In this document: one piece after another, positions 1 to 64,000 of the stretch
How the letters are laid out: each line of letters opens with the position of its first letter
How positions within the stretch are numbered: the stretch's first letter is position 1
From: Tribonema minus
Taxonomy: Eukaryota; Sar; Xanthophyceae; Tribonematales; Tribonemataceae
Reading direction: 5' to 3'
DNA length: 64,000 nucleotides
Assembly (NCBI GenBank): GCA_017506865.1
Contig: JAFCMP010000540.1
Location: 558,001 to 622,000, forward strand
Made by a program: the position numbers and the translations under genes
Notes under the pieces: generated by a model
Database searches by the model: none
The model's input: only the letters and a program-made list of their open reading frames with translations
What the model was told of the DNA's origin: nothing

Positions 1-2676
1 CAACCCCTACGCAAAGGGACCAGCGCACGCGCAGCAGGCACCTGGTGCTCAGGCTGGTGGCAGCAGCTCCTCCGGCAGCTCAACGAGGCCGGAACGCGGG
101 GGCAGCAGTGCTACACGAGGGGGTCGGGGTCGCAGTGGAGGGCGCGGACGTGGCAATGGAGGACGTGTTCGCAGCGGCAGCAATGATGCAGACATCAGCA
201 AGAGCAGAGCGACTAGCGGCAGCAGAACCGGAGGCGGCAGCAGCAGTGGTGCCGGCGGCGGCAGTGCAGCCGGTACTAAGGACAGCGGAGCTGGCAACGG
301 CCGCAGCAGTGATGCCAGCAGCCGCAGCGGCGGTGCTAGCAACAGCGGCAGTGGCGCGCGAACTCAAAACGGCCGCGGTGGCCGTGGCAGCGGTCGCAGC
401 AGCGACAGCGGTGGACGAGGCTGTGGTCGTGGCGGCCGCGGCGGCGGCGGAGGGGGCCCCCGAGCGGCAGGTGCGGCGACAGCAGCGGCAGCGCCTGCAG
501 GCGCAGCAAGTGGGGCAGACAGCGCCAGCCGCCAAAGAGTGGGATCGTGTCACGCAGTGGGTGCTTGAGCACTCAATGGGCCTGCAGCCACCAGGCCAGA
601 CCTGGCACCAGTTTGAGCAAAGTGGGGCCCACTTCCATCTGGCAGCGCACGGCCCAGCCTTACAGCAAGCGCGACTCCCAACACGGCATGGCGGCCTTGG
701 CATTACCAGCGCCTGCGACATCGCTGATGCTGCGTATGTGGCGGGCACGTTGCAAGCGCTGCAACCAGCACTCTCTGGATGGGCGGGGGTGCTGCTGCAG
801 GCGGCTCCTCAAGCGGCTGCAGACGACGCTGCTGAGGATGCGGCAACACAAGCGGCACCGGCAGCAGCGGCAGCAGCACCAGCACCAGCAGCATCAGCAG
901 CGGCAACTGTTACAGCGGCAGCAGCGGTTGCCAGTGGAGGCGCGACCGCTCCGGCAGCGGCAACTGCATCAGCGGCAGGCCGCGCTTATGGCGCAGCCAT
1001 TCCGGCAACACACGACGCAGCTGCCGCTGGATCAGGGGCCGCGGCGGCAGCACAGGCGGCACCAGCGGCAGCAGCAGCGGCGGCGCACGGTGCACCTACT
1101 CCGGCGGCAGCAGCGGCGGCGGCAGCAGCAGCTGCTCCAGCATCAGAAGCTGCTGCAGCAGCTGCAGCACATGTTGCACCTCAAGTGGCCTCGGCGGCAT
1201 CACTAACTGCAGCATCAACAGCAGCTGCTGCGGGCATAGGCAACACAGCTGCTCCAGGCCCTACTAGGGCTGCTGCAGCACCTGCAACAGCAGCAGCGTC
1301 GGCAGGCGGTGCCGCAATCATGCCGGCTGCGACAGCGGCAATGGCGGTGGCAGCGGCCAATGCGGCAGGTGCTGCACCAACACCTGCGGCAGCAGCAACA
1401 CCACTGGCAGCAGCAGCAACGGCAGGCGGCGCAGCTGCAGCACCAGCGCACGCACCAGCGGCAGCCGTCAATGCAGGCGCTGCGCGTTCCACACCAGCAA
1501 TGCTACAAGGCGCAGCAGCAGCAGAGGTGGCGCGCCTGCCCCTCATGCGGACGATCGCCACAGCTGCCGCATCCCTACGTGCAGCAACAGGTGACAAGCT
1601 GGAACATACACTGCCACCAGCGCTAACGCCACTGCAGCAGCAACCACCTACACAGCAGCCGCCGCTGCGGCCGACAGCAGGTGGTGGCACTGGTGCGGAG
1701 GCTGTTTGCGTACTTGACGCCAGTGCTCTGCAGTTGCAGTGTAGCCTGAAGCGCCCCAATCAGAGTGCGCTTGCAGATGCCGTCGCTACCGAGCTTGCAG
1801 ATAAGGTGGAGGCGGACCTGAAACAGCTGCCGCAGGGCACGCAACGCACGCAAGCACTTGCTCGATTCCGGTCGCAGCGCCACATGCACTCGATCGGCAT
1901 GGCATTCCTCAACGAGCCCATGTACTCCACAACGGCTTCGTTCGACGGCCTATCCTGGCAACTGGCCGTCAAATGCGCCATCGAAGTAGAGGAACAGACG
2001 ACAGGCTGCAAGCTGTGCGGGAAGTCGCCGGGCGGCACCCTGCATGCACGGCTATGTCAAGCGCCACGCGTCAAGGCGCACGACACCATCGTCCATAATA
2101 GCGTCAAGAGGGCCACGCAGCGCATCCTGCGGCAATACCTTAAAACGGGACTGGTTGACGAGGATTACACGCCGTTTCTGGGGTCCGCCGGGCCGCCGGG
2201 GAGTCGCAGGATGGACATCGTGCTGCCTGCCGACGCCTTCCCGGTGACCGGCTACGACGACCCGACACGCCACCTACCGCTCATGGTGGACGTTACCTGC
2301 TTCGAGGCACAGGTGGCGTCGCGGGCGGCGAAGACTGCAGCAGACCCTGAGCGATGCTGCCGCGACCAGGAGGCCGCCAAGACTACCCAACTATTCTGGT
2401 CATTATGATCAGAATTGCTACAAACTTGCCACTTTGGCAATAGGGTCATTTGGCAGCATCGGGGAGCAGGGGCGGAAGCTGCTGGAGGCTGTGGCGACGG
2501 AGTATGCCAGCAGGATGTCAGTGCCCGGAGGAGCGCGCCCTAAAGCTCTCAAGGGCATCGCCCTGGCGCGCTTACGCTCGGCACTGTCGGCAGCGCTCCA
2601 CATGGCGTACTCTGGCCGTGTCATGACACACATGGCAGAATCCAGGGGGGGGGGCACATGGAGGAGGACGTAGGGG
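1..2676 (+). mobile_element. Non-LTR retrotransposon polyprotein remnant (C-terminal part), frameshifted
   Basis: The frame is open from the window edge to a stop at 2406-2408, so the 5' end lies outside the window. Residues from about 170 (LPTRHGGLGI, then an Ala-rich AAYVAGTLQAL helix) match the region that follows the reverse-transcriptase domain in algal LINE-like elements. A CCHC-like cluster (CKLCGKSPGGTLHARLC) is followed by RRMDIVLP and LMVDVTCF, which resembles the zinc-knuckle plus PD-(D/E)XK endonuclease tail of such elements. About 350 residues of poly-Ala/Pro in between are encoded by GCA/GCG triplets, so other frames read poly-Gln or Arg. After the stop, the expected continuation (HYDQNCYKLATLAIGSFGSI) runs in the +1 frame from about 2401 to 2672, which indicates a 1-nt-type frameshift near 2400. 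I see no catalytic RT motifs, so this is a decayed fragment. Family assignment is by pattern memory. Confidence 0.6.
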
Positions 2677-3430
2677 AGGACCCCGAGATGCCATTTGGCG
2701 GCGGTGGCGTTTGAGTGGTTGTCGTTGCGACACTTTCAGACTGTCACACGACATGTAGATTCCTTACAGCTAGATGCCAATCATCTTGGCTTTTCGCGCC
2801 CTGAGCGAGAATTAATAAAAAGTACATACCTTCAGGGGGGTCGAAAAATGAGGTGTGCACCATCCCCAGCAAGACTTGCCGCAGCTGGTCTCCCAGACGT
2901 CACGGTCGACGGCATTCACGATTTGCGGCGGACCACTTTGCGCAGGCCACCCATCCTTTGATGGCACAAATGCCTAGCTCTGCAGCAGACCAGAGTCAGA
3001 GCAAAGAAGCGCGTCATCGGTCGGACCGTTACAGCCCGATGACCTGTCGAACTGGGGGCCCTCTGACCTGAGAAATGCGTGTGACCTTCTTTTTGCGTCG
3101 GAGGAGGGCTGCGTGGAAGAAAGCTGGGCTCGCTTTTGTAGAGCCTGGTGGCCATTGCAAGGCATGGAGCACGCTTGCTGTCAACCACCTGGGGGCTGCT
3201 GCCTCTCTACGTGGGCTTCTGAGGCTTGAAACACTACATGATGATGTGCCAGCAGGTCATTGGATCTGCTCAGTTCCCAATGCCCGTGACAGATGTGCGG
3301 CCACATCGTAGCTGTATCAGCGTGGCTGATGGGTCGTAGGGCCTTCAGCTACACAGCGTGACCGTGCGAGCCATGAGGACGAACATGCACTGTTCGATCA
3401 CTCCTGGTCGCAACGCGACACCCAGCCAGC
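2677..3430. other. Intergenic; no gene seen
   Basis: About 750 bases separate the retroelement remnant from the secreted-protein gene. There is an A/T-rich patch around 2809-2827 but no convincing reading frame. The promoter and 5' UTR of the downstream gene should lie at the right end of this stretch, but I cannot point to a specific element. Confidence 0.4.
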
Positions 3431-6400
3431 ATGCGGGCTCTGGGGGTGCTGCTGCTCCTGTTGCCCTTTGCGGCCAGCGCTGCTGCAGAGGCGGTATCGA
3501 ACCGCGAGCCGGCCACTACCTGGGACGCTGATCACGACCACAGGCAGCTGGCCGTCGTGCCGCAATGCATGTGCCCATGCACCTGCCCGCCAACTCCTTC
3601 TCCGACCCCTCAACCCACCACCCCGAAGGTAAGCACAGAATGAGAAGGGGTGGAGCGTAAGCATAGATTCACCGATGACACTTTAAACCGCGACGCATGT
3701 TGTACAACAGCTTTGCCAGCATCAAAGTACTGTTTGTGCTTGGACCTGAATGTGCTCGCAAGGTTGAGCAGCAGGCCCAGGCACGCAACAGCTGGCACTG
3801 CAGCAGTTGCTGCATGCGTAACAATGTCGAGTGGCGGGTGGGGCATGCCTGGATCAGGCATCATGGTTTAGGTTCTCTCTTCACAAGCCTAAATAACTGT
3901 TGTGTAAGTTCCACTCGCGTCTCATGTCCTCATTGTGGAATTTGTCGATGTGACCTCAACTTTGACTCTTCGCATGCGCCTGCCTCTCCTGCCCTGCCAC
4001 CTGCACTATAGCCTACTCCGGTTCCGATACATATATATAATAAAAGCTGACATCAACTGGCGCTGCAGCAATTGATAAAAGCTTTGGGTGACTGTTGCCA
4101 GCAAGCTGTACCGGTGATGTCCATTGAGAGCGGTATACCCATGGCGGGCAGTTACATTGCACATCACTCTTGTCCTCCCATTAAATCAGGCAATCATTTG
4201 CAGTTTGTTCATACCTACTGAGATCTGCAGTAGTGGTGCTTTAGTAGATGTGTACTGCTCGGTCATGAGCCCATCTTATCAAACCTGGATGAGCGTGATG
4301 TGATGTGTAAGTGCCACTCACATCTCATGTGCTCACTTTTACATTTGTTGAAGTGACATGCGATTGAGTCAACTTCAACTCTTCATAGCGCCTGCCTCTT
4401 ATGCCCTGATTAGTGTGTTTCTCAACTGCCGCTCACGTCTCATGTCCTCATGTTGGATTTTGTCAATGTGACCTCAACTCCAACTCTCACATGCGCCTGC
4501 CTCTCCTGCCCTGCCACTATCTACTGCAGCCCACGCCCACACCGACGCCCAAACCCACGCCCGTCCCGACGCCAAAGGTGCATTTTTTTTCCGGACACAC
4601 TTATCGTATAATTGATGCGAGCACCTAGTGAGGGACTGGAGTGTAGACACTTGAGTCGCCCATGGCACTTGAGCCCGCGACTCATGATGACCTTGCATCA
4701 ATGTTGCAAGCATCTATGCGCTTCTTAGTGGAGAGGTTGTGCCTACATGTACTGGCAAAGGTTATGCATGCCATAAAAGCTGACATCAACTGGCGCTGCA
4801 GCAATTGATAAGAGCTTTGGGTGACTGTTGCCAGCAAGCTTTACCGGTGATGTCCATTGAGAGCGGTGTACCCATGGCGGGCAGTTACATTGCACATCTC
4901 TCTTGTCCTCCCATTAAATCAGGCAATCATTTGCAGTTTGTTCATACCTACTGAGATCTGCAGAAGTGGTGCTTTAGTAGATGTGTACTGCTCGGTCATG
5001 AGCCCATCTTATCAAACCTGGATGAGCGTGATGTGATGTGTAAGTGCCACTCACATCTCATGTGCTCACTTTTACATTTGTTGAAGTGACATCCGATTGA
5101 GTCAACTTCAACTCTTCATAGCGCCTGCCTCTTATGCCCTGATTAGTGTGTTACGTAACTTCTGCTCACGTCTCATGTCCCTCATTTTGGAATTTGTCAA
5201 TGTGACCTCAACTCCAACTCTCACATGCGCCTGCCTCTCCTGCCCTGCCACTATCTACTGCAGCCCACACCCACACCGACGCCCAAACCCACGCCCGTCC
5301 CGACGCCAAAGGTGCATTTTTTTTCCGGAAACACTTATGGTATAATTGATGCGAGCACCTAGTGAGGGACTGGAGTGTAGACACTTGAGTCGCCCATGGC
5401 ACTTGAGCCCGCTTCTCATGATGACCTTGCATCAATGTTGCAAGCATCTATGCGCTTCTTAGTGGAGAGGTTGTGCCTACATGTACTGGCAAAGGTTATG
5501 CATGCCATAAAAGCTGACATCAACTGGCGCTGCAGCAATTGATAAGAGCTTTGGGTGACTGTTGCCAGCAAGCTGTACCGGTGATGTCCATTGAGAGCGG
5601 TATACCCATGGCGGGCAGTTACATTGCACATCACTCTTGTCCTCCCATGAAATCAGGCAATCATTTGCAGTTTGTTCATACCTACTGAGATGTGCAGTAG
5701 TGGTGCTTTAGTAGATGTGTACTGCTCGGTCATGAGCCCATCTTATCAAACCTGGATGAGCGTGATGTGATGTGTAAGTGCCACTCACATCTCATGTGCT
5801 CACATTTACATTTGTTGAAGTGACATTCGATTGAGTCAATTTCAACTCTTCATAGCGCCTGCCTCTTATGCCCTGATTAGTGTGTTTCTCAACTGCCGCT
5901 CACGTCTCATGTCCTCATGTTGGATTTTGTCAATGTGACCTCAACTCCAACTCTCACATGCGCCTGCCTCTCCTGCCCTGCCACTATCTACTGCAGCCCA
6001 CGCCCACACCGACGCCCAAACCCACGCCCGTCCCGACGCCAAAGGTGCATTTTTTTCCGGAAACACTTATGGTATAATTGATGCGAGCACCTAGTGAGGG
6101 ACTGGAGTGTAGACACTTGAGCCCGCGACTCATGATGACCTTGCATCAATGTTGCAAGCATCTATGCGCTTCTTAGTAGAGAGGTTGTGCCTACATGTAC
6201 TGGCAAAGGTTATGCATGCCATAAAAGCTGACATCAACTGGCGCTGCAGCAATTGATAAAAGCTTTGGGTGACTGTTGCCAGCAAGCTGTACCGGTGATG
6301 TCCATTGAGAGCGGTGTACCCATGGCGGGCAGTTACATTGCACATCACTCTTGTCCTCCCATTAAATCAGGCAATCATTTGCAGATTGTTGATACCTACT

Positions 6401-9400
6401 GAGATCTGCGGTAGTGGTGCTTTAGTAGATGTGTACTGCTCGGACATGAGCCCATATTATCAAACCTGCATGAGCGTGATGTGATGTGTAAGTGCCACTC
6501 ACATCTCATGTGCTCACTTTTACATTTGTTGAAGTGACATCCGATTGAGTCAACTTCAACTCTTCATAGCGCCTGCCTCTTATGCCCTGATTAGTGTGTT
6601 TCTCAACTGCCGCTCACGTCTCATGTCCTCATGTTGGATTTTGTCAATGTGACCTCAACTCCAACTCTCACATGCGCCTGCCTCTCCTGCCCTGCCACTA
6701 TCTACTGCAGCCCACGCCCACACCGACGCCCAAACCCACGCCCGTCCCGACGCCAAAGGTGCATTTTTTTCCCGGAAACACTTATGGTATAATTGATGCG
6801 AGCACCTAGTGAGGGACTGGAGTGTAGACACTTGAGTCGCCCATGGCACTTGAGCCCGCGGCTCATGATGACCTTGCATCAATGTTGCAAGCATCTATGC
6901 GCTTCTTAGTGGAGAGGTTGTGCCTACATGTACTGGCAAAGGTTATGCATGCCATAAAAGCTGACATCAACTGGCGCTGCAGCAATTGATAAAAGCTTTG
7001 GGTGACTGTTGCCACTAAGCTGTACCGGTGATGTCCATTGAGAGCGGTATACCCATGGCGGGCAGTTACATTGCACATCACTCTTGTCCTCCCATTAAAT
7101 CAGGCAATCATTTGCAGTTTGTTCATACCTACTGAGATCTGCGGTAGTGGTGCTTTAGTAGATGTGTACTGCTCGGACATGAGCCCATATTATCAAACCT
7201 GCATGAGCGTGATGTGATGTGTAAGTGCCACTCACATCTCATGTGCTCACTTTTACATTTGTTGAAGTGACATCCGATTGAGTCAACTTCAACTCTTCAT
7301 AGCGCCTGCCTCTTATGCCCTGATTAGTGTGTTTCTCAACTGCCGCTCACGTCTCATGTCCTCATGTTGGATTTTGTCAATGTGACCTCAACTCCAACTC
7401 TCACATGCGCCTGCCTCTCCTGCCCTGCCACTATCTACTGCAGCCCACGCCCACACCGACGCCCAAACCCACGCCCGTCCCGACGCCAGAGGTGCATTTT
7501 TTTTCCGGACACACTTATCGTATAATTGATGCGAGCACCTAGTGAGGGACTGGAGTGTAGACACTTGAGTCGCCCATGGCACTTGAGCCCGCGACTCATG
7601 ATGACCTTGCATCAATGTTGCAAGCATCTATGCGCTTCTTAGTGGAGAGGGTGTGCCTACATGTACTGGCAAAGGTTATGCATGCCATAAAAGCTGACAT
7701 CAACTGGCGCTGCAGCAATTGATGAAAGCTTTGGGTGACTGTTGCCAGCAAGCTGTACCGGTGATGTCCATTGAGAGCGGTGTACCCATGGCGGGCAGTT
7801 ACATTGCACATCACTCTTGTCCTCCCATTAAATCAGGCAATCATTTGCAGTTTGTTCATACCTACTGAGATGTGCAGTAGTGGTGCTTTAGTAGATGTGT
7901 ACTGCTCGGTCATGAGCCCATCTTATCAAACCTGGATGAGCGTGATGTGATGTGTAAGTGCCACTCACATCTCATGTGCTCACTTTTACATTTGTTGAAG
8001 TGACATCCGATTGAGTCAACTTCAACTCTTCATAGCGCCTGCCTCTTATGCCCTGATTAGTGTGTTTCTCAACTGCCGCTCACGTCTCATGTCCTCATGT
8101 TGGATTTTGTCAATGTGACCTCAACTCCAACTCTCACATGCGCCTGCCTCTCCTGCCCTGCCACTATCTACTGCAGCCCACGCCCACACCGACGCCCAAA
8201 CCCACGCCCGTCCCGACGCCAAAGGTGCATTCTTTTTCCGGAAACACTTATCGTATAATTGATGCGAGCACCTAGTGAGGGACTGGAGTGTAGACACTTG
8301 AGTCGCCCATGGCACTTGAGCCCGCGACTCATGATGACCTTGCATCAATGTTGCAAGCATCTATGCGCTTCTTAGTGGAGAGGTTGTGCCTACATGTACT
8401 GGCAAAGGTTATGCATGCCATAAAAGCTGACATCAACTGGCGCTGCAGCAATTGATAAAAGCTTTGGGTGACTGTTGCCAGCAAGCTGTACCGGTGATGT
8501 CCATTGAGAGCGGTATACCCATGGCGGGCAGTTACATTGCATATCACTCTTGTCCTCCCATTAAATCAGGCAATCATTTGCAGTTTGTTCATACCTACTG
8601 AGATCTGCAGTAGTGGTGCTTTAGTAGATGTGTACTGCTCGGTCATGAGCCCATCTTATCAAACCTGGATGAGCGTGATGTGATGTGTAAGTGCCACTCA
8701 CATCTCATGTGCTCACTTTTACATTTGTTGAAGTGACATGCGATTGAGTCAACTTCAACTCTTCATAGCGCCTGCCTCTTATGCCCTGATTAGTGTGTTT
8801 CTCAACTGCCGCTCACGTCTCATGTCCTCATGTTGGATTTTGTCAATGTGACCTCAACTCCAACTCTCACATGCGCCTGCCTCTCCTGCCCTGCCACTAT
8901 CTACTGCAGCCCACGCCCACACCGACGCCCAAACCCACGCCCGTCCCGACGCCAAAGGTGCATTCTTTTTCCGGAAACACTTATCGTATAATTGATGCGA
9001 GCACCTAGTGAGGGACTGGAGTGTAGACACTTGAGTCGCCCATGGCACTTGAGCCCGCGACTCATGATGACCTTGCATCAATGTTGCAAGCATCTATGCG
9101 CTTCTTAGTGGAGAGGTTGTGCCTACATGTACTGGCAAAGGTTATGCATGCCATAAAAGCTGACATCAACTGGCGCTGCAGCAATTGATAAAAGCTTTGG
9201 GTGACTGTTGCCAGCAAGCTGTACCGGTGATGTCCATTGAGAGCGGTATACCCATGGCGGGCAGTTACATTGCACATCACTCTTGTCCTCCCATTAAATC
9301 AGGCAATCATTTGCAGTTTGTTCATACCTACTGAGATCTGCAGTAGTGGTGCTTTAGTAGATGTGTACTGCTCGGTCATGAGCCCATCTTATCAAACCTG

Positions 9401-12400
9401 GATGAGCGTGATGTGATGTGTAAGTGCCACTCACATCTCATGTGCTCACTTTTACATTTGTTGAAGTGACATCCGATTGAGTCAACTTCAACTCTTCATA
9501 GCGCCTGCCTCTTATGCCCTGATTAGTGTGTTTCTCAACTGCCGCTCACGTCTCATGTCCTCATGTTGGATTTTGTCAATGTGACCTCAACTCCAACTCT
9601 CACATGCGCCTGCCTCTCCTGCCCTGCCACTATCTACTGCAGCCCACGCCCACACCGACGCCCAAACCCACGCCCGTCCCGACGCCAAAGGTGCATTTTT
9701 TTCCCGGAAACACTTATCGTATAATTGATGCGAGCACCTAGTGAGGGACTGGAGTGTAGACACTTGAGTCGCCCGTGGCACTTGAGCCCGCGACTCATGA
9801 TGACCTTGCATCAATGTTGCAAGCATCTATGCGCTTCTTAGTGGAGAGGTTGTGCCTACATGTACTGGCAAAGGTTATGCATGCCATAAAAGCTGACATC
9901 AACTGGCGCTGCAGCAATTGATAAAAGCTTTGGGTGACTGTTGCCAGCAAGCTGTACCGGTGATGTCCATTGAGAGCGGTGTACCCATGGCGGGCAGTTA
10001 CATTGCACATCACTCTTGTCCTCCCATTAAATCAGGCAATCATTTGCAGTTTGTTCATACCTACTGAGATGTGCAGTAGTGGTGCTTTAGTAGATGTGTA
10101 CTGCTCGGTCATGAGCCCATCTTATCAAACCTGGATGAGCGTGATGTGATGTGTAAGTGCCACTCACATCTCATGTGCTCACTTTTACATTTGTTGAAGT
10201 GACATCCGATTGAGTCAACTTCAACTCTTCATAGCGCCTGCCTCTTACGCCCTGATTAGTGTGTTTCTCAACTGCCGCTCACGTCTCATGTCCTCATGTT
10301 GGATTTTGTCAATGTGACCTCAACTCCAACTCTCACATGCGCCTGCCTCTCCTGCCCTGCCACTATCTACTGCAGCCCACGCCCACACCGACGCCCAAAC
10401 CCACGCCCGTCCCGACGCCAAAGGTGCATTTTTTTCCCGGAAACACTTATCGTATAATTGATGCGAGCACCTAGTGAGGGACTGGAGTGTAGACACTTGA
10501 GTCGCCCATGGCACTTGAGCCCGCGACTCATGATGACCTTGCATCAATGTTGCAAGCATCTATGCGCTTCTTAGTGGAGAGGTTGTGCCTACATGTACTG
10601 GCAAAGGTTATGCATGCCATAAAAGCTGACATCAACTGGCGCTGCAGCAATTGATAAAAGCTTTGGGTGACTGTTGCCAGCAAGATGTCCATTGAGAGCG
10701 GTGTACCCATGGCGGGCAGTTACATTGCACATCACTCTTGTCCTCCCATTACATCAGGCAATCATTTGCAGTTTGTTCATACCTACTGAGATGTGCAGTA
10801 GTGGTGCTTTAGTAGATGTGTACTGCTCGGTCATGAGCCCATCTTATCAAACCTGGATGAGCGTGATGTGATGTGTAAGTGCCACTCACATCTCATGTGC
10901 TCACTTTTACATTTGTTGAAGTGACATCCGATTGAGTCAACTTCAACTCTTCATAGCGCCTGCCTCTTATGCCCTGATTAGTGTGTTTCTCAACTGCCGC
11001 TCACGTCTCATGTCCTCATGTTGGATTTTGTCAATGTGACCTCAACTCCAACTCTCACATGCGCCTGCCTCTCCTGTTCTGCCACTATCTACTGCAGCCC
11101 ACGCCCACACCGACGCCCAAACCCACGCCCGTCCCGACGCCAAAGGTGCATTTTTTTTCCAGAAACACTTATCGTATAATTGATGCGAGCACCTAGTGAG
11201 GGACTGGAGTGTAGACACTTGAGTCGCCCATGGCACTTGAGCCCGCGACTCATTATGACCTTGCATCAATGTTGCAAGCATCTATGCGCTTCTTAGTGGA
11301 GAGGTTGTGCCTACATGTACTGGCAAAGGTTATGCATGCCATAAAAGCTGACATCAACTGGCGCTGCAGCAATTGATAAAAGCTTTGGGTGACTGTTGCC
11401 AGCAAGCTGTACCGGTGATGTCCATTGAGAGCGGTGTACCCATGGCGGGCAGTTACATTGCACATCACTCTTGTCCTCCCATGAAATCAGGCAATCATTT
11501 GCAGTTTGTTCATACCTACTGAGATCTGCAGTAGTGGTGCTTTAGTAGATGTGTACTGCTCGGTCATGAGCCCATCTTATCAAACCTGGATGAGCGTGAT
11601 GTGATGTGTAAGTGCCACTCACATCTCATGTGCTCACTTTTACATTTGTTGAAGTGACATCCGATTGAGTCAACTTCAACTCTTCATAGCGCCTGCCTCT
11701 TATGCCCTGATTAGTGTGTATCTCAACTGCCGCTCACGTCTCATGTCCTCATGTTGGATTTTGTCAATGTGACCTCAACTCCAACTCTCACATGCGCCTG
11801 CCTCTCCTGCCCTGCCACTATCTACTGCAGCCCACGCCCACACCGACGCCCGAACCCACGCCCGTCCCGACGCCAAAGGTGCATTTTTTTTCCGGAAACA
11901 CTTATTGTATAATTGCAAGCACCTAGTGAGGGACTGGAGTGTAGACACTTGAGTCGCCCATGGCACTTGAGCCCGCGACTCATGACCTTGCATCAATGTT
12001 GCAAGCATCTATGCGCTTCTTAGTGGAGAGGTTGTGCCTACATGTACTGGCAAAGATTATGCATGCCATAAAAGCTGACATCAACTGGCGCTGCAGCAAT
12101 TGATAAGAGCTTTGGGTGACTGTTGCCAGCAAGCTGTACCGGTGATGTCCATTGAGAGCGGTACACCCATGGCGGGCAGTTACGTTGCACATAACTCTTG
12201 TCCTCCCATTAAATCAGGCAATCATTTGCAGTTTGTTCATACCTACTGAGATGTGCAGTAGTGGTGCTTTAGTAGATGTGTACCGCACGGTCATGAGCCC
12301 ATCTTATCAAACCTGGATTGGCGTGTAGTGATGTGTAGGTGCCACTTACATTTCATGTGCTCACTTTTACATTTGTTGAAGTAACATCAACTTCAACTCT

Positions 12401-14630
12401 TCATAGCGCCTGCCTCTTATGCCCTGATTAGTGTGTTGCGTAACTTCTGCTCACGTTCCATGTTCCTTACGTTCCATGTTCCTCATTTTGGAATTTGTTG
12501 AAGTGATCTCAACTCCCAACTCACAACATGCGCCTGCCTCTCCTGCCCTGTCACTTTTACATCAGCCGACCCCGACGCCCACAACGCCTAGGCCTACTCT
12601 CAAGGTACTTGTGTTGTTTGTTGAACTTTGCTAAAAAATCTGATGCGAGCACTGAGCGAGGGTGGGGTGTACACATTGAGTCAGTCGACAATGACTGCAT
12701 GCGTGATGCATGATTTCTGCATCAACCTTGCAATCATCGTAGTGCTGTTTTGCTCAGATAGGCTGGAACTGAATGTGCTTGCAACGGCTCAGCATGAGGC
12801 ACACAACCGCTGGCACTACAGCAGTTGCTGCAGGCGCAACAACTTCAAGTCAAGAGGCTGTCAGGGCTTGGGGCAAATGTAGAAATAGTTGCCAAGAGGC
12901 TGCAGCGGTGTTGTGCATTTGGCCAGCACGTATGCCCGATAATGTTGAGGTTCGCTCTTTGCACCAGTGATCCTTGACAGCTTTTGTTGCCACCCGTTGA
13001 GATCTGCAGTAGTGACTCGTCCGCTCTCATGCTCTGATTCACCTTGACTGCACGACCAGCCTATCTTGCTTAGCTTGTGTGCATGCCATTATGGGGGTCT
13101 GAGTGCCTGAAGCGTGTCTACCTTCCACTCGCGCCATGCGTGCTCGCTGTGAATGCTCGCACAATTGTTACCTAACCTTCAACTCTCCGCATTCGCACCC
13201 TCCTACCAACCCTGCAGCCCACCCCCCAACCGACAACACCTAAGCCCACACAAGGGTGCACAAACGGCGTGGTAAGTATGATAAGCATGCATGTGTAGTC
13301 TGTCTTTGACATCATGTCAATGTGTCGACGTAGGAAAATGCACTTGAGCTGACAAGACTGCGGTGGCGTGACACAGTGGCTGACATTGTGGGTATGATTC
13401 TTGAGCAAAAGCACCATGCTTCTGGCGTGCATTTGCGGCAAAGCTCGTCCAGCACTGCGTTGAATCGCAGTGTGTGGTTACAAATAAACCTGCGACGGCA
13501 CTGTGACGTGAGAGAGGTTTTGAATGAAGCACACCACCTTCGTGTAGTTTGCTGCGATGGTCACCACAGTTACAGCGACACTGTTCAATCATTCACAATG
13601 GCGCATGTAACTGTCATCATCAATGTGGCCGTCGACCCTGTAAACACAGTGGAGATGGCCAGTTAGGGTTAGGGTTAGGTCTTTAACGCTAATGGCTGCC
13701 ACCCTCTATGCCGCGCCTACATCGCATGCTGCAGTGTTGCATTCACAGCAGCCTGAGCGCCGTTACACTAGTAAGGTTCAACAAGGGTTAAGCAGAAGCA
13801 GGTTTAGGGCTGGCTTCCAACTCCACAATAGCACAGATATTTCAATGTGCATGGCAGCTCACAACTGCAGTGCTGCAGCAAGACAGTGCTCAACTGTCAG
13901 TGTGTGCGCATGGCGCTGCCGCTCATGCAGAGGGGGGCCCTGCCAAAGGGCAGCCCCGCCCCTCACTGCCACCCCCCTCTCCTTCCCTGGCGTTGCTCCC
14001 TGCCTAGAGATCGTGCGCAAGCTCACAGACTCACACCATGTCTCGACTGCGCCAGGTCACAACATGATTCCGCCAGCAGTGTTGTGATGTTTTTGCGCAG
14101 GTGCGGCAAGTTGAAGTGCTGCAAGGGCCTACATTTCCATATGCTCACACTCCACGGATGCCGGTTGATGCCATCATGGCGCTCACCCCCCCCACCCCCG
14201 ACCCCCCCCTGTCACCTCCTGTCAGTTTTGCACGGTCATCCTCAGGGGCAACCCCTTCCCCGGCACGTGCTTCATACCGGGCCAGCAACCCACCGGCCAG
14301 AACCTGCTCGACGCAGGCGTCGGCACCTGCATCAACACCCCCGCCTGCCCGCAGCGCTGCTTCATCCCCAACGACAGCCAGGGGCTCTGCGGCACCAACA
14401 CGTGCTCCGGCGGCGAGATCTGCCGCTGCTACAACAAGGTGCTCGGCGTCATGGGCGCGTCGTGCAAGCAGGCGGACCTCGTGGACGTCGCGCCGGGTGC
14501 CATCGTCAGCAATGGCGGCGGCTGCGCTGAGAACGCCTGCAACGCCGCCACCAACATCCAGGGCACCGCCGCAGGCTGCTGCCCTACGAGCTGCTCGCGC
14601 CGCACGTTCGCCGATCTCTTCCTGAAATAA
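3431..14630 (+). CDS. Secreted Cys-rich protein with exon-encoded Pro/Thr-repeat linker
   Basis: Predicted exons, all phase 0: 3431-3628, 4530-4577, 5264-5311, 5997-6044, 6711-6758, 7444-7491, 8177-8224, 8910-8957, 9643-9690, 10376-10423, 11098-11145, 11831-11878, 12566-12604, 13218-13271 and 14226-14630, giving about 407 residues. Exon 1 starts MRALGVLLLLLPFAASAAA, a clear signal peptide, and ends in CMCPCTCPPTPSPTPQPTTPK. Each 48-nt exon encodes PTPTPTPKPTPVPTPK, with Lys to Glu in the units at 7444 and 11831. The next two exons encode PTPTPTTPRPTLK and PTPQPTTPKPTQGCTNGV. The last exon is a Cys-rich domain with 15 Cys, ending FADLFLK. Acceptors read ctactgcag and donors read AAAG|gtgcat. 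The likely product is an extracellular or cell-wall protein with an extended, probably O-glycosylated linker; I do not recognise the Cys domain. The phase match across all exons is strong evidence; actual inclusion of each unit is unproven. Confidence 0.8.
4012..4059 (+). pseudogene. Decayed copy of the PT-linker exon
   Basis: An acceptor-like ctatag is followed by PTPVPI coding sequence, which then runs into ATATATATAA and the ataaaagctgacatc segment. The second half of the exon, its donor and most of the following intron are missing. Read through, the frame stops within a few codons. It is probably skipped. If used with its acceptor it would end the protein before the Cys-rich domain. Confidence 0.6.
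4040..12604 (+). repeat. Tandem array of about 733-bp exon-plus-intron units
   Basis: Eleven units each carry one 48-nt coding exon. Exon starts are spaced 734, 733, 714, 733, 733, 733, 733, 733, 722 and 733 bp, followed by one degenerate unit. The 714 unit has lost about 18 nt (around 6120) between two copies of cttga. The 722 unit has lost 11 nt (ctgtaccggtg, near 10685). Units are almost identical in intron as well as exon, which implies recent expansion or ongoing homogenisation. The degenerate outer copies (3903-4040, 12340-12604 and 13110-13271) share the same gtgatgtgtaagtgccactc-like and cgcctgcctctcctgccctg-like blocks. Confidence 0.95.
13664..13681 (+). repeat. Interstitial telomere-like TTAGGG repeat in an intron
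   Basis: About three uninterrupted GGGTTA hexamers lie in the last intron of the PT-linker gene, downstream of an otherwise featureless stretch (13272-14225). They show the hexamer form TTAGGG, not the plant TTTAGGG or the Chlamydomonas TTTTAGGG. Confidence 0.8.
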
Positions 14631-16612
14631 GCGTAACCGACGGCGGTAAAAGCTCCGCTGCTGCCCCCCTCCGTATACGCGCAATTACCAGCCAACCTTC
14701 CCAGCAGAGTACGACGGCGTCCCTCGATAGTGGCGGCCTGCTGCTGCCCTCCACACGTGTCATTGCTCAGCTGCTGTTGCGCCGTGCGTCAGCGAGCAGA
14801 GCTTTTTTGACATTTTTTGCCGCAAGGGCCTAGTTAGTGGCGCTTAGTTAGTGGCGTCTCAGTCACCCTGCATGGCAGCGCCCGCGCCCTAGGGCATTTG
14901 CTGCTGCAGGCTGTAGTCGTCCTTTGCACATCTAGTAAGCGTAAATAGGCTGTTAGGCGCAGTGTGAGGAGCACACTGCCGTACACCACAGTTCAGCGCA
15001 GGCGCTGTACTGTGTACTGTACCCCGTGCTGTCGCAGCGCAGCACTGCGCGGCAGGCCCTGCGCACCCTGCCCCGTACCACTCTTGCTTCTTTCGTCGCA
15101 CATCATCGCGCGGGTACTTCAGTTGATTGGTTTGCAGTTCTTTTGCCGCATTGACACTCAGGGTCCGAGGCAGAGTGGCGGCGCAGCCGCGTTGTCGTCG
15201 TTGACCATGCTACACTTTACTGTGCATTGTAATAATGTGATTTTCATTTGTGAAGTTGGGCTGCGTCTCCGCCTTCTCTTCTGCGTGTTTGCTTTTTTTG
15301 CTCTCCACGGTGTCTATCCCACACCATGCTGCACATGATGTGTTTTGTTGGACATGTTCCTGTTCCGGCTGTGTGCCTCTGTCAAATGTCTGCTGTGCTG
15401 ATGGCGCATGGTGTATGAGCACTGTTGCTGGCAAACCAACAAGTGCTGAGCGCACAACCACAGCAACGGCCGTGTGTTCACCGCCTTGTGGGCCATGTGT
15501 AGCTAGCGCATGCGCTGAGTAGTGCGTTTGCAATCTGTGCCAGTTTTCTGACTTCGGGTGCCTGCCTGATGAGATTTGATGTACATAAATGTGCCCTCCG
15601 CGGTTTTCTCAGGGGGTACATGTACATACGTGACATCCCCAAAAACCACTCAAAAAAAGTAGTTTTTAAAGAAGCATCAAGTGCGTAAGGCGCATGGCAG
15701 CAATAGACCACTCAGTACGCAGGCGACTGTGCAATTGCTGCATGCCGCGGAGTTGCCTGTGAAGCCTTTGTGATGATTTCGGATGCAGCCATGTGCAATT
15801 GAGCCACTGAGACGACTTTACCATGCCTTGCCCGAGCATGACTGCACGCCGTCTTTGCTTTGACATTTCCCTCGCCAACTTCAAGTAGATTTTTGCAGAG
15901 ACCCTGACACCCGCAGCGGGCGCAGTGACCTGATCAAGCAACGGCTGAACTTTATTCTGCGTCTGCTTGGGGTAGGCCACCTCACTGTGTTTCTGGGGAT
16001 AGCAACAAGTAGCTGACACATGGCAGATCAAAGGCATTATGTGCGCAAGTAGACAAACGAACTCAATCGAACGCCAAAGATACCAGGAGCCCCAAATTGA
16101 AGTTCATTATCATCAGCCACGGGGCCCGCACGGCGCTCGAACTTGCCAAGGCAAACCAAGCCGTGGCGCGCGCGAACAAGGCGCGTTGCGCTCTGCAGCG
16201 CCAAAGTTACTCCCACACTGCGTCAGAAAACAACAAAGAGGTGTCGCGGTCGGCACGCCGTGCCGCCGCAGGGAAAAAAATGCGCGTGCGCCGCAAGGCT
16301 CTAAAGTGCGACTGTGAAACAATGCGGACGACGGCGGACGAGAAAGACGCGCTGGGTGGCGGCGCGGCACGTGACCCTGCAAAGGGCGCGCTCGCGGCAC
16401 TAAACCGCCCTCTCAGATGCACCAGCCCTCTCGCTCCAGCGCCGCTCTGCCTGTCGGAGGCCATGATGCACTGGCGTGCCGCCGCCAGTGCATAAGACAC
16501 AGAGGCGGCGTATAGCATCCGCCGCCACCAACCATCTACCCGGTTCCCCCAAACTGAGTTGCGCGCCGCAGCCCCTGCCATGCCCCGAACGTACGTTTGC
16601 AGCGCGGGGGCA
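14631..16612. other. Intergenic between convergent genes; no gene seen
   Basis: The 3' ends of the PT-linker gene (+) and the kinase gene (-) face each other here. A TGTAATAATGTGA stretch near 15228 could be part of a 3' end signal, but I cannot show it. Open frames around 16040-16500 begin without ATG in an unusual frame and have no recognisable content. Confidence 0.4.
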
Positions 16613-18047
16613 TCATGCGACCGCGTGCAGGCGGACTTGCGACGCCAGGTGGTACTTGCGCCGTGGCGCATCACCGCTGCCGCCGCCCGCTAGCGCCGCC
16701 TCCGCGTGAGCTATACCTACCCTAGGCACGGCAGTGCTCAGCAGCGGCTCCAAGCGCGGCCACTCGAGCGGCGCCACCGCGCCCCATGCCTGCGGCGCTG
16801 CCGCAGCATTGTGTCGGAGCGCTGCCTTACTTGCTGCGGGGTCAGACGGCAACTGCTGCAGCTGCTGCTGCTGCTGCGGCTGCTGCTGCTGCTGCGGCTG
16901 CGGCTGCGGTGGCGCGCTGGACTCCGCAGGCGCAGCGCCACGTGCATCGCCGCTGCCGCCAGCGCCGCTGCCGCCGGCGCTGCTGCTGCTGTCACGGCCA
17001 CCGCCGCCGGCATCGCCCTGGTGCTCCACCGTGCTGCAAGGCCGCTGCGCCTGCTGCGCCTCGCCGCTGGCGGGCGCGCTGCTGCTGCTCCTGCGCCACT
17101 GCGCCGCCGCCGCGCCGCACAGCGGCGAGCGCTGCGGCGACGGCTGGTACGAGCGCTGCTGCAGCGGCGGCACGCGCGCCGGCGGGCGCCGCCCGACGAA
17201 CGGATTGCCCTTGGACGGCGCATAGGACGTGTTGCCTATGGCAGCGGGCGGCGATGTGCTGAACAGCTCCATCGCCGCCGCCGCCACCGCCGCCGCCGCT
17301 GTGGGGCTCAGGGTCCCGTCCCCCTGCTGCGCCGCCGCCGCGTCCGCGTGCACGCCGCCGCCGCCCTGGCTAAGCACCCTGTCGAGCTGCTGCAGCAGCG
17401 ACAGCAGCTGCGCGTGTTGCTCCGGCTGCAGCGTGGCGCCGCTGCCGCCGCCAACGGCGCCGTTGGCGGGGCTGCAGCCCGCGGCGACGGCGGCGGGCGG
17501 CGTCGCGCCGCCGGCGCCTTCCAGCAGCGCAGCGCTCTGCAGGAAGCCGCGCTTCGCCCACCCCGGCCACTCCTCCGGCGGCAGCGCCACCGCCGCCGCC
17601 GCGCCCTTGAGCTGCGCCTGCAGCCCCACGACCTGCTGCTGCAGCTTGGCCAGCAGGCTGTCGGCCGCGGGCGCCGCCGCCGCCGCCGCTGCCTCCGCCG
17701 CCGCCGCCGCCTCCGCCGCCGCCGCCTGCTGTTGCTGCGGCGGCGGCGGCGTCCGCGTGCGCGGCCGCGACGGCGTGCCCGAGCGGTTGGGCGAGCGCCC
17801 GGAGCGCGGCTGCTGCTGGCGCTGCGTCGGCGACAGCGAGGGCGCGCCGTCGCTGTCGCCGCCGCCGCGCGTCGGCGTGCGCGACAGCGGGTGGCGCTGC
17901 GGTATCGGCTCGAGGCGCATCGCGCGCGCGCCGCGCAGCGAGCTCGACGCCCTGCGCATCGCCGGGCGCTCCGCGGCGGCGTGGCCGCGCTCCGTCGCCG
18001 TGCGGCAGCCCGTCTCGCTGGCGCAGCGCTCGTTCGGCGCGGGCCGC

Positions 18048-18091
<44 letters not shown>

Positions 18092-20251
18092 GTGGTGGTG
18101 CTGGTGTGATGCCTCGCCGCCGCTGCCGCTGCCGCCGCCGCCGCCGCCAGCATCCATTGGAGCGCTGATGCTGTTGCGCTTCCGCATGCGCTGCGACGCC
18201 TCCCGCATCATCACGATGCTCACGCCTCCGTCCTCCACTCCTGCCGCATCACCCCCGGCGCTGCCGCCGCCGCCGCCGCCAGCCGCCATGACGGCAGCGG
18301 CGGCGGCGGCGGCGGCGGCGGCAGCGGCGGTGCCGAGCGCGCCGGGGGCGCTGCTGGACGGCTGCGTGCGCTCTTCGTGGTCCTCGGAGAGGAACGGATC
18401 GAGGGCGAGTTCCGCGGCGGTGGGCCGTTCCGCGGGGTCCCAGCGGAAGCACCGTTCCAGGAACGCGCGGAGACCGGCGCTGAGGTCCGCGGGCAGCGGC
18501 GGCGTCTGGCCGCGGCGCTCCAGCAGCGCCTGCAGCAGCGCGTAAGGCGTGGAGACGCCGTACGAGAACCTGCAGCAGCGGAGGCGGATCGAGGAGAGAG
18601 CGCGCGTGTACGTGTGTTGTCAGCAGTGGGCTGTGGGGGAGGGGAGGACGGTGACCTAGGCTTAGGGGGCTAGGGTCGGGCACACAGGGACGCGTGCGCA
18701 GCCCCAGCAACGAGCGCGCCACGGCTCATCGCATCGCGTGCAGCACGTGCAAAGGCGGTGATGCGGTGCGGCCCTGCTGTGCAGATGCCGGCGCGAGCGC
18801 GCGCAGTGTTTTCGGGAATGCGCGCGCATCAGCGGCTCAGCAGCGCGGCGCAGCGGTGCAGCACACGAAACATGCACGCATGTCAACCTTGTACACCAAC
18901 ACCGCCCTCAGCAGCGCGCGCAGACTGCAGAAAAAAACTGCAAAAAATAGCGCGGCGGTTTGAACGCGGACACATCTGTAGCGCTGCTCCGCCAAGCCAC
19001 GACACGACGCACGCGCGAGTGTACCTCCTACCCTCGCCTCCTCATACTGGTGGGCTGATGTCATCTTCGGTCAACCGCAGCCCGTTGTACAACGTAGAGG
19101 TTCTCCTGCCGTCTTGTCTCCGGGGCCATGTTACTCGCTCGCCACAAACACATTTCATTTAGTCAATCACAAAATGGATAGGACGGGACGCCTTTTCCTA
19201 GCCCAATTGAGGACCAAACGCTGCTCCCGCAGAGAAGCTGCGCGCACTTGCGACGCTAGGTGTCTCTTACAGCTGATGCCTGACCACTCGGCAACAGCTG
19301 CCGTAACCCTAACCCTGACCCTAACCCGAGCGCTCGCGCACTCACTCAGCCCTGTCACAACCGTGGTTGCGCACCCCCCTTACCCTAGCCATCGCGCCCC
19401 CTGACTCTCGCGGACTCACCATGGTCACACCGAACCCCTAGCTCTAGCCCCCACCCACCCTAGCCCTAACCCTAAACGCCCGCAAGCGCACTCACCACGG
19501 TCACACCAGTTGAACAACCCCTGGCCCTAGCCCCCCAACCCTAGCCTCAACCCTACCGCCCCTCAAGCGCATGGACAAGCGAAAGTCTGAGGCGATCGAG
19601 GTAACACTTTCGTACGCGAACGTCATCCGCTGCCCTGATGTCAAGGCGCTGCTGCCGATGCTGACGACTCATTTGGAACTCAACACGCCCTAATTCTAAC
19701 CCCTTCGAGCGCACTCACCACGGGGTCACCAGTTGCCAACCCTGACCCTAGCCCCCTAACCCTAGCCCCCCAACCCTAGCCCTGACCCTTACCCCCCCCG
19801 CAAGCGCACGCGCACTCACCACGGCGGCTCGCCGCTGACCATCTGCAGCACGGCTCCGCCGAACGACCACACGTCCACGGGCATCCCGTGCGCGGAGCGC
19901 TGCAGCACCTCCGGCGCCATGAAGTACGGCGTTCCCTTCAGCGCGCCGTCCGCGCGGCTGCCGGCGGCGTCCGACAGCTGCAGGCTCGCGCCAAAGTCAG
20001 CGAGCTTGACGACGCCGTGGTCGTCGACCAGGATGTTGGAGCCGTTGATGTCGCGGTGCACGACGTGGTGGCTGTGCAGGTACGCGAGGCCCTGGAGGGC
20101 CTGGCGGGTGTAGCTGGGGGGGGGGGGGGGGGGGGGATAGGGGGGGGGGAAGGGGGGGGGGGGTCAGCGTGGTGCACGGTGAGGTGGCAGAGTTGAAGTG
20201 ACAGTGCATGCTGATCTTATCGAGGTGCACTATACCTCGCTCTCTCTCTCT

Positions 20252-20302
<51 letters not shown>

Positions 20303-22349
20303 TTCCACACAAACACCTACACACACGCCTACGCGACACCAGAGGGCGATGGCGAACAGCGAGAGCAGGCCACGGTTGCGGGCTCATTTCGCGGGCGAAA
20401 GAGGCCTGAAGCAGCGCTCAGAAGTGTGGACACTGGTGACGCGGCACTGTGCGCCGTGTGCCATGCCAGTAAGGCATGCTTCCTTCGAGTTGACGGTGCG
20501 CAGTGGTAAGGTCGAATGCGCGGAAGCTGCAGCGCGCCAGCAGGCAAGTGCAGGGCTGAGCCGTGGCACTGCAGCACGAGCCCTTGCGGTGCGACGCGCT
20601 CAGCGGCTCCAGTGGTCACGGGAGCACATGTGTCACGTCAGGCTGCACTGTCGACCGCGCTCGCTCGGTCCAGCCGCTGCTAACGCGTAGTACACGGTAC
20701 ACACGCAGGGCGCGCGCAGTACACATACAGTTCGAGCACAGTACAGCGCAGACCTGCTGACCCGCGCGTCATGTCCTCCGAGAACGGCCCGAAGCGCTGC
20801 ATACACAGTGCACACACAGTACACAGACAGTTCACGCACAGAACAGCGCAAACCCCAGCTCACCCGCGCGTCATGTCCTCCGAGAACGGCCCGAAGCGCT
20901 GCAGCAAACTAGACACACTGCCGCCTGGCACCCACTCCTGGAATATGCACAACTGGTCGTGCTCCTCGCGGATCTCCGCGCCGAGGTACGAGACGATGTT
21001 CGGGTGCGAGAACGCGCGCATGAGCGCCATCTCGCGGTGCAGCTCGTGCAGGTCGCGGTCCGAGCCGCGCAGGCTCAGCACCTTGACCGCCATGAGCGCG
21101 CCCGTCGCCTCGTTCAGCCCCATGTACACCACCCCAAATGACCCGCGCGCGATGCGGTTGCCGAGCTTCCACTTGCCGGGCTGCACGCGCGCGCTGCCGC
21201 CGCCGCCGCCCCCGCGCCGCGCCGCCGCCGCGCCGCCGCTGCTGCGCACGTCGCCCACGGAGACGCAGCGGCGCTCCGCGGCGAGCGCGTGCGCGCGTTC
21301 TGCACCGCCGCCGGCGCCCGGCGCGGAGTCGCGGCGGTGGTCCGCCAGCGACGGCGGCGCGGACGCCGACGTCGCCTCAGTGCTCAGGCTGATGCGCAGG
21401 TGCGCGCCCCAGCGGTGCGGCAGCCGGAGCGCCGCGCCCCCCCCCCCGCGCCTGTGCCGCGGCCCGCCCCTCCCCCCCGTCTTGCCCTCGGAGTCCGTCG
21501 CCGAGTCCCCCGAGCTGCTGGAAGAGGAGGACCCCCCCCTCAGAAAGCGCTTGCGGAGCCTCTGCAAGCTCGTCAGCGCCGGCGGTGACGCTGCGCCGCC
21601 GTCGCTGTTGCCGCTGCGCTGCTGCTGGTGATGTTGCTTCTGCGGTGCCTGCTGCTGGAAGTGACGCGCGGGCGACGCGCACAGCGCATCGACTGCGCCG
21701 CCGAACGGCTGCTGCTGCTGCCGCCGCTGGTGGTCTGAAAAGACCTCCTGCAGCGAGGGGGCCTCTTGCGGCGGGACAGCGGAGGCAACGCTGGCGGGGG
21801 CCGGGAAGAACGTGATCACGCCTCGCCGCCCCCCTCCAGAGCTTGATTTGCCGCTGCACGCGTCTGCATCTATGCTTTGGAGTGTCTGCAGAAGGTGGGC
21901 CTGCGCCTCGGCGCCAGTTATGCCCCAGCCTTCCAACTGGCTGGCGGTGATCTTGCTGAGCTCGCCCTGACCGTCGCAGTACACCCTGAAGGACACAAGC
22001 GGGGGTCCAAGTAACAGACTCGTGAGGCCTCCACGCACTGAAATGAGCGAACGCCGCCGAGAAAACAGCGCGACAACTACGTTTGCAAAGTCTCTCACCT
22101 GAAATGATGCACAGCCGTGGACGCTGTGGGGGAGGGCACCCCCACTTCCGCCAACGCCTTCCGGAACGGATGCCACCGGGGGGACCTCGCCTGCCTGCTG
22201 CTGCCGCCGCTGCTGCCGCTGCCGCAGTGAGATCCCTCACAGCTCACAGGCGCCGTCTCTGAGCGAGAACTCACCCATCCCGGCGGCGTCGCTACCGCAG
22301 CAAAATACGCGTCATCGACCGGAACTGTTGCAGACGCACCAGCCCCCAT
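16613..22349 (-). CDS. MAPKKK-like (STE11/NPK1-type) protein kinase, predicted N-myristoylated
   Basis: Exons read from the right: 22349-22099, 21985-20864, 20113-19820 and 18569-16613, giving about 1207 residues. Junction phases agree (2/2/2). The N-terminus MGAGAS fits the N-myristoylation consensus. The kinase domain runs from about 356 to 616: Gly loop RGSFGV, Lys385 in MAVKVL, Glu402 of helix C, catalytic HRD with Asp479, Asn484, DFG Asp497, and activation-segment end GTPYFMAPEV. The RQALQGLAYLH and MPVDVWSFGG signatures are typical of MAP kinase kinase kinases. The usual catalytic-loop Lys (HRDIKGxN) is Asn481 here. The 590-residue C-terminal region is low complexity (Ala, Gly, Gln, Ser/Arg, with CAG/GCC runs), and its last exon may be spliced earlier than the stop I used. 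The role inferred is cytosolic or membrane-associated stress/MAPK signalling; upstream signal and target are unknown. Confidence 0.85.
19296..19800 (-). repeat. Degenerate CCCTAA-rich tract in kinase intron 3
   Basis: Several clusters of ccctaaccctgaccctaaccc type occur at 19303-19328, about 19455-19480 and 19738-19795, mixed with gcactcacca motifs that resemble the flanking donor region (cgcactcaccacgg at 19810-19824). This is a telomere-like repeat plus short copies of the splice-donor neighbourhood. Confidence 0.7.
20117..20310. repeat. Poly-G run and (CT)n/(CA)n microsatellite in kinase intron 2
   Basis: On the minus strand a C tract (plus-strand G at 20116-20162) lies directly next to the acceptor of exon 20113-19820 and would serve as its pyrimidine tract. 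It is followed by a compound CT then CA dinucleotide repeat at about 20236-20303. Such tracts are prone to length change and assembly error. Confidence 0.9.
20764..20905 (-). repeat. Tandem duplication of the exon 2 / donor junction (kinase gene)
   Basis: The end of kinase exon 2 (RFGPFSEDMTRG plus donor) at 20864-20905 is repeated at 20763-20800, about 100 bp further into the intron. The copy keeps the codons but has ggtcag instead of ggtgag at the donor, and it is preceded by an acceptor-like tatgcag. The intervening ctgtgtactgtgtg-type sequence is also duplicated. Confidence 0.9.
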
Positions 22350-23484
22350 GCGTGCTTTAGAGATGGTGTCGTTGCGCCGTCGTCCATACCACACCCTTGC
22401 AAACAGCGCCAGCAGCGCAATGCTGTGCTTTCGCTCAAGGCAACTGGGCGTTCTGTTCCTGGAGGCGGCTAGTGTACTGCCCCGCCCGCCCTTCTCAATC
22501 CCAACACGCCTATCAGCCAGCCGCACTACGTACTCAGCAGAGCTAGCTCAGCCAGCTGCTAGGGCGTTTGAGTGCAGGAGGTCACCCGCCGAGCGAAGAG
22601 ACCACGTTCGGCTTTTCCAGGAGTCGCTGGTCGAGATGGATACACTGGTGTCCAGCAGCACTGGCACAGGCTGCTGATGGCAGGCTCCCGCTTCTGGTAT
22701 GAACAGTTTGCCACTGCGAAGCGAGCGCCGCCGCTCCCCAAAGTGAAAAAAACTCCGACTTTCAAACGTTGTGTTCGCCAAAATTGAGAGTAACGGCAGC
22801 TGCTTCAAGGTCCTCTCTCATGACTAAAAAAACACACACCACACTCTTCACCACTCTCCCCCGAGCCCCCCGAGGAGCCACTTCCAACATCACTCTTTGA
22901 GCTTCAACCGACCGGCAGTTGAGAGGTGCTACTCCCTGCTTTCCTAGCAGATGGAGCAGATGGCCTCCGCTGCTCCTACTGGGACCGTTTTACACGCTGT
23001 GAGCTATGCCAGTGAGCTACTGTGAGTGATATACCCAGCACGAGGTGCAACCGCCAGAAAGAGGAACCGTGTGCTCTTGTGAGCAGCAAGTACTGCAAAT
23101 GGCATATGCCCACACGTCGCCATCAGTTGATGCTGAGTACTTCAAAGCAATAAAAATGTTACTGTACTGTTGGGCACGATGGACACAAAGTCGAAGACCT
23201 GCTGACTGCTACAGGTTCACCTGTCTGGCACAGCTCTTTCTTTTATTTGTGGCAGGCTAAGCAATTTGATCACGACAACGCGACACAAACACTTCAAAGC
23301 AAGGAAAGCTAGAACACTAGTTACCAGTCTTTATATACACGCCACACTTCACTACAACATGCTCTATCCGTAAATGCCCTTGTTTGCTGTATCCATGGGC
23401 GACGCTACTGTCACTGCAAGCTGACCTGCGCGCCGCAGGTCTGAAGAGATCTGCTGAGCATCAGCATCGTTGCTGAACGTCGCC
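22350..23484. other. Intergenic between kinase gene start and Rab gene 3' end; nothing clear
   Basis: This should contain the kinase promoter and 5' UTR (just right of 22349) and the 3' UTR of the Rab-like gene. The short frames present are scattered, without ATG-led coding character or recognisable motifs. Confidence 0.4.
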
Positions 23485-26400
23485 TCACAGCGAGGCGTAA
23501 AGAGGCAGCTGCTGCTGCCGCCGCCAAGAGCACCTCACCACACACAGCATGACTGCTCGTGGCCATACGAAAGGGGATGGCGATGACAAGGGGGCTTGCA
23601 CGGTGGGTGTCTGGCGGGCACGGGGGGGGGGGGGGGGGGGGGATAGCAGCGAGCAACGCGCCATAATCCGGTGGCTGTACGTCTGGCTACCTCTGGCCAT
23701 GCAAGGTGGCAACTGCTTACACATATATATAGCGCCAAAGGGGAGCGCTGCGGCCACTGCTGGCAGATAATACTTATCCTGCCCAGTGCAGAGCAGCCAA
23801 AGCCCACTCAGCAGCGCCCGGCGATGGTGCCGTTGAACCGCTCTGCGATCCAAACCCTGAAGGCGTGCTGCCCCCCCCCCCCGCCGTGAAGAGTACTGGA
23901 GGACCAGTGCTGTGGCGATGAGCACTGATGTGGCGCAGGCCAGCAGCAGCGCACGGCTGCCTCCGCTGCGAGGCTGCTGCTTCAAAGGCAGGCCTCGCCC
24001 GCACCAGTGCTGCAAGCAGCAGTTAGGACATGCTAAGGCCTAACCTTGGCGCCCGCAAGTGCGTATCTGCCCCGCTGCCCCCACCTCTTGTCCCCTCCCG
24101 CGCGCCCCCACCCCCCCCGCCGCCGTCCTACCAGGTCATGCCTGCGCCCCGCACACGCACACATCCAGAGCGCGCCTCCTCTGCGCGCACGCGCTAGCTA
24201 ATAGCGCACTTCTCGCTGCCCACTCGCGGCAGCCGCGACGCCGCGCCCTTGGCCCCCGCCACGGCCCCCCCTGCGCGCGCCCCCCCTGCCCCCCTCCGCC
24301 CCCCCCCCCGGCCCCCGCCGCCACCCCCCCTGCCCCCGCCGCCGCCGCAGCCTCCTGCTCCAGGCCCTCTACGATCTCGCGCGCAAGCGTGTCAAAGGCG
24401 TCCTGCACGCCGGTGCCGTCCTTTGCGCTGACCTCGAAGTAGCGCACGCCGAATTCCTCGCCGACCTCGTTGCCAGCAGCGCTCGACACCTCGCGGTGCT
24501 CCGCGGGCAGGTCCACTTTGTTGCCGAGCAAGACCTGCGGCGGGGCGGGGGGGCGGGGGGGGGGGGGGAGGGGGGGGGGGGGACGTGGGCTGCGAGTTGC
24601 GCTGCTTGTACAGGGCCTGCGTGCCGCGGCAACAGTAGAAGCACGGTTGGGACCAGGCGTAGTTTACCTTCTGAGAGGGGGCGGGGCGGCCTTAGACGTA
24701 CTTCCCTACACAGCAAGAGTGAGAGATATGCTCAGGAAGTCGTGCCAGTCGTGCTTGCACAAGGCATCGGGTCCCCTGCGCACATGTGAAAGCTCATTGC
24801 TGCATGTGACAGTTGCTGGCAGTGAGTGTATCGCGCTTGCGCAACACTCATATCCTGGGGAGCTGACCGTGACACAAGAGAGGTATGCAGGGTGGGAGAA
24901 AGACGCGGGAGGGCTTGAGCGGAAGTGAGACTGGCAGCTCTCTGTGTTAGCCCTGAATGATCGCGTAGCATCGTTGACTGGCACCATCGAATTGCAACGC
25001 CCTTGCTTTGCCACCTACAGCTGCACCACCAAAACGGGCATCATGTAATATTGCATCAACGAGGGCTGCTGCTGAAGTGCAGATGGTTCGCCAAAGGACG
25101 ACGAGAGCATTGCAATCGTAACCGCGATCCGTCGCAGCGCATCGTCTGCCAGCGCGGCGGTAGTTCACGTGTCTGACTACTCATGACTCGTGATTCCCGA
25201 GTCCTGCAGAGACGAGTCGTGTCACAAACTCCCTATCTTCAGAACCACAATCGCTGCCAGCCCGCAGCGCCCGCACAGCTGCAGTCCGCAAGGCGCGACG
25301 ACAGCGGCGCACGCGGCAGCAGCAGCGGCAGCGGCAGCGGCGGCGGCGGCGGCGGCGGCGGCGCGCGTCCACCTTGGGCAGCGCCCTGCACGCCTTGAAC
25401 AGTGATGCTCACAGCTCGAATCGCAACTTCAAACATGGCGCCAACATCTTCACCTGGAAGTTCACATCCCTCAGACCTCAAGCTAGCGCGCACCTTGCAG
25501 ATGCCCTCGCGCCCCGCCGCGGGCGCGTGCGTCTGTATGTTGGCGACCCAGTAGTTGACGTTCTTGAACGAGTCGGCGTCGGCGACGTCGTAGACGAGCG
25601 CGATGCCGTGCGCGCCGCGGTAGTACGCGCGCGTGATGACGTGGAACTTCTCCTGCCCCGCCGTGTCCCAGATCTGGCAGCGCACGCGGCGCCCGTTTAT
25701 GTCGAGGTGGCGCACCTTGAAGTCCACGCCCGCCGTGGACAGCAGGTTCGGCGAGAAGTGGTCCTCCGTGTAGCGGAGCATCAGCGACGTCTTGCCCTGC
25801 GCGGGGGCGCGCGGGGGGGAGGGGCGCGTGCGCGGGGGGGGGGGGAGGGAGGGGGGAGGGGACATTCATGCATGCTTCTGTAGAGTATGTATACATGCGC
25901 GTGGGGGAGGTGCGGTTGGGGGGGAGGCGGGGATGAATATTCATGCATACTGCTATAGAGTATGTAAACATGTACATTCGCGCGCATCGCATGTGCCCGC
26001 AGTTTTTATCATGTGCACTACTGAAGAGACTATACGTGAACAACCGCGTGGCCCTGACATGGGAATCATGGGCTTTGTACTGTTTCTGGAGGCAGCAGCA
26101 GCTGTCGAACGACTGGCTCACACGAGTTTCACCAGTGCGTGTCTTTCTCATCCCAAATGCAGAACCACCGTATTCTGCTGCTCAAGTTCAAAGTGCACCT
26201 TCAGGTGCAGATCGACAGCAGGTGCTTGACAGGTCGTCACTGCATCTGCATGCAGGGTGCGTGCAGAAGGATGCCTTGCATGCGACGCAGACGCTCGCAG
26301 GACGTCAGTGCGGCACTGCAGCGAGATCGGTTTACAGTGATCAGAAGGCTGATGCACGTATTCTGATGAATGAACCCCTGTGAGTAACCAACCCTAACCC

Positions 26401-27590
26401 TACCCCTAATCCTGGCCCCCCGCAACTGTGCCTCCATGGCGCACCGCACGCGCGGGATGGCGGTCATGACTGCCGCGTGCATGTGCTGCAGCGCATGGCA
26501 TGCGCATGGCTGAGCACTTGCAGTGAAGCCTTGAGCACTGTCACTGATATATCGCCTGCTGACAGGGCGCCGCTGCTACGGAGCGAGTTTGCCATAGCCC
26601 GTGCGCACCTGATGTTGATGCGAGAACGCACAGGTGCCGCTGCGCGTAACACACGCGCTAGCACAGCCTGCATCACAGAGACTGCCTGAAGTTGAAGAGC
26701 ACCTCTCGATAGTATGCCTGTCGTGAGCTGACGCAGCAGCAGCAGCAATGTTGCTGGCACCGGTGCTGCAGCGGCGCCGCTGTCGCAGCGCCGGTGCCGT
26801 GCATCCGCTGCAGCCACGTCTTCGGGTCTCTGGGGCGCTCCTGCTCATGAAGCACCCGCCAAGAATGAAGCGCTGCTGACACGCGCGCTTCCTCACCAGT
26901 CCAGAAACTCTAGCTGACCAAGTACAAAGCTGTCACGGCACTCACCACGCCGGAGTCGCCGAGCAGCAGTATGCGTATCGTCATGTCCGCCTGCCCCTCG
27001 CCCTTGCGCCGCAGCGCCTCCTTCGCCTTCCTCTCCTCCTCCGCCTGCCGCTTCTCCTCCTCCAGGTCCGCGAGCTCCTGCTGCGTGAGGTGCGCCCCCC
27101 CCGCGTGCCCCTCCAGATTAGACACTATGTACAGCGTCTTCTTCGAGAGCCCCCCTGCGGGTCCCTTCCCCTTGCCCGCCCTCTTCCCCTTGCGAGGCCC
27201 CCGCGCCTTGCCCCCCTCGCCAACCCTGCCGCTGGCGGCGACGGGCGCTGCGCTGGCGACACCGGCACCGGAGCCGCCAGATGCAGGGGGATTGTCGCCA
27301 GCCTGCGGCAGCGGTAACCGCGCGTCTGAGTCCTCCTCCCTGTCGCTGCTGCTGCTGCCGCCCTCGCTGCCCTCGCTGTCTGTATCCCACGCTTCGGGCT
27401 CATTGACTTCCTGCTGCTGCTGCCTGTGCTCCACATGCTGCTGCACCGGCTCCGCCTCGAATAGCCGCTGCTGCTGCTGCTGCTGCTGCTGCAGCGGGAC
27501 GCTTTCTTGCAAGGGAGGGGAGCCCGGGGTCACGCACTTCGCCGCCAAGGGCTTTCGCTGCAGCACCGCTTGGTCATCTGCGAATTGCAT
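23485..27590 (-). CDS. Rab-type small GTPase with long N-terminal extension and possible C-terminal membrane segment
   Basis: Exons: 27590-26946, 25796-25494, 24534-24325 and 24009 downward (end uncertain, stop at 23485 in this frame). Phases are all 0. Residues 1-200 are a Gln-, acidic- and Lys/Arg-rich extension ending in a charged coiled coil (ELADLEEEKRQAEEERKAKE). The GTPase core follows: P-loop GDSGVGKTS (211-219), switch I STAGVDFKV, WDTAGQEKFH, NKVD (321-324) and EVSAKDG. This is the Rab8/Rab1-like pattern, implying membrane trafficking. No C-terminal Cys-Cys prenylation motif is seen. Instead, the most likely fourth exon gives SRALLLACATSVLIATALVL, a 19-residue hydrophobic segment followed by SSRR. 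A 12-nt C run (23869-23882) right after it makes the final frame uncertain; another frame ends in RFNGTIAGRC. The GTPase call is firm; the tail is tentative. Confidence 0.8.
25862..25985. repeat. Roughly 65-bp tandem duplication in Rab intron 1
   Basis: An attcatgcatgcttctgtagagtatgtatacatg block at about 25864-25898 is repeated, slightly diverged, at about 25939-25975. It lies close to the G-rich tract next to the acceptor of the exon that starts at 25796. Confidence 0.85.
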
Positions 27591-28990
27591 GCCTCCTGAT
27601 GCTAGCCTGCCTCACGCCAGCAGCATGCAGGGCTGGCGCGAGTGTCCCTGCCCTAGCCTCGTGCTTGGTGCTGCTCGCAAGCCCAGCAGCAGCGCAACTT
27701 CAGCTGGCTTGCTCGGGTTGTTAGGCAGCAGTGTATATGCAATTCGCTTGACCGCTCTGTCAGGAGGACTGCACCGCAAAGGCGTTGCTGCTCGCTCGCT
27801 TTATATCGCTGCCACAGTGAAGATGCCTCCAAAGCTGGTTTGACAGAGTAGCGTCAAGGCAGGTAGATGGCTTGACAAGCAGCGCGCAGGTCTCCTTTTA
27901 ATTGCAGCCCCAAGCGCGCCACTGCTATGAGGTGCAGCGCACCAAAAAAAAAAAACACCTTGCTGAGCGCTGGTTTAAATAGTTGATGTTGAAAAAAAAC
28001 AAAAAACAAGAAAATAAATGGAGAGAGGGAGAGTGTGCTGGGCTGGCAAGCAAACCAAGCTGAGCAAGGGGTCCATTGTAGAACCTCGTCATTGCTGCAC
28101 ATCTGCTGCGTTACTTTGTGTAAAGGTAACTACGCACCGGAAAATGTGAGCTTTCATCCCTGCTCTCCCAATGGACGTGATGCATGCATAAACATGGCGC
28201 AGCGCACACGCCAACAGCTCTGCTGTCAGCCTGCAGTTTTCATCCATGTGCCTGCAAAACATCAAAACTGCAAAACGTCCAAACGCGTGTGACATACAGT
28301 ACCAGGTGTAACGTGACAACAGGATATTATGAGGGGGGAGGTAATCTGAGTGGGAAGGGGGTGAGGCGCCGCCCGGGCAGCTAGACTGCAAAATCTCTGC
28401 TCTTGTGACGCGGTCACGTGAAGTGGCGCGCCGCCGAGTTCTGCTGCCGCTGCTGCTGTGGTGATTTCGCTGATGATCGGGCAAGTACTGCATATTCCTT
28501 GTGGCTACGTCATAAACTATCAAAGGGGGTGCCGCAGCGGGCAGGGGGGGGGGGGGAGGGGGCCTGCGCCGGGTGCGCCAACGCTCAGCCTCAGCTTGGT
28601 GACTGAACGCTGACGCTCGCCGCGCGCGTCTCATATTGCTGGCCACGAACGCGCCACGAACGCGCCCCCCTCCGCGTAATGACCCACCCCCCCCCCCCCC
28701 AGCGCCATCTCTGCGGCCAAAACCTAAGCACAAACTTCCTTTGCTCCTGCGGGTGCAGCGCGCACTACCTGTAAGGGCCTGCCTGGTGCTAAATAATAGG
28801 GTACAGCGCACCGTGCGTGCGATTCGTCTGTACACGCGTGCAGACGGCCACAGGCTTCTGCGGTGACGAACACGGGGGTAGGTATGTTGTTGGTGCGGGC
28901 GGCGGGGTGAGAGACGACGGCCACCCCGCGCCCGGAGGATCGCCCGCTCCATTCGATTGGTGCTGCACGCGGAGCCCGCCATCTTCGCGC
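27591..28990. other. Intergenic between Rab-like and MYB3R genes; nothing clear
   Basis: This holds the Rab gene upstream region and the MYB gene 3' UTR. It contains an A-rich stretch near 27942-27955 and C/G homopolymers at about 28546 and 28685. I see no supported gene. Confidence 0.4.
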
Positions 28991-30212
28991 TCATGCGGTG
29001 CAGCGCTCAGAAGACGTGGTGCGCTGCAGGCGCGGCGGCGACTGCGCCATCACGTCGCCGTGCGCTGCCGCCGCCGCCGCCGCCGCCTGCTCCGGCGCCG
29101 CCGCTACGCCGAGCAGCTGCTGCTGAAAGCCATTCTGCGCCGCGGGCGCCGCCGCTTCCGCCTCCGCCACCGCAGCCGCGAGCATTTCCGTGCCGCCCAC
29201 CTCATCGTCCGTCGGGAACACCGACATGAACGCCGACATGGCGGCGTCGTCTGCGGGGTCCATCATGCCGCCCTCGCCGAGAGGCGTCGGCAGCAGCGGC
29301 GACGCCGACATCATCGCGCGCACCTCCGCGACCATCTGCTGCGACGACATGTGCGCGTCGGGCATGGCGAAGGCTGCGCCGGCTGCGGCGGCGCCAGCGG
29401 CAGCGGCCTGCGCGCCTGCGGGCGGCGCCTGCTGCAGCTGCTGCGCGGTGTCTAGCGGCTGCCGCAGGTGCAAAGGCGTGGGCTGCTGCAGCATTGGCTG
29501 CTGCTGCTGCTGCTGCTGCAGGGGAGGCGTGGCACGAGCGGCGGCCGCTGCCGCCTGCTGCGCCTGCTGCTGCTGGAGGTGCGCCTGCTGGTGGTGCTGC
29601 TGCATCTGCTGTTGCTGCTGCTGCTGAAGCTGCTGCTGCTGCTGTAGCTGCATTTGCTGCTGCTGTTGCTGCTGCTGCTGAAGCTGCTGTTGCTGCTGCT
29701 GCTGTTGCTGCTGAAGGTGGGCCTGCTGCTGCTGCAGCTGCGCCTGCTGCTGCTGATGCATGTGCTGCTGCATCTGCGCCTGGTGCTGCTGCTGTTGCAC
29801 CTGCTGCTGGAAGCTGGCGCCCGCTGCCGCTGCCTGCTCTGATGCGGCATCGCTCGACATCTGCATAGGGTCCAGCACACTCGTCATGGACGGCGGCAGT
29901 CCGGAGAGAGACCGTGTGTGCGCATTGACCATGCCGGCAAGTGCACTGTGAGACCCCGAGTGACTCATGCTGCTCAGTGAGGTGCTCCTCTCCATCGATG
30001 GCGGCTGCTGCTGCACGGACATCGAGAATGACATGGCAGGCGATGTGTTGGCATCAGACTGCTGCTGCACATGCAGCATTGCTGCCGCTGTCGCCGGCGG
30101 CTGGTGCGGCGGGTGGTGCACAGCTGCAGACTGCATGGCGTGCAGCTGGTGCTGCTGCTGTGCCGCGGCCATCTGCGCTGCCGTCGCCATCTGATGCTGG
30201 TGCTGCGTCATC

Positions 30213-30250
<38 letters not shown>

Positions 30251-33200
30251 CGGGGCGTGCTGCTGCTGCTGCGACTGCAAGGGCATCTGTTGCAAGCCCT
30301 GCGGCGGCGGTGGCGCAAGCGCGCCGCTGCCCGACATCGCCCCCAGCGGTAGAGGCGGCGCCAGCGTCTGCAGCAGCGCTGACTGGTGCTGCTGCTGCTG
30401 CTGCTGCTGCGGGGGGGCAATGACAGAGACATCAGCAGCCATAACAGCAGCACTGCCGTCCGCGCGCGGCGCCTGCGCCGCGGGCGGCGGCGGCGGCGTG
30501 GGCGCGGCGATGCCCGTGCGCTGGAACTTGTCGATGAGCTGCTTCATGATGCTGCGCTGGGCCTCGTTGTTGAGGTAGCGGAAGTACGGCAGCATGTCGA
30601 GCGGAACGCGCTCGTTCGGCTGCATGCCCGTGCCCATCGTCTGGCGCGTCGCGCGCACCGCCTGGCTCACCGGCGACTCCGCGGGCTGCTCCGGCTGCTG
30701 CTGCTGCCGGTAGCTGCGCGGCGTCGCCATCGCGTCGTCGCCGCCGCCGCCAAAATGGTTCTGCACCGGACCAAGCAGCAGCTGCGACAGCGTCGCGGTG
30801 GAGGGACTCTGCATAGCGCCGCTGTGCGCGTCCAGTGCCGTGTCGATGAGCGGTGGCCGCAGCTTCGCGGCGGAGCTGTCTATCAGAAAGCCCATGTGGC
30901 CCTGCGGCGGCAGCGCCTGCCGCAGCGGCGGCTGCTGCTGCTGCTGCACCGCCGGCGGCGGCGGCGCCAGGGGCTGCGCGAATGACGTCTGCGAGTGCTG
31001 CCGCGGCAGCGCGGGTGCTAGCGACTGCAGCGAACCAGCAGCGCGCATCGGCGGCGGTGGCTGCATCACGCCTCCCAGGCCAGGCACAACTGCCGGCGCA
31101 GCAACTGGCGGCACCTGCTGCTGCTGCTGCTGCTGCTGCTGCAGAGGCGGCGGCAGGGACCCGGAGGGGGCGCGCAAGTCCACATCCATCGCCATGGGGT
31201 TCTGGGCCATGGACGCCTGCATCATCGACGGCACGGAAGAAAGCAGCTGCAAGGGCGCGGGAGGCTGCAGCAGCAGCTGCTGCTGCTGCTGCTGTGCTGC
31301 CGCCGCCTGCTGCTGCTGCTGCTGCATGTGCTGCGTCGCCGCCGCCGCCGCCGCCGCCTGATGCTCCTGCAGCAGCTGCTGCTGCGCGCGCTGGTCCTGC
31401 TGCAGCTTCAGCGACATCTCCTCGAGCTGGCGCTGCTCGCGCTGCTGCTGCTGCATGAGCCGCAGCTGCTGCTCCTCCTGCTGGCGCCGCAGCGCCTCCA
31501 GCTGCCCCGCCTGCTCCCGCTGCACGTCCATCTGGGCCTGCTGGTGACAACCGCGCACCGGCAGCGTGAGAGGCGGCACATGTGCACATACGCATCGCAA
31601 GGGGAGCGCTGCGGTTGCTGCATGCGATGCGCACTATGGACGAAGGGCTTTTAGGAATCGTATCATCCAGGGTTTGTCATAGGGCATATCATGGTGACGC
31701 TGGCCATGCCTTAAGCTTGAAGTTGAGTCATACTTCAAGTACTGTGCAGGCTCGTCTCGCATGCCACTCGACTGAGCCTTGCGTTGTACAACTTGACTTC
31801 ACTAGCCGCTGAACCCGCACTAATCACGCACCGTGGCAGCAACACGCTGCAGGTCTTCTGCACTGCAGACACGACCTATCATCACGCACCAGGGGCCTGG
31901 ATATGCGCAAGCGCAGCAGGGCGAAGCTGGAGCGAGCCAACCCTAAACTGCGAGCACGACTGCGAAGAGAATGACGAGCACGCCGCCAAGCGCGCCTCGA
32001 CAATAATGTAATCATCACCTGTGCCGCGAGCGTGTCCGCCGACGGCGGCGCCGCCGGGTCCGGAAAGAATTGCTGCGACATCCCCGCGCGCGTCAGCGCA
32101 GGCACCACCTGCTGCTGCTGGCCCGCCGCCGCCTGCGCCTGCATGCCGGCGTACGGACTGCCCGAGGACTGCGGGTGCTGCGGCGGCAGCCCCGGCGATG
32201 TCGCTGTCTGCGGGTGCTGCGGCGGGAGCCCCGGGGAGACCCCCTGCTGGGGGTGTTGGGGGGCCAGCGCGGGGGATACGCTGCTCGACTGCGGGTGCTG
32301 CGGGGGGAGCCCCGGGGAGATGGTCGACTGCGGGTGCTGCGGCGGCAGGCCCGGCGACACGCGCTGCTGCTGCTGCTGCTGCTGCGAGCCGAGCGTCGGC
32401 GAGACGCGCGCGCCCTGTTCTGCCGCCGCCTGCTGCTGCTGCTGCTGCGCGAGGCTGCCGCCGCCGCCGCCGCCGCTGCCGTCCAACGTGTTAAGCCCGT
32501 GCTGCTGCGACGACAGCTGCATGCCCGCAATGCCCATGCTCACGCTGCCGTCGCTGCCGCCGGAGAGGCGCCTGTCGAGCTGCGGCTGCTGCTGCTGCTG
32601 CTGCAGCGCGCTGTTGAGCGCTGACAGCTGCGCCAAGCTGTCGCGCGGCGCGGTGGTGAGCTGGCCGAGGCACGAGCGGCTGTCCCTGCGCGGCAGGCCG
32701 GGCGGCAGCAGCGACGACGCCTGCTGCTGCGCGTGCGTCTGCTGGAAAGGGTTCGAGGACAGCGCCGCGCCGCCCGTGGGGAACAGGTCGGGGACGGCGG
32801 GCGGCTGCGGCGACGACGACGCCGACGCGCCTGGCGTGCGCTGCATCAGCAGGTGCTCCATGTCTTCCACCTGAGGCGCGCGCGCATGCGAACGCTACAC
32901 GTATTCAGCCATCGATGGTGGAGTGCTGTGGCCCGGAAGAATCTACATGCAGGTGTGGGGTTGGATGGGGCTTGAGCGGCGCTGGCGCACGCCGGCGCGC
33001 GTGCGACGGTGGTGGTGACTTCAATGGTGACGCACTTGGAGCCCCACGGCGTGGCAGCGCATGATGCAGCCTAAAGTAGTTTGATTACTATCGACCGTGG
33101 AAACAAGGCACGTGCTGCAGCTGCGGTTCATCGCCGCTGCCGCCGTCGTTTGCGCCGCCGCCGCTGCTGCTGCTGCCGCCGCCGCTGCTGCTGCCGTTGC

Positions 33201-36200
33201 CGCTGCTGCCACCTTGGTACAAAGCAGTGGCTTACAACACCATCTTACCTGTCCACCATCACTCTGCGCCACGGTAACCAGCAGCATGAGAAGCTGCATC
33301 GTTTCGCACAGACACGCTTCGAGAGGTCCCATGCAGACGCTACACAAGAACGCTGCGCTGACAGCCAAACTACGCCAGCATTTGATTCGGACTCCAATGG
33401 TCACGCCGCCCCCATCAGCACGGTGGTGACAGACAAAGTGTGTGTAAAGCTGTTCGCGCGGTGGACTTGGCTCAGCTGCGGCACATGCGTCACGCGGGCG
33501 CGCGAGACTGCGGCGGGCGCTGCAAAGGCGCATGCAGTGGTCGCGAGCATGCTGAGCGGTGACACAATGCTGCGCATCACGGCAGCGCCAAACGCCTACT
33601 GCGGCAACATTGTGAGGAGTTTACTTGCGCTGTCTGATAGTGGCGTTACGACAATGACTCAGATCGAGACTTTTGAGTATGTCAGATCAATTGAATACTA
33701 GCGTCACCTTCAAGTTGAGACTCGTGCTTCACTGAATGGTTTTGAGTAAGCAGAGTATCAGCGCACTAGTGTCCTCATGGTCTTTGACGGCCATCGAACT
33801 GCGCTGCCGATGGACCGACGTCAGTTCACATGTGGTACACTTCAAGTATGCCGCGAGTACAGTTCAGATGTGCACTTCACCTGCATAGCGCCTGCACCCT
33901 GCGCCAGCATGTCCCCCTGCTGAGCCCCGGCTACCCCCCCCTGCAACGACCCCATCCCCATCGGAAATTGCGCCTGGCCAAAGTCCATCTGCGCCACGAG
34001 GTGCTGCTGCTGCGCCGCCTGCAAAACAAGAGATTCATCACAGCAATGTGTTGAGGGCAGTCCATGTGGTTGTGATTTTGTGCTGTAGTGTTAATGCTTG
34101 ACTGTTAAAGAGCCGCGCTCTTCTGAAAGCATCAAGTCAACACCGCTACGTTGGTAAGCTTGTCTTGTCTTGTCTGTGCATGTTGATACTTCAACTTCCG
34201 TCAGAAGTGCTCACAGCGCGTTAAAGAGCTCCATTCTTTCAACAATCAGGGTGAGACAAGCGTGTGATCGAGCGTACAGCTCTTTGCTTGCCCTAGTGCA
34301 GCACGCTTCCATAACCCGACGTTGTAGTGGCGCCAGTCAGTATCGTCACCAGACTTCAAGATACGAGTTCAGCATGGATGGTTCATGACGCCATCTTGTC
34401 ACGTAGCCATTTCGTGCAGCACATGCCTCTGCTCGGAATCAAGAGGTGCTCACATCTATTACTAAGCAAAGCGCGCCTCTAGCCACCTAGTCCGTGGGTG
34501 CAAGCACCACCAATACCCAAAGCTACATACAACTCGACTCATCAAGCTTCTACCTTGTCAGTTGGGGCAGTGCCTGCTGCAAGTGTAGAAGCGGTGCCAT
34601 AGCAAGACACTGTGCCCAAAACCACCTTCAAGAGGTGCGCCTGGCACCAAGTTCGTCAAAATGTGCATCCTGAAGGGAATGAATCACCTGCAAGTCCAGC
34701 TGACTGCGCTGCTGCTCCATCAAGTGCGCCTCCAGCTGCTGCGACGCGCCCCCCTGCTGCCCGGAAGCCAGCGGCGGACGCAGCGGCTCCTGCATGCTGC
34801 GCTGCAGCTCCACGCTCTGCGCCATTTGTTGCTGCAGCGTCGTGAAGCGGGCGGAGGGGAGGGCGCACTGATGGTCAGCGTCATCGACGCGCTGAGCGGC
34901 AGCGTCTGCGACACGCTGAGCATCATCTGTGTGCTGAGCACGGTCGGCGTGCTGAGCATCGGCGCGCTGAGCATCACCTACATGCCGCTGAGCATCACCT
35001 GCGTGCTGCTTAGCATCAGTAACCTGCCACTGAGCATCACACACATGCTGAGAACCATCAGCACGCATGCTGCGCGTCGTCAGCATGCTGGGCGTCATCA
35101 GCAGCATTCGCGGCTGGCGTATCGCGTGGACAGTAGCGCGATGCAACCCTCAGTGGACTGCTGGCTCACGGAGAAGTGACTCTCACACAGCTGGACACAG
35201 TGCGCTTTCCCTGCTGCGCTCGGCACACTGCGTGGGCCCCCGAGGTGAAGCAGGATCTGGTGATGGTGGACTCACACACATATGCATGGGCAGCGGTACA
35301 CCGTCTGCCGGCAGTTGCAGGTGGCTTCTCGTGCTCTAGAGTCTATCGAGGCAATGTGTGTCGCTGATGCAACCACAGCTGCTGAACTCCAAACTCATGA
35401 TGGGTTTAGATAGCGATATCTGCACCGCATGCGCCGCTGCAAAGAGTAGAGAGTTCACAACTACGCCGGCACCGCACTCAACTCCTCTCTCCCCCCCCCC
35501 CCCCTGCACTACACTCAACCCCCACCCGACGCACACGCGCCCGAAACACCCCATCGCGGCCGCCAGCCCCCGCTCGCGCTCTGCTCTCCGCATGCGGCGC
35601 TCCGCCCGCACGATCGCCCGCGCTCACCTGCTGCTGCAGCTGCGCCTGCATGTGCTGCTGCTGCTGCGCCATGAGCGCCTGCGTGTGCGCGTCCAGCTGC
35701 TGCTGCGCCTCCGCCTTCACGCCGCCGCCCGCCTGCGCCGCGCGCTCTGCCGCCGCCGCCTCCGCCTGCGCGCGCGCCTCGGCCTGCTGCTCCTCATACG
35801 ACGCTTTGACTTTATCCAGCACCTCCTGCGTGATGCCGCCGCCGGAGCCCTTCGGGTTCTCCTTGAGCCACTTCTTCTGCGCGCTCGAGTTGAAGCGGTT
35901 CTTGACGGCGTTCTCCGTGCGCCCCGGCAGCAGCTTGGCGATCTCGCACCAGCGGTTGCCGAGGCGCAGCTGCGCCTCGAACACGACCGTGTCCTCCTCG
36001 GGCGTCCACGGCGAGCGCTTGATCGCGGGGTCGAGGTGGTTGAACCAGCGCTCGCGGCACTGCTTGCCGATGCGCCCGGGGAGCTTGGCGGCGACGGCGG
36101 ACCACTTGACCTTGGCGATGCCCACCGCCTCGACGCTCTCGCGCACGACGCGGTCCTCCGTCTCCGTCCACGGCCCCTTGTGCAGCCCCGGCCGCAGCAC

Positions 36201-37073
36201 CTTGTTCCAGCGGTGCAGGCACTGCATGTCCGTGCGCGCGCCGCCGACGTCCTCCGCGATGGCGCGCCAGCTGCGCGGGCCGTGCCTGTCGACGGCGTCA
36301 CGCAGGCGCGCGTCCTCGTCCGGCGCCCACGTGCCCATCGCCGCCGCCGCCATCGCCGCCGTCGCCGAGCGCAGCACCGGCATGCCCTGCCCGTCCATGC
36401 CCTGCAGGTCCTGCTCCGAACCCCAGCCCCCGCCCATGCCGCCGCCGCCGCTGCAGGTGCTGCCCATGGAGGCGAGGGAGGAGACGCTGGCGCTACGCGT
36501 CATGCCTCCGCCGCCGCCGCCCAAGCTTGCTGCACCGAAACCTGCAAACGCTGGCGTGAGTGAGCTGGATGAGGTGTTGTCGGCGACGGAGGACGGCGGC
36601 GGCATCAAGCTCGCTTCATCGCAGTGGTTGCTGTTAGTCAGCGCCGACCCTCTGGGTGCCCCTGTGCTGCCCCCCATCGCAGTGCCCGCCTGCTCGTGAG
36701 CCATGGCCTGATCGAGTATGCTGGACATGCCCGCACTGGCCAGATCATGATCATTGACGGAGCTAGAGGTGCTCGACCACGGCTGTGACAAGCTTTTGAT
36801 CGAGGTGGGAGAAGGCCGGCTGTCCCTCCTCTTGTGGCCCGGCCTGCCCCCCCCCCCGACGGCTGAGGACAACGAGCCATTGCCAGCGAAGCCAGATTCA
36901 GCGTCCAGAGGCGTCGAGCGCCTCGGCTCTGCATGCGGGCTCGTCACTGCGCATCTCTTCTCTGGTGCGCGGCGTGGGGAGGGCAGCGTGATGTCAAGGC
37001 CCACAGAGGAGCTGGGCTCGGCACTGACCATTCCTTCACGAGGAGACGCCTCATTGCTCATTGCAGCATCCAT
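28991..37073 (-). CDS. Three-repeat MYB (MYB3R) transcription factor with very long Gln-rich tail
   Basis: Exons: 37073-35628, 34867-34688, 34018-33881, 32870-32019 and 31540-28991. All junctions are phase 0 with cag acceptors and CAG|gt donors, giving about 1721 residues. MYB repeat R1 (about 247-293), R2 (298-349) and R3 (350-399) carry the expected Trp spacing; R2-R3 read [27 protein letters not shown] and [27 protein letters not shown], typical of animal c-MYB and plant MYB3R regulators of cell-cycle genes. Residues from about 410 to the end are dominated by poly-Gln, with Ala/Pro/Met and one block of [10 protein letters not shown] repeats. The protein should be nuclear; the Gln-rich part is probably a transactivation or condensate-forming region (inference). 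The length is more than double that of usual MYB3R proteins. The start ATG at 37073 is the first in frame, but an upstream exon is possible. Confidence 0.88.
32160..32365 (-). repeat. In-frame [10 protein letters not shown] coding repeats
   Basis: Six consecutive units of about 33-39 nt within MYB exon 4 encode variants of [11 protein letters not shown] ([10 protein letters not shown] in one). Units differ mainly by synonymous changes and by small variation in the linker residues between them. Confidence 0.9.
34868..35105 (-). repeat. Minisatellite upstream of MYB exon 2 acceptor
   Basis: On the minus strand, gatgctcagc-type units recur about every 12-25 bases and run straight into the acceptor gctgaccatcag of exon 34867-34688. 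The acceptor itself looks like a member of the repeat family. Confidence 0.75.
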
Positions 37074-39407
37074 TCATCTGCGCCAGGGTCACACGGCACA
37101 CGAACAGGTTTGAGCTAAACGATTGTTGTGTGTGGTGCAGCCTGTTCGATCGTGAGGTCTGGTGCTGTCCAGCAGGTGCCAACAGGTGATCAGGCAGACG
37201 AGGCCATGTCATGAAAACAAATAGCGGTTGAAAACTTACAGTGTGTGGCGCCCTGCGCCACAGGCATCGCCACCACAGGTGGCTGCCGGGTGATTTGATT
37301 TTTGGCACGAGCAAACTCATCATGACATGCAAACAAATAGCGGTTGACACTTACAATGTGCGTGGCGCTCCCTGCGCCGCCAGAGTCACTTGACTTGGTT
37401 CGTCCCCCCGCGTCTCTCGTCTCTGCGCTTGCTGTTTGCGGGCGGGAGCCAAAAGTGAATGATCAAAAGTTTCAAAACCCCCACATGAACTTTTTTTTAT
37501 GGAAAGTCACTCGCGGTCATGATCATAAGCCGCCTGGGCTCTCAGCAACTACGGTAGCAGCGAGGCCAGGTCAAAGTATTTGCACAGACCCGTGTACTGT
37601 TGCGATAGTCCCAGTTCGGCGCTAAACTTTCCAGGTCACGGAGGCACACCCAGCCGTTCGCGCGAGCCTCCACCTCCAGGGTTGTGGCAACGGGCAATCT
37701 CCGTATATACGCCTATGGGCAAGGCTGACTGGTTCTATATGGAGAGCCCGCACAGGAAATCAGCTGGAACTTTGGATCCTTGGAGAAACAGGCGTCAGGA
37801 GCTGGGCAAGATCCCAGCGATGCGGTGGATATATGTGCACTGCTTGGGTTACAGTGCACTGCAGCAGTTTTTCAGCACAGTCTCGGCAAAGCAGACAGCT
37901 TGGCTGATCTGGTATCCACGTGATTCTTGTCCGCATTTGAGGTACCACTGGGGGCTCAATTTAGCCAGGATGTTTGAAGTTGGCGAGTGTGGTAATCAGC
38001 TTGTGAACTGCCATTGCATTTTTTGCAGTTTACTGTTTAGAAAATGTAGTGCATATACGCCTGGTATTTGGGAAGGCTGCTGGGCCAACTTCGCAAGCAA
38101 AAGTATCTGCATCTGCATATGTCTGCCCTCTGGCGTGCCCCCAAGGTGCCAGGATGTTGACAAAGAACAACAATTGTTGTCACTTGCGAAGGTCAAGGCA
38201 CTTTCGCGCACTTGCCGCTGCTGCATAATTAAAAGACATACAGTCGCCGCCTGCTTGCCCGTGAGTGGTCTGCAGCCGTCAAAACAGATACTTAGCGCCT
38301 TTGCAACTAGAGCAGATGTTTAGCGCATTTGCATCTAGAGGCGAGGCCTCGAAACGGCTCATTCATGGAGCTACGTATACGCAGCCTGAGGATGATCGTC
38401 AGGCTTCACAGGCAGCAGTGGCAGCACCTTATGCGTGTTACAGTACGCGTGTGCACGACCTGACATGCAGCAAACCGTTTGTATGGACACTCAGCAAAGT
38501 GCATCAGCCAGGGGATTGTGTGCGCACAGGTGGTGCGTTGTTGGTGAGTGGAATGCATGCATTGTGCACATGGAGAATTCATTGTGTGTAATGTCAGTGC
38601 ACAGTAAATGCTGATGAGAGCACATGATTTCGGTCAAGTCAGGTTGACTCCATCAGGGCATTTCCACAATCACAACACAAGCGCCTCCTCTGTACATATC
38701 CAACGCAAATGCGACGGTGTGCAGCAGTAGTGTCATGCATCATACGTGTACTGCACAGGTGTGTTGAGTTGTCGTGCTGTGCAATGATACGAAATCGCGC
38801 TGAAAGCAGCACCAGTCCAGTGACAGAAAAGCTGTAAAATGTCCATGTAGTGCCATCGCGTCGTGTGTGCCTGGCTCCATGCTGCCACTTTGGCGCATGC
38901 ACACCTTCATTTCTCGCCCCCGCTTCAACACACCATCATACCCACAAAAACACCGTGCATAAACTTCAACGCAAACGTAGCGTAGCGGCATAATGTGTGC
39001 TTCTAATGCCTGCATGTGCCAGTGGCCTAGGCTCAGGCCAGCAGGCTGTAATCAGCAGCGGCCCCCATGCGCGCAGCCTTGTGGCGTGTAACCAGCGCAT
39101 CGCTCGCGTGCACAAGGCGCTCGTGCAGGCCTAGCGTTAGGGTCAGGCTCAGAACAACAGCTTGGAAGTTCGCCCCCCCTCCTGCGCTTTGAAGCAGCGC
39201 TCCAGCCCAGCACCCCCCCCCTCCCGCCGCGCTCACAAAACAAGCACATTAGGACAATCCATCGAGGCCAGCACGTGGCCGCAGCGCGCAGCCGCCTCCA
39301 ATGCCCGCAGCAGCAGCGCCCCCGCCGCGCGCGCACCTCCCGCACGGAGCGCGACGCCGCGCGTGTCTATTGGCGGCAGCGCAGCAGCAGCAGCGCAGCG
39401 CGCCGCC
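37074..39407. other. Intergenic between MYB3R and nuclease genes; one unproven open frame
   Basis: The stretch contains an open frame on the plus strand whose first ATG is at 37715 and whose stop is at 38323 (about 202 residues; begins MGKADWFYMESP). It is Cys- and Trp-rich, lower in GC than neighbouring genes, and has no motif I recognise. There is a partial direct repeat around 37203-37345 (caaacaaatagcggttgaca). I do not call a gene. Confidence 0.25.
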
Positions 39408-42400
39408 TCACTGCGTCGCCACCGCGGCCGTCTTGGGCTTCGCCTTGGGCTTCGCCTGCGGCTTGTCGGTGGCGCCCCCCGCTGCCCCCTTGCCCTGCGC
39501 CTTCGCCTTCGCGGGCGTCTTCGGCTTGGTCTGCGCCGCCTTGGGCGCGGCGGCGGCGGCCACTTTTGCGGCGGGCGCGGCGTCCGCTCCTGAGCGCTGC
39601 CTCGCTTTGAACGCGCCGGGCGTCTCCACGGCGTCCGCCGCCCACATGCCGCGCCGCCGCGCCTTGGCCTGCGTCTCGAGGGCGCGCATCTGAGGGGGGG
39701 GGGGGGGGCGGGGGGGGGGGGGAGGGGGACTTTGCACTGTGTATACTTGTCGATTCTCGCTCAGGGCGCGGAAAAACCCAGATGGTGGACGTCCAGCTGC
39801 AGCCAGATTCTACAGCTGTGTACTTTAGCAGTTCACATTTTTTTACGACAGTTTCTAGTAACCATCGAGCGGCCAACGCGCTGTCGGCGATGGTGACAGG
39901 TGGTCTGAAGCTTGCACACTTCGTGCAAGACCTGTCCTCATCATATGCAGGTTGTGGGTCATGTCAAGTCTACCATGAGAGCGCTGCGTGCACAAGGCTG
40001 GATTAGAAAACTCAAGATTTGCGAGCTTCTGTATACATCGGTGGCGTTGCGGAGTTTGCACTATCACGATGCTCAATGTGATACTCTGACACCCCAGAGG
40101 GGGAGGCTACTAACATGCTAAGTGTGCACAAGCTTTTCAGCTCAGTGGCAATCAAGCTAGGGCCACCGCAGCTGGGGCAGCAGCGCACTCTCCGAATCAT
40201 GCGGTGTCTCTGGTGAACGTGCGTGACCTCGCATGAAGGGTTGGCGTGTTCATGTACTCCAAAGCGTATACTTCTCTAAGTACTTTGAGTGAGTACACAT
40301 GCATGCAGAGCGCGTGGTGTGCCCAGGCACCGGCTTCATCATCTGAAACGCCTCGCCCTCCTCAGTGCTTCAGGCCCACACGCTAGAGCAGCACAGCGCG
40401 CGCGCACATGCCACCTGTTAAACACAACGGAGCGCTGCTGCAACTCCCGCAGCAGCAGCGAGCAGCCCTCGCGCACCTGCGACAGGCGCCCGTTGTGCTC
40501 CGCGCCGCCGCCCGTGTACACGACGCCGTAGCCGCGCCGCAGGATCTCCATTGTGAGGTCCTTGCTGCGCAGGGGGCCGGAGCTATATTGGACGCTGCCG
40601 ACGATGCGCTGGTACTGCGGGGGGGGGGGGGGGGGGGGGGGGGGAGGGTTAGGTTGTTGCTGCGCAGGGGGCCGGAGCCGTACTGGACGCTGCCGACGAT
40701 GCGCTGGTACTGTAGGGGGGGGGAGAAAGGAGGGGGCGGGGGGGGGGGGGGGTAGGGTGAGGTCCTTGCTGCGCAGGGGGCCGGAGCTGTATTGGACGCT
40801 GCCGACGATGCGCTGGTACTTGGTACTTGGGGGGCGGGGGGGGGGGGGGGGTTGGGGGGGGGCGGGGGCAGCGGGCACTGAGCCAATGGCACGCGTGTGG
40901 GCTCCCGATGTGTGCATGAGGTCGTTGACGCTGGCACCACACAGCGAGCGTAGCACATGACATGGTCGCTGACGATGGCTTGGTGCGGCGCCAGGCAGTG
41001 AGCCAATGGCGCGCATGTGGGCTCTCGACATGCGTATGGACTCGTTGGCGCTGGCGCAGCACAGCGAGCGTGGCGCATGATGTGGGCGCCGACGATGTCG
41101 CGCTGGTGTTGCGCGGACACGTGGAGCCGCCGGGAGCAGTGAGCCAACGGCGCGCATCCTGCTTTAGAGTTGTGGTACCCTGCTTTTGTCAAAGAAGCGC
41201 ATGCGCACCTCCATGGTGTACTAGAACTAGTCTAGAAGCATGCCCCGCTTGGCCACCCCCTCATCGTCACCCCAAAGCTGTAAACATGCAGCTGCCTGAC
41301 TGGACTACAACATGCGCTGGACTAGCTTTGTGGCCGTGGCAGCGTCATTACCTGGTCCCGGCGCAGCAGCTGAATCTTCACTTTCTTGCCCAGGACCTCG
41401 CTCTTGACAAAGTCGGTCGCCTCCTTGGCCATGGGCTGGCCAGGCTTGCCAAACTTCGCCGTCTGCAATTACGCCAGTGACGTACGACGCAAGTCAGGCG
41501 CAATGAGCAAACGCGGTCTCAGCATGTGAGCATCGATAGATGCTGACTGAAGAATGTGACCTTTGCCATCTGCGACTGCGCCAGTGACGCACGGCATGGT
41601 CAAGCGCAATGAGTGATGCGGTCTTAGCGTGTTGGCTATTGATTAATGCTGACTGAAGGATAAGAAACAAGCATGGATGTGGTAATCCATACGGAGCTTG
41701 GCGATAAGGTCGTTCACAAAGCAGGGCAATGTGACAGCGGGTGACATGCGCCCAGAATAAAATGATCGCTGTTGTTGAAGTTGCGCTCTCTCAATTTAGG
41801 CTGGGTGTGGCTGGCGAACAAAGCAGCTTGCTGACGCATGGATGCTCTTTTGACGGAACGCACGCCGAAGCAGCACATGCTGCCAACACTTAAGCGCCAT
41901 TGCCATCTTGATGGCATGGCTGCCCCCTGTGCGGCATGCTTCTAGCGCTGACCCTAGCCCTAATCCTAAAACCTAACCCTAACGGTAACCCGCCAGTTGC
42001 ACCTTCAGGCTGCAGATCAGGGGCAACGCTCTGCCCGTCTTAAATGCAATCAGAGGTGCCGCTGCAGCACTGCAAAGTCTCCTGGAGAGTTGCCGTTGGT
42101 GATACTTGCAGTATTGCAACCAAGACCACCCCCCCTTTGCTGCTGTTCCCCATCGCGTGCATCACTCTCACGTCAATCCAGCTATACTTACGGTATCGCG
42201 CACGTACCTCGGGCGTGTCCACGCCGTACAGTCGCACTGCAATGGCGGTCTCGGACAGCTTCCCCTTGGCGCTGCCCCTCCTCAGGAACGAGAGGGCGGG
42301 CTCGTGCCGCACCCTGATGGTGTCCCCGTCCGTCACGCTGCATACGTACGTACATGCATGCAAAACATATATATATGGCAACGAATCAAAAGATCGTAGA

Positions 42401-44521
42401 GCTCTAGGTGACAAGGAGTGGTTAGCCGCAAGTGCCTTCCACCAATAACCGTGATCGCCGCTGTTGCAGCCATTGGCCACGAGTCAAACAGTGCCAATAT
42501 ATATATACCGTCATACATACATACATGCATACTGTGAAGCACGTGCATGAGTGAGAGGGCGGGCTTGTGCCGCACCCTGATGGTGCCGCCGTCTGTCACG
42601 CTGCGCACACGTACGCACATACATGCAAATCATACCGCCATATACATACAACTCGTGCCGGACCATGATGGCGTCGCCGTCTGTCGCGCTGCGCACAAGT
42701 GTACGTGTATGCAAGACATACCGTCATACATACAGAAACGCGTGCCAAACCTCGATGGTGTCGCCGTCCGTCTCAGTGCGCGCGTGCGTGCATGCACGCA
42801 AAACATACCGTCACACGTATACTTTGAAGCATACATAGGCATGAAGGAGAGACGAGAGAGAAAGGAGAGCGTGGGCTCGCGCCGGAGGGGGTGTCGCCGT
42901 CCGTCACGCTGCGCACGTCGTACGTGCATACACATACAGAATCAACCATCATAGACACATGCATGCTTTGAAGCACGTGCATGAGGAGAGCGCAGGCTCG
43001 TGCCGGACCCTGATGAAAAACGAATCAAAAAGATCGTTGAGCTCTAGGTGACAAGGGATGGTTAGCCGCAAGTGCCTTTCACCAATAACTGTGGTCGCCG
43101 CTGCTGCAGTCATTGGCCACGAGTGAAACAGTGCCACCATAACCACAGTAGACATAAAGACTTCTGTGTGCAAGCTTTTTAACGTTCGAGGCATGGGTGT
43201 TCAGTATGGACAGGTCTCACATCTTCGATGTTGCCGCCGTCCGTTGCGTACGTGCATGCATTCCACGACATGCACACCCTCGAGGTATGGACCTGCAGTC
43301 GTTTCCGTACACCCCTGGTGTGTCCGCAATGGCACCCTGCACAGCCCCAGAGAATGCGCCAAAATGCAGTCCACTTTGCAGATACATGCGCCCGTCACAT
43401 CGGCGCCTACGGCAGTGTCACGACAGCGCATGGGTACCTACATACCTGGCAACGGTGCCCGAGATGGTGGCGTGCGCGCTGATGTAGCGCGCGGGTATGT
43501 CGTTCGCCGTCAGGTACGTGGTCATGCCCGGAATGGACAGCGCTCCGGTGCCGACGAGCATCGCTCCGGCGGCGACGGCGCCGACGACGGCGTAGCGCGC
43601 CTTTACCGCGAGGCTGCGCGCGCGAGAGGGGGCGCAAGGGGTGATGTTGCATGGCGCGACGCAGTGAGTCGACCCCAATCCTAACTTTAATCTTAACCTG
43701 CAGCTGATCAAGAGGAATTCACCATGATAGGGAGCGCAAGGGGTGATGTTGCATGGCACGATGCAGTAAGGTGGCCTAACCCAAATCTTAACTTCAGCCC
43801 GTAGCTGCACTGCTGGTTTGGTCATGAAGTGCCTGTCAACATGGCGTAGCCTAGCCTTCGCATTGTTTGTCGAGTCCTGTGTAATCAGGACACAAAACGG
43901 ATCAGCCATTAAGTGCGCAGCGGGACAGGAAAGTGATGGTTATCCGCACCGCCGTTGCTGTGCCAGTCAGGCCTTGAACTGGAAGCACTGGAGCTCGATT
44001 CAAATGAATAGGCTACGAGCATGGGCTACTTGCAAAGCTGGACAGAGCCTATTGAGATCAATCATGAAATGTGATCACTACAATTCGGTGGTTAACGTGT
44101 GAAGGTGTGCACGACAGAGATCATGCTGACCCAGGGTGACCAGCGATCAACTGCATGACCTCGGCCTTGCGGGCGACATGGCAAGTGTGTGCCGTGAGCA
44201 TGCAGGGCATCACAACCAGAAAATCCTGCCCATCTGTAACAAATGCAGATCTTTCGGAGCAGAGTGTCAACACAACATGGTAGTTATTTTTAGCGACTTG
44301 GAAGGCGTCTACCGGTTTGCGCTGCAACACTAACAGCAGCAAAACAATGCACTGCATGTATGCTTGACTTACCTTTCGCTGCTGCCAGTGGCGCCACCTC
44401 GGAGACACAGCAGAGCTCTTCTGCTGCTCTGTTTAGAGCTGGCCAGAGCGGTAAAGGCACAGGCTTGGACGCAGGCACACGCAGCCAACAAGCACACCAA
44501 CAATCCAGCGTGCTTGCCCAT
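39408..44521 (-). CDS. LCL3-like membrane-anchored staphylococcal-nuclease-fold protein, plastid-type presequence
   Basis: Exons: 44521-44373, 43613-43446, 42337-42208, 41462-41352, 40614-40477 and 39689-39408, giving about 325 residues with matching phases (2, 2, 0, 0, 0). The N-terminus MGKHAGLLVCLLAACACVQA then CAFTALASSKQSSRR is a signal peptide with a Phe just after the predicted cleavage point, as in heterokont plastid presequences. A membrane segment follows (about 57-77, YAVVGAVAAGAMLVGTGA). The nuclease domain has VTDGDTIRV, RLYGVDTPE and YQRIVG; by comparison with staphylococcal nuclease, Arg141, Glu149 and Arg189 would be the catalytic residues, all present. FGKPGQP, EILRRGYGVVY and RRRGMW match fungal LCL3-type endonucleases. 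The last 60 residues are a Lys/Ala/Pro tail resembling histone H1. Proposed role: Ca-dependent nuclease on a plastid (or mitochondrial) membrane; location is inferred. Confidence 0.85.
40551..40830 (-). repeat. Three tandem copies of an exon start (nuclease exon 5)
   Basis: The first 60-65 nt of exon 40614-40477 (coding YQRIVGSVQYSSGPLRSKDL) appear again at about 40645-40711 and 40755-40825. Each copy sits behind a run of C on the minus strand and an AG. The middle copy reads YGSGPLRSNNL and ends in CCCTCCCCC instead of continuing into the rest of the exon. Confidence 0.93.
42301..43250 (-). repeat. Multiple decayed copies of an exon start (nuclease exon 3)
   Basis: The start of exon 42337-42208 (acceptor then VTDGDTIRVRHEPALS) is repeated in the upstream intron at about 42553-42606, 42650-42697, 42747-42790, 42870-42915, 42990-43016 and, more weakly, 43222-43250. 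A larger segment is also duplicated: about 110 bp at 42386-42495 recurs at 43019-43138 (containing gctctaggtgacaag and cattggccacgagt). Confidence 0.9.
43637..43815 (-). repeat. 102-bp tandem duplication next to nuclease exon 2 acceptor
   Basis: The block aaggggtgatgttgcatggc followed by gacgcagtgag and taatcttaac at about 43637-43700 recurs at about 43739-43803. It directly abuts the acceptor of exon 43613-43446. Confidence 0.85.
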
Positions 44522-46015
44522 AGCGGTCCTCTCTGTTGGAGATCGTAGAGCTCCCGCGCTGCGTGCTCTCTCTCTCAATTTTCTTTTTTTTTCTCCTTTT
44601 TTTCGTGGCACGCCTGCCTTGCGGGGCCCGACGAAACGGTGTGTGTGTGCAAATCCAGACTGCGAGGTAGGGGTAAATGTGATACAACTGACTATCTGGC
44701 CCGACAGGTCTGACCAGATAGTGAGCATACCTTTGGTACTACTGTTTGAAAACTGCAGCATGGAGCATGAAATCCAGACGTCCGAAGCATTGCCTGCGGC
44801 TCACTTGCCGTGCAGTACATGTGGGCAGCTCGCCACTGGCCACTGCCGGGCTTGCCGAGCTGCGCGCACTCAGAGGTGGACCACACGCCCGCCATTGCCT
44901 CAACGAGAGGTAGGCTAGCATGCGTGCTTCGATTGTTGCAGCTGTGCAGGCTGCTATAGCTACTCCTTCGCATAATTTGGTGTTCGAGTATGGGAGCAGC
45001 TGCAGTGATCGTGATGCCCAGATGGCATGCAATGATACCGATAACCATCATAACAACAGTGAGAACTCTACATAGTGCAGGACACGTGTTTGCAGGTTTC
45101 TGATCCTCACATCTGCTGGCACTGTCGTCATGTACATGCTTGAGGTTGCGAAGTGCACGCAATCACCTGCTGCTGCCGTGCCTGTCGATGTCAAGACTAA
45201 ACCAATCATTCATCACCGTCATGTGTTTGCATACGTCGCAGTACCCTCCCGGCTGCCATGAGGTCGTGAGGGGCTTTGCAATGGTGGGAGACATGAGAGC
45301 ATGTACATTGAAGTGAGTGCGCAATGCTGACCGATCGCCGTTTGCGAAGCGTTGAATTGTGACTTTTGGAGACATACATCAGCACTGCTGCTTATTCGTT
45401 GTTGCGAGCACGGAGACTGCCCCGGGCGTGCATGAGTCACCAGTTCATCAATACAAAAAATGTGTGAGCCAGATTGCCATCTGCGCATTCCCAAGTACCG
45501 CCTGTACGCGTGTACGCGTCAACACAGTGTGTATGCTGCTGTCCATCGGAGCTCCAGCTCAAACCTTGTATGTTTATCAGCGAACTTCGACGTACAGTAG
45601 AAGTTGTGGCATGCTACAAAGCCATATGAGCACGGTCTGTACAGTGCTACGAGATTACACTCAGTGCTTCTATGCTGGGTTGCTGGGCTGGTGTGCAAAC
45701 CATAGTTGACAAATGCTGGCGCAACTCACTAAAGTAGCTGTTGACATGTACTGTGACATAGCGCTAGCGCCTGTAGCGTTCCTACACATGGCATGCTGTC
45801 GCCCACTCAGCATTCCATTTTCCAGCTGATATCATGAGCAGCTTTCTGGAGTGCAGTGCAGATGCGCCAAGCCATCGAGTGTCACCACCACCGAGCATAG
45901 TATCCATACATGCCTGTACAACACGGTGTACTGCATGCGTTTGATCAAGGGCACGCCGCCGCACTGCTGCACGTTGGTCACTCCCTGCGTGGTAAATGCT
46001 GAGCACTGGCAATGT

Positions 46016-46465
46016 GCACAGTGAGCACTGCCGTCAGTGCTCATGCACGCTGAGCGCTGCCGCTGCATGAGCGCTGAGCGCTGCCATGGCAAGCACGCTG
46101 AGCGCTGCCGTCATTGCATGCACGTTGAGCGCTGTCATCGCATGAACGTTGAGCGCTGCCATTGCATGATGCTGAGCGCTGCCTGCTGTTACATGATGCT
46201 GAGTGCTGGCATGACAAGCACGCTGAGCGATGCCATTGTATGTATGCTCAGCGCTGCTATCGCATGTGCGCTGAGCGCTGCCGTTGCATGCACGCTAAGT
46301 GATGCCATCGCATGCACGCTGAGCGCGTTCGTGATTCACAACCCCCGAGCATTGCTACTTCAAGAACGTCGAGCGATGCACTACTTGATGAACACTGAGC
46401 ACTGCTTCGAAAACGCGCTGACCGCAGCCATTGCGTGAACGCTGCGCGCCGTTGCTGCAGAGCGC
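46016..46465 (+). repeat. Minisatellite of gcacgctgagcgctgcc units
   Basis: About 18 imperfect units of roughly 23-27 bp of the form tgcatgcacgctgagcgctg run from 46016 to about 46465. The last unit lies just before the acceptor-like gttgctgcag at 46451-46460. Confidence 0.85.
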
Positions 46466-46542
46466 TCGCCGCTCAGGACATCACGCACGTGGTGTGCCTG
46501 GCTGAGGCGGATCCAAGGGTGGGCGACAACGATGTGAAGAAG
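46461..46542 (+). CDS. Exon-like fragment, function unknown
   Basis: Between an acceptor-like gttgctgcag and a donor-like AAG|gtcagt lies an open 82-nt segment reading ALAAQDITHVVCLAEADPRV and on to GDNDVKK. Composition and splice sites look exon-like. I cannot join it convincingly to a gene; candidate partners are the segments at 48028 and 49150. Confidence 0.3.
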
Positions 46543-47733
46543 GTCAGTTGGCGCTGGCGTTTGGCAATGAATTCCAGTGTTCGTCTGACTGAAAATTGAT
46601 AGCAGCCCATTAGGGGTTGAGTTGAAGTTGGGGCTAGCGCTTGAGTGGTCGCTCGCCGCAACCAAGGGTGAGCACTGCCGCAATTGGATGCACCATTCCG
46701 ACAGTAGGTATTGGCAGGTATGATGGTCCCTGTCGGTTGGGCTACTCAAACTTCAACCCAGGCCTCGAGTTGGATTGAGGATCAAGGGGAAGGTCGAGCC
46801 GCTCTGTGCCGGCCGCTGCAGCGGCGCGGCAAGTGCAGCGGTGCGGCAGCAGCGAGGCAACTGCAGCGCCGCTGCCGTGCCGCCACTGCCGCCTCCGCTG
46901 GTATTGTAGCAGCAGCTTCTTCCTTGTAGAAGCTAGCTGCGAGCGTGGCACAGCGGTGCTGGCGACTGCCGCGTGAGCATAGATGAGCGCTGATGCTGAG
47001 CGTTGACACCTATCGCCAGCTGTAGACACGCGTCGCTGTGGCACGCTGTGCACGTACCTTGGTCAGTCTCTTTCATTCACAGCATGAACTGCGTGCCGGC
47101 CATGTGGGGCATGTATGTATTCTTTGTTTACATGAAAGCAGTCACAGGCGCAGCACGGCGATCCACGTACGTGTTTTGCATGTTGTGCGTACATATGCCA
47201 TTGCTCCAGTCACGCTGCTCAGATAGCACACCACCTCTCAAAATGTGCAGAGCCCATATTGCGCGCTTCATGAGCCTCCCCGCAAACTGTGCAGAGCCCG
47301 AAAATAGCGCGCTTTGTGAGCTATCCAGCCGCCTCCGCACGTTCAGCAAGCCGCTCTGCACATTCAGCACACCCACATTCTCTCCCCCCCCCCTTGCGCC
47401 GTGCCCCCGTGTTTGCGCACGACAGGGGTGGAGCAGAATCTCCTCGCTGTTTGTGAGGGTATGCGAGGTGAGGCGAGACGGTGCTGAGCGCTGACGCGCA
47501 CGAAGCAGTTACAGTTAGTTACGGCTGCGCAAGGCGCCTGTGCGACCGTGCAATTGGGCTGCGCTGCTCTGTGTCTGCACTTGCATGCGCGGGCGTGCTG
47601 TGATGTGAAGCGCACTCGCCGCAGCGCCCTCACCTACTGCACAACGACCTGCGTGCTCTTGCACACCGAAGCCGTACTACACGGCGCAGCAGCGGCTCTG
47701 CATGAAATTTTACTCTCGCGCACAATCGGAGCC

Positions 47734-47910
47734 ATGCGTCTGCCAGGTTTGAGCTTTGTTGCCGCAGCATGCATGCTGGTGGCAGCATTTGTTGGAGCTG
47801 AGCTCACAAGCATCAGTGCTGCAAATACAACAGCTGCCGCAGTCACACGCAGTCCTTGCAGAACATCGGTGTCATGCTTCTATTTCGAAGCATTGCCGCC
47901 GTGTGCTTGA
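47734..47910 (+). CDS. Possible small secreted protein (58 residues)
   Basis: An ATG-led frame encodes MRLPGLSFVAAACMLVAAF then VGAELTS and a Thr/Ala-rich tail with two CxxxxxxC-like Cys, ending in PPCA. The hydrophobic start has signal-peptide shape. It is short and could equally be exon 1 of a longer gene or chance. Confidence 0.3.
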   Translation: MRLPGLSFVAAACMLVAAFVGAELTSISAANTTAAAVTRSPCRTSVSCFYFEALPPCA

Positions 47911-48027
47911 CGCGTGACGTTTTTCGATGTGCCAGCCAACAAATTATGCTAGTGAAGGCTGTAACGACCGCTGCTGCTGCATTAACTCATTACTGACACA
48001 TCTGAGCACTGCTGCAGGCTGACTGCA

Positions 48028-48288
48028 GTGCTCAACATGGCGGCGGCGCAGCTCCTCGTTGCAGCTGCGCATCGAGTGACGGTGCCGATACGGCATCATC
48101 AGTAGTCGCCGGCAGCGGCGGCGGCAACGGCAGCGGCAGCGGCAGCGGCAGCAGCGGCGGCGGCGGCAGCGGCACAGCGCACAGAGCGTTGCTGCTGCAG
48201 CGCGCGTTCGACGACGCGTTCGCCTTTATCGAGGTCGCAAGGGCCGACAACCTGGTGCGCGTCGCTAGGGTTAGGGTTAGGGTTTGGT
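48028..48288 (+). CDS. Exon-like fragment with Gly/Ser linker, function unknown
   Basis: After an acceptor-like gactgcag the frame stays open for about 85 codons: a Gly/Ser-rich stretch, then LLLQRAFDDAFAFIEVARAD. It runs into TTAGGG repeats at 48266-48284, which are unlikely to be coding, so the true end is probably a donor near 48250-48262. A long CTG/GGC triplet run explains part of the openness. Confidence 0.25.
48266..48284 (+). repeat. Interstitial telomere-like TTAGGG repeat
   Basis: Three GGGTTA units in direct succession next to the exon-like fragment at 48028-48288. Confidence 0.8.
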
Positions 48289-49149
48289 GACGGTGTGCTC
48301 GCTGAGCGTTGCTGATGCATGCGCGGCACTGGCCACGTGCGCACCTCGCAGCAGTGCGTTGTGCCGTCAGGATGCTGACAAATGCCAGGTGTGGAGGAAA
48401 TGGGCAGACACACGTTGACATTTATTGCTGACAGTACCTTTTTTCCATTCTCGGGCAGGGCGCAGAAAAGCCCAGAGGATTGATGTCGAGCTTGCTACCA
48501 GAATCTCCATGTATCTTGCGACACCTCGAAGTTCTCGATGCGACAATCACTGCTATGCAGTATGGCGAAATGACATCTCCGCCCCCCACTACATCCTCGC
48601 CCATCTGTCCACTCCCTGACCGCATTAGCGTGCACCGGCTGCCGATCAGTGTGGGATTGCTCAGCGCTCAGCTGCACCGTACTGCACGCAGCCGCATTCT
48701 AGACGATGATGGCGCATCGGCAACAACGGTGATGACTCAAACAGCACCGCCAGTCATTGGCAGTTCATGGAGGACGCTCTCATGCGTTTCGCGCGGCCTC
48801 TGCGCTGGGCAGTCTGCAACAAGAACATGTGTCGTACATATATATCTCACGACCTTGCAGCCTCAGACATGATGCTATTTGCAACCACGTGCACACGACC
48901 ACCGCGCCCCCCCCCTCCCCCCCCTCCGGACAATGGTTCTTGTGCATTCACGGGCCCTAAAACGACACAGTGCTGCACATCAAATGCTGCCGCATGCTGA
49001 TATGCAGCAGCGTTCTGTGTAGGCGGCAGCGGCAGCAGCATCAGCACTGCCAGCGACGCTCGTGCGTGATCGTCGGCGCCGCCTCACGCGCTGCGCCGGC
49101 CTCCCTCCCGTTGGTCACGCGCACAGCGCAGCGGCAGTCTGGCTTGCAG

Positions 49150-49451
49150 CAGCGATCCGCTGCTGCACCATTCGGCAGCAGCGGTCATCCGTTCTCGCCG
49201 CACGACCACGACACGCAAGTGTGACAAAACTGACGCTGCAACACGCGCTGCGCCCATGTGTCATTCTTCACTGGCACCCGCTGCAGCGCAACCGCGTGCT
49301 CATATGCAGCAACGCGCCGCCTGCGGCGGCAGCGGCGGCGTCGGCGTACATTGCGCGCGCCGACCGCCTGCCATTCACGACGGCGTGGGATGCGGTGGCG
49401 CGGTGGCCCAGTCTTTGTCGCCATGCACGGCGTTCACTCATTGTGCAAGAG
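49150..49451 (+). CDS. Exon-like fragment, function unknown
   Basis: An open stretch ends at a strong donor (CAAGAG|gtgagt). It reads SVTKLTLQHALRPCVILHWH, then RNRVLICSNAP, AYIARADRLPFTTAWDAVAR and SLIVQE. Trp/His spacing suggests real protein, but I know no family. The left boundary is unclear. It may belong with the segments at 46461 and 48028. Confidence 0.3.
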
Positions 49452-49565
49452 GTGAGTGAGTGAGTGAGTCAGGCAGTGACTCAGTCTGTGAGTGAGAAAA
49501 TGAGTGAGTGAGTCGGCGAATGAGCAATTTTTTTGACTGACTAAAGGTGTGAGCAGGTGAGTGAG
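49450..49565 (+). repeat. (GAGT)n / gagtgagtgag tandem repeat
   Basis: Short tetranucleotide repeats with interruptions begin inside the donor gtgagt at 49452 and run to about 49565, so the donor itself is the first unit of the repeat. The rest of 49566-50215 shows no gene. Confidence 0.8.
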
Positions 49566-50215
49566 CAAGTCGCAATTGTTTGCAGGCATTCGGTTGCGCT
49601 GCACGTTCCTCACATTGGTGACATTAATCTGGGCCAGAAACTTTAGACTCGTGGGCGACACCAGGAGTTGTTGGGGAGTGCAGCCCTCGCGATCAACTTC
49701 AATGTCGACTGCATGCGAGGCATGCCACTGTGCACCTGACCCTGACCCCAACCATCATATAGCGTCCCATTCTGCCATTGGCTTTCACATCAACCTAAGT
49801 TTTCAATAACCCTGTTTCTCAAGACGCCAACCCTTATTCGTACCATGCTCCGCAAGGCATCAAGGTGCGTGTTGACATTCACCCAGCCACAGTTGCTGAT
49901 GACCGCAACTGGCCCCCATAAAACCCAGACCCCATATTGTCCCTACTCGCGCCTGACTCCAACCAAACACTACGACTGCCCACTTGTTTGATGTGCACTT
50001 CAGAGTCCTCGCCACAGCGCCGCCGCTGCACACAATGCCCGATTTTGCAATGCATATCGTCAGATGAGAAGCGCTTCTTGTGCACAAGCAAAGTATTTTA
50101 TGCGGAAGCACAGGCGACAGGAAGTACCACTGACATGGCCAGCATGACAAACATGTCTTGAGCGTGTAGGTGTATGATGTAGAATATATTGACAAGATGC
50201 AGAGCAAACGCGCGC

Positions 50216-51949
50216 TCACCGGCAAATGATGACGCAACCGCGCACATTGAACCTTGTGCAGCGCGTGCCTGTGATGTCGACGTGCTGCAGCGCCGGCAGG
50301 TGACTTATGCTGTCCGGCAGCGCAGTGAGGGCCTCACAGTCGTGGACGACGAGTCTCCGCAGCGCCGCCAGCCGGCCGATGCCTTCCGGCAGAGCTGTGA
50401 GCCCGCTGCAATATTCGATATTAAGCTCCTCCAACGCCACCAGCTGGCCTATGCTTTCCGGCAGCGCGGTGAGCCCCCCGCACAGGGAAATACCAAGCGT
50501 CTTCAGCGCCGCCAGCTGGCTGATGCTGTCCGGCAGTGTGGTGAGCGATACCCCCTGGATGACAAGATCATTCAATGTCGCCGTCTCGCCGATGCTTTCC
50601 GGTAGCGCAGTGAGCCCCTCGCAGTCATAGACTTTTAGCGTCCTCAGCGCCGCCAGCTGGCCGATGCTGTCCGGCAGCGCGGTGAGCCCCTGGCACTCAT
50701 CTACTTTGAGCGTCCTCAGCGCCGCCAGCTGGCCAATGCTTTCCGGCAGAGCTGTGAGCCCGCTGCAATTTTCGATATTAAGCCCCTCCAACGCCGCCAG
50801 CTGGCCGATGCCTTCCGGCAGCACTGTGAGAGCCTCGCATTCATTGACTGCGAGCGTCTTCAGCGCCGCCAGCTGGACGATGCTGTCTGGCAGCGCAGTG
50901 AGGGAATCACAACATCCGACTTCAAGCGTTACTAGTGCCGCCAGCTGGCCGATGCTGTCCGGCAGCACGGTGACCCCCCCGCTCCGGTAAATATCAAGTG
51001 TCTCCAGCGCCGTCAGCTGCCCGATGCTGTCCGGCAGTACGGTGAGCCCATTGCAAAACACTTGGAGTGTCCGCAGCGCCGCCAGCTGGCCGATGCTCTC
51101 CGGCAGCGCAGTGAGGGTCTCGGTCTCGCAGCTGACTTTGAGCATCCGCAGCGCCGCCAGCTGGCCTATGCTTTCCGGCAGAGCTGTGAGCCCGTTGCAA
51201 TGTTCGATAAAAAGCACCTCCAACGCCGCCAGCTGGCCAATGCTTTCCGGCAGCGCAGTGAGGGCGCATATCTTGACTGTGAGCATCTGCAGCGTTGCCA
51301 GCTGGCCTATGCTTTCCGGCAGCGCAGTGCGGGTGACTGTGAGCGTCTGCAGCGCCGCCAGCTGGCCTATGCTTTCCGGCAGAGCTGTGAGCCCGTTGCA
51401 ATCTTCGATATTAAGCACCTCCAACGCCGCCAGCTGGCCTATGCTTTCCAGCAGCGCAGTGAGGGCGCATGTCTCGACTTTGAGCGTCCGCAGCGCCGCC
51501 AGCTGGCCTATGCTTTCCGGCAGAGCTGTGAGCCCGTTGCGATGTTCGATATTAAGCACATCCAACGCCGCCAGCTGGCCTATGCTTTCCGGCAGAGCTG
51601 TGAAGGAACACCCTCTGACTTTAAGCGTCTTTAGCGCCGCCAGCTGGCCTATGCTGTCCGGAATTGATTCAAGCAGATGTGTGTCGTCGTCCGCGAAGGA
51701 GCCAGACAACGCGAGACTGGTGACCTGTTTCACGGCCACAATGCGAGCTGCCACTTCTGCTGGGGGTTCCAGAAGTTTCAAGGTCAATCTGACCCGGTTT
51801 CTTGTCCTCAGAGCTTGACACAGTCCCCAGGCGGATTTGCACAGCATGTGCTGTTCGTCCAGGATGCACAACGCTTCTAGAACGATGTTGTCGGCGCCCT
51901 CCGTTTTCCTTGAAGCCTTATTGCTGTGCCTTTCTGGAGCCGTCGTCAT
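50216..51949 (-). CDS. Leucine-rich repeat protein, 20 near-identical repeats
   Basis: A single uninterrupted frame of 577 residues from ATG 51949. The first 100 residues are non-repeat (MTTAPERHSNKASRK, then a helical region). They are followed by 20 repeats of about 23-24 residues of the form TALPESIGQLAALRTLKV plus a variable tail (xxCxGL). This is the plant-disease-resistance-like or SDS22-like LRR style with LPxSIGxL, seen in intracellular LRR proteins. One repeat near the middle is shortened (ends LTVTR). There is no nucleotide-binding, kinase, ROCO or membrane domain, so the partner is unknown. The lack of introns and extreme repeat similarity at DNA level stand out from the neighbours and suggest frequent unequal exchange among units or recent retrocopy origin. 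Confidence 0.9.
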   Translation of the reverse strand: MTTAPERHSNKASRKTEGADNIVLEALCILDEQHMLCKSAWGLCQALRTRNRVRLTLKLLEPPAEVAARIVAVKQVTSLALSGSFADDDTHLLESIPDSIGQLAALKTLKVRGCSFTALPESIGQLAALDVLNIEHRNGLTALPESIGQLAALRTLKVETCALTALLESIGQLAALEVLNIEDCNGLTALPESIGQLAALQTLTVTRTALPESIGQLATLQMLTVKICALTALPESIGQLAALEVLFIEHCNGLTALPESIGQLAALRMLKVSCETETLTALPESIGQLAALRTLQVFCNGLTVLPDSIGQLTALETLDIYRSGGVTVLPDSIGQLAALVTLEVGCCDSLTALPDSIVQLAALKTLAVNECEALTVLPEGIGQLAALEGLNIENCSGLTALPESIGQLAALRTLKVDECQGLTALPDSIGQLAALRTLKVYDCEGLTALPESIGETATLNDLVIQGVSLTTLPDSISQLAALKTLGISLCGGLTALPESIGQLVALEELNIEYCSGLTALPEGIGRLAALRRLVVHDCEALTALPDSISHLPALQHVDITGTRCTRFNVRGCVIICR

Positions 51950-52353
51950 CGCTTACGGAATGCTTCGTGAATGCTTGGTGACACTGCTTTTCTCAACCGT
52001 TACTTCAACTTGCTTTTGAAGTCTGATTTTGCAGCTCTGAGAGGAGTAGCACTTGGAGCGACAGCGCGGGCAGTCGAGGTCAGTGCCACTGTGCATGAGA
52101 GTCGGCTCAGTCACGCAAATCGGCGGCACATCGGCCTCACGGTTCAAATGTCACGCCTCGATCACCCGCACTTGGGGCGGGCTGATCCCGGGCCTCGGAG
52201 GCAGCTGATGAACGCATGAGCGCTTATTGTGGTAGATGACGCACATTGTGCCTTTGTGATGACGATACGCTGTCGCGCACAAATCTCAACACTCACACCA
52301 CCGCAACTCGATTTCAACAACAAGCAGCGGGTCGGCGGCTGGAAGACCGTATC

Positions 52354-53145
52354 ATGACTGCCATTGCCAATCTGCGCAGAGACATTACTGAGCTGCGCGA
52401 CGACATGACCGATCTGCGCAGCGACATGACGACAGGCTTCGTCGAGCTGCGCGGCGACATGACCGAGCTGCGCGGCGACATGACCACAGGCTTCGCCGAG
52501 CTGCGCATGGAAACCAAAGTGTTGCGCAGTGACGTGGACGACTTGCGCAGCGACGTTACCGAGCTGCGCAGCGATACAATGGAGGGTTTTCATAGGACCA
52601 ACAGGGAGCTGCGCAAAAACCAGCGAGACCTCGTTCGACTCATCAATAAGGCGCGCAAATCCGACATGTCTAACCAGGGCATCGTCACCCGTGCCCTGGT
52701 CACACAGCTCATGCGCGACAAGTGGCGCGCAGCCTACGTCGACCTTCCGCTTGCCGGTGACCTGGACGAGGGCGCCATCGCCGACCCTCACAGGGCAAAC
52801 TCGTACGCCCTCGTGCAATGGGACGGCCTGGTGGCGGCGACGCGATCGCTGGACGGTGTGGAGCAGCGCTGTCTTTTTGCTTGCGAGGCCAAGGTTCACG
52901 TGCGCGAGGGCATGGTTCCCAAACGGCCTGCGGCTACCAGCCACTTGACAATAGGTACACTTGCTGAGTTTGGCAGACCCTCCATAACCGAGTCATCGTC
53001 AAATGGAACGGCGTACGGCTGGAGAAGCTGGAGCATCGCCGTGCTCCCCGACATCACTGCATTGAAACAGCTGCGGTCCGTGAACTCTTCGGCGTTTCCT
53101 ATAAGGGCATGTACAATTTCGCCCTTTCCATCAAGTAGTGCATGA
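52354..53145 (+). pseudogene. Coiled-coil protein with PD-(D/E)XK-like domain, C-terminus disrupted
   Basis: The ATG at 52354 opens 263 residues. Residues 1-75 are tandem coiled-coil units (ITELRDDMTDLRSDMTTGF type). Then comes a region with VTRALVTQLMRDKWRA, ALVQWDGLVAATRS and CLFACEAKVHV: the Asp followed about 20 residues later by Glu-x-Lys fits motifs II and III of the PD-(D/E)XK nuclease fold. From about residue 195 (genomic 52940) the translation turns into the antisense of the ankyrin-like frame and loses family character, so the true C-terminus looks replaced. Many stramenopile genomes carry multi-copy genes of this kind (family knowledge, not checked). It could still be expressed as a shortened protein. 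Confidence 0.5.
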
Positions 53146-53282
53146 TCTACCAGAGATCGAGGGAAGGTAAAGTCATCAATGAACATATCTGCTTCTTCGT
53201 GGACATCAGGATCAGCCTCTACAAGCGGCCCGAACAGTACTGCGCCGTCTGCAAAGAGCCGCGGTGCCGCTGCCTGCAACAT
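52896..53282 (-). pseudogene. Ankyrin-like repeat protein fragment
   Basis: ATG 53282 opens 128 residues: LVEADPDVHEEADMF, then LVDHALLDGKGEIVHALIGN, DRSCFNAVMSGSTAMLQLLQ and SASVPIVKWLVAAGR. The alternation of short helices and the PIVKWLVAAG ending look like divergent ankyrin units as found in large algal families. The frame ends about 10 codons after the last unit, inside the coiled-coil gene of the opposite strand. It is probably a fragment of a larger gene. Confidence 0.45.
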
Positions 53283-53324
53283 TCTTCACACTGTCGCACC
53301 TTGATGACGTACAACAGCTGAGCC

Positions 53325-56300
53325 ATGCTGCCTATGCCGCTGCCCCCGCGCCAGGCCGAGCGCTATGCGGAGCGTCACGCCCTAGGGCAGCTGTTCTGCG
53401 GGTCCTGCTTTCAGGTAACCCCTAACAGGAGTGGGGCAGGCATGAGGGTTGGGGTTAGGGTTAGGGGTAGGGGGTTTGGGGGTAAGGGTAGAGGGGCTAG
53501 CGGGGCGTCACGCTCCTGGACAGCTATTCTGAGGCACAAGCGTACAGGTAGACGCAAGCTCAATTCACTATGCATGATGGTAGAACCTCTCTACATGCTA
53601 TGCGGTTCTGGCGCTGCCTCCGGGGTGAACCCGGACTTTGTGACTTCCTGTGCTTTACGAACTTCCTCTGGAAGCAAACGTACAAGTTGAGACCTTCCTG
53701 ACCCTGATGTTGTGTAATGTGTCCTCAGCGTGGCTGGAGTTGACTGCATCCGCTGGTGCTTGGACCATTTACGTTGTTCTCATCACCCCCAAACATATAC
53801 ATACGCCTGTGCTGGATTGTGCAAGTCGTCGCCATGCCTACCACAGGCTGTCGATGGTCAGAATTCAGTGTAGGACTTGGATTCTGCTCAACTTCGGTTC
53901 TGAGCATGTTATGTCTACCACTTCTCTGTGATGTGTGCACATGTTGTCCGCAGGAGGCGCACGCGCAGCACCAGCCCGCTGCTGTGCTGAGCGCTGCTGC
54001 TGACGCGCCCGCGGCGGCAGCAGTGCCTGCAGCTGCTGCAGACGACGGCACAGCGCTAGAGTGGCAGCAATTGCTGGAGGCTGCCGGCGCATGCGGTTCG
54101 GCGATCAAGACCGTTGTCGCTGACAAGGTGCACCTGAAGCAACAACAGTGCTCACTTTTAATTCACACGTTCGCTGACTTTTACTGCCCGGTGGCGTGTG
54201 AAAACATACAACATCAAGTGCTTGGTTTGCTTGCGCTTGTGTGGCGGAGATCCTATCCAGTTGTTTGCGACTCACACTCCGAGATGAGTGCTGCTTGCGT
54301 GCCTGGCTAATGATGTGCACATGCCGTCCAGCGCACCTCACACCGCTCGCCAGCGTCATGGCAATCATGACAGCATGTACGCACTCGTGCTGCGAAACCG
54401 CAAAAATCAGACGCATGTAGGTAAGGCGCCCCACACACACAGCACACACTTTTTCTGTGCCCACAGAGCTCTGCACCTTTGCCGGCCAACAGACTGTCTT
54501 GTGCGCGAGGGGCAGCACACGTAGCATGTGTTTTTGTTTTTTTGCAGTCGCACGGCAGCAATGGACACACTTTTGCCACACACTCACATGCGACCACTGC
54601 CTGCCATGCAAACGTCTGCTGCATCGCCGGGTGTCAGGCATCGCGCACCGACACCACCGTCACCAGCATACGCTTGCACGGCGGTCGTGTGGGCGATGCA
54701 CTTCATCTTGAAGTTGGCATGGGTGACGCCGCCTGCGCTGCGCTGTTGCGATCGTTGCTGACCATGGCTCCTCCCTCACCGGCGCCTCCACTGGTGAGAG
54801 TCGTTTCTAATCAAGGCTTAGTCTCATATACAGTAGGTAGGGTCGAGCACTTCAACTTGAAGTTGGCATGGGTGACGCCGCCTGCGCCTCGCTGTTGCGA
54901 TCGGTGCTGACGATGGCCCCTCCCACACCGGCGCCTCCACTGGTGAGAGACATTTCCAATCAAAGGTTTACAGTAGTCTCATATAAAGTAGGTAGGGTCA
55001 ACCACTTCAACTTGAAGTTGGTGTGGGTGATGCCGCCTGCGCCTCGCTGTTGCGATCGGTGCTGACCATGCCCCCCCTCACACTGGCGCCTCCAGTGGCG
55101 AGAGATGTTCCACATCAACGGTTTAGTTTTATTACGGCAGGGTCAAACACTCTAACTTGAAGTCAGCATGGGTGACGCCGACTGCACCTCGACCGCCCCT
55201 CCCGCACCACCAAATCTGTTGGGGAGACATTGTTACGGCTGAGGGGTAGATTTGATGTACAGTTAGGGTTAGGGTCAGGGTTAGATCTAGCGTTGGGGGT
55301 AGAGTTGACAGTGAGTAGGGTAAGGGTCGTGTGCGTTGCTGTAGCCTCAGGTCACTGCGGGCCGCCGAGTGCTGCGTGCCAGCGCTGGCGATTGTGAGAC
55401 TCGTCGAAGATTGGTGGCAGCGTCATGGAGCTATGCTGCTTACCCTCACCCCAAACCTACTTAATCACCCGTAACCCCAAGCGGTCGCCGCCACTGCTAG
55501 CACGCAAGTAGCCGTTGCGGCACACTAAAATCAGCGTAGGGGTCAGATGTGGTGCAGATTGTGGAGTGCTGTAGCTCTGGGGGGTACGGTGGGGCTAGGG
55601 TCAAAGTCATCTTTCAGGGCAGCGGTGACAGGGCTCAACGTAGGGTTAGGGTCTACGTCGGGCCTTGCCGAGGGTTGATGTTAAGGTTAGCGTTACGGAT
55701 CTCGGCCCTGCATGAGCGCCAGCAAGCGCCAGCGACGTTGCATCGAAAACCAGCCCCTTTCTTGACGTGCACTCATGCAAGCGGCAGCTGGGCAACGCTG
55801 CGCTGCCGCTGCGCACTCCCTTCAAGCGAGCACACCTGCCGTGTCGCTTGTGGGATCAAGCCCAAGTCGTCGAATCTCCGGTCCAGATCGCCTGCGGCGG
55901 CGTCGTGCAAGCAGGTACTGCACGTGCTGCGTCACGCGCTGCACGTCACGTCGCCATACACGACTTTCACAGTTGCGAGCCTTGCCTGACACGGCGTGCT
56001 CTTGTAGGCACTGAAAAACGCTCGCGCTGCGCCGCTTGTTGCATGCTCAATTTGCCTCGCTGATCAACCACAGAGGTGCCTGGATCTGAGCGCGTGCGGC
56101 GCCGGCGCGCAGACGCTGCGCGTGCTGAGCCGTGTGCTGCACGGCGGCGCGCACCAATTTCTTGCCGCGCTGCGCCTCGGGCGCAATCCAGATCTGGCAG
56201 GGGCCGACATTCCTGCGGTGAGGATCAGGGTTGGGATCAAAATTAGGGTTAGGGTTAGGGTTAGGGCAGCTGCGGTTGATGATATGATATGAGGAGGGTG

Positions 56301-59300
56301 GCTGAAGCAGCCGATTGGTGTCGATGAGCTGGCAGGGGGCGACATTCCTGCAGTGAGAAGTAGAATTAAGATTAAAAGAGGTTGGTTTAGGGTTAGGGCA
56401 GCGGCAGCTGATGATATGACATGCACGGGGTGGCTGAAGAAGGCGTTTTGTGTCGTAGAGCAGTTTAAAACTTGCGCATGCAGTCAGCGTCAGACCAGCT
56501 GGCTGCTGAAGCTGATGCAGTCGGAGTCAACTGTTGAAGAAGCACGCTTTTCTGGCCATCCTTGAACGGCGCTGATGTTGCGTGCCAAGGAAATGTTCAA
56601 TTCACGATTGCGCGCCAAGGGAGCGATGCAGGTAGGGGAGCCCGCTCTCTCAAAGTTGCACTCCGCCTCCTTTTAATAATACCAACTTCATTTTTGTGGT
56701 CGCCGCAGCTGCTGATGGCAGGCAATCCGTCAGCGACGCTCCTGGCGAGGGCACAAACTTCAAGCGGCGACGCCCCCTGCCCCCTCGGCGCCGCCGTGGT
56801 CTGCGCCCCCTTGGAGGAGCTGATGCTCAACCAGTGCGGTCTGGCACGGTGCGCCAGTCTGCCGGCGGCGCTTGAGCTATTTCTGACAGGTAGGAGTAAA
56901 CTAGGTGTGCCTATGACAGGTAGGGACATGCAGGGCAATAACCCCGCAGGTGCGTTGAATTGACAACACCTGGGTGCACGCACGCTTTGGCACTGGCAGA
57001 TGTCGGGTGGCTTTACGATCTCTGTCGCCAGTCTGCCGGCGGCGCTTGAGCTGTTTCTGACAGGTGAGAGGGCTAGGGTTACAGTGGTTGTGGATTTGCG
57101 CAGGGTGAGGATACCACGGCCACTCTGATTTCGTCACATGATATTATCTTTGTGACGTAGCCAGCGGAGGCTGAAGGTTCCCGTGTCTGCCACCTTGCTG
57201 CACTGAAGTGCTGCATGGTGCATGCAGCACATGTGCTCTTCACTATCGTCCAACTCACGTAGACCAGGCAGCAGGCGAGAATGTCGGCCAATTCAATGCA
57301 TCCATGTGGAAAACTGCAATCGTACCAGCGAGCACACATCACACAATCGGACGTATCATACCCTGGCAGGTTTGCGGTGGGTCCTGCCAACTTCAACTTC
57401 ATGAGGAGAGTCACACTGTCCGCTGGTATGCGCAGAGCCGAGTGGCCTCCCTCAAGCAGATGCTGACTTTGGCATACGCTACACACAGCATGTGAGGTTG
57501 ACGCTGGCCTCCATACCTTCTGGACCTGTGCACAATGTAGAAGTATGCAACGAGGGCATGTACTGATGAGCTGGAGGGGTATGTGGGTATATGCACATGA
57601 CGGCGCTCTGTTGGTTGTGCATTCGTGCGGCACTTTGTGCGAAAACGACATGCATGTGCACACTACGGCAGCATCGCATGAGCTGGAGGTGATGCAGTCA
57701 GGACAACTCATCAGGTACAGTCATTCCATGATTCTCCGCATGCACACCTGTGGCAATTTGACCCCCATGAGGAACGTCAATCCCCTTCCCCCCAACCTAC
57801 CACAGAAGCATATTGTTGTCAAGGCAAACACTCTGAGTCAGTATGACGACATGTTTTCATACCGTTGCTTGCTGCCGCAGCTCCAGAGTGCAAGCTCCAG
57901 TCGCTGGACCTGTCAGACAATGGCCTGTCCTCCCCATTTTTAAGGTGAGGACACACTCCTATGCTCGTGCAGCATCTTCAAAAGCGTGTTTCATCTGCAG
58001 CGCGCTCCGTGTCTTCAGTCTGCACGCCACTGCCGCTGCTTCAATCCATTCCGGTCACACCTGCATGCACCGTGCGCATCTGTTTGAAGTCTGGAGTCAG
58101 CAAGCGGTTCCCATCCATAGTGCGCAGCAATGCCCCCCCCCCCCTTGCCCTGCCCGAACCCTAACCCCAGCCCAGCTTTACCCTGTTGCCACTTTACCCC
58201 AGCTTCCCAGCTTGACGGTGGTGGTGGCCGGAGTAGCATCTCACTCTCGATTCAAGGCTGGCGCACAATGCGGCTGCGAAGCTTCAGAGCACACCCCCTT
58301 CACCAAACCGACCGCACCAGCTGGGACCAGAGCGCACTGCTATGTAGATGGCCTGTCCCAGCCCGTTGAGATCTTCAACAGAACTGACGAGACCCCTAAA
58401 CCACTGGCCGCAGCCACAATTCCCTGGCAGGAAGAGGCACTGGACAATGCAGCAACGCTCATCAGGTAGGACGAGGCACTCGACAATGCAGCAACGCTCA
58501 TCAGCACTCGCCCTCTGCCAATGCCCGCCTCCGTTGGCCGCTGGCTCCCCGTGTGTGGCGCGCGCAGCTGCGTCGGCGCGGCGCTCGCGCGCAACGCCAG
58601 TCTCACGTGCCTGCTACTGGGCGGCAACAACTTCAACTGTGAAGGTGGTGACGGCGGCGTGCGCCACCTGGCGCGGGGGCTCGCTGCCAATACGCACCTG
58701 CAGGTGAGGCACGGCTCAGTTATCTGTCTGCGTGCACATTCCTGATTTGAACAAGAGAAATGATGCTGCTGAAACACGCGGCATTTTGGCCCACAAGAGG
58801 CTCACTGGCCAGCAAGGATGCGCGCCTCACCACCGGACGCCGTTCAAGAGTTATGAATTGGTGGCAAAAGTAAATGCAGTGATGCTGCTGTCACTGCGAG
58901 CCCCAAGCATAGGGCACACGCGATATCAGCAGGGTGCTGCGCCAGGAAATGTGTACCGCCATGCGCTGCGTGACGTGGCGTGTGACAGGTGCTGTGCGAG
59001 TTCAATGGGAGCGCGACACTGCGCAGCGGGCCATGTGCGCTGACTCGCGGTAACGATGAACTTCTAGCGGTGACTTGCCACATCCCGTGCTGACGCCGCG
59101 CGGATCTCTGTTCAGTGCACCCACGCATCTACCTGATATCTGTGTAGCAGCACAGACAAACGCGTGCTCCAGCTACGCTTGCGTGCATGCGTGTCCATTC
59201 ACTGCCCAATCCCCCAAACTGTATCCCCCCCCCCCCCCCCCCCCCCCCCCCCGCCCACTTGTACCGCTGCTCGCTGCCCTCCCCCCTCCCCCAGGAGATC

Positions 59301-62300
59301 GATCTGAGCGACACGAAGCTCGTGTGTAGCAGCGTTGCGGAGGTGTGCGTAGGCATCACGGCTGAGTCGGCGCTGACACGCGTCAGCCTCGCCAATGTGT
59401 CGCTGCGGCGGCGCGGCGCGCAGGCAGTGGCAGAGGCGAGTCATCGCAGCAGTGCTCTGCGGCATCTCATGCTCAGCAGACCTCTACTCGAGAGCACCGC
59501 TAGTGATGGTGGTCCCCGCTGTTAACAATAGTGCCGGGCCAGTTCAGGTTCTACCGATTGGTGCCTGCGTGCAAACTTCAAGTCACAGCAATGCACGCCC
59601 CAACTTCAAGCATATTAACGCCCAGCAGCGGCTGTCGCCGGTGGCGTTGCGTGGCGTGTGCACGCATCGGCGGCACACAGCGCATACCTCGAGGGCTGAC
59701 GACATTCAGCAGCATATTTGTACGCTATTGCAGTGTGCACTGTGCCATCCCAGCATAACGTGCAAGCGTCTGTGGTGTTCTTTTGGAAGCCTGTGTGCAA
59801 TGCATCCCCCCCCCCCCCCGGAGGCCCCCACCCTGAGGCCTGCTTCGCCTCTCTTCTCAACAGTTCTACAACGATTGTTTGCGTGCTGGTGCTGTGACTG
59901 TTCCACAACGAAGGCTGCGCGCAGCCATGTGCATCCAGGGCTCCGCAGGCGTTGTCATATCTGACACCGATCCGTAGACGCGCCGTTGCACGAGCGGATG
60001 GTGCGGCGTGTGAGCAGGCTCTGCTAGAGTTCAGTGCATGTCGATAGAGGCCTGCAGTTGCATACATAGAATGCGTGTCCAAAGGCATGTAGGCGTGTAT
60101 TCTGAGGCCCCTGTCGCACACTCAGTGTGCGTTTCTAAAGGCTGCACAGATACTGCGTGCATGTTTGCTACGCCGCCGCAGACGTTTGAGCGTCCGCTTC
60201 ATAGCGCGCGCAGATGATGCGGCATGCGAGCGAGCTCCGCAGAATTCTAGTGAATGTTTTCTGAGCCTTGGCAGCTACATACTACAAATATCATGTATAT
60301 TTCCAAAGCTTCCTCAGATAGTCGGTGCATGTACCTTACCCCTCTCGCACACTACTCGTCTGGGTCGATGCACGCACAGATGATGCGGCGCGCGAGCAAG
60401 CTGCGCCACCTGGACCTGTCGCACTGCACCATAGGCGTCATGGGCGTGGATTGCATCGCAGGTGCGAGCCCTAGCACTAGGGTTTGACAGGGGGTTGAGG
60501 TTGTGCTTGAACTTCAATGTGGCGATTAGGGCGAGGGCGAGGAGATGAAATGAGGTAGGGCTAGCGTTGATTACGACCCTGCCAACGCGCAGCGCTGAAC
60601 ATCAGCAACCACAAGCAAATAGTAATGACAGATCACATGCCCGAGCAGATGCCGCCGCCGGCCACCGTGCTATGCATCTGGTAGGTTTGAACCCCTCTCC
60701 CCGCACGCCACCCCGTACCAGATGATTGTGACAGAAGCAGCATCGGTCCATACTTCAACAACCCACACACCCCACGCATGCACCGCCCGCGCAGACGCAG
60801 CCGCCGGCCCCCCAGCCTAGATACCTTACAACTACCTAGTTACAATGCGCATTTGTTCTCATCTTGTGATACCTGCCAACCTTTGATATGAATGATGCCT
60901 TATCATGCATGCACCGTCCGCCCTTGCAGACGCCGCCGCCGGCCACCCAGCGCTGCAGACACTCGACCTGGCGGAGAACGAGGTGCGCGAGAGCGGCGGG
61001 CTCGCGCTCACGAGGGCCATCTTCAAGTGAGTGCACGCAGAAGAAAAGTGAAGTTGAAGACGGTGCTTGGCGTTGATGATTATATGCAACAAAAGTTGAA
61101 GAACAATGAGAGAAGTTGAAGCTAGTACTTGGCGTCGATGTCCACGTTTAGACGCGTGCCGCAAGATGGCGGCAGGATTGCCTTACGCCTCGCGCCGTGC
61201 GATGCAGTCTGTTGTGCCACAACATACAGATTGCAGAAGCGTGAGACAAGTTGACAATATAAGATTCTGCGCCGGACTTCGGCATCCACAGTTTGGACGC
61301 GTGCCGCGAAGCGATGGCGGGGTTTCATTGCGCCTCCTGCCATGCAATGCAGTGTACTGTGCCGGAACATACAGATGTGCGGTAGTGCCGCCTCGGCGGC
61401 TGAAGCTGCGACGCGCGTGCCGCTGCCCAAGGCGCGACGGCTGGGGTTTGGGTCAGGCGTACTTACAGTTGGGGTATTGGGTTTGAAGTTACACTTCAAC
61501 TTCAACTCGCAAGGTGCGAGCTTTGCTCGGTCTGCCTCTTTGGGTAGAGCCTTCACACGAAACGCCACCGCAAGTACTGTGCGACTCAGGATGGCGCCGT
61601 TGCCCTGTACTCGCGGTAACATTTGACTGAGCTGACGCATTTGCCGCCTGCCACAAACGCGAAGCGCTGCTGATGCCTGTCCGCGCCAACAGCACTCCAC
61701 CATCAACCTACAGCTTGCTTTGTAGCCCAGAAACAATTCAACGACCGCGCCCTTTGCCATGCCACACCAGGGCATGCCGCTGCGGAACCAGCAATGGCAG
61801 CGTTTCCTGCCGCAGCCAGCGGCCATTAAACTGACCGTGCCCCTTGAAAAATAGAAATGTGCAAAATTACATTCCGATCAACCGCACACCATAAGGCCGT
61901 ATGAAACTGTGCTGACAGCGCTGCCGGCGCGCGCGCCGCGCATGTTGCCGTTTGACAGCGCTCCGCGGCTGGCGCGTCTGGACCTGTCCTTCAACTGCAT
62001 CACGCAGGCGTGCGTGGACGAGTGGGCGGCGCACGGCCGCCACAACGACTCACCCAAGGTCAGTTACGGCACTTGGCACCTGGGCCCCTCCCCTTCCCCC
62101 TATTTGACCCTTGTCCCCTGGGCCCCTCCCCTTCCCCCTATTTGACCCTTAGGGAGGGGTATGTAGAGGGGGAGTCCCAGGGGACAATTACGGCACCAGT
62201 AACTGGCGTGGAAGTTACAGCACCACTGACTGGCGGCTCAGGCAGGGGTTTGGCCGTGGCCATTTGGACGGCACACATGCGGGTGCACGCTAGTACTAAT

Positions 62301-63148
62301 TGCTGAGCAAGCAAGCTCTGATCGATTCCTTGAAACTGTTGCTGCCGTCCTCGCCCCGTTCCCTCCCATCAACACCGCATCGGCGCCCAAACTCGTAGAC
62401 TATAGCATCGCTACCTTGCAGCCTGTAGTGGAAGGCAGTGGCACCACCCAGGGTGGGCTGCGGCATTAGACCTGCCTGCATTCCGGTTTCACAGCGGCAT
62501 GCGTAGACTACCATGAGCAGCCGCTTCCAAACAACGCACGCAGACGCACTGAAGGTCCGCTGCCATTTGAGACGCTCAGCACGATAAACTTTCAGCGTCA
62601 CTGCCTCATGAGCACTTTGGGTACACCATCACCCAACATCAATTACTTCAGAAGTACTCACGGCATCTCTGGTGCCATCGCTGCGTGTCAGCGCTCCACA
62701 AGACATCATACCTGCACGTTGTCACACGCCGCGGGAGACAGCGATCGCCTGTCCCCTTCCTTGCGCGTGGCGGCAGCTTCAGCAGCACACCCCAACAAAG
62801 GATGGCCGACTCTGACGTGTCGCAGTGGTGAAGCTCATGACAGCTGCGCGCTATGGGCCGGTCTCGGGCCTACTTGGAGCGCACGTGCAATGCTTCTGTT
62901 GATACCAGACACTCTTCACCTTCAACTCTTTGTCAAGCTGACTTCTCAAGTAAGCAAGAACTGTCTTGTAGGGGAGTGATCTTCAACTTTTCCTGAAAAA
63001 ACACTCTTCAACTTCAACTGCGCAGGCCGCGCCCGCGCCCATGGGCCGCGAGCTGCTGGTGGAGCTACGCGGCAACCCGCGCGTCGAGGCGGCGAGCCTG
63101 CCGCACCTGTCGCGCAACGGCCTGTCGCTGCGCTTCGCGGCGCGCTGA
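53325..63148 (+). CDS. Ribonuclease-inhibitor-type (RNI-like) leucine-rich repeat protein, 12 exons
   Basis: Exons: 53325-53414, 53954-54127, 54548-54793, 56074-56217, 56709-56889, 57881-57944, 58505-58703, 59295-59426 (end uncertain), 60380-60461, 60930-61026, 61896-62058 and 63026-63148, giving about 564 residues. Phases agree across every junction except the weak donor after exon 8. LRR cores: VTSIRLHGGRVGDA, RCLDLSACGAGAQTLR, PLEELMLNQCGLARCASL, LQSLDLSDNGLSS, LTCLLLGGNNFNCEGGDG, EIDLSDTKLV, LTRVSLANVSL, LRHLDLSHCTIG, LQTLDLAENEVRESGG and LARLDLSFNCITQ. The LxxLxLxxN/C plus GaxaLaxxL pattern is the RNI/NLRC class used for protein binding. The N-terminus (Ala/Gln-rich, GTALEWQQLLEAAG) is unassigned, and upstream exons are possible. 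It ends RNGLSLRFAAR. Location is probably cytosolic; no signal peptide is seen. Confidence 0.75.
53440..53490 (+). repeat. TTAGGG-like tract in LRR intron 1
   Basis: A ggttggggttagggttaggggtaggggg run lies just inside the intron after the first exon of the RNI-like gene. Confidence 0.75.
54702..55240 (+). repeat. Four tandem copies of the 3' end of LRR exon 3 with its donor
   Basis: Units of about 144, 154 and 148 bp start at 54702, 54849, 55002 and 55149. Each begins cacttcaacttgaagttggc and contains coding sequence for GDAACAALLRS...PAPPL. Copy 1 belongs to the exon; copy 2 has an intact CTG|gtgaga donor; copy 3 has gtggcgaga, which breaks the GT; copy 4 is badly decayed. Confidence 0.93.
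56195..56450 (+). repeat. About 131-bp tandem duplication spanning the end of LRR exon 4
   Basis: ctggcaggggccgacattcc and the donor at 56195-56226 recur at 56326-56357, followed in both copies by telomere-like ttagggttaggg and a gatgatatga block. Confidence 0.9.
56243..56270 (+). repeat. Interstitial TTAGGG array
   Basis: Four nearly perfect hexamers directly after the donor of exon 56074-56217. Shorter relatives occur at 55259-55290, 55640-55655 and 56388-56400. Confidence 0.85.
56850..57066 (+). repeat. Duplicated end of LRR exon 5
   Basis: gccagtctgccggcggcgct and the following gagctatttctgacag of exon 5 recur at 57029-57062. The intronic copy has a better donor (gtgaga) than the exon itself (gtagga). 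Confidence 0.9.
58434..58504 (+). repeat. 39-bp tandem duplication at LRR exon 7 acceptor
   Basis: gaggcactggacaatgcagc followed by aacgctcatcag occurs twice (58434 and 58473), so two alternative AG acceptors precede CACTCGCCC. The second keeps the phase used in the model. Confidence 0.85.
59228..59252. repeat. Poly-C tract before LRR exon 8
   Basis: An unbroken run of about 25 C lies about 40 bp upstream of the acceptor at 59293-59294. Confidence 0.9.
59998..60410 (+). repeat. Decayed copies of the LRR exon 9 start
   Basis: ATGATGCGGCGCGCGAGCAA of exon 9 (60380) has relatives at 60214-60240 (atgatgcggcatgcgagcga) and 59998-60022 (atggtgcggcgtgtgagcag). The sequence after each copy is also alignable, so units are roughly 170-215 bp. 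Confidence 0.8.
60650..60955 (+). repeat. Decayed copies of the LRR exon 10 start
   Basis: The acgccgccgccggccaccca start of exon 10 (60930) recurs at 60650-60670 and 60794-60813, each directly after a cag. Confidence 0.8.
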
Positions 63149-64000
63149 ACGGATGGCGTAGCACAGGCGCACGCCTACGCTCAGCTCTGTCGGCTGCGCT
63201 GCTTATGGCGTACTCTTTGCGTGTTGTGGCAGCAGCGGCGGCGGCGGTTCACGCAGGACCTGCGCTGTTCCCTACTCTCATTGCTGTAGCTAAGCCGACA
63301 TTAAATATTTCCTGCGACAGAGCGCTGCCTGCAGCGCGCCGGCGGCGGCTGCCGCGGTGCGCATTGGCACAGCCTTCGCCTGCACCAGTTGCCAGCGGCG
63401 TGTCTGTGCGCTGCGCACCACGCTGAGCGTTGACATGAGCGGCGGCCGCGCAGCGTGTTGCATGCGGCTCTCTCATGTGGCGCCTGCGCCCTGATGCTGC
63501 AGCACCAACTCGCAGTGCAGCAGCGAAGAGTCTGGCAGCACGGCGCAGTATGCGCGTGCGCTTGCTGCGGCAGTGCGCGTTGGAAGAGCACTTTGCGAAG
63601 CGCTGAAGCAGTGTGCAAGGGCGCACCCAGCATGTGCAGGCTCGCAGCGACTGATGTCATGTCGCGTGACTCAGCCATGGTGCATCACTCAGCTGCCACT
63701 CCGCATCTGGCTCGCCAGAAGCGCGTGCGCATCATTGCGGGAGAATTGGAATTGATAGAGGCTGCGTGTGAAGCCTCCAACAATGCACCTTGCTCGGCAC
63801 AGAAGTGAATCTGCGCGCTCATTGCATGCCTTTGCTGCACAGCAAATGTGCAAGTATTGCAGGCGCTCAGCAATAATAGAAGTGCCGTGCTGCACACACA
63901 CGAGTGCACGCTCCGCTCAAATGTGACCCTGCAATTGCTGGCAGCATGTACACAGGTGTATCTCATTGTTCACATGGAGCAGATGCAGTTGTAGACCATG
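63149..64000. other. Downstream of the LRR gene; no gene seen
   Basis: The 3' UTR of the RNI-like gene should begin here. Short open frames on both strands lack recognisable content or consistent splice sites. Confidence 0.4.

Follow-up and report, generated by a model that had tools for sequence, protein, structure and literature searches.

The stretch of Tribonema minus DNA that we analyzed (64,000 nt, hereafter the window) contains a predicted gene of 15 exons at positions 3431-14630 (Table 1). Joined together, these exons read through as a single frame of 407 codons, uninterrupted by stops. Judging from its translation, the gene probably encodes a secreted protein, in which a signal-like peptide is followed by a long Pro/Thr/Lys stalk and then by a Cys-rich domain. 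Exon 1 has a mean hydropathy of 2.69 across residues 4-14 and ends at the donor GTAAGC. The stalk is a PT/K linker with glycine at 2 of its 221 residues. Intron 1 also contains a relic of a PT exon, which (read by eye from 4012) gives PTPVPIHIYNKS and then a stop. The sequence just upstream of this relic (3898-4000) is 87% identical to the 3' end of the array intron, and the intron before the 54-nt PT exon is homologous to intron 1 (72% identity over 155 columns).

Table 1. Predicted exons and the relic exon of the gene, in window coordinates.
Feature	Position	Strand	Description
Exon 1	3431..3628	+	66 aa; hydrophobic signal-like N-terminus, CMCPCTC motif, start of PT linker; open frame, phase-0 end
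Relic PT exon (intron 1)	4012..4039	+	Acceptor kept, donor lost; fused to middle of array intron
Array exon 1	4530..4577	+	PTPTPTPKPTPVPTPK
Array exon 2	5264..5311	+	One synonymous change
Array exon 3	5997..6044	+	48 nt, phase 0
Array exon 4	6711..6758	+	48 nt, phase 0
Array exon 5	7444..7491	+	K16E
Array exon 6	8177..8224	+	48 nt, phase 0
Array exon 7	8910..8957	+	48 nt, phase 0
Array exon 8	9643..9690	+	48 nt, phase 0
Array exon 9	10376..10423	+	48 nt, phase 0
Array exon 10	11098..11145	+	48 nt, phase 0
Array exon 11	11831..11878	+	K8E; most diverged unit of the array
Older PT exon, 39 nt	12566..12604	+	PTPTPTTPRPTLK, phase 0
Older PT exon, 54 nt	13218..13271	+	PTPQPTTPKPTQGCTNGV, phase 0
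Terminal exon	14226..14630	+	Cys-rich domain, 134 aa and stop

The array is made of eleven units of 714-735 bp, each with one 48-nt exon in phase 0 that is preceded by AG and followed by GT (11/11). The 56-nt cores around these exons match at up to 3 mismatches in all eleven units; a chance repeat is ruled out, as the maximum in 100 dinucleotide-preserving shuffles was 0. Units 1-10 are 97.0-99.7% identical to each other (99.7% between units 6 and 7), and unit 11 is 92.7-94.1% identical to the others. Nine of the 11 exons encode PTPTPTPKPTPVPTPK, and units 5 and 11 each have a K-to-E change. A first-pass annotation of this sequence had placed eleven 48-nt, phase-0 exons in near-identical units between a signal-peptide exon and a Cys-rich exon, and exon 1 and the Cys-rich exon are as it described, although it missed the two further PT exons of 39 and 54 nt. 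It had also stated that every unit adds the same 16 residues; the number and the frame are right, but the residues differ in the two units with glutamate. Its main proposal, that the linker grew through tandem copying of an entire unit of exon plus intron, is supported by the frame and by the identities of the units.

Alignment of the units shows no gap columns in the exons versus 9 runs of gaps in the introns. Because the difference in variable sites is not significant (3/48 in exons versus 71/638 in introns; Fisher p = 0.47) and two of the three changes in the exons are non-synonymous, the array exons cannot be said to be under constraint. Six variants (columns 626-679) are common to the edge units 1 and 11 and absent from units 2-10, which is as expected if the inner units were homogenized by unequal exchange. 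Mean identity declines with the distance between units, from 98.59% at lag 1 to 97.82% at lag 9, but unevenly (98.51% at lag 4). The array intron is not a dispersed element: all 13 matches to its sequence are on the same contig (C537) and within this array. No Rfam RNA elements were found in the window at the gathering score. Several unrelated short tandem duplications are also present in the window.

We are nearly certain that an array of some size is present, but not that it has exactly 11 units. The count comes from a single assembly, in which no second haplotype was found, and a pair of units that are 99.7% identical could mean that the number is an artefact of assembly, with a shorter array expanded or a longer one collapsed. 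We consider this quite unlikely, as the units differ from each other by substitutions, by indels, and in length. Also, the array was found at this one place only, in the interior of a 642,775-bp contig, and there are paralogs with comparable repeated units of different ages.

The array donor is GTGCAT in all 11 units, with A at +5. We called 84 exons automatically, and among the donors of the 72 that lie outside the window (some of which are mis-called exon ends), 60 have G at +5 and 15 score below AAG/GTGCAT, so the array donor is under the family average. The splice sites had been described as consensus, which overstates the donor, since it lacks the +5 G found in most of the family. Because internal GTC codons cut the automatic calls short, we took only the letters of the donor from these calls; the phases and lengths reported below are from separate strict calls.

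These weak donors raise the question of whether the array is spliced in at all. It might be an intronic satellite whose exons are skipped, with exon 1 joined to the 39- or 54-nt exons or straight to the Cys-rich exon. Skipping would cost nothing because all of the exons are in phase 0, and joining exon 1 to the Cys-rich exon also preserves the frame. Nevertheless, the eleven copies all retain AG, GT, and the frame, with no gap columns in their exons, and the donor has been lost in the relic exon right beside the array. The PT exons of the paralogs share this layout, and most of them have donors with +5 G. An intronic satellite therefore seems unlikely to us, and we predict that the exons are spliced as in Table 1.

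The first-pass annotation had suggested a search for homologs of the Cys-rich domain, which yielded both paralogs in this genome and homologs elsewhere, including in Klebsormidium. The genome contains at least 11 further copies of the Cys-rich exon, some of them damaged: nine are whole domains (one of which has a stop) and two are split. In all 10 of the family copies that we examined, the acceptor lies 3 bases ahead of the first conserved Cys codon. The copy in the window retains all 14 of the cysteines that are invariant among the other eight aligned copies (the alignment omits L015, which has the stop, and the two split copies).

The Cys-rich exon of this gene has dN/dS ratios of 0.71 (to its closest paralog), 0.75, and 0.95 against three copies. 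Ratios are 0.03-0.15 among three copies on C56 and 0.27 for one more pair, but low values are seen in close pairs only, and two other distant copies give 0.57. The ratio of 0.71 would be consistent with a decaying pseudogene, as would the stop in another member of the family and our not finding a deposited model for this locus. However, the frame is unbroken for 407 codons across 15 exons, the 14 conserved cysteines are all present, and the array was amplified recently with its splice dinucleotides intact in all 11 units. We think it very unlikely that the gene is a pseudogene.

We did not find a deposited protein for this locus, but one of our searches also missed P0006, a deposited T. minus model for a paralog that the profile search described below did find, so the absence of a model is not established. 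In P0006 (170 amino acids), the junction between residues 30 and 31 falls exactly on the predicted donor and acceptor of that paralog's last intron. Its first two residues aside, P0006 spans only the last two exons that we found for that paralog, which suggests that the stalk can escape ordinary gene prediction. We also note that nothing else in the genome is clearly related to exon 1 (the next best match has E = 0.025) and that the PT-bearing first exon of the paralog on C103 has no obvious signal peptide. The case for secretion across the family therefore relies on exon 1 of this gene.

Beyond this genome, the domain matches the family of a Klebsormidium nitens protein (KFL_001220120, here P0003) by its pattern of conserved cysteines (14 invariant columns across 8 sequences) and by its GGGCxEN.CNA...CCP core. 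P0003 has all 14 of the cysteines that are invariant in six rows from this genome. At E ≤ 0.001, a profile search found 13 proteins, two of which (P0003 and P0004) had been part of the query alignment; a single-sequence search gave 64 candidates, none of them at E ≤ 0.01. Neither the Cys-rich domain nor a truncated form of the protein matched any Pfam family at E ≤ 10, and a sequence search of the PDB gave a single match, to a short defensin (E = 0.14). An AlphaFold2 model of the domain from 9 sequences had a mean pLDDT of 68.9, and its Foldseek matches were not significant (best E = 5.2).

The exon design of the array recurs in the paralogs. We examined 11 paralog loci, including L049 (on C511), which was counted despite a weak Cys match (E = 0.0025), and L043, which holds two copies of the gene; L048 (on C57), in which no PT island was seen, does not enter the exon counts. 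Although the donor search assumed no phase, the best donor was in phase 0 at 78 of 83 PT islands, and AG immediately precedes the first PT at 69 of the 83. Among 65 strictly called PT exons, which are partly copies of one another and so are not independent, 64 are in phase 0. Their lengths (39-648 nt) are multiples of 12 nt, the length of a PTxx repeat, in 46 cases, 12n+3 in 15 cases, and other in 4 cases. Six of the 11 loci contain tandem exon-plus-intron units, which are 66-99.7% identical. In one close paralog, a stalk of comparable length is instead encoded by repeats of 12 nt within a single exon.

The design also extends outside the family. A pattern for PT exons matched 334 places in the genome, compared to none for the reversed control. 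At two places on contigs that are not in our list of Cys-domain matches, the best donor is in phase 0 at 7/8 and 10/11 islands, and a multi-exon unit of 2,914 nt is repeated at 88% identity over 2,515 columns. None of the 17 pattern matches on viral contigs were confirmed. A search of the assembly did not turn up a RuBisCO small subunit. Of two antenna proteins that we compared with the PDB, one was closest to the LHCI chains of a single entry and next to ACP/CAC types, and the other was closest to FCP types, which argued against a green alga as the source.

We propose that this gene encodes a collagen-like modular stalk, built from phase-0 exons, whose length has grown by unequal crossing-over between introns; we consider this explanation probable. 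The stalk would be put together from symmetric phase-0 exons whose borders are in register with the amino-acid repeat, and exon-plus-intron units could therefore be gained or lost without damage to the frame. The long, near-identical introns would supply the homology for unequal crossing-over, which may have recently taken one 733-bp unit to eleven copies of 16 residues each. The paralogs and the other PT-stalk genes of this genome would then reflect repeated action of the same process. The stalk is probably extended and glycosylated, and its length may matter for function.

As for function, the array might instead be a tolerated, neutral by-product of the ease with which short segments are duplicated in this genome, with symmetric PT exons simply being the sites at which duplications persist and stalk length having no tuned role. 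The other short tandem duplications in the window and the lack of detectable constraint on the array exons relative to the introns fit with this idea. On the other hand, the phase-0 design in the PTxx register is found again in many places, and exon ends are in frame even where the identity between units is down to 66%. Together, these observations point to selection on the frame, though not on the length. We view a neutral origin as a real possibility but would not bet on it. It concerns function and is compatible with the anatomy of the modular stalk that we propose.

Collagen exons are old, and the introns of collagen genes are not known to be near-identical tandem units. Fibrillar collagens (COL1A1, COL2A1, and others) are described as having short, whole-codon exons of complete Gly-X-Y repeats, most commonly of 54 bp, so that the skipping or loss of an exon preserves both the frame and the register of the repeat (PMC9320522). 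Similarly, the algal PT exons are often whole PTxx repeats, and the array exons are 48 nt. The algal gene differs in that it is from a stramenopile, its sequence is unrelated, it has no Gly-X-Y triple helix, and the sizes of PT exons are far more variable. Another comparable system is KIV-2 of LPA, where near-identical tandem units of exons plus introns in the gene for a secreted protein change its length in frame (PMC11201333). As reported there, each KIV-2 unit measures about 5.6 kb, has two exons, and encodes a folded domain, and the number of copies varies among people, up to 40 per allele. The algal units are likewise near-identical and each in frame, with copy number changing only the predicted length of the protein, but the unit is about 733 bp, its one 48-nt exon encodes linker, and the count is from one assembly.

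Two other systems are also similar. Leucine-rich-repeat genes of Tetrahymena are reported to have constant-phase arrays of 1 to 51 exons of exactly 90 bp, attributed to unequal crossing-over (PMC6564038). The algal exons also form a constant-phase array in a gene for a repeat protein. However, the introns of the ciliate arrays, which occur in thousands of genes, are in phase 2 and the exons encode a leucine-rich repeat (PMC6564038), while the algal introns are in phase 0 and the 48-nt exons encode a Pro/Thr linker. The PEVK region of titin, which is a muscle protein, is a proline-rich, spring-like region of many small exons that expands and contracts by exon duplication and loss; an 11-fold array of a near-identical single exon is not described in the portion of that source on which we draw (PMC6469411).

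If our explanation is correct, then this gene is a young and readable case of a repeat protein that grows by whole exon-plus-intron units instead of by slippage within an exon. Paralogs in the same genome show older stages, and one shows the alternative, in-exon route. The mode of protein lengthening that is known from collagen and LPA thus becomes testable in an alga. We did not find an earlier description of this gene or its exon design in an alga in one open-access library, which we searched without the species name. More speculatively, PTxx-locked phase-0 exons, gained and lost with their introns by unequal crossing-over, might provide adjustable extracellular stalks across this genome, with reach set by copy number among strains and by optional inclusion of weak-donor exons among cells. 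This would be a collagen-type exon plan that arose independently in stramenopiles and is still expanding, which we regard as possible, though less likely than not.

As for the architecture of the homologs, the same Cys-rich domain is C-terminal in P0003 and in the metagenomic proteins P0012 and P0014. Unlike the product of the gene described here, none of the three has a PTxx stalk, and P0003 (217 amino acids) has no long linker; in P0012 and P0014, the domain lies behind proline-rich linkers.

In the window (C537:558001-622000), the 48-nt exon and its splice borders recur in eleven copies in this one assembly, and not by chance; every copy is in phase 0 with AG before and GT after. Joined in order, exon 1, the array exons, two small exons of 39 and 54 nt, and the terminal Cys-rich exon give a 407-codon frame with no internal stops. 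The eleven phase-0 exons of the first-pass annotation are borne out. The exons it listed stand, but it missed the two small exons that follow the array and, ahead of the array, a relic: a remnant of a Pro/Thr (PT) exon, lying in intron 1, that retains its acceptor and lacks a donor. It had also described the splice sites as consensus. That holds for AG and GT (11/11), but the donor, GTGCAT, is weaker than typical family donors: 15 of 72 called donors score below AAG|GTGCAT, and 60 of 72 have G at +5. A weak array donor would fit optional inclusion of the array exons. The predicted stalk has 105 Pro, 69 Thr, and 23 Lys within 221 residues.

Units 1-10 are 97.0-99.7% identical to each other; their identity to unit 11 is 92.7-94.1%. 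Six variants near the 3' end of the intron (columns 626-679) are common to units 1 and 11 and absent from units 2-10. Among units 1-10, mean identity starts at 98.59% for lag 1 and declines unevenly (98.51% for lag 4), reaching 97.82% for lag 9. This pattern fits the one model that we considered, in which unequal exchange would turn over the inner units and the units at the edges would lag behind. There were earlier rounds of duplication as well, as intron 1 is homologous to the intron after the 39-nt exon (72% over 155 columns; single-base shuffling of intron 1 gave no match in 100 trials), its 3' part shares 87% identity with the 3' part of the array intron, and the latter intron holds an internal repeat (112 columns, 70%).

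Variable sites did not differ significantly between array exons and introns, either in all units (3/48 vs. 71/638; Fisher p = 0.47) or in units 1-10 (2/48 vs. 41/655; p = 0.76). The exons have no gap columns and the introns have nine gap runs, but the array is too young for this to prove constraint on the exons. The Cys-rich exon is constrained between close copies, with a dN/dS of 0.03-0.15 among three copies on contig C56 and 0.27 for another pair. The window gene gives 0.71 with its closest paralog and 0.75 and 0.95 with two more distant copies; two other distant copies give 0.57.

Elsewhere in the genome, the Cys-rich exon has nine other complete copies (a stop interrupts one of them), two split copies, and three weak partial matches. 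All 10 copies examined have the acceptor of this exon three bases ahead of the first Cys codon, and the window copy keeps all 14 Cys that are invariant among 8 paralogs. A search of the assembly with exon 1 found no clear relative (next best E 0.025). We fetched 12 loci and one extension and analysed 11 loci, leaving out one without a PT island, and sought donors without assuming a phase. AG directly precedes the first PT in 69 of the 83 PT islands, and 78 have their best donor in phase 0. Of 65 strictly bounded PT exons, which are partly copies of one another and hence non-independent, 64 are in phase 0 and 46 consist of whole PTxx repeats, with lengths in multiples of 12 nt. Exon-plus-intron units are repeated in 6 of the 11 loci (see table). 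The closest paralog, L038, has 73% identity in the Cys-rich domain.

Features of the window gene, its paralogs, and the rest of the window
Feature	Location	Strand	Details
Array exons	window 4530-11878	+	eleven copies
Relic exon	window 4012
Repeated unit	L040		70% identity
Repeated unit	L041		99.7% over 600 nt; another 66%
Repeated unit	L042		66-74%
Repeated unit	L047		70%
Repeated unit	L049		69-71%
Repeated unit	L044 with L050		96.2% over 849 columns; older ones too
Same 33-mer beside L041	C56:8592, 10040, 11488		spaced 1,448 bases; also elsewhere on C56
Stalk of closest paralog	L038:6426-7073 (C103)		single 648-nt exon of 12-nt PTAN/PTAK repeats, not multiplied exons
Family copy, L015	C56:48938-49318	-	in-frame stop in the Cys-rich domain; probably a pseudogene
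P0006 31-170	L013
P0007 105-234	L019/L045
P0009 34-104	L020/L042
LRR reading frame	window 50216-51949	-	577 aa; LRR_14, E 1.1e-81; nested tandem repeats of 72, 141, 201, 216, 357 bp, among others
Myb DNA-binding stretches	window 35478-37073	-	three, in one reading frame
Tandem copies	window 40553-41097		109 and 120 bp
Tandem copies	window 54699-55125		about three of 155 bp; GTGAGA motif in first two

Three deposited T. minus proteins (P0006, P0007, and P0009) match the Cys-rich domain, and in their main stretches they show 98.5-100% identity with loci on C56. Residues 30 and 31 of P0006 are joined at the predicted donor and acceptor of its gene's last intron (L041: 5089 to 5795); P0006 lacks the gene's other stalk exons, and its first two residues are unmatched at the locus. 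At L020/L042 and L019/L045, the Cys domain is split over frames in both copies, and P0009 and P0007 join or replace the parts differently. Protein searches turned up no database entry for the window gene, but one search also missed P0006, so such an entry may exist.

The homologue search that the first-pass annotation had suggested returned, besides the paralogs, more distant relatives: proteins from metagenomes and one from Klebsormidium nitens. In two of the metagenome proteins the domain follows a proline-rich linker. The Klebsormidium protein has all 14 Cys that are invariant in the six aligned rows from the T. minus genome. No Pfam model matches the Cys-rich domain, and no PDB structure significantly matches its predicted fold (mean pLDDT 68.9).

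Across the genome, 334 places on many contigs match a pattern of GCAG and then PTxxPTxxPT (136 forward and 198 reverse, a count that takes in the exons of the window gene and some internal repeats); the reversed control has none. Among the matches listed, some places are outside the Cys-domain family. We read two, both on contigs outside the Cys-domain match list. C99 has AG adjacent at 8/8 islands and the donor in phase 0 at 7/8; it also carries a repeated multi-exon unit of 2,914 bases (88% over 2,515 columns). C13 has AG adjacent at 11/11 islands and the donor in phase 0 at 10/11; those ten exons are multiples of 12.

The anatomy, its recurrence, and the relative ages of the duplications are directly visible. 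We propose that symmetric exons ending at amino-acid repeat borders would make each exon-plus-intron unit a self-contained cassette, and that long near-identical introns would supply homology for unequal crossing-over. If so, every exchange would gain or lose whole cassettes with the frame safe. Once spliced, the putative product would be a secreted Cys-rich domain borne on a PT stalk, perhaps glycosylated, that would lengthen or shorten in steps of 16 residues; any function is likewise presumed. A signal-like peptide is apparent only in the window gene; the PT-bearing first exon of the C103 paralog has no obvious one.

In how it works, the design resembles fibrillar collagen exons (PMC9320522), the LPA KIV-2 repeat (PMC11201333), the Tetrahymena arrays of 90-bp LRR exons (PMC6564038), and titin PEVK (PMC6469411). 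As far as tested, the window gene shares no domain or repeat sequence with any of them. What is new is the lineage, the single 48-nt linker exon, a family whose repeated units vary widely in age, and the two contrasting routes by which the stalks of close paralogs have grown.

Elsewhere in the window, the minus strand of 40553-41097 repeats an exon-like segment, QYQRIVGSVQYSSGPLRSKDLT, whose copies are preceded by C-rich tracts ending in CAG. This is possibly another duplicated exon or acceptor.
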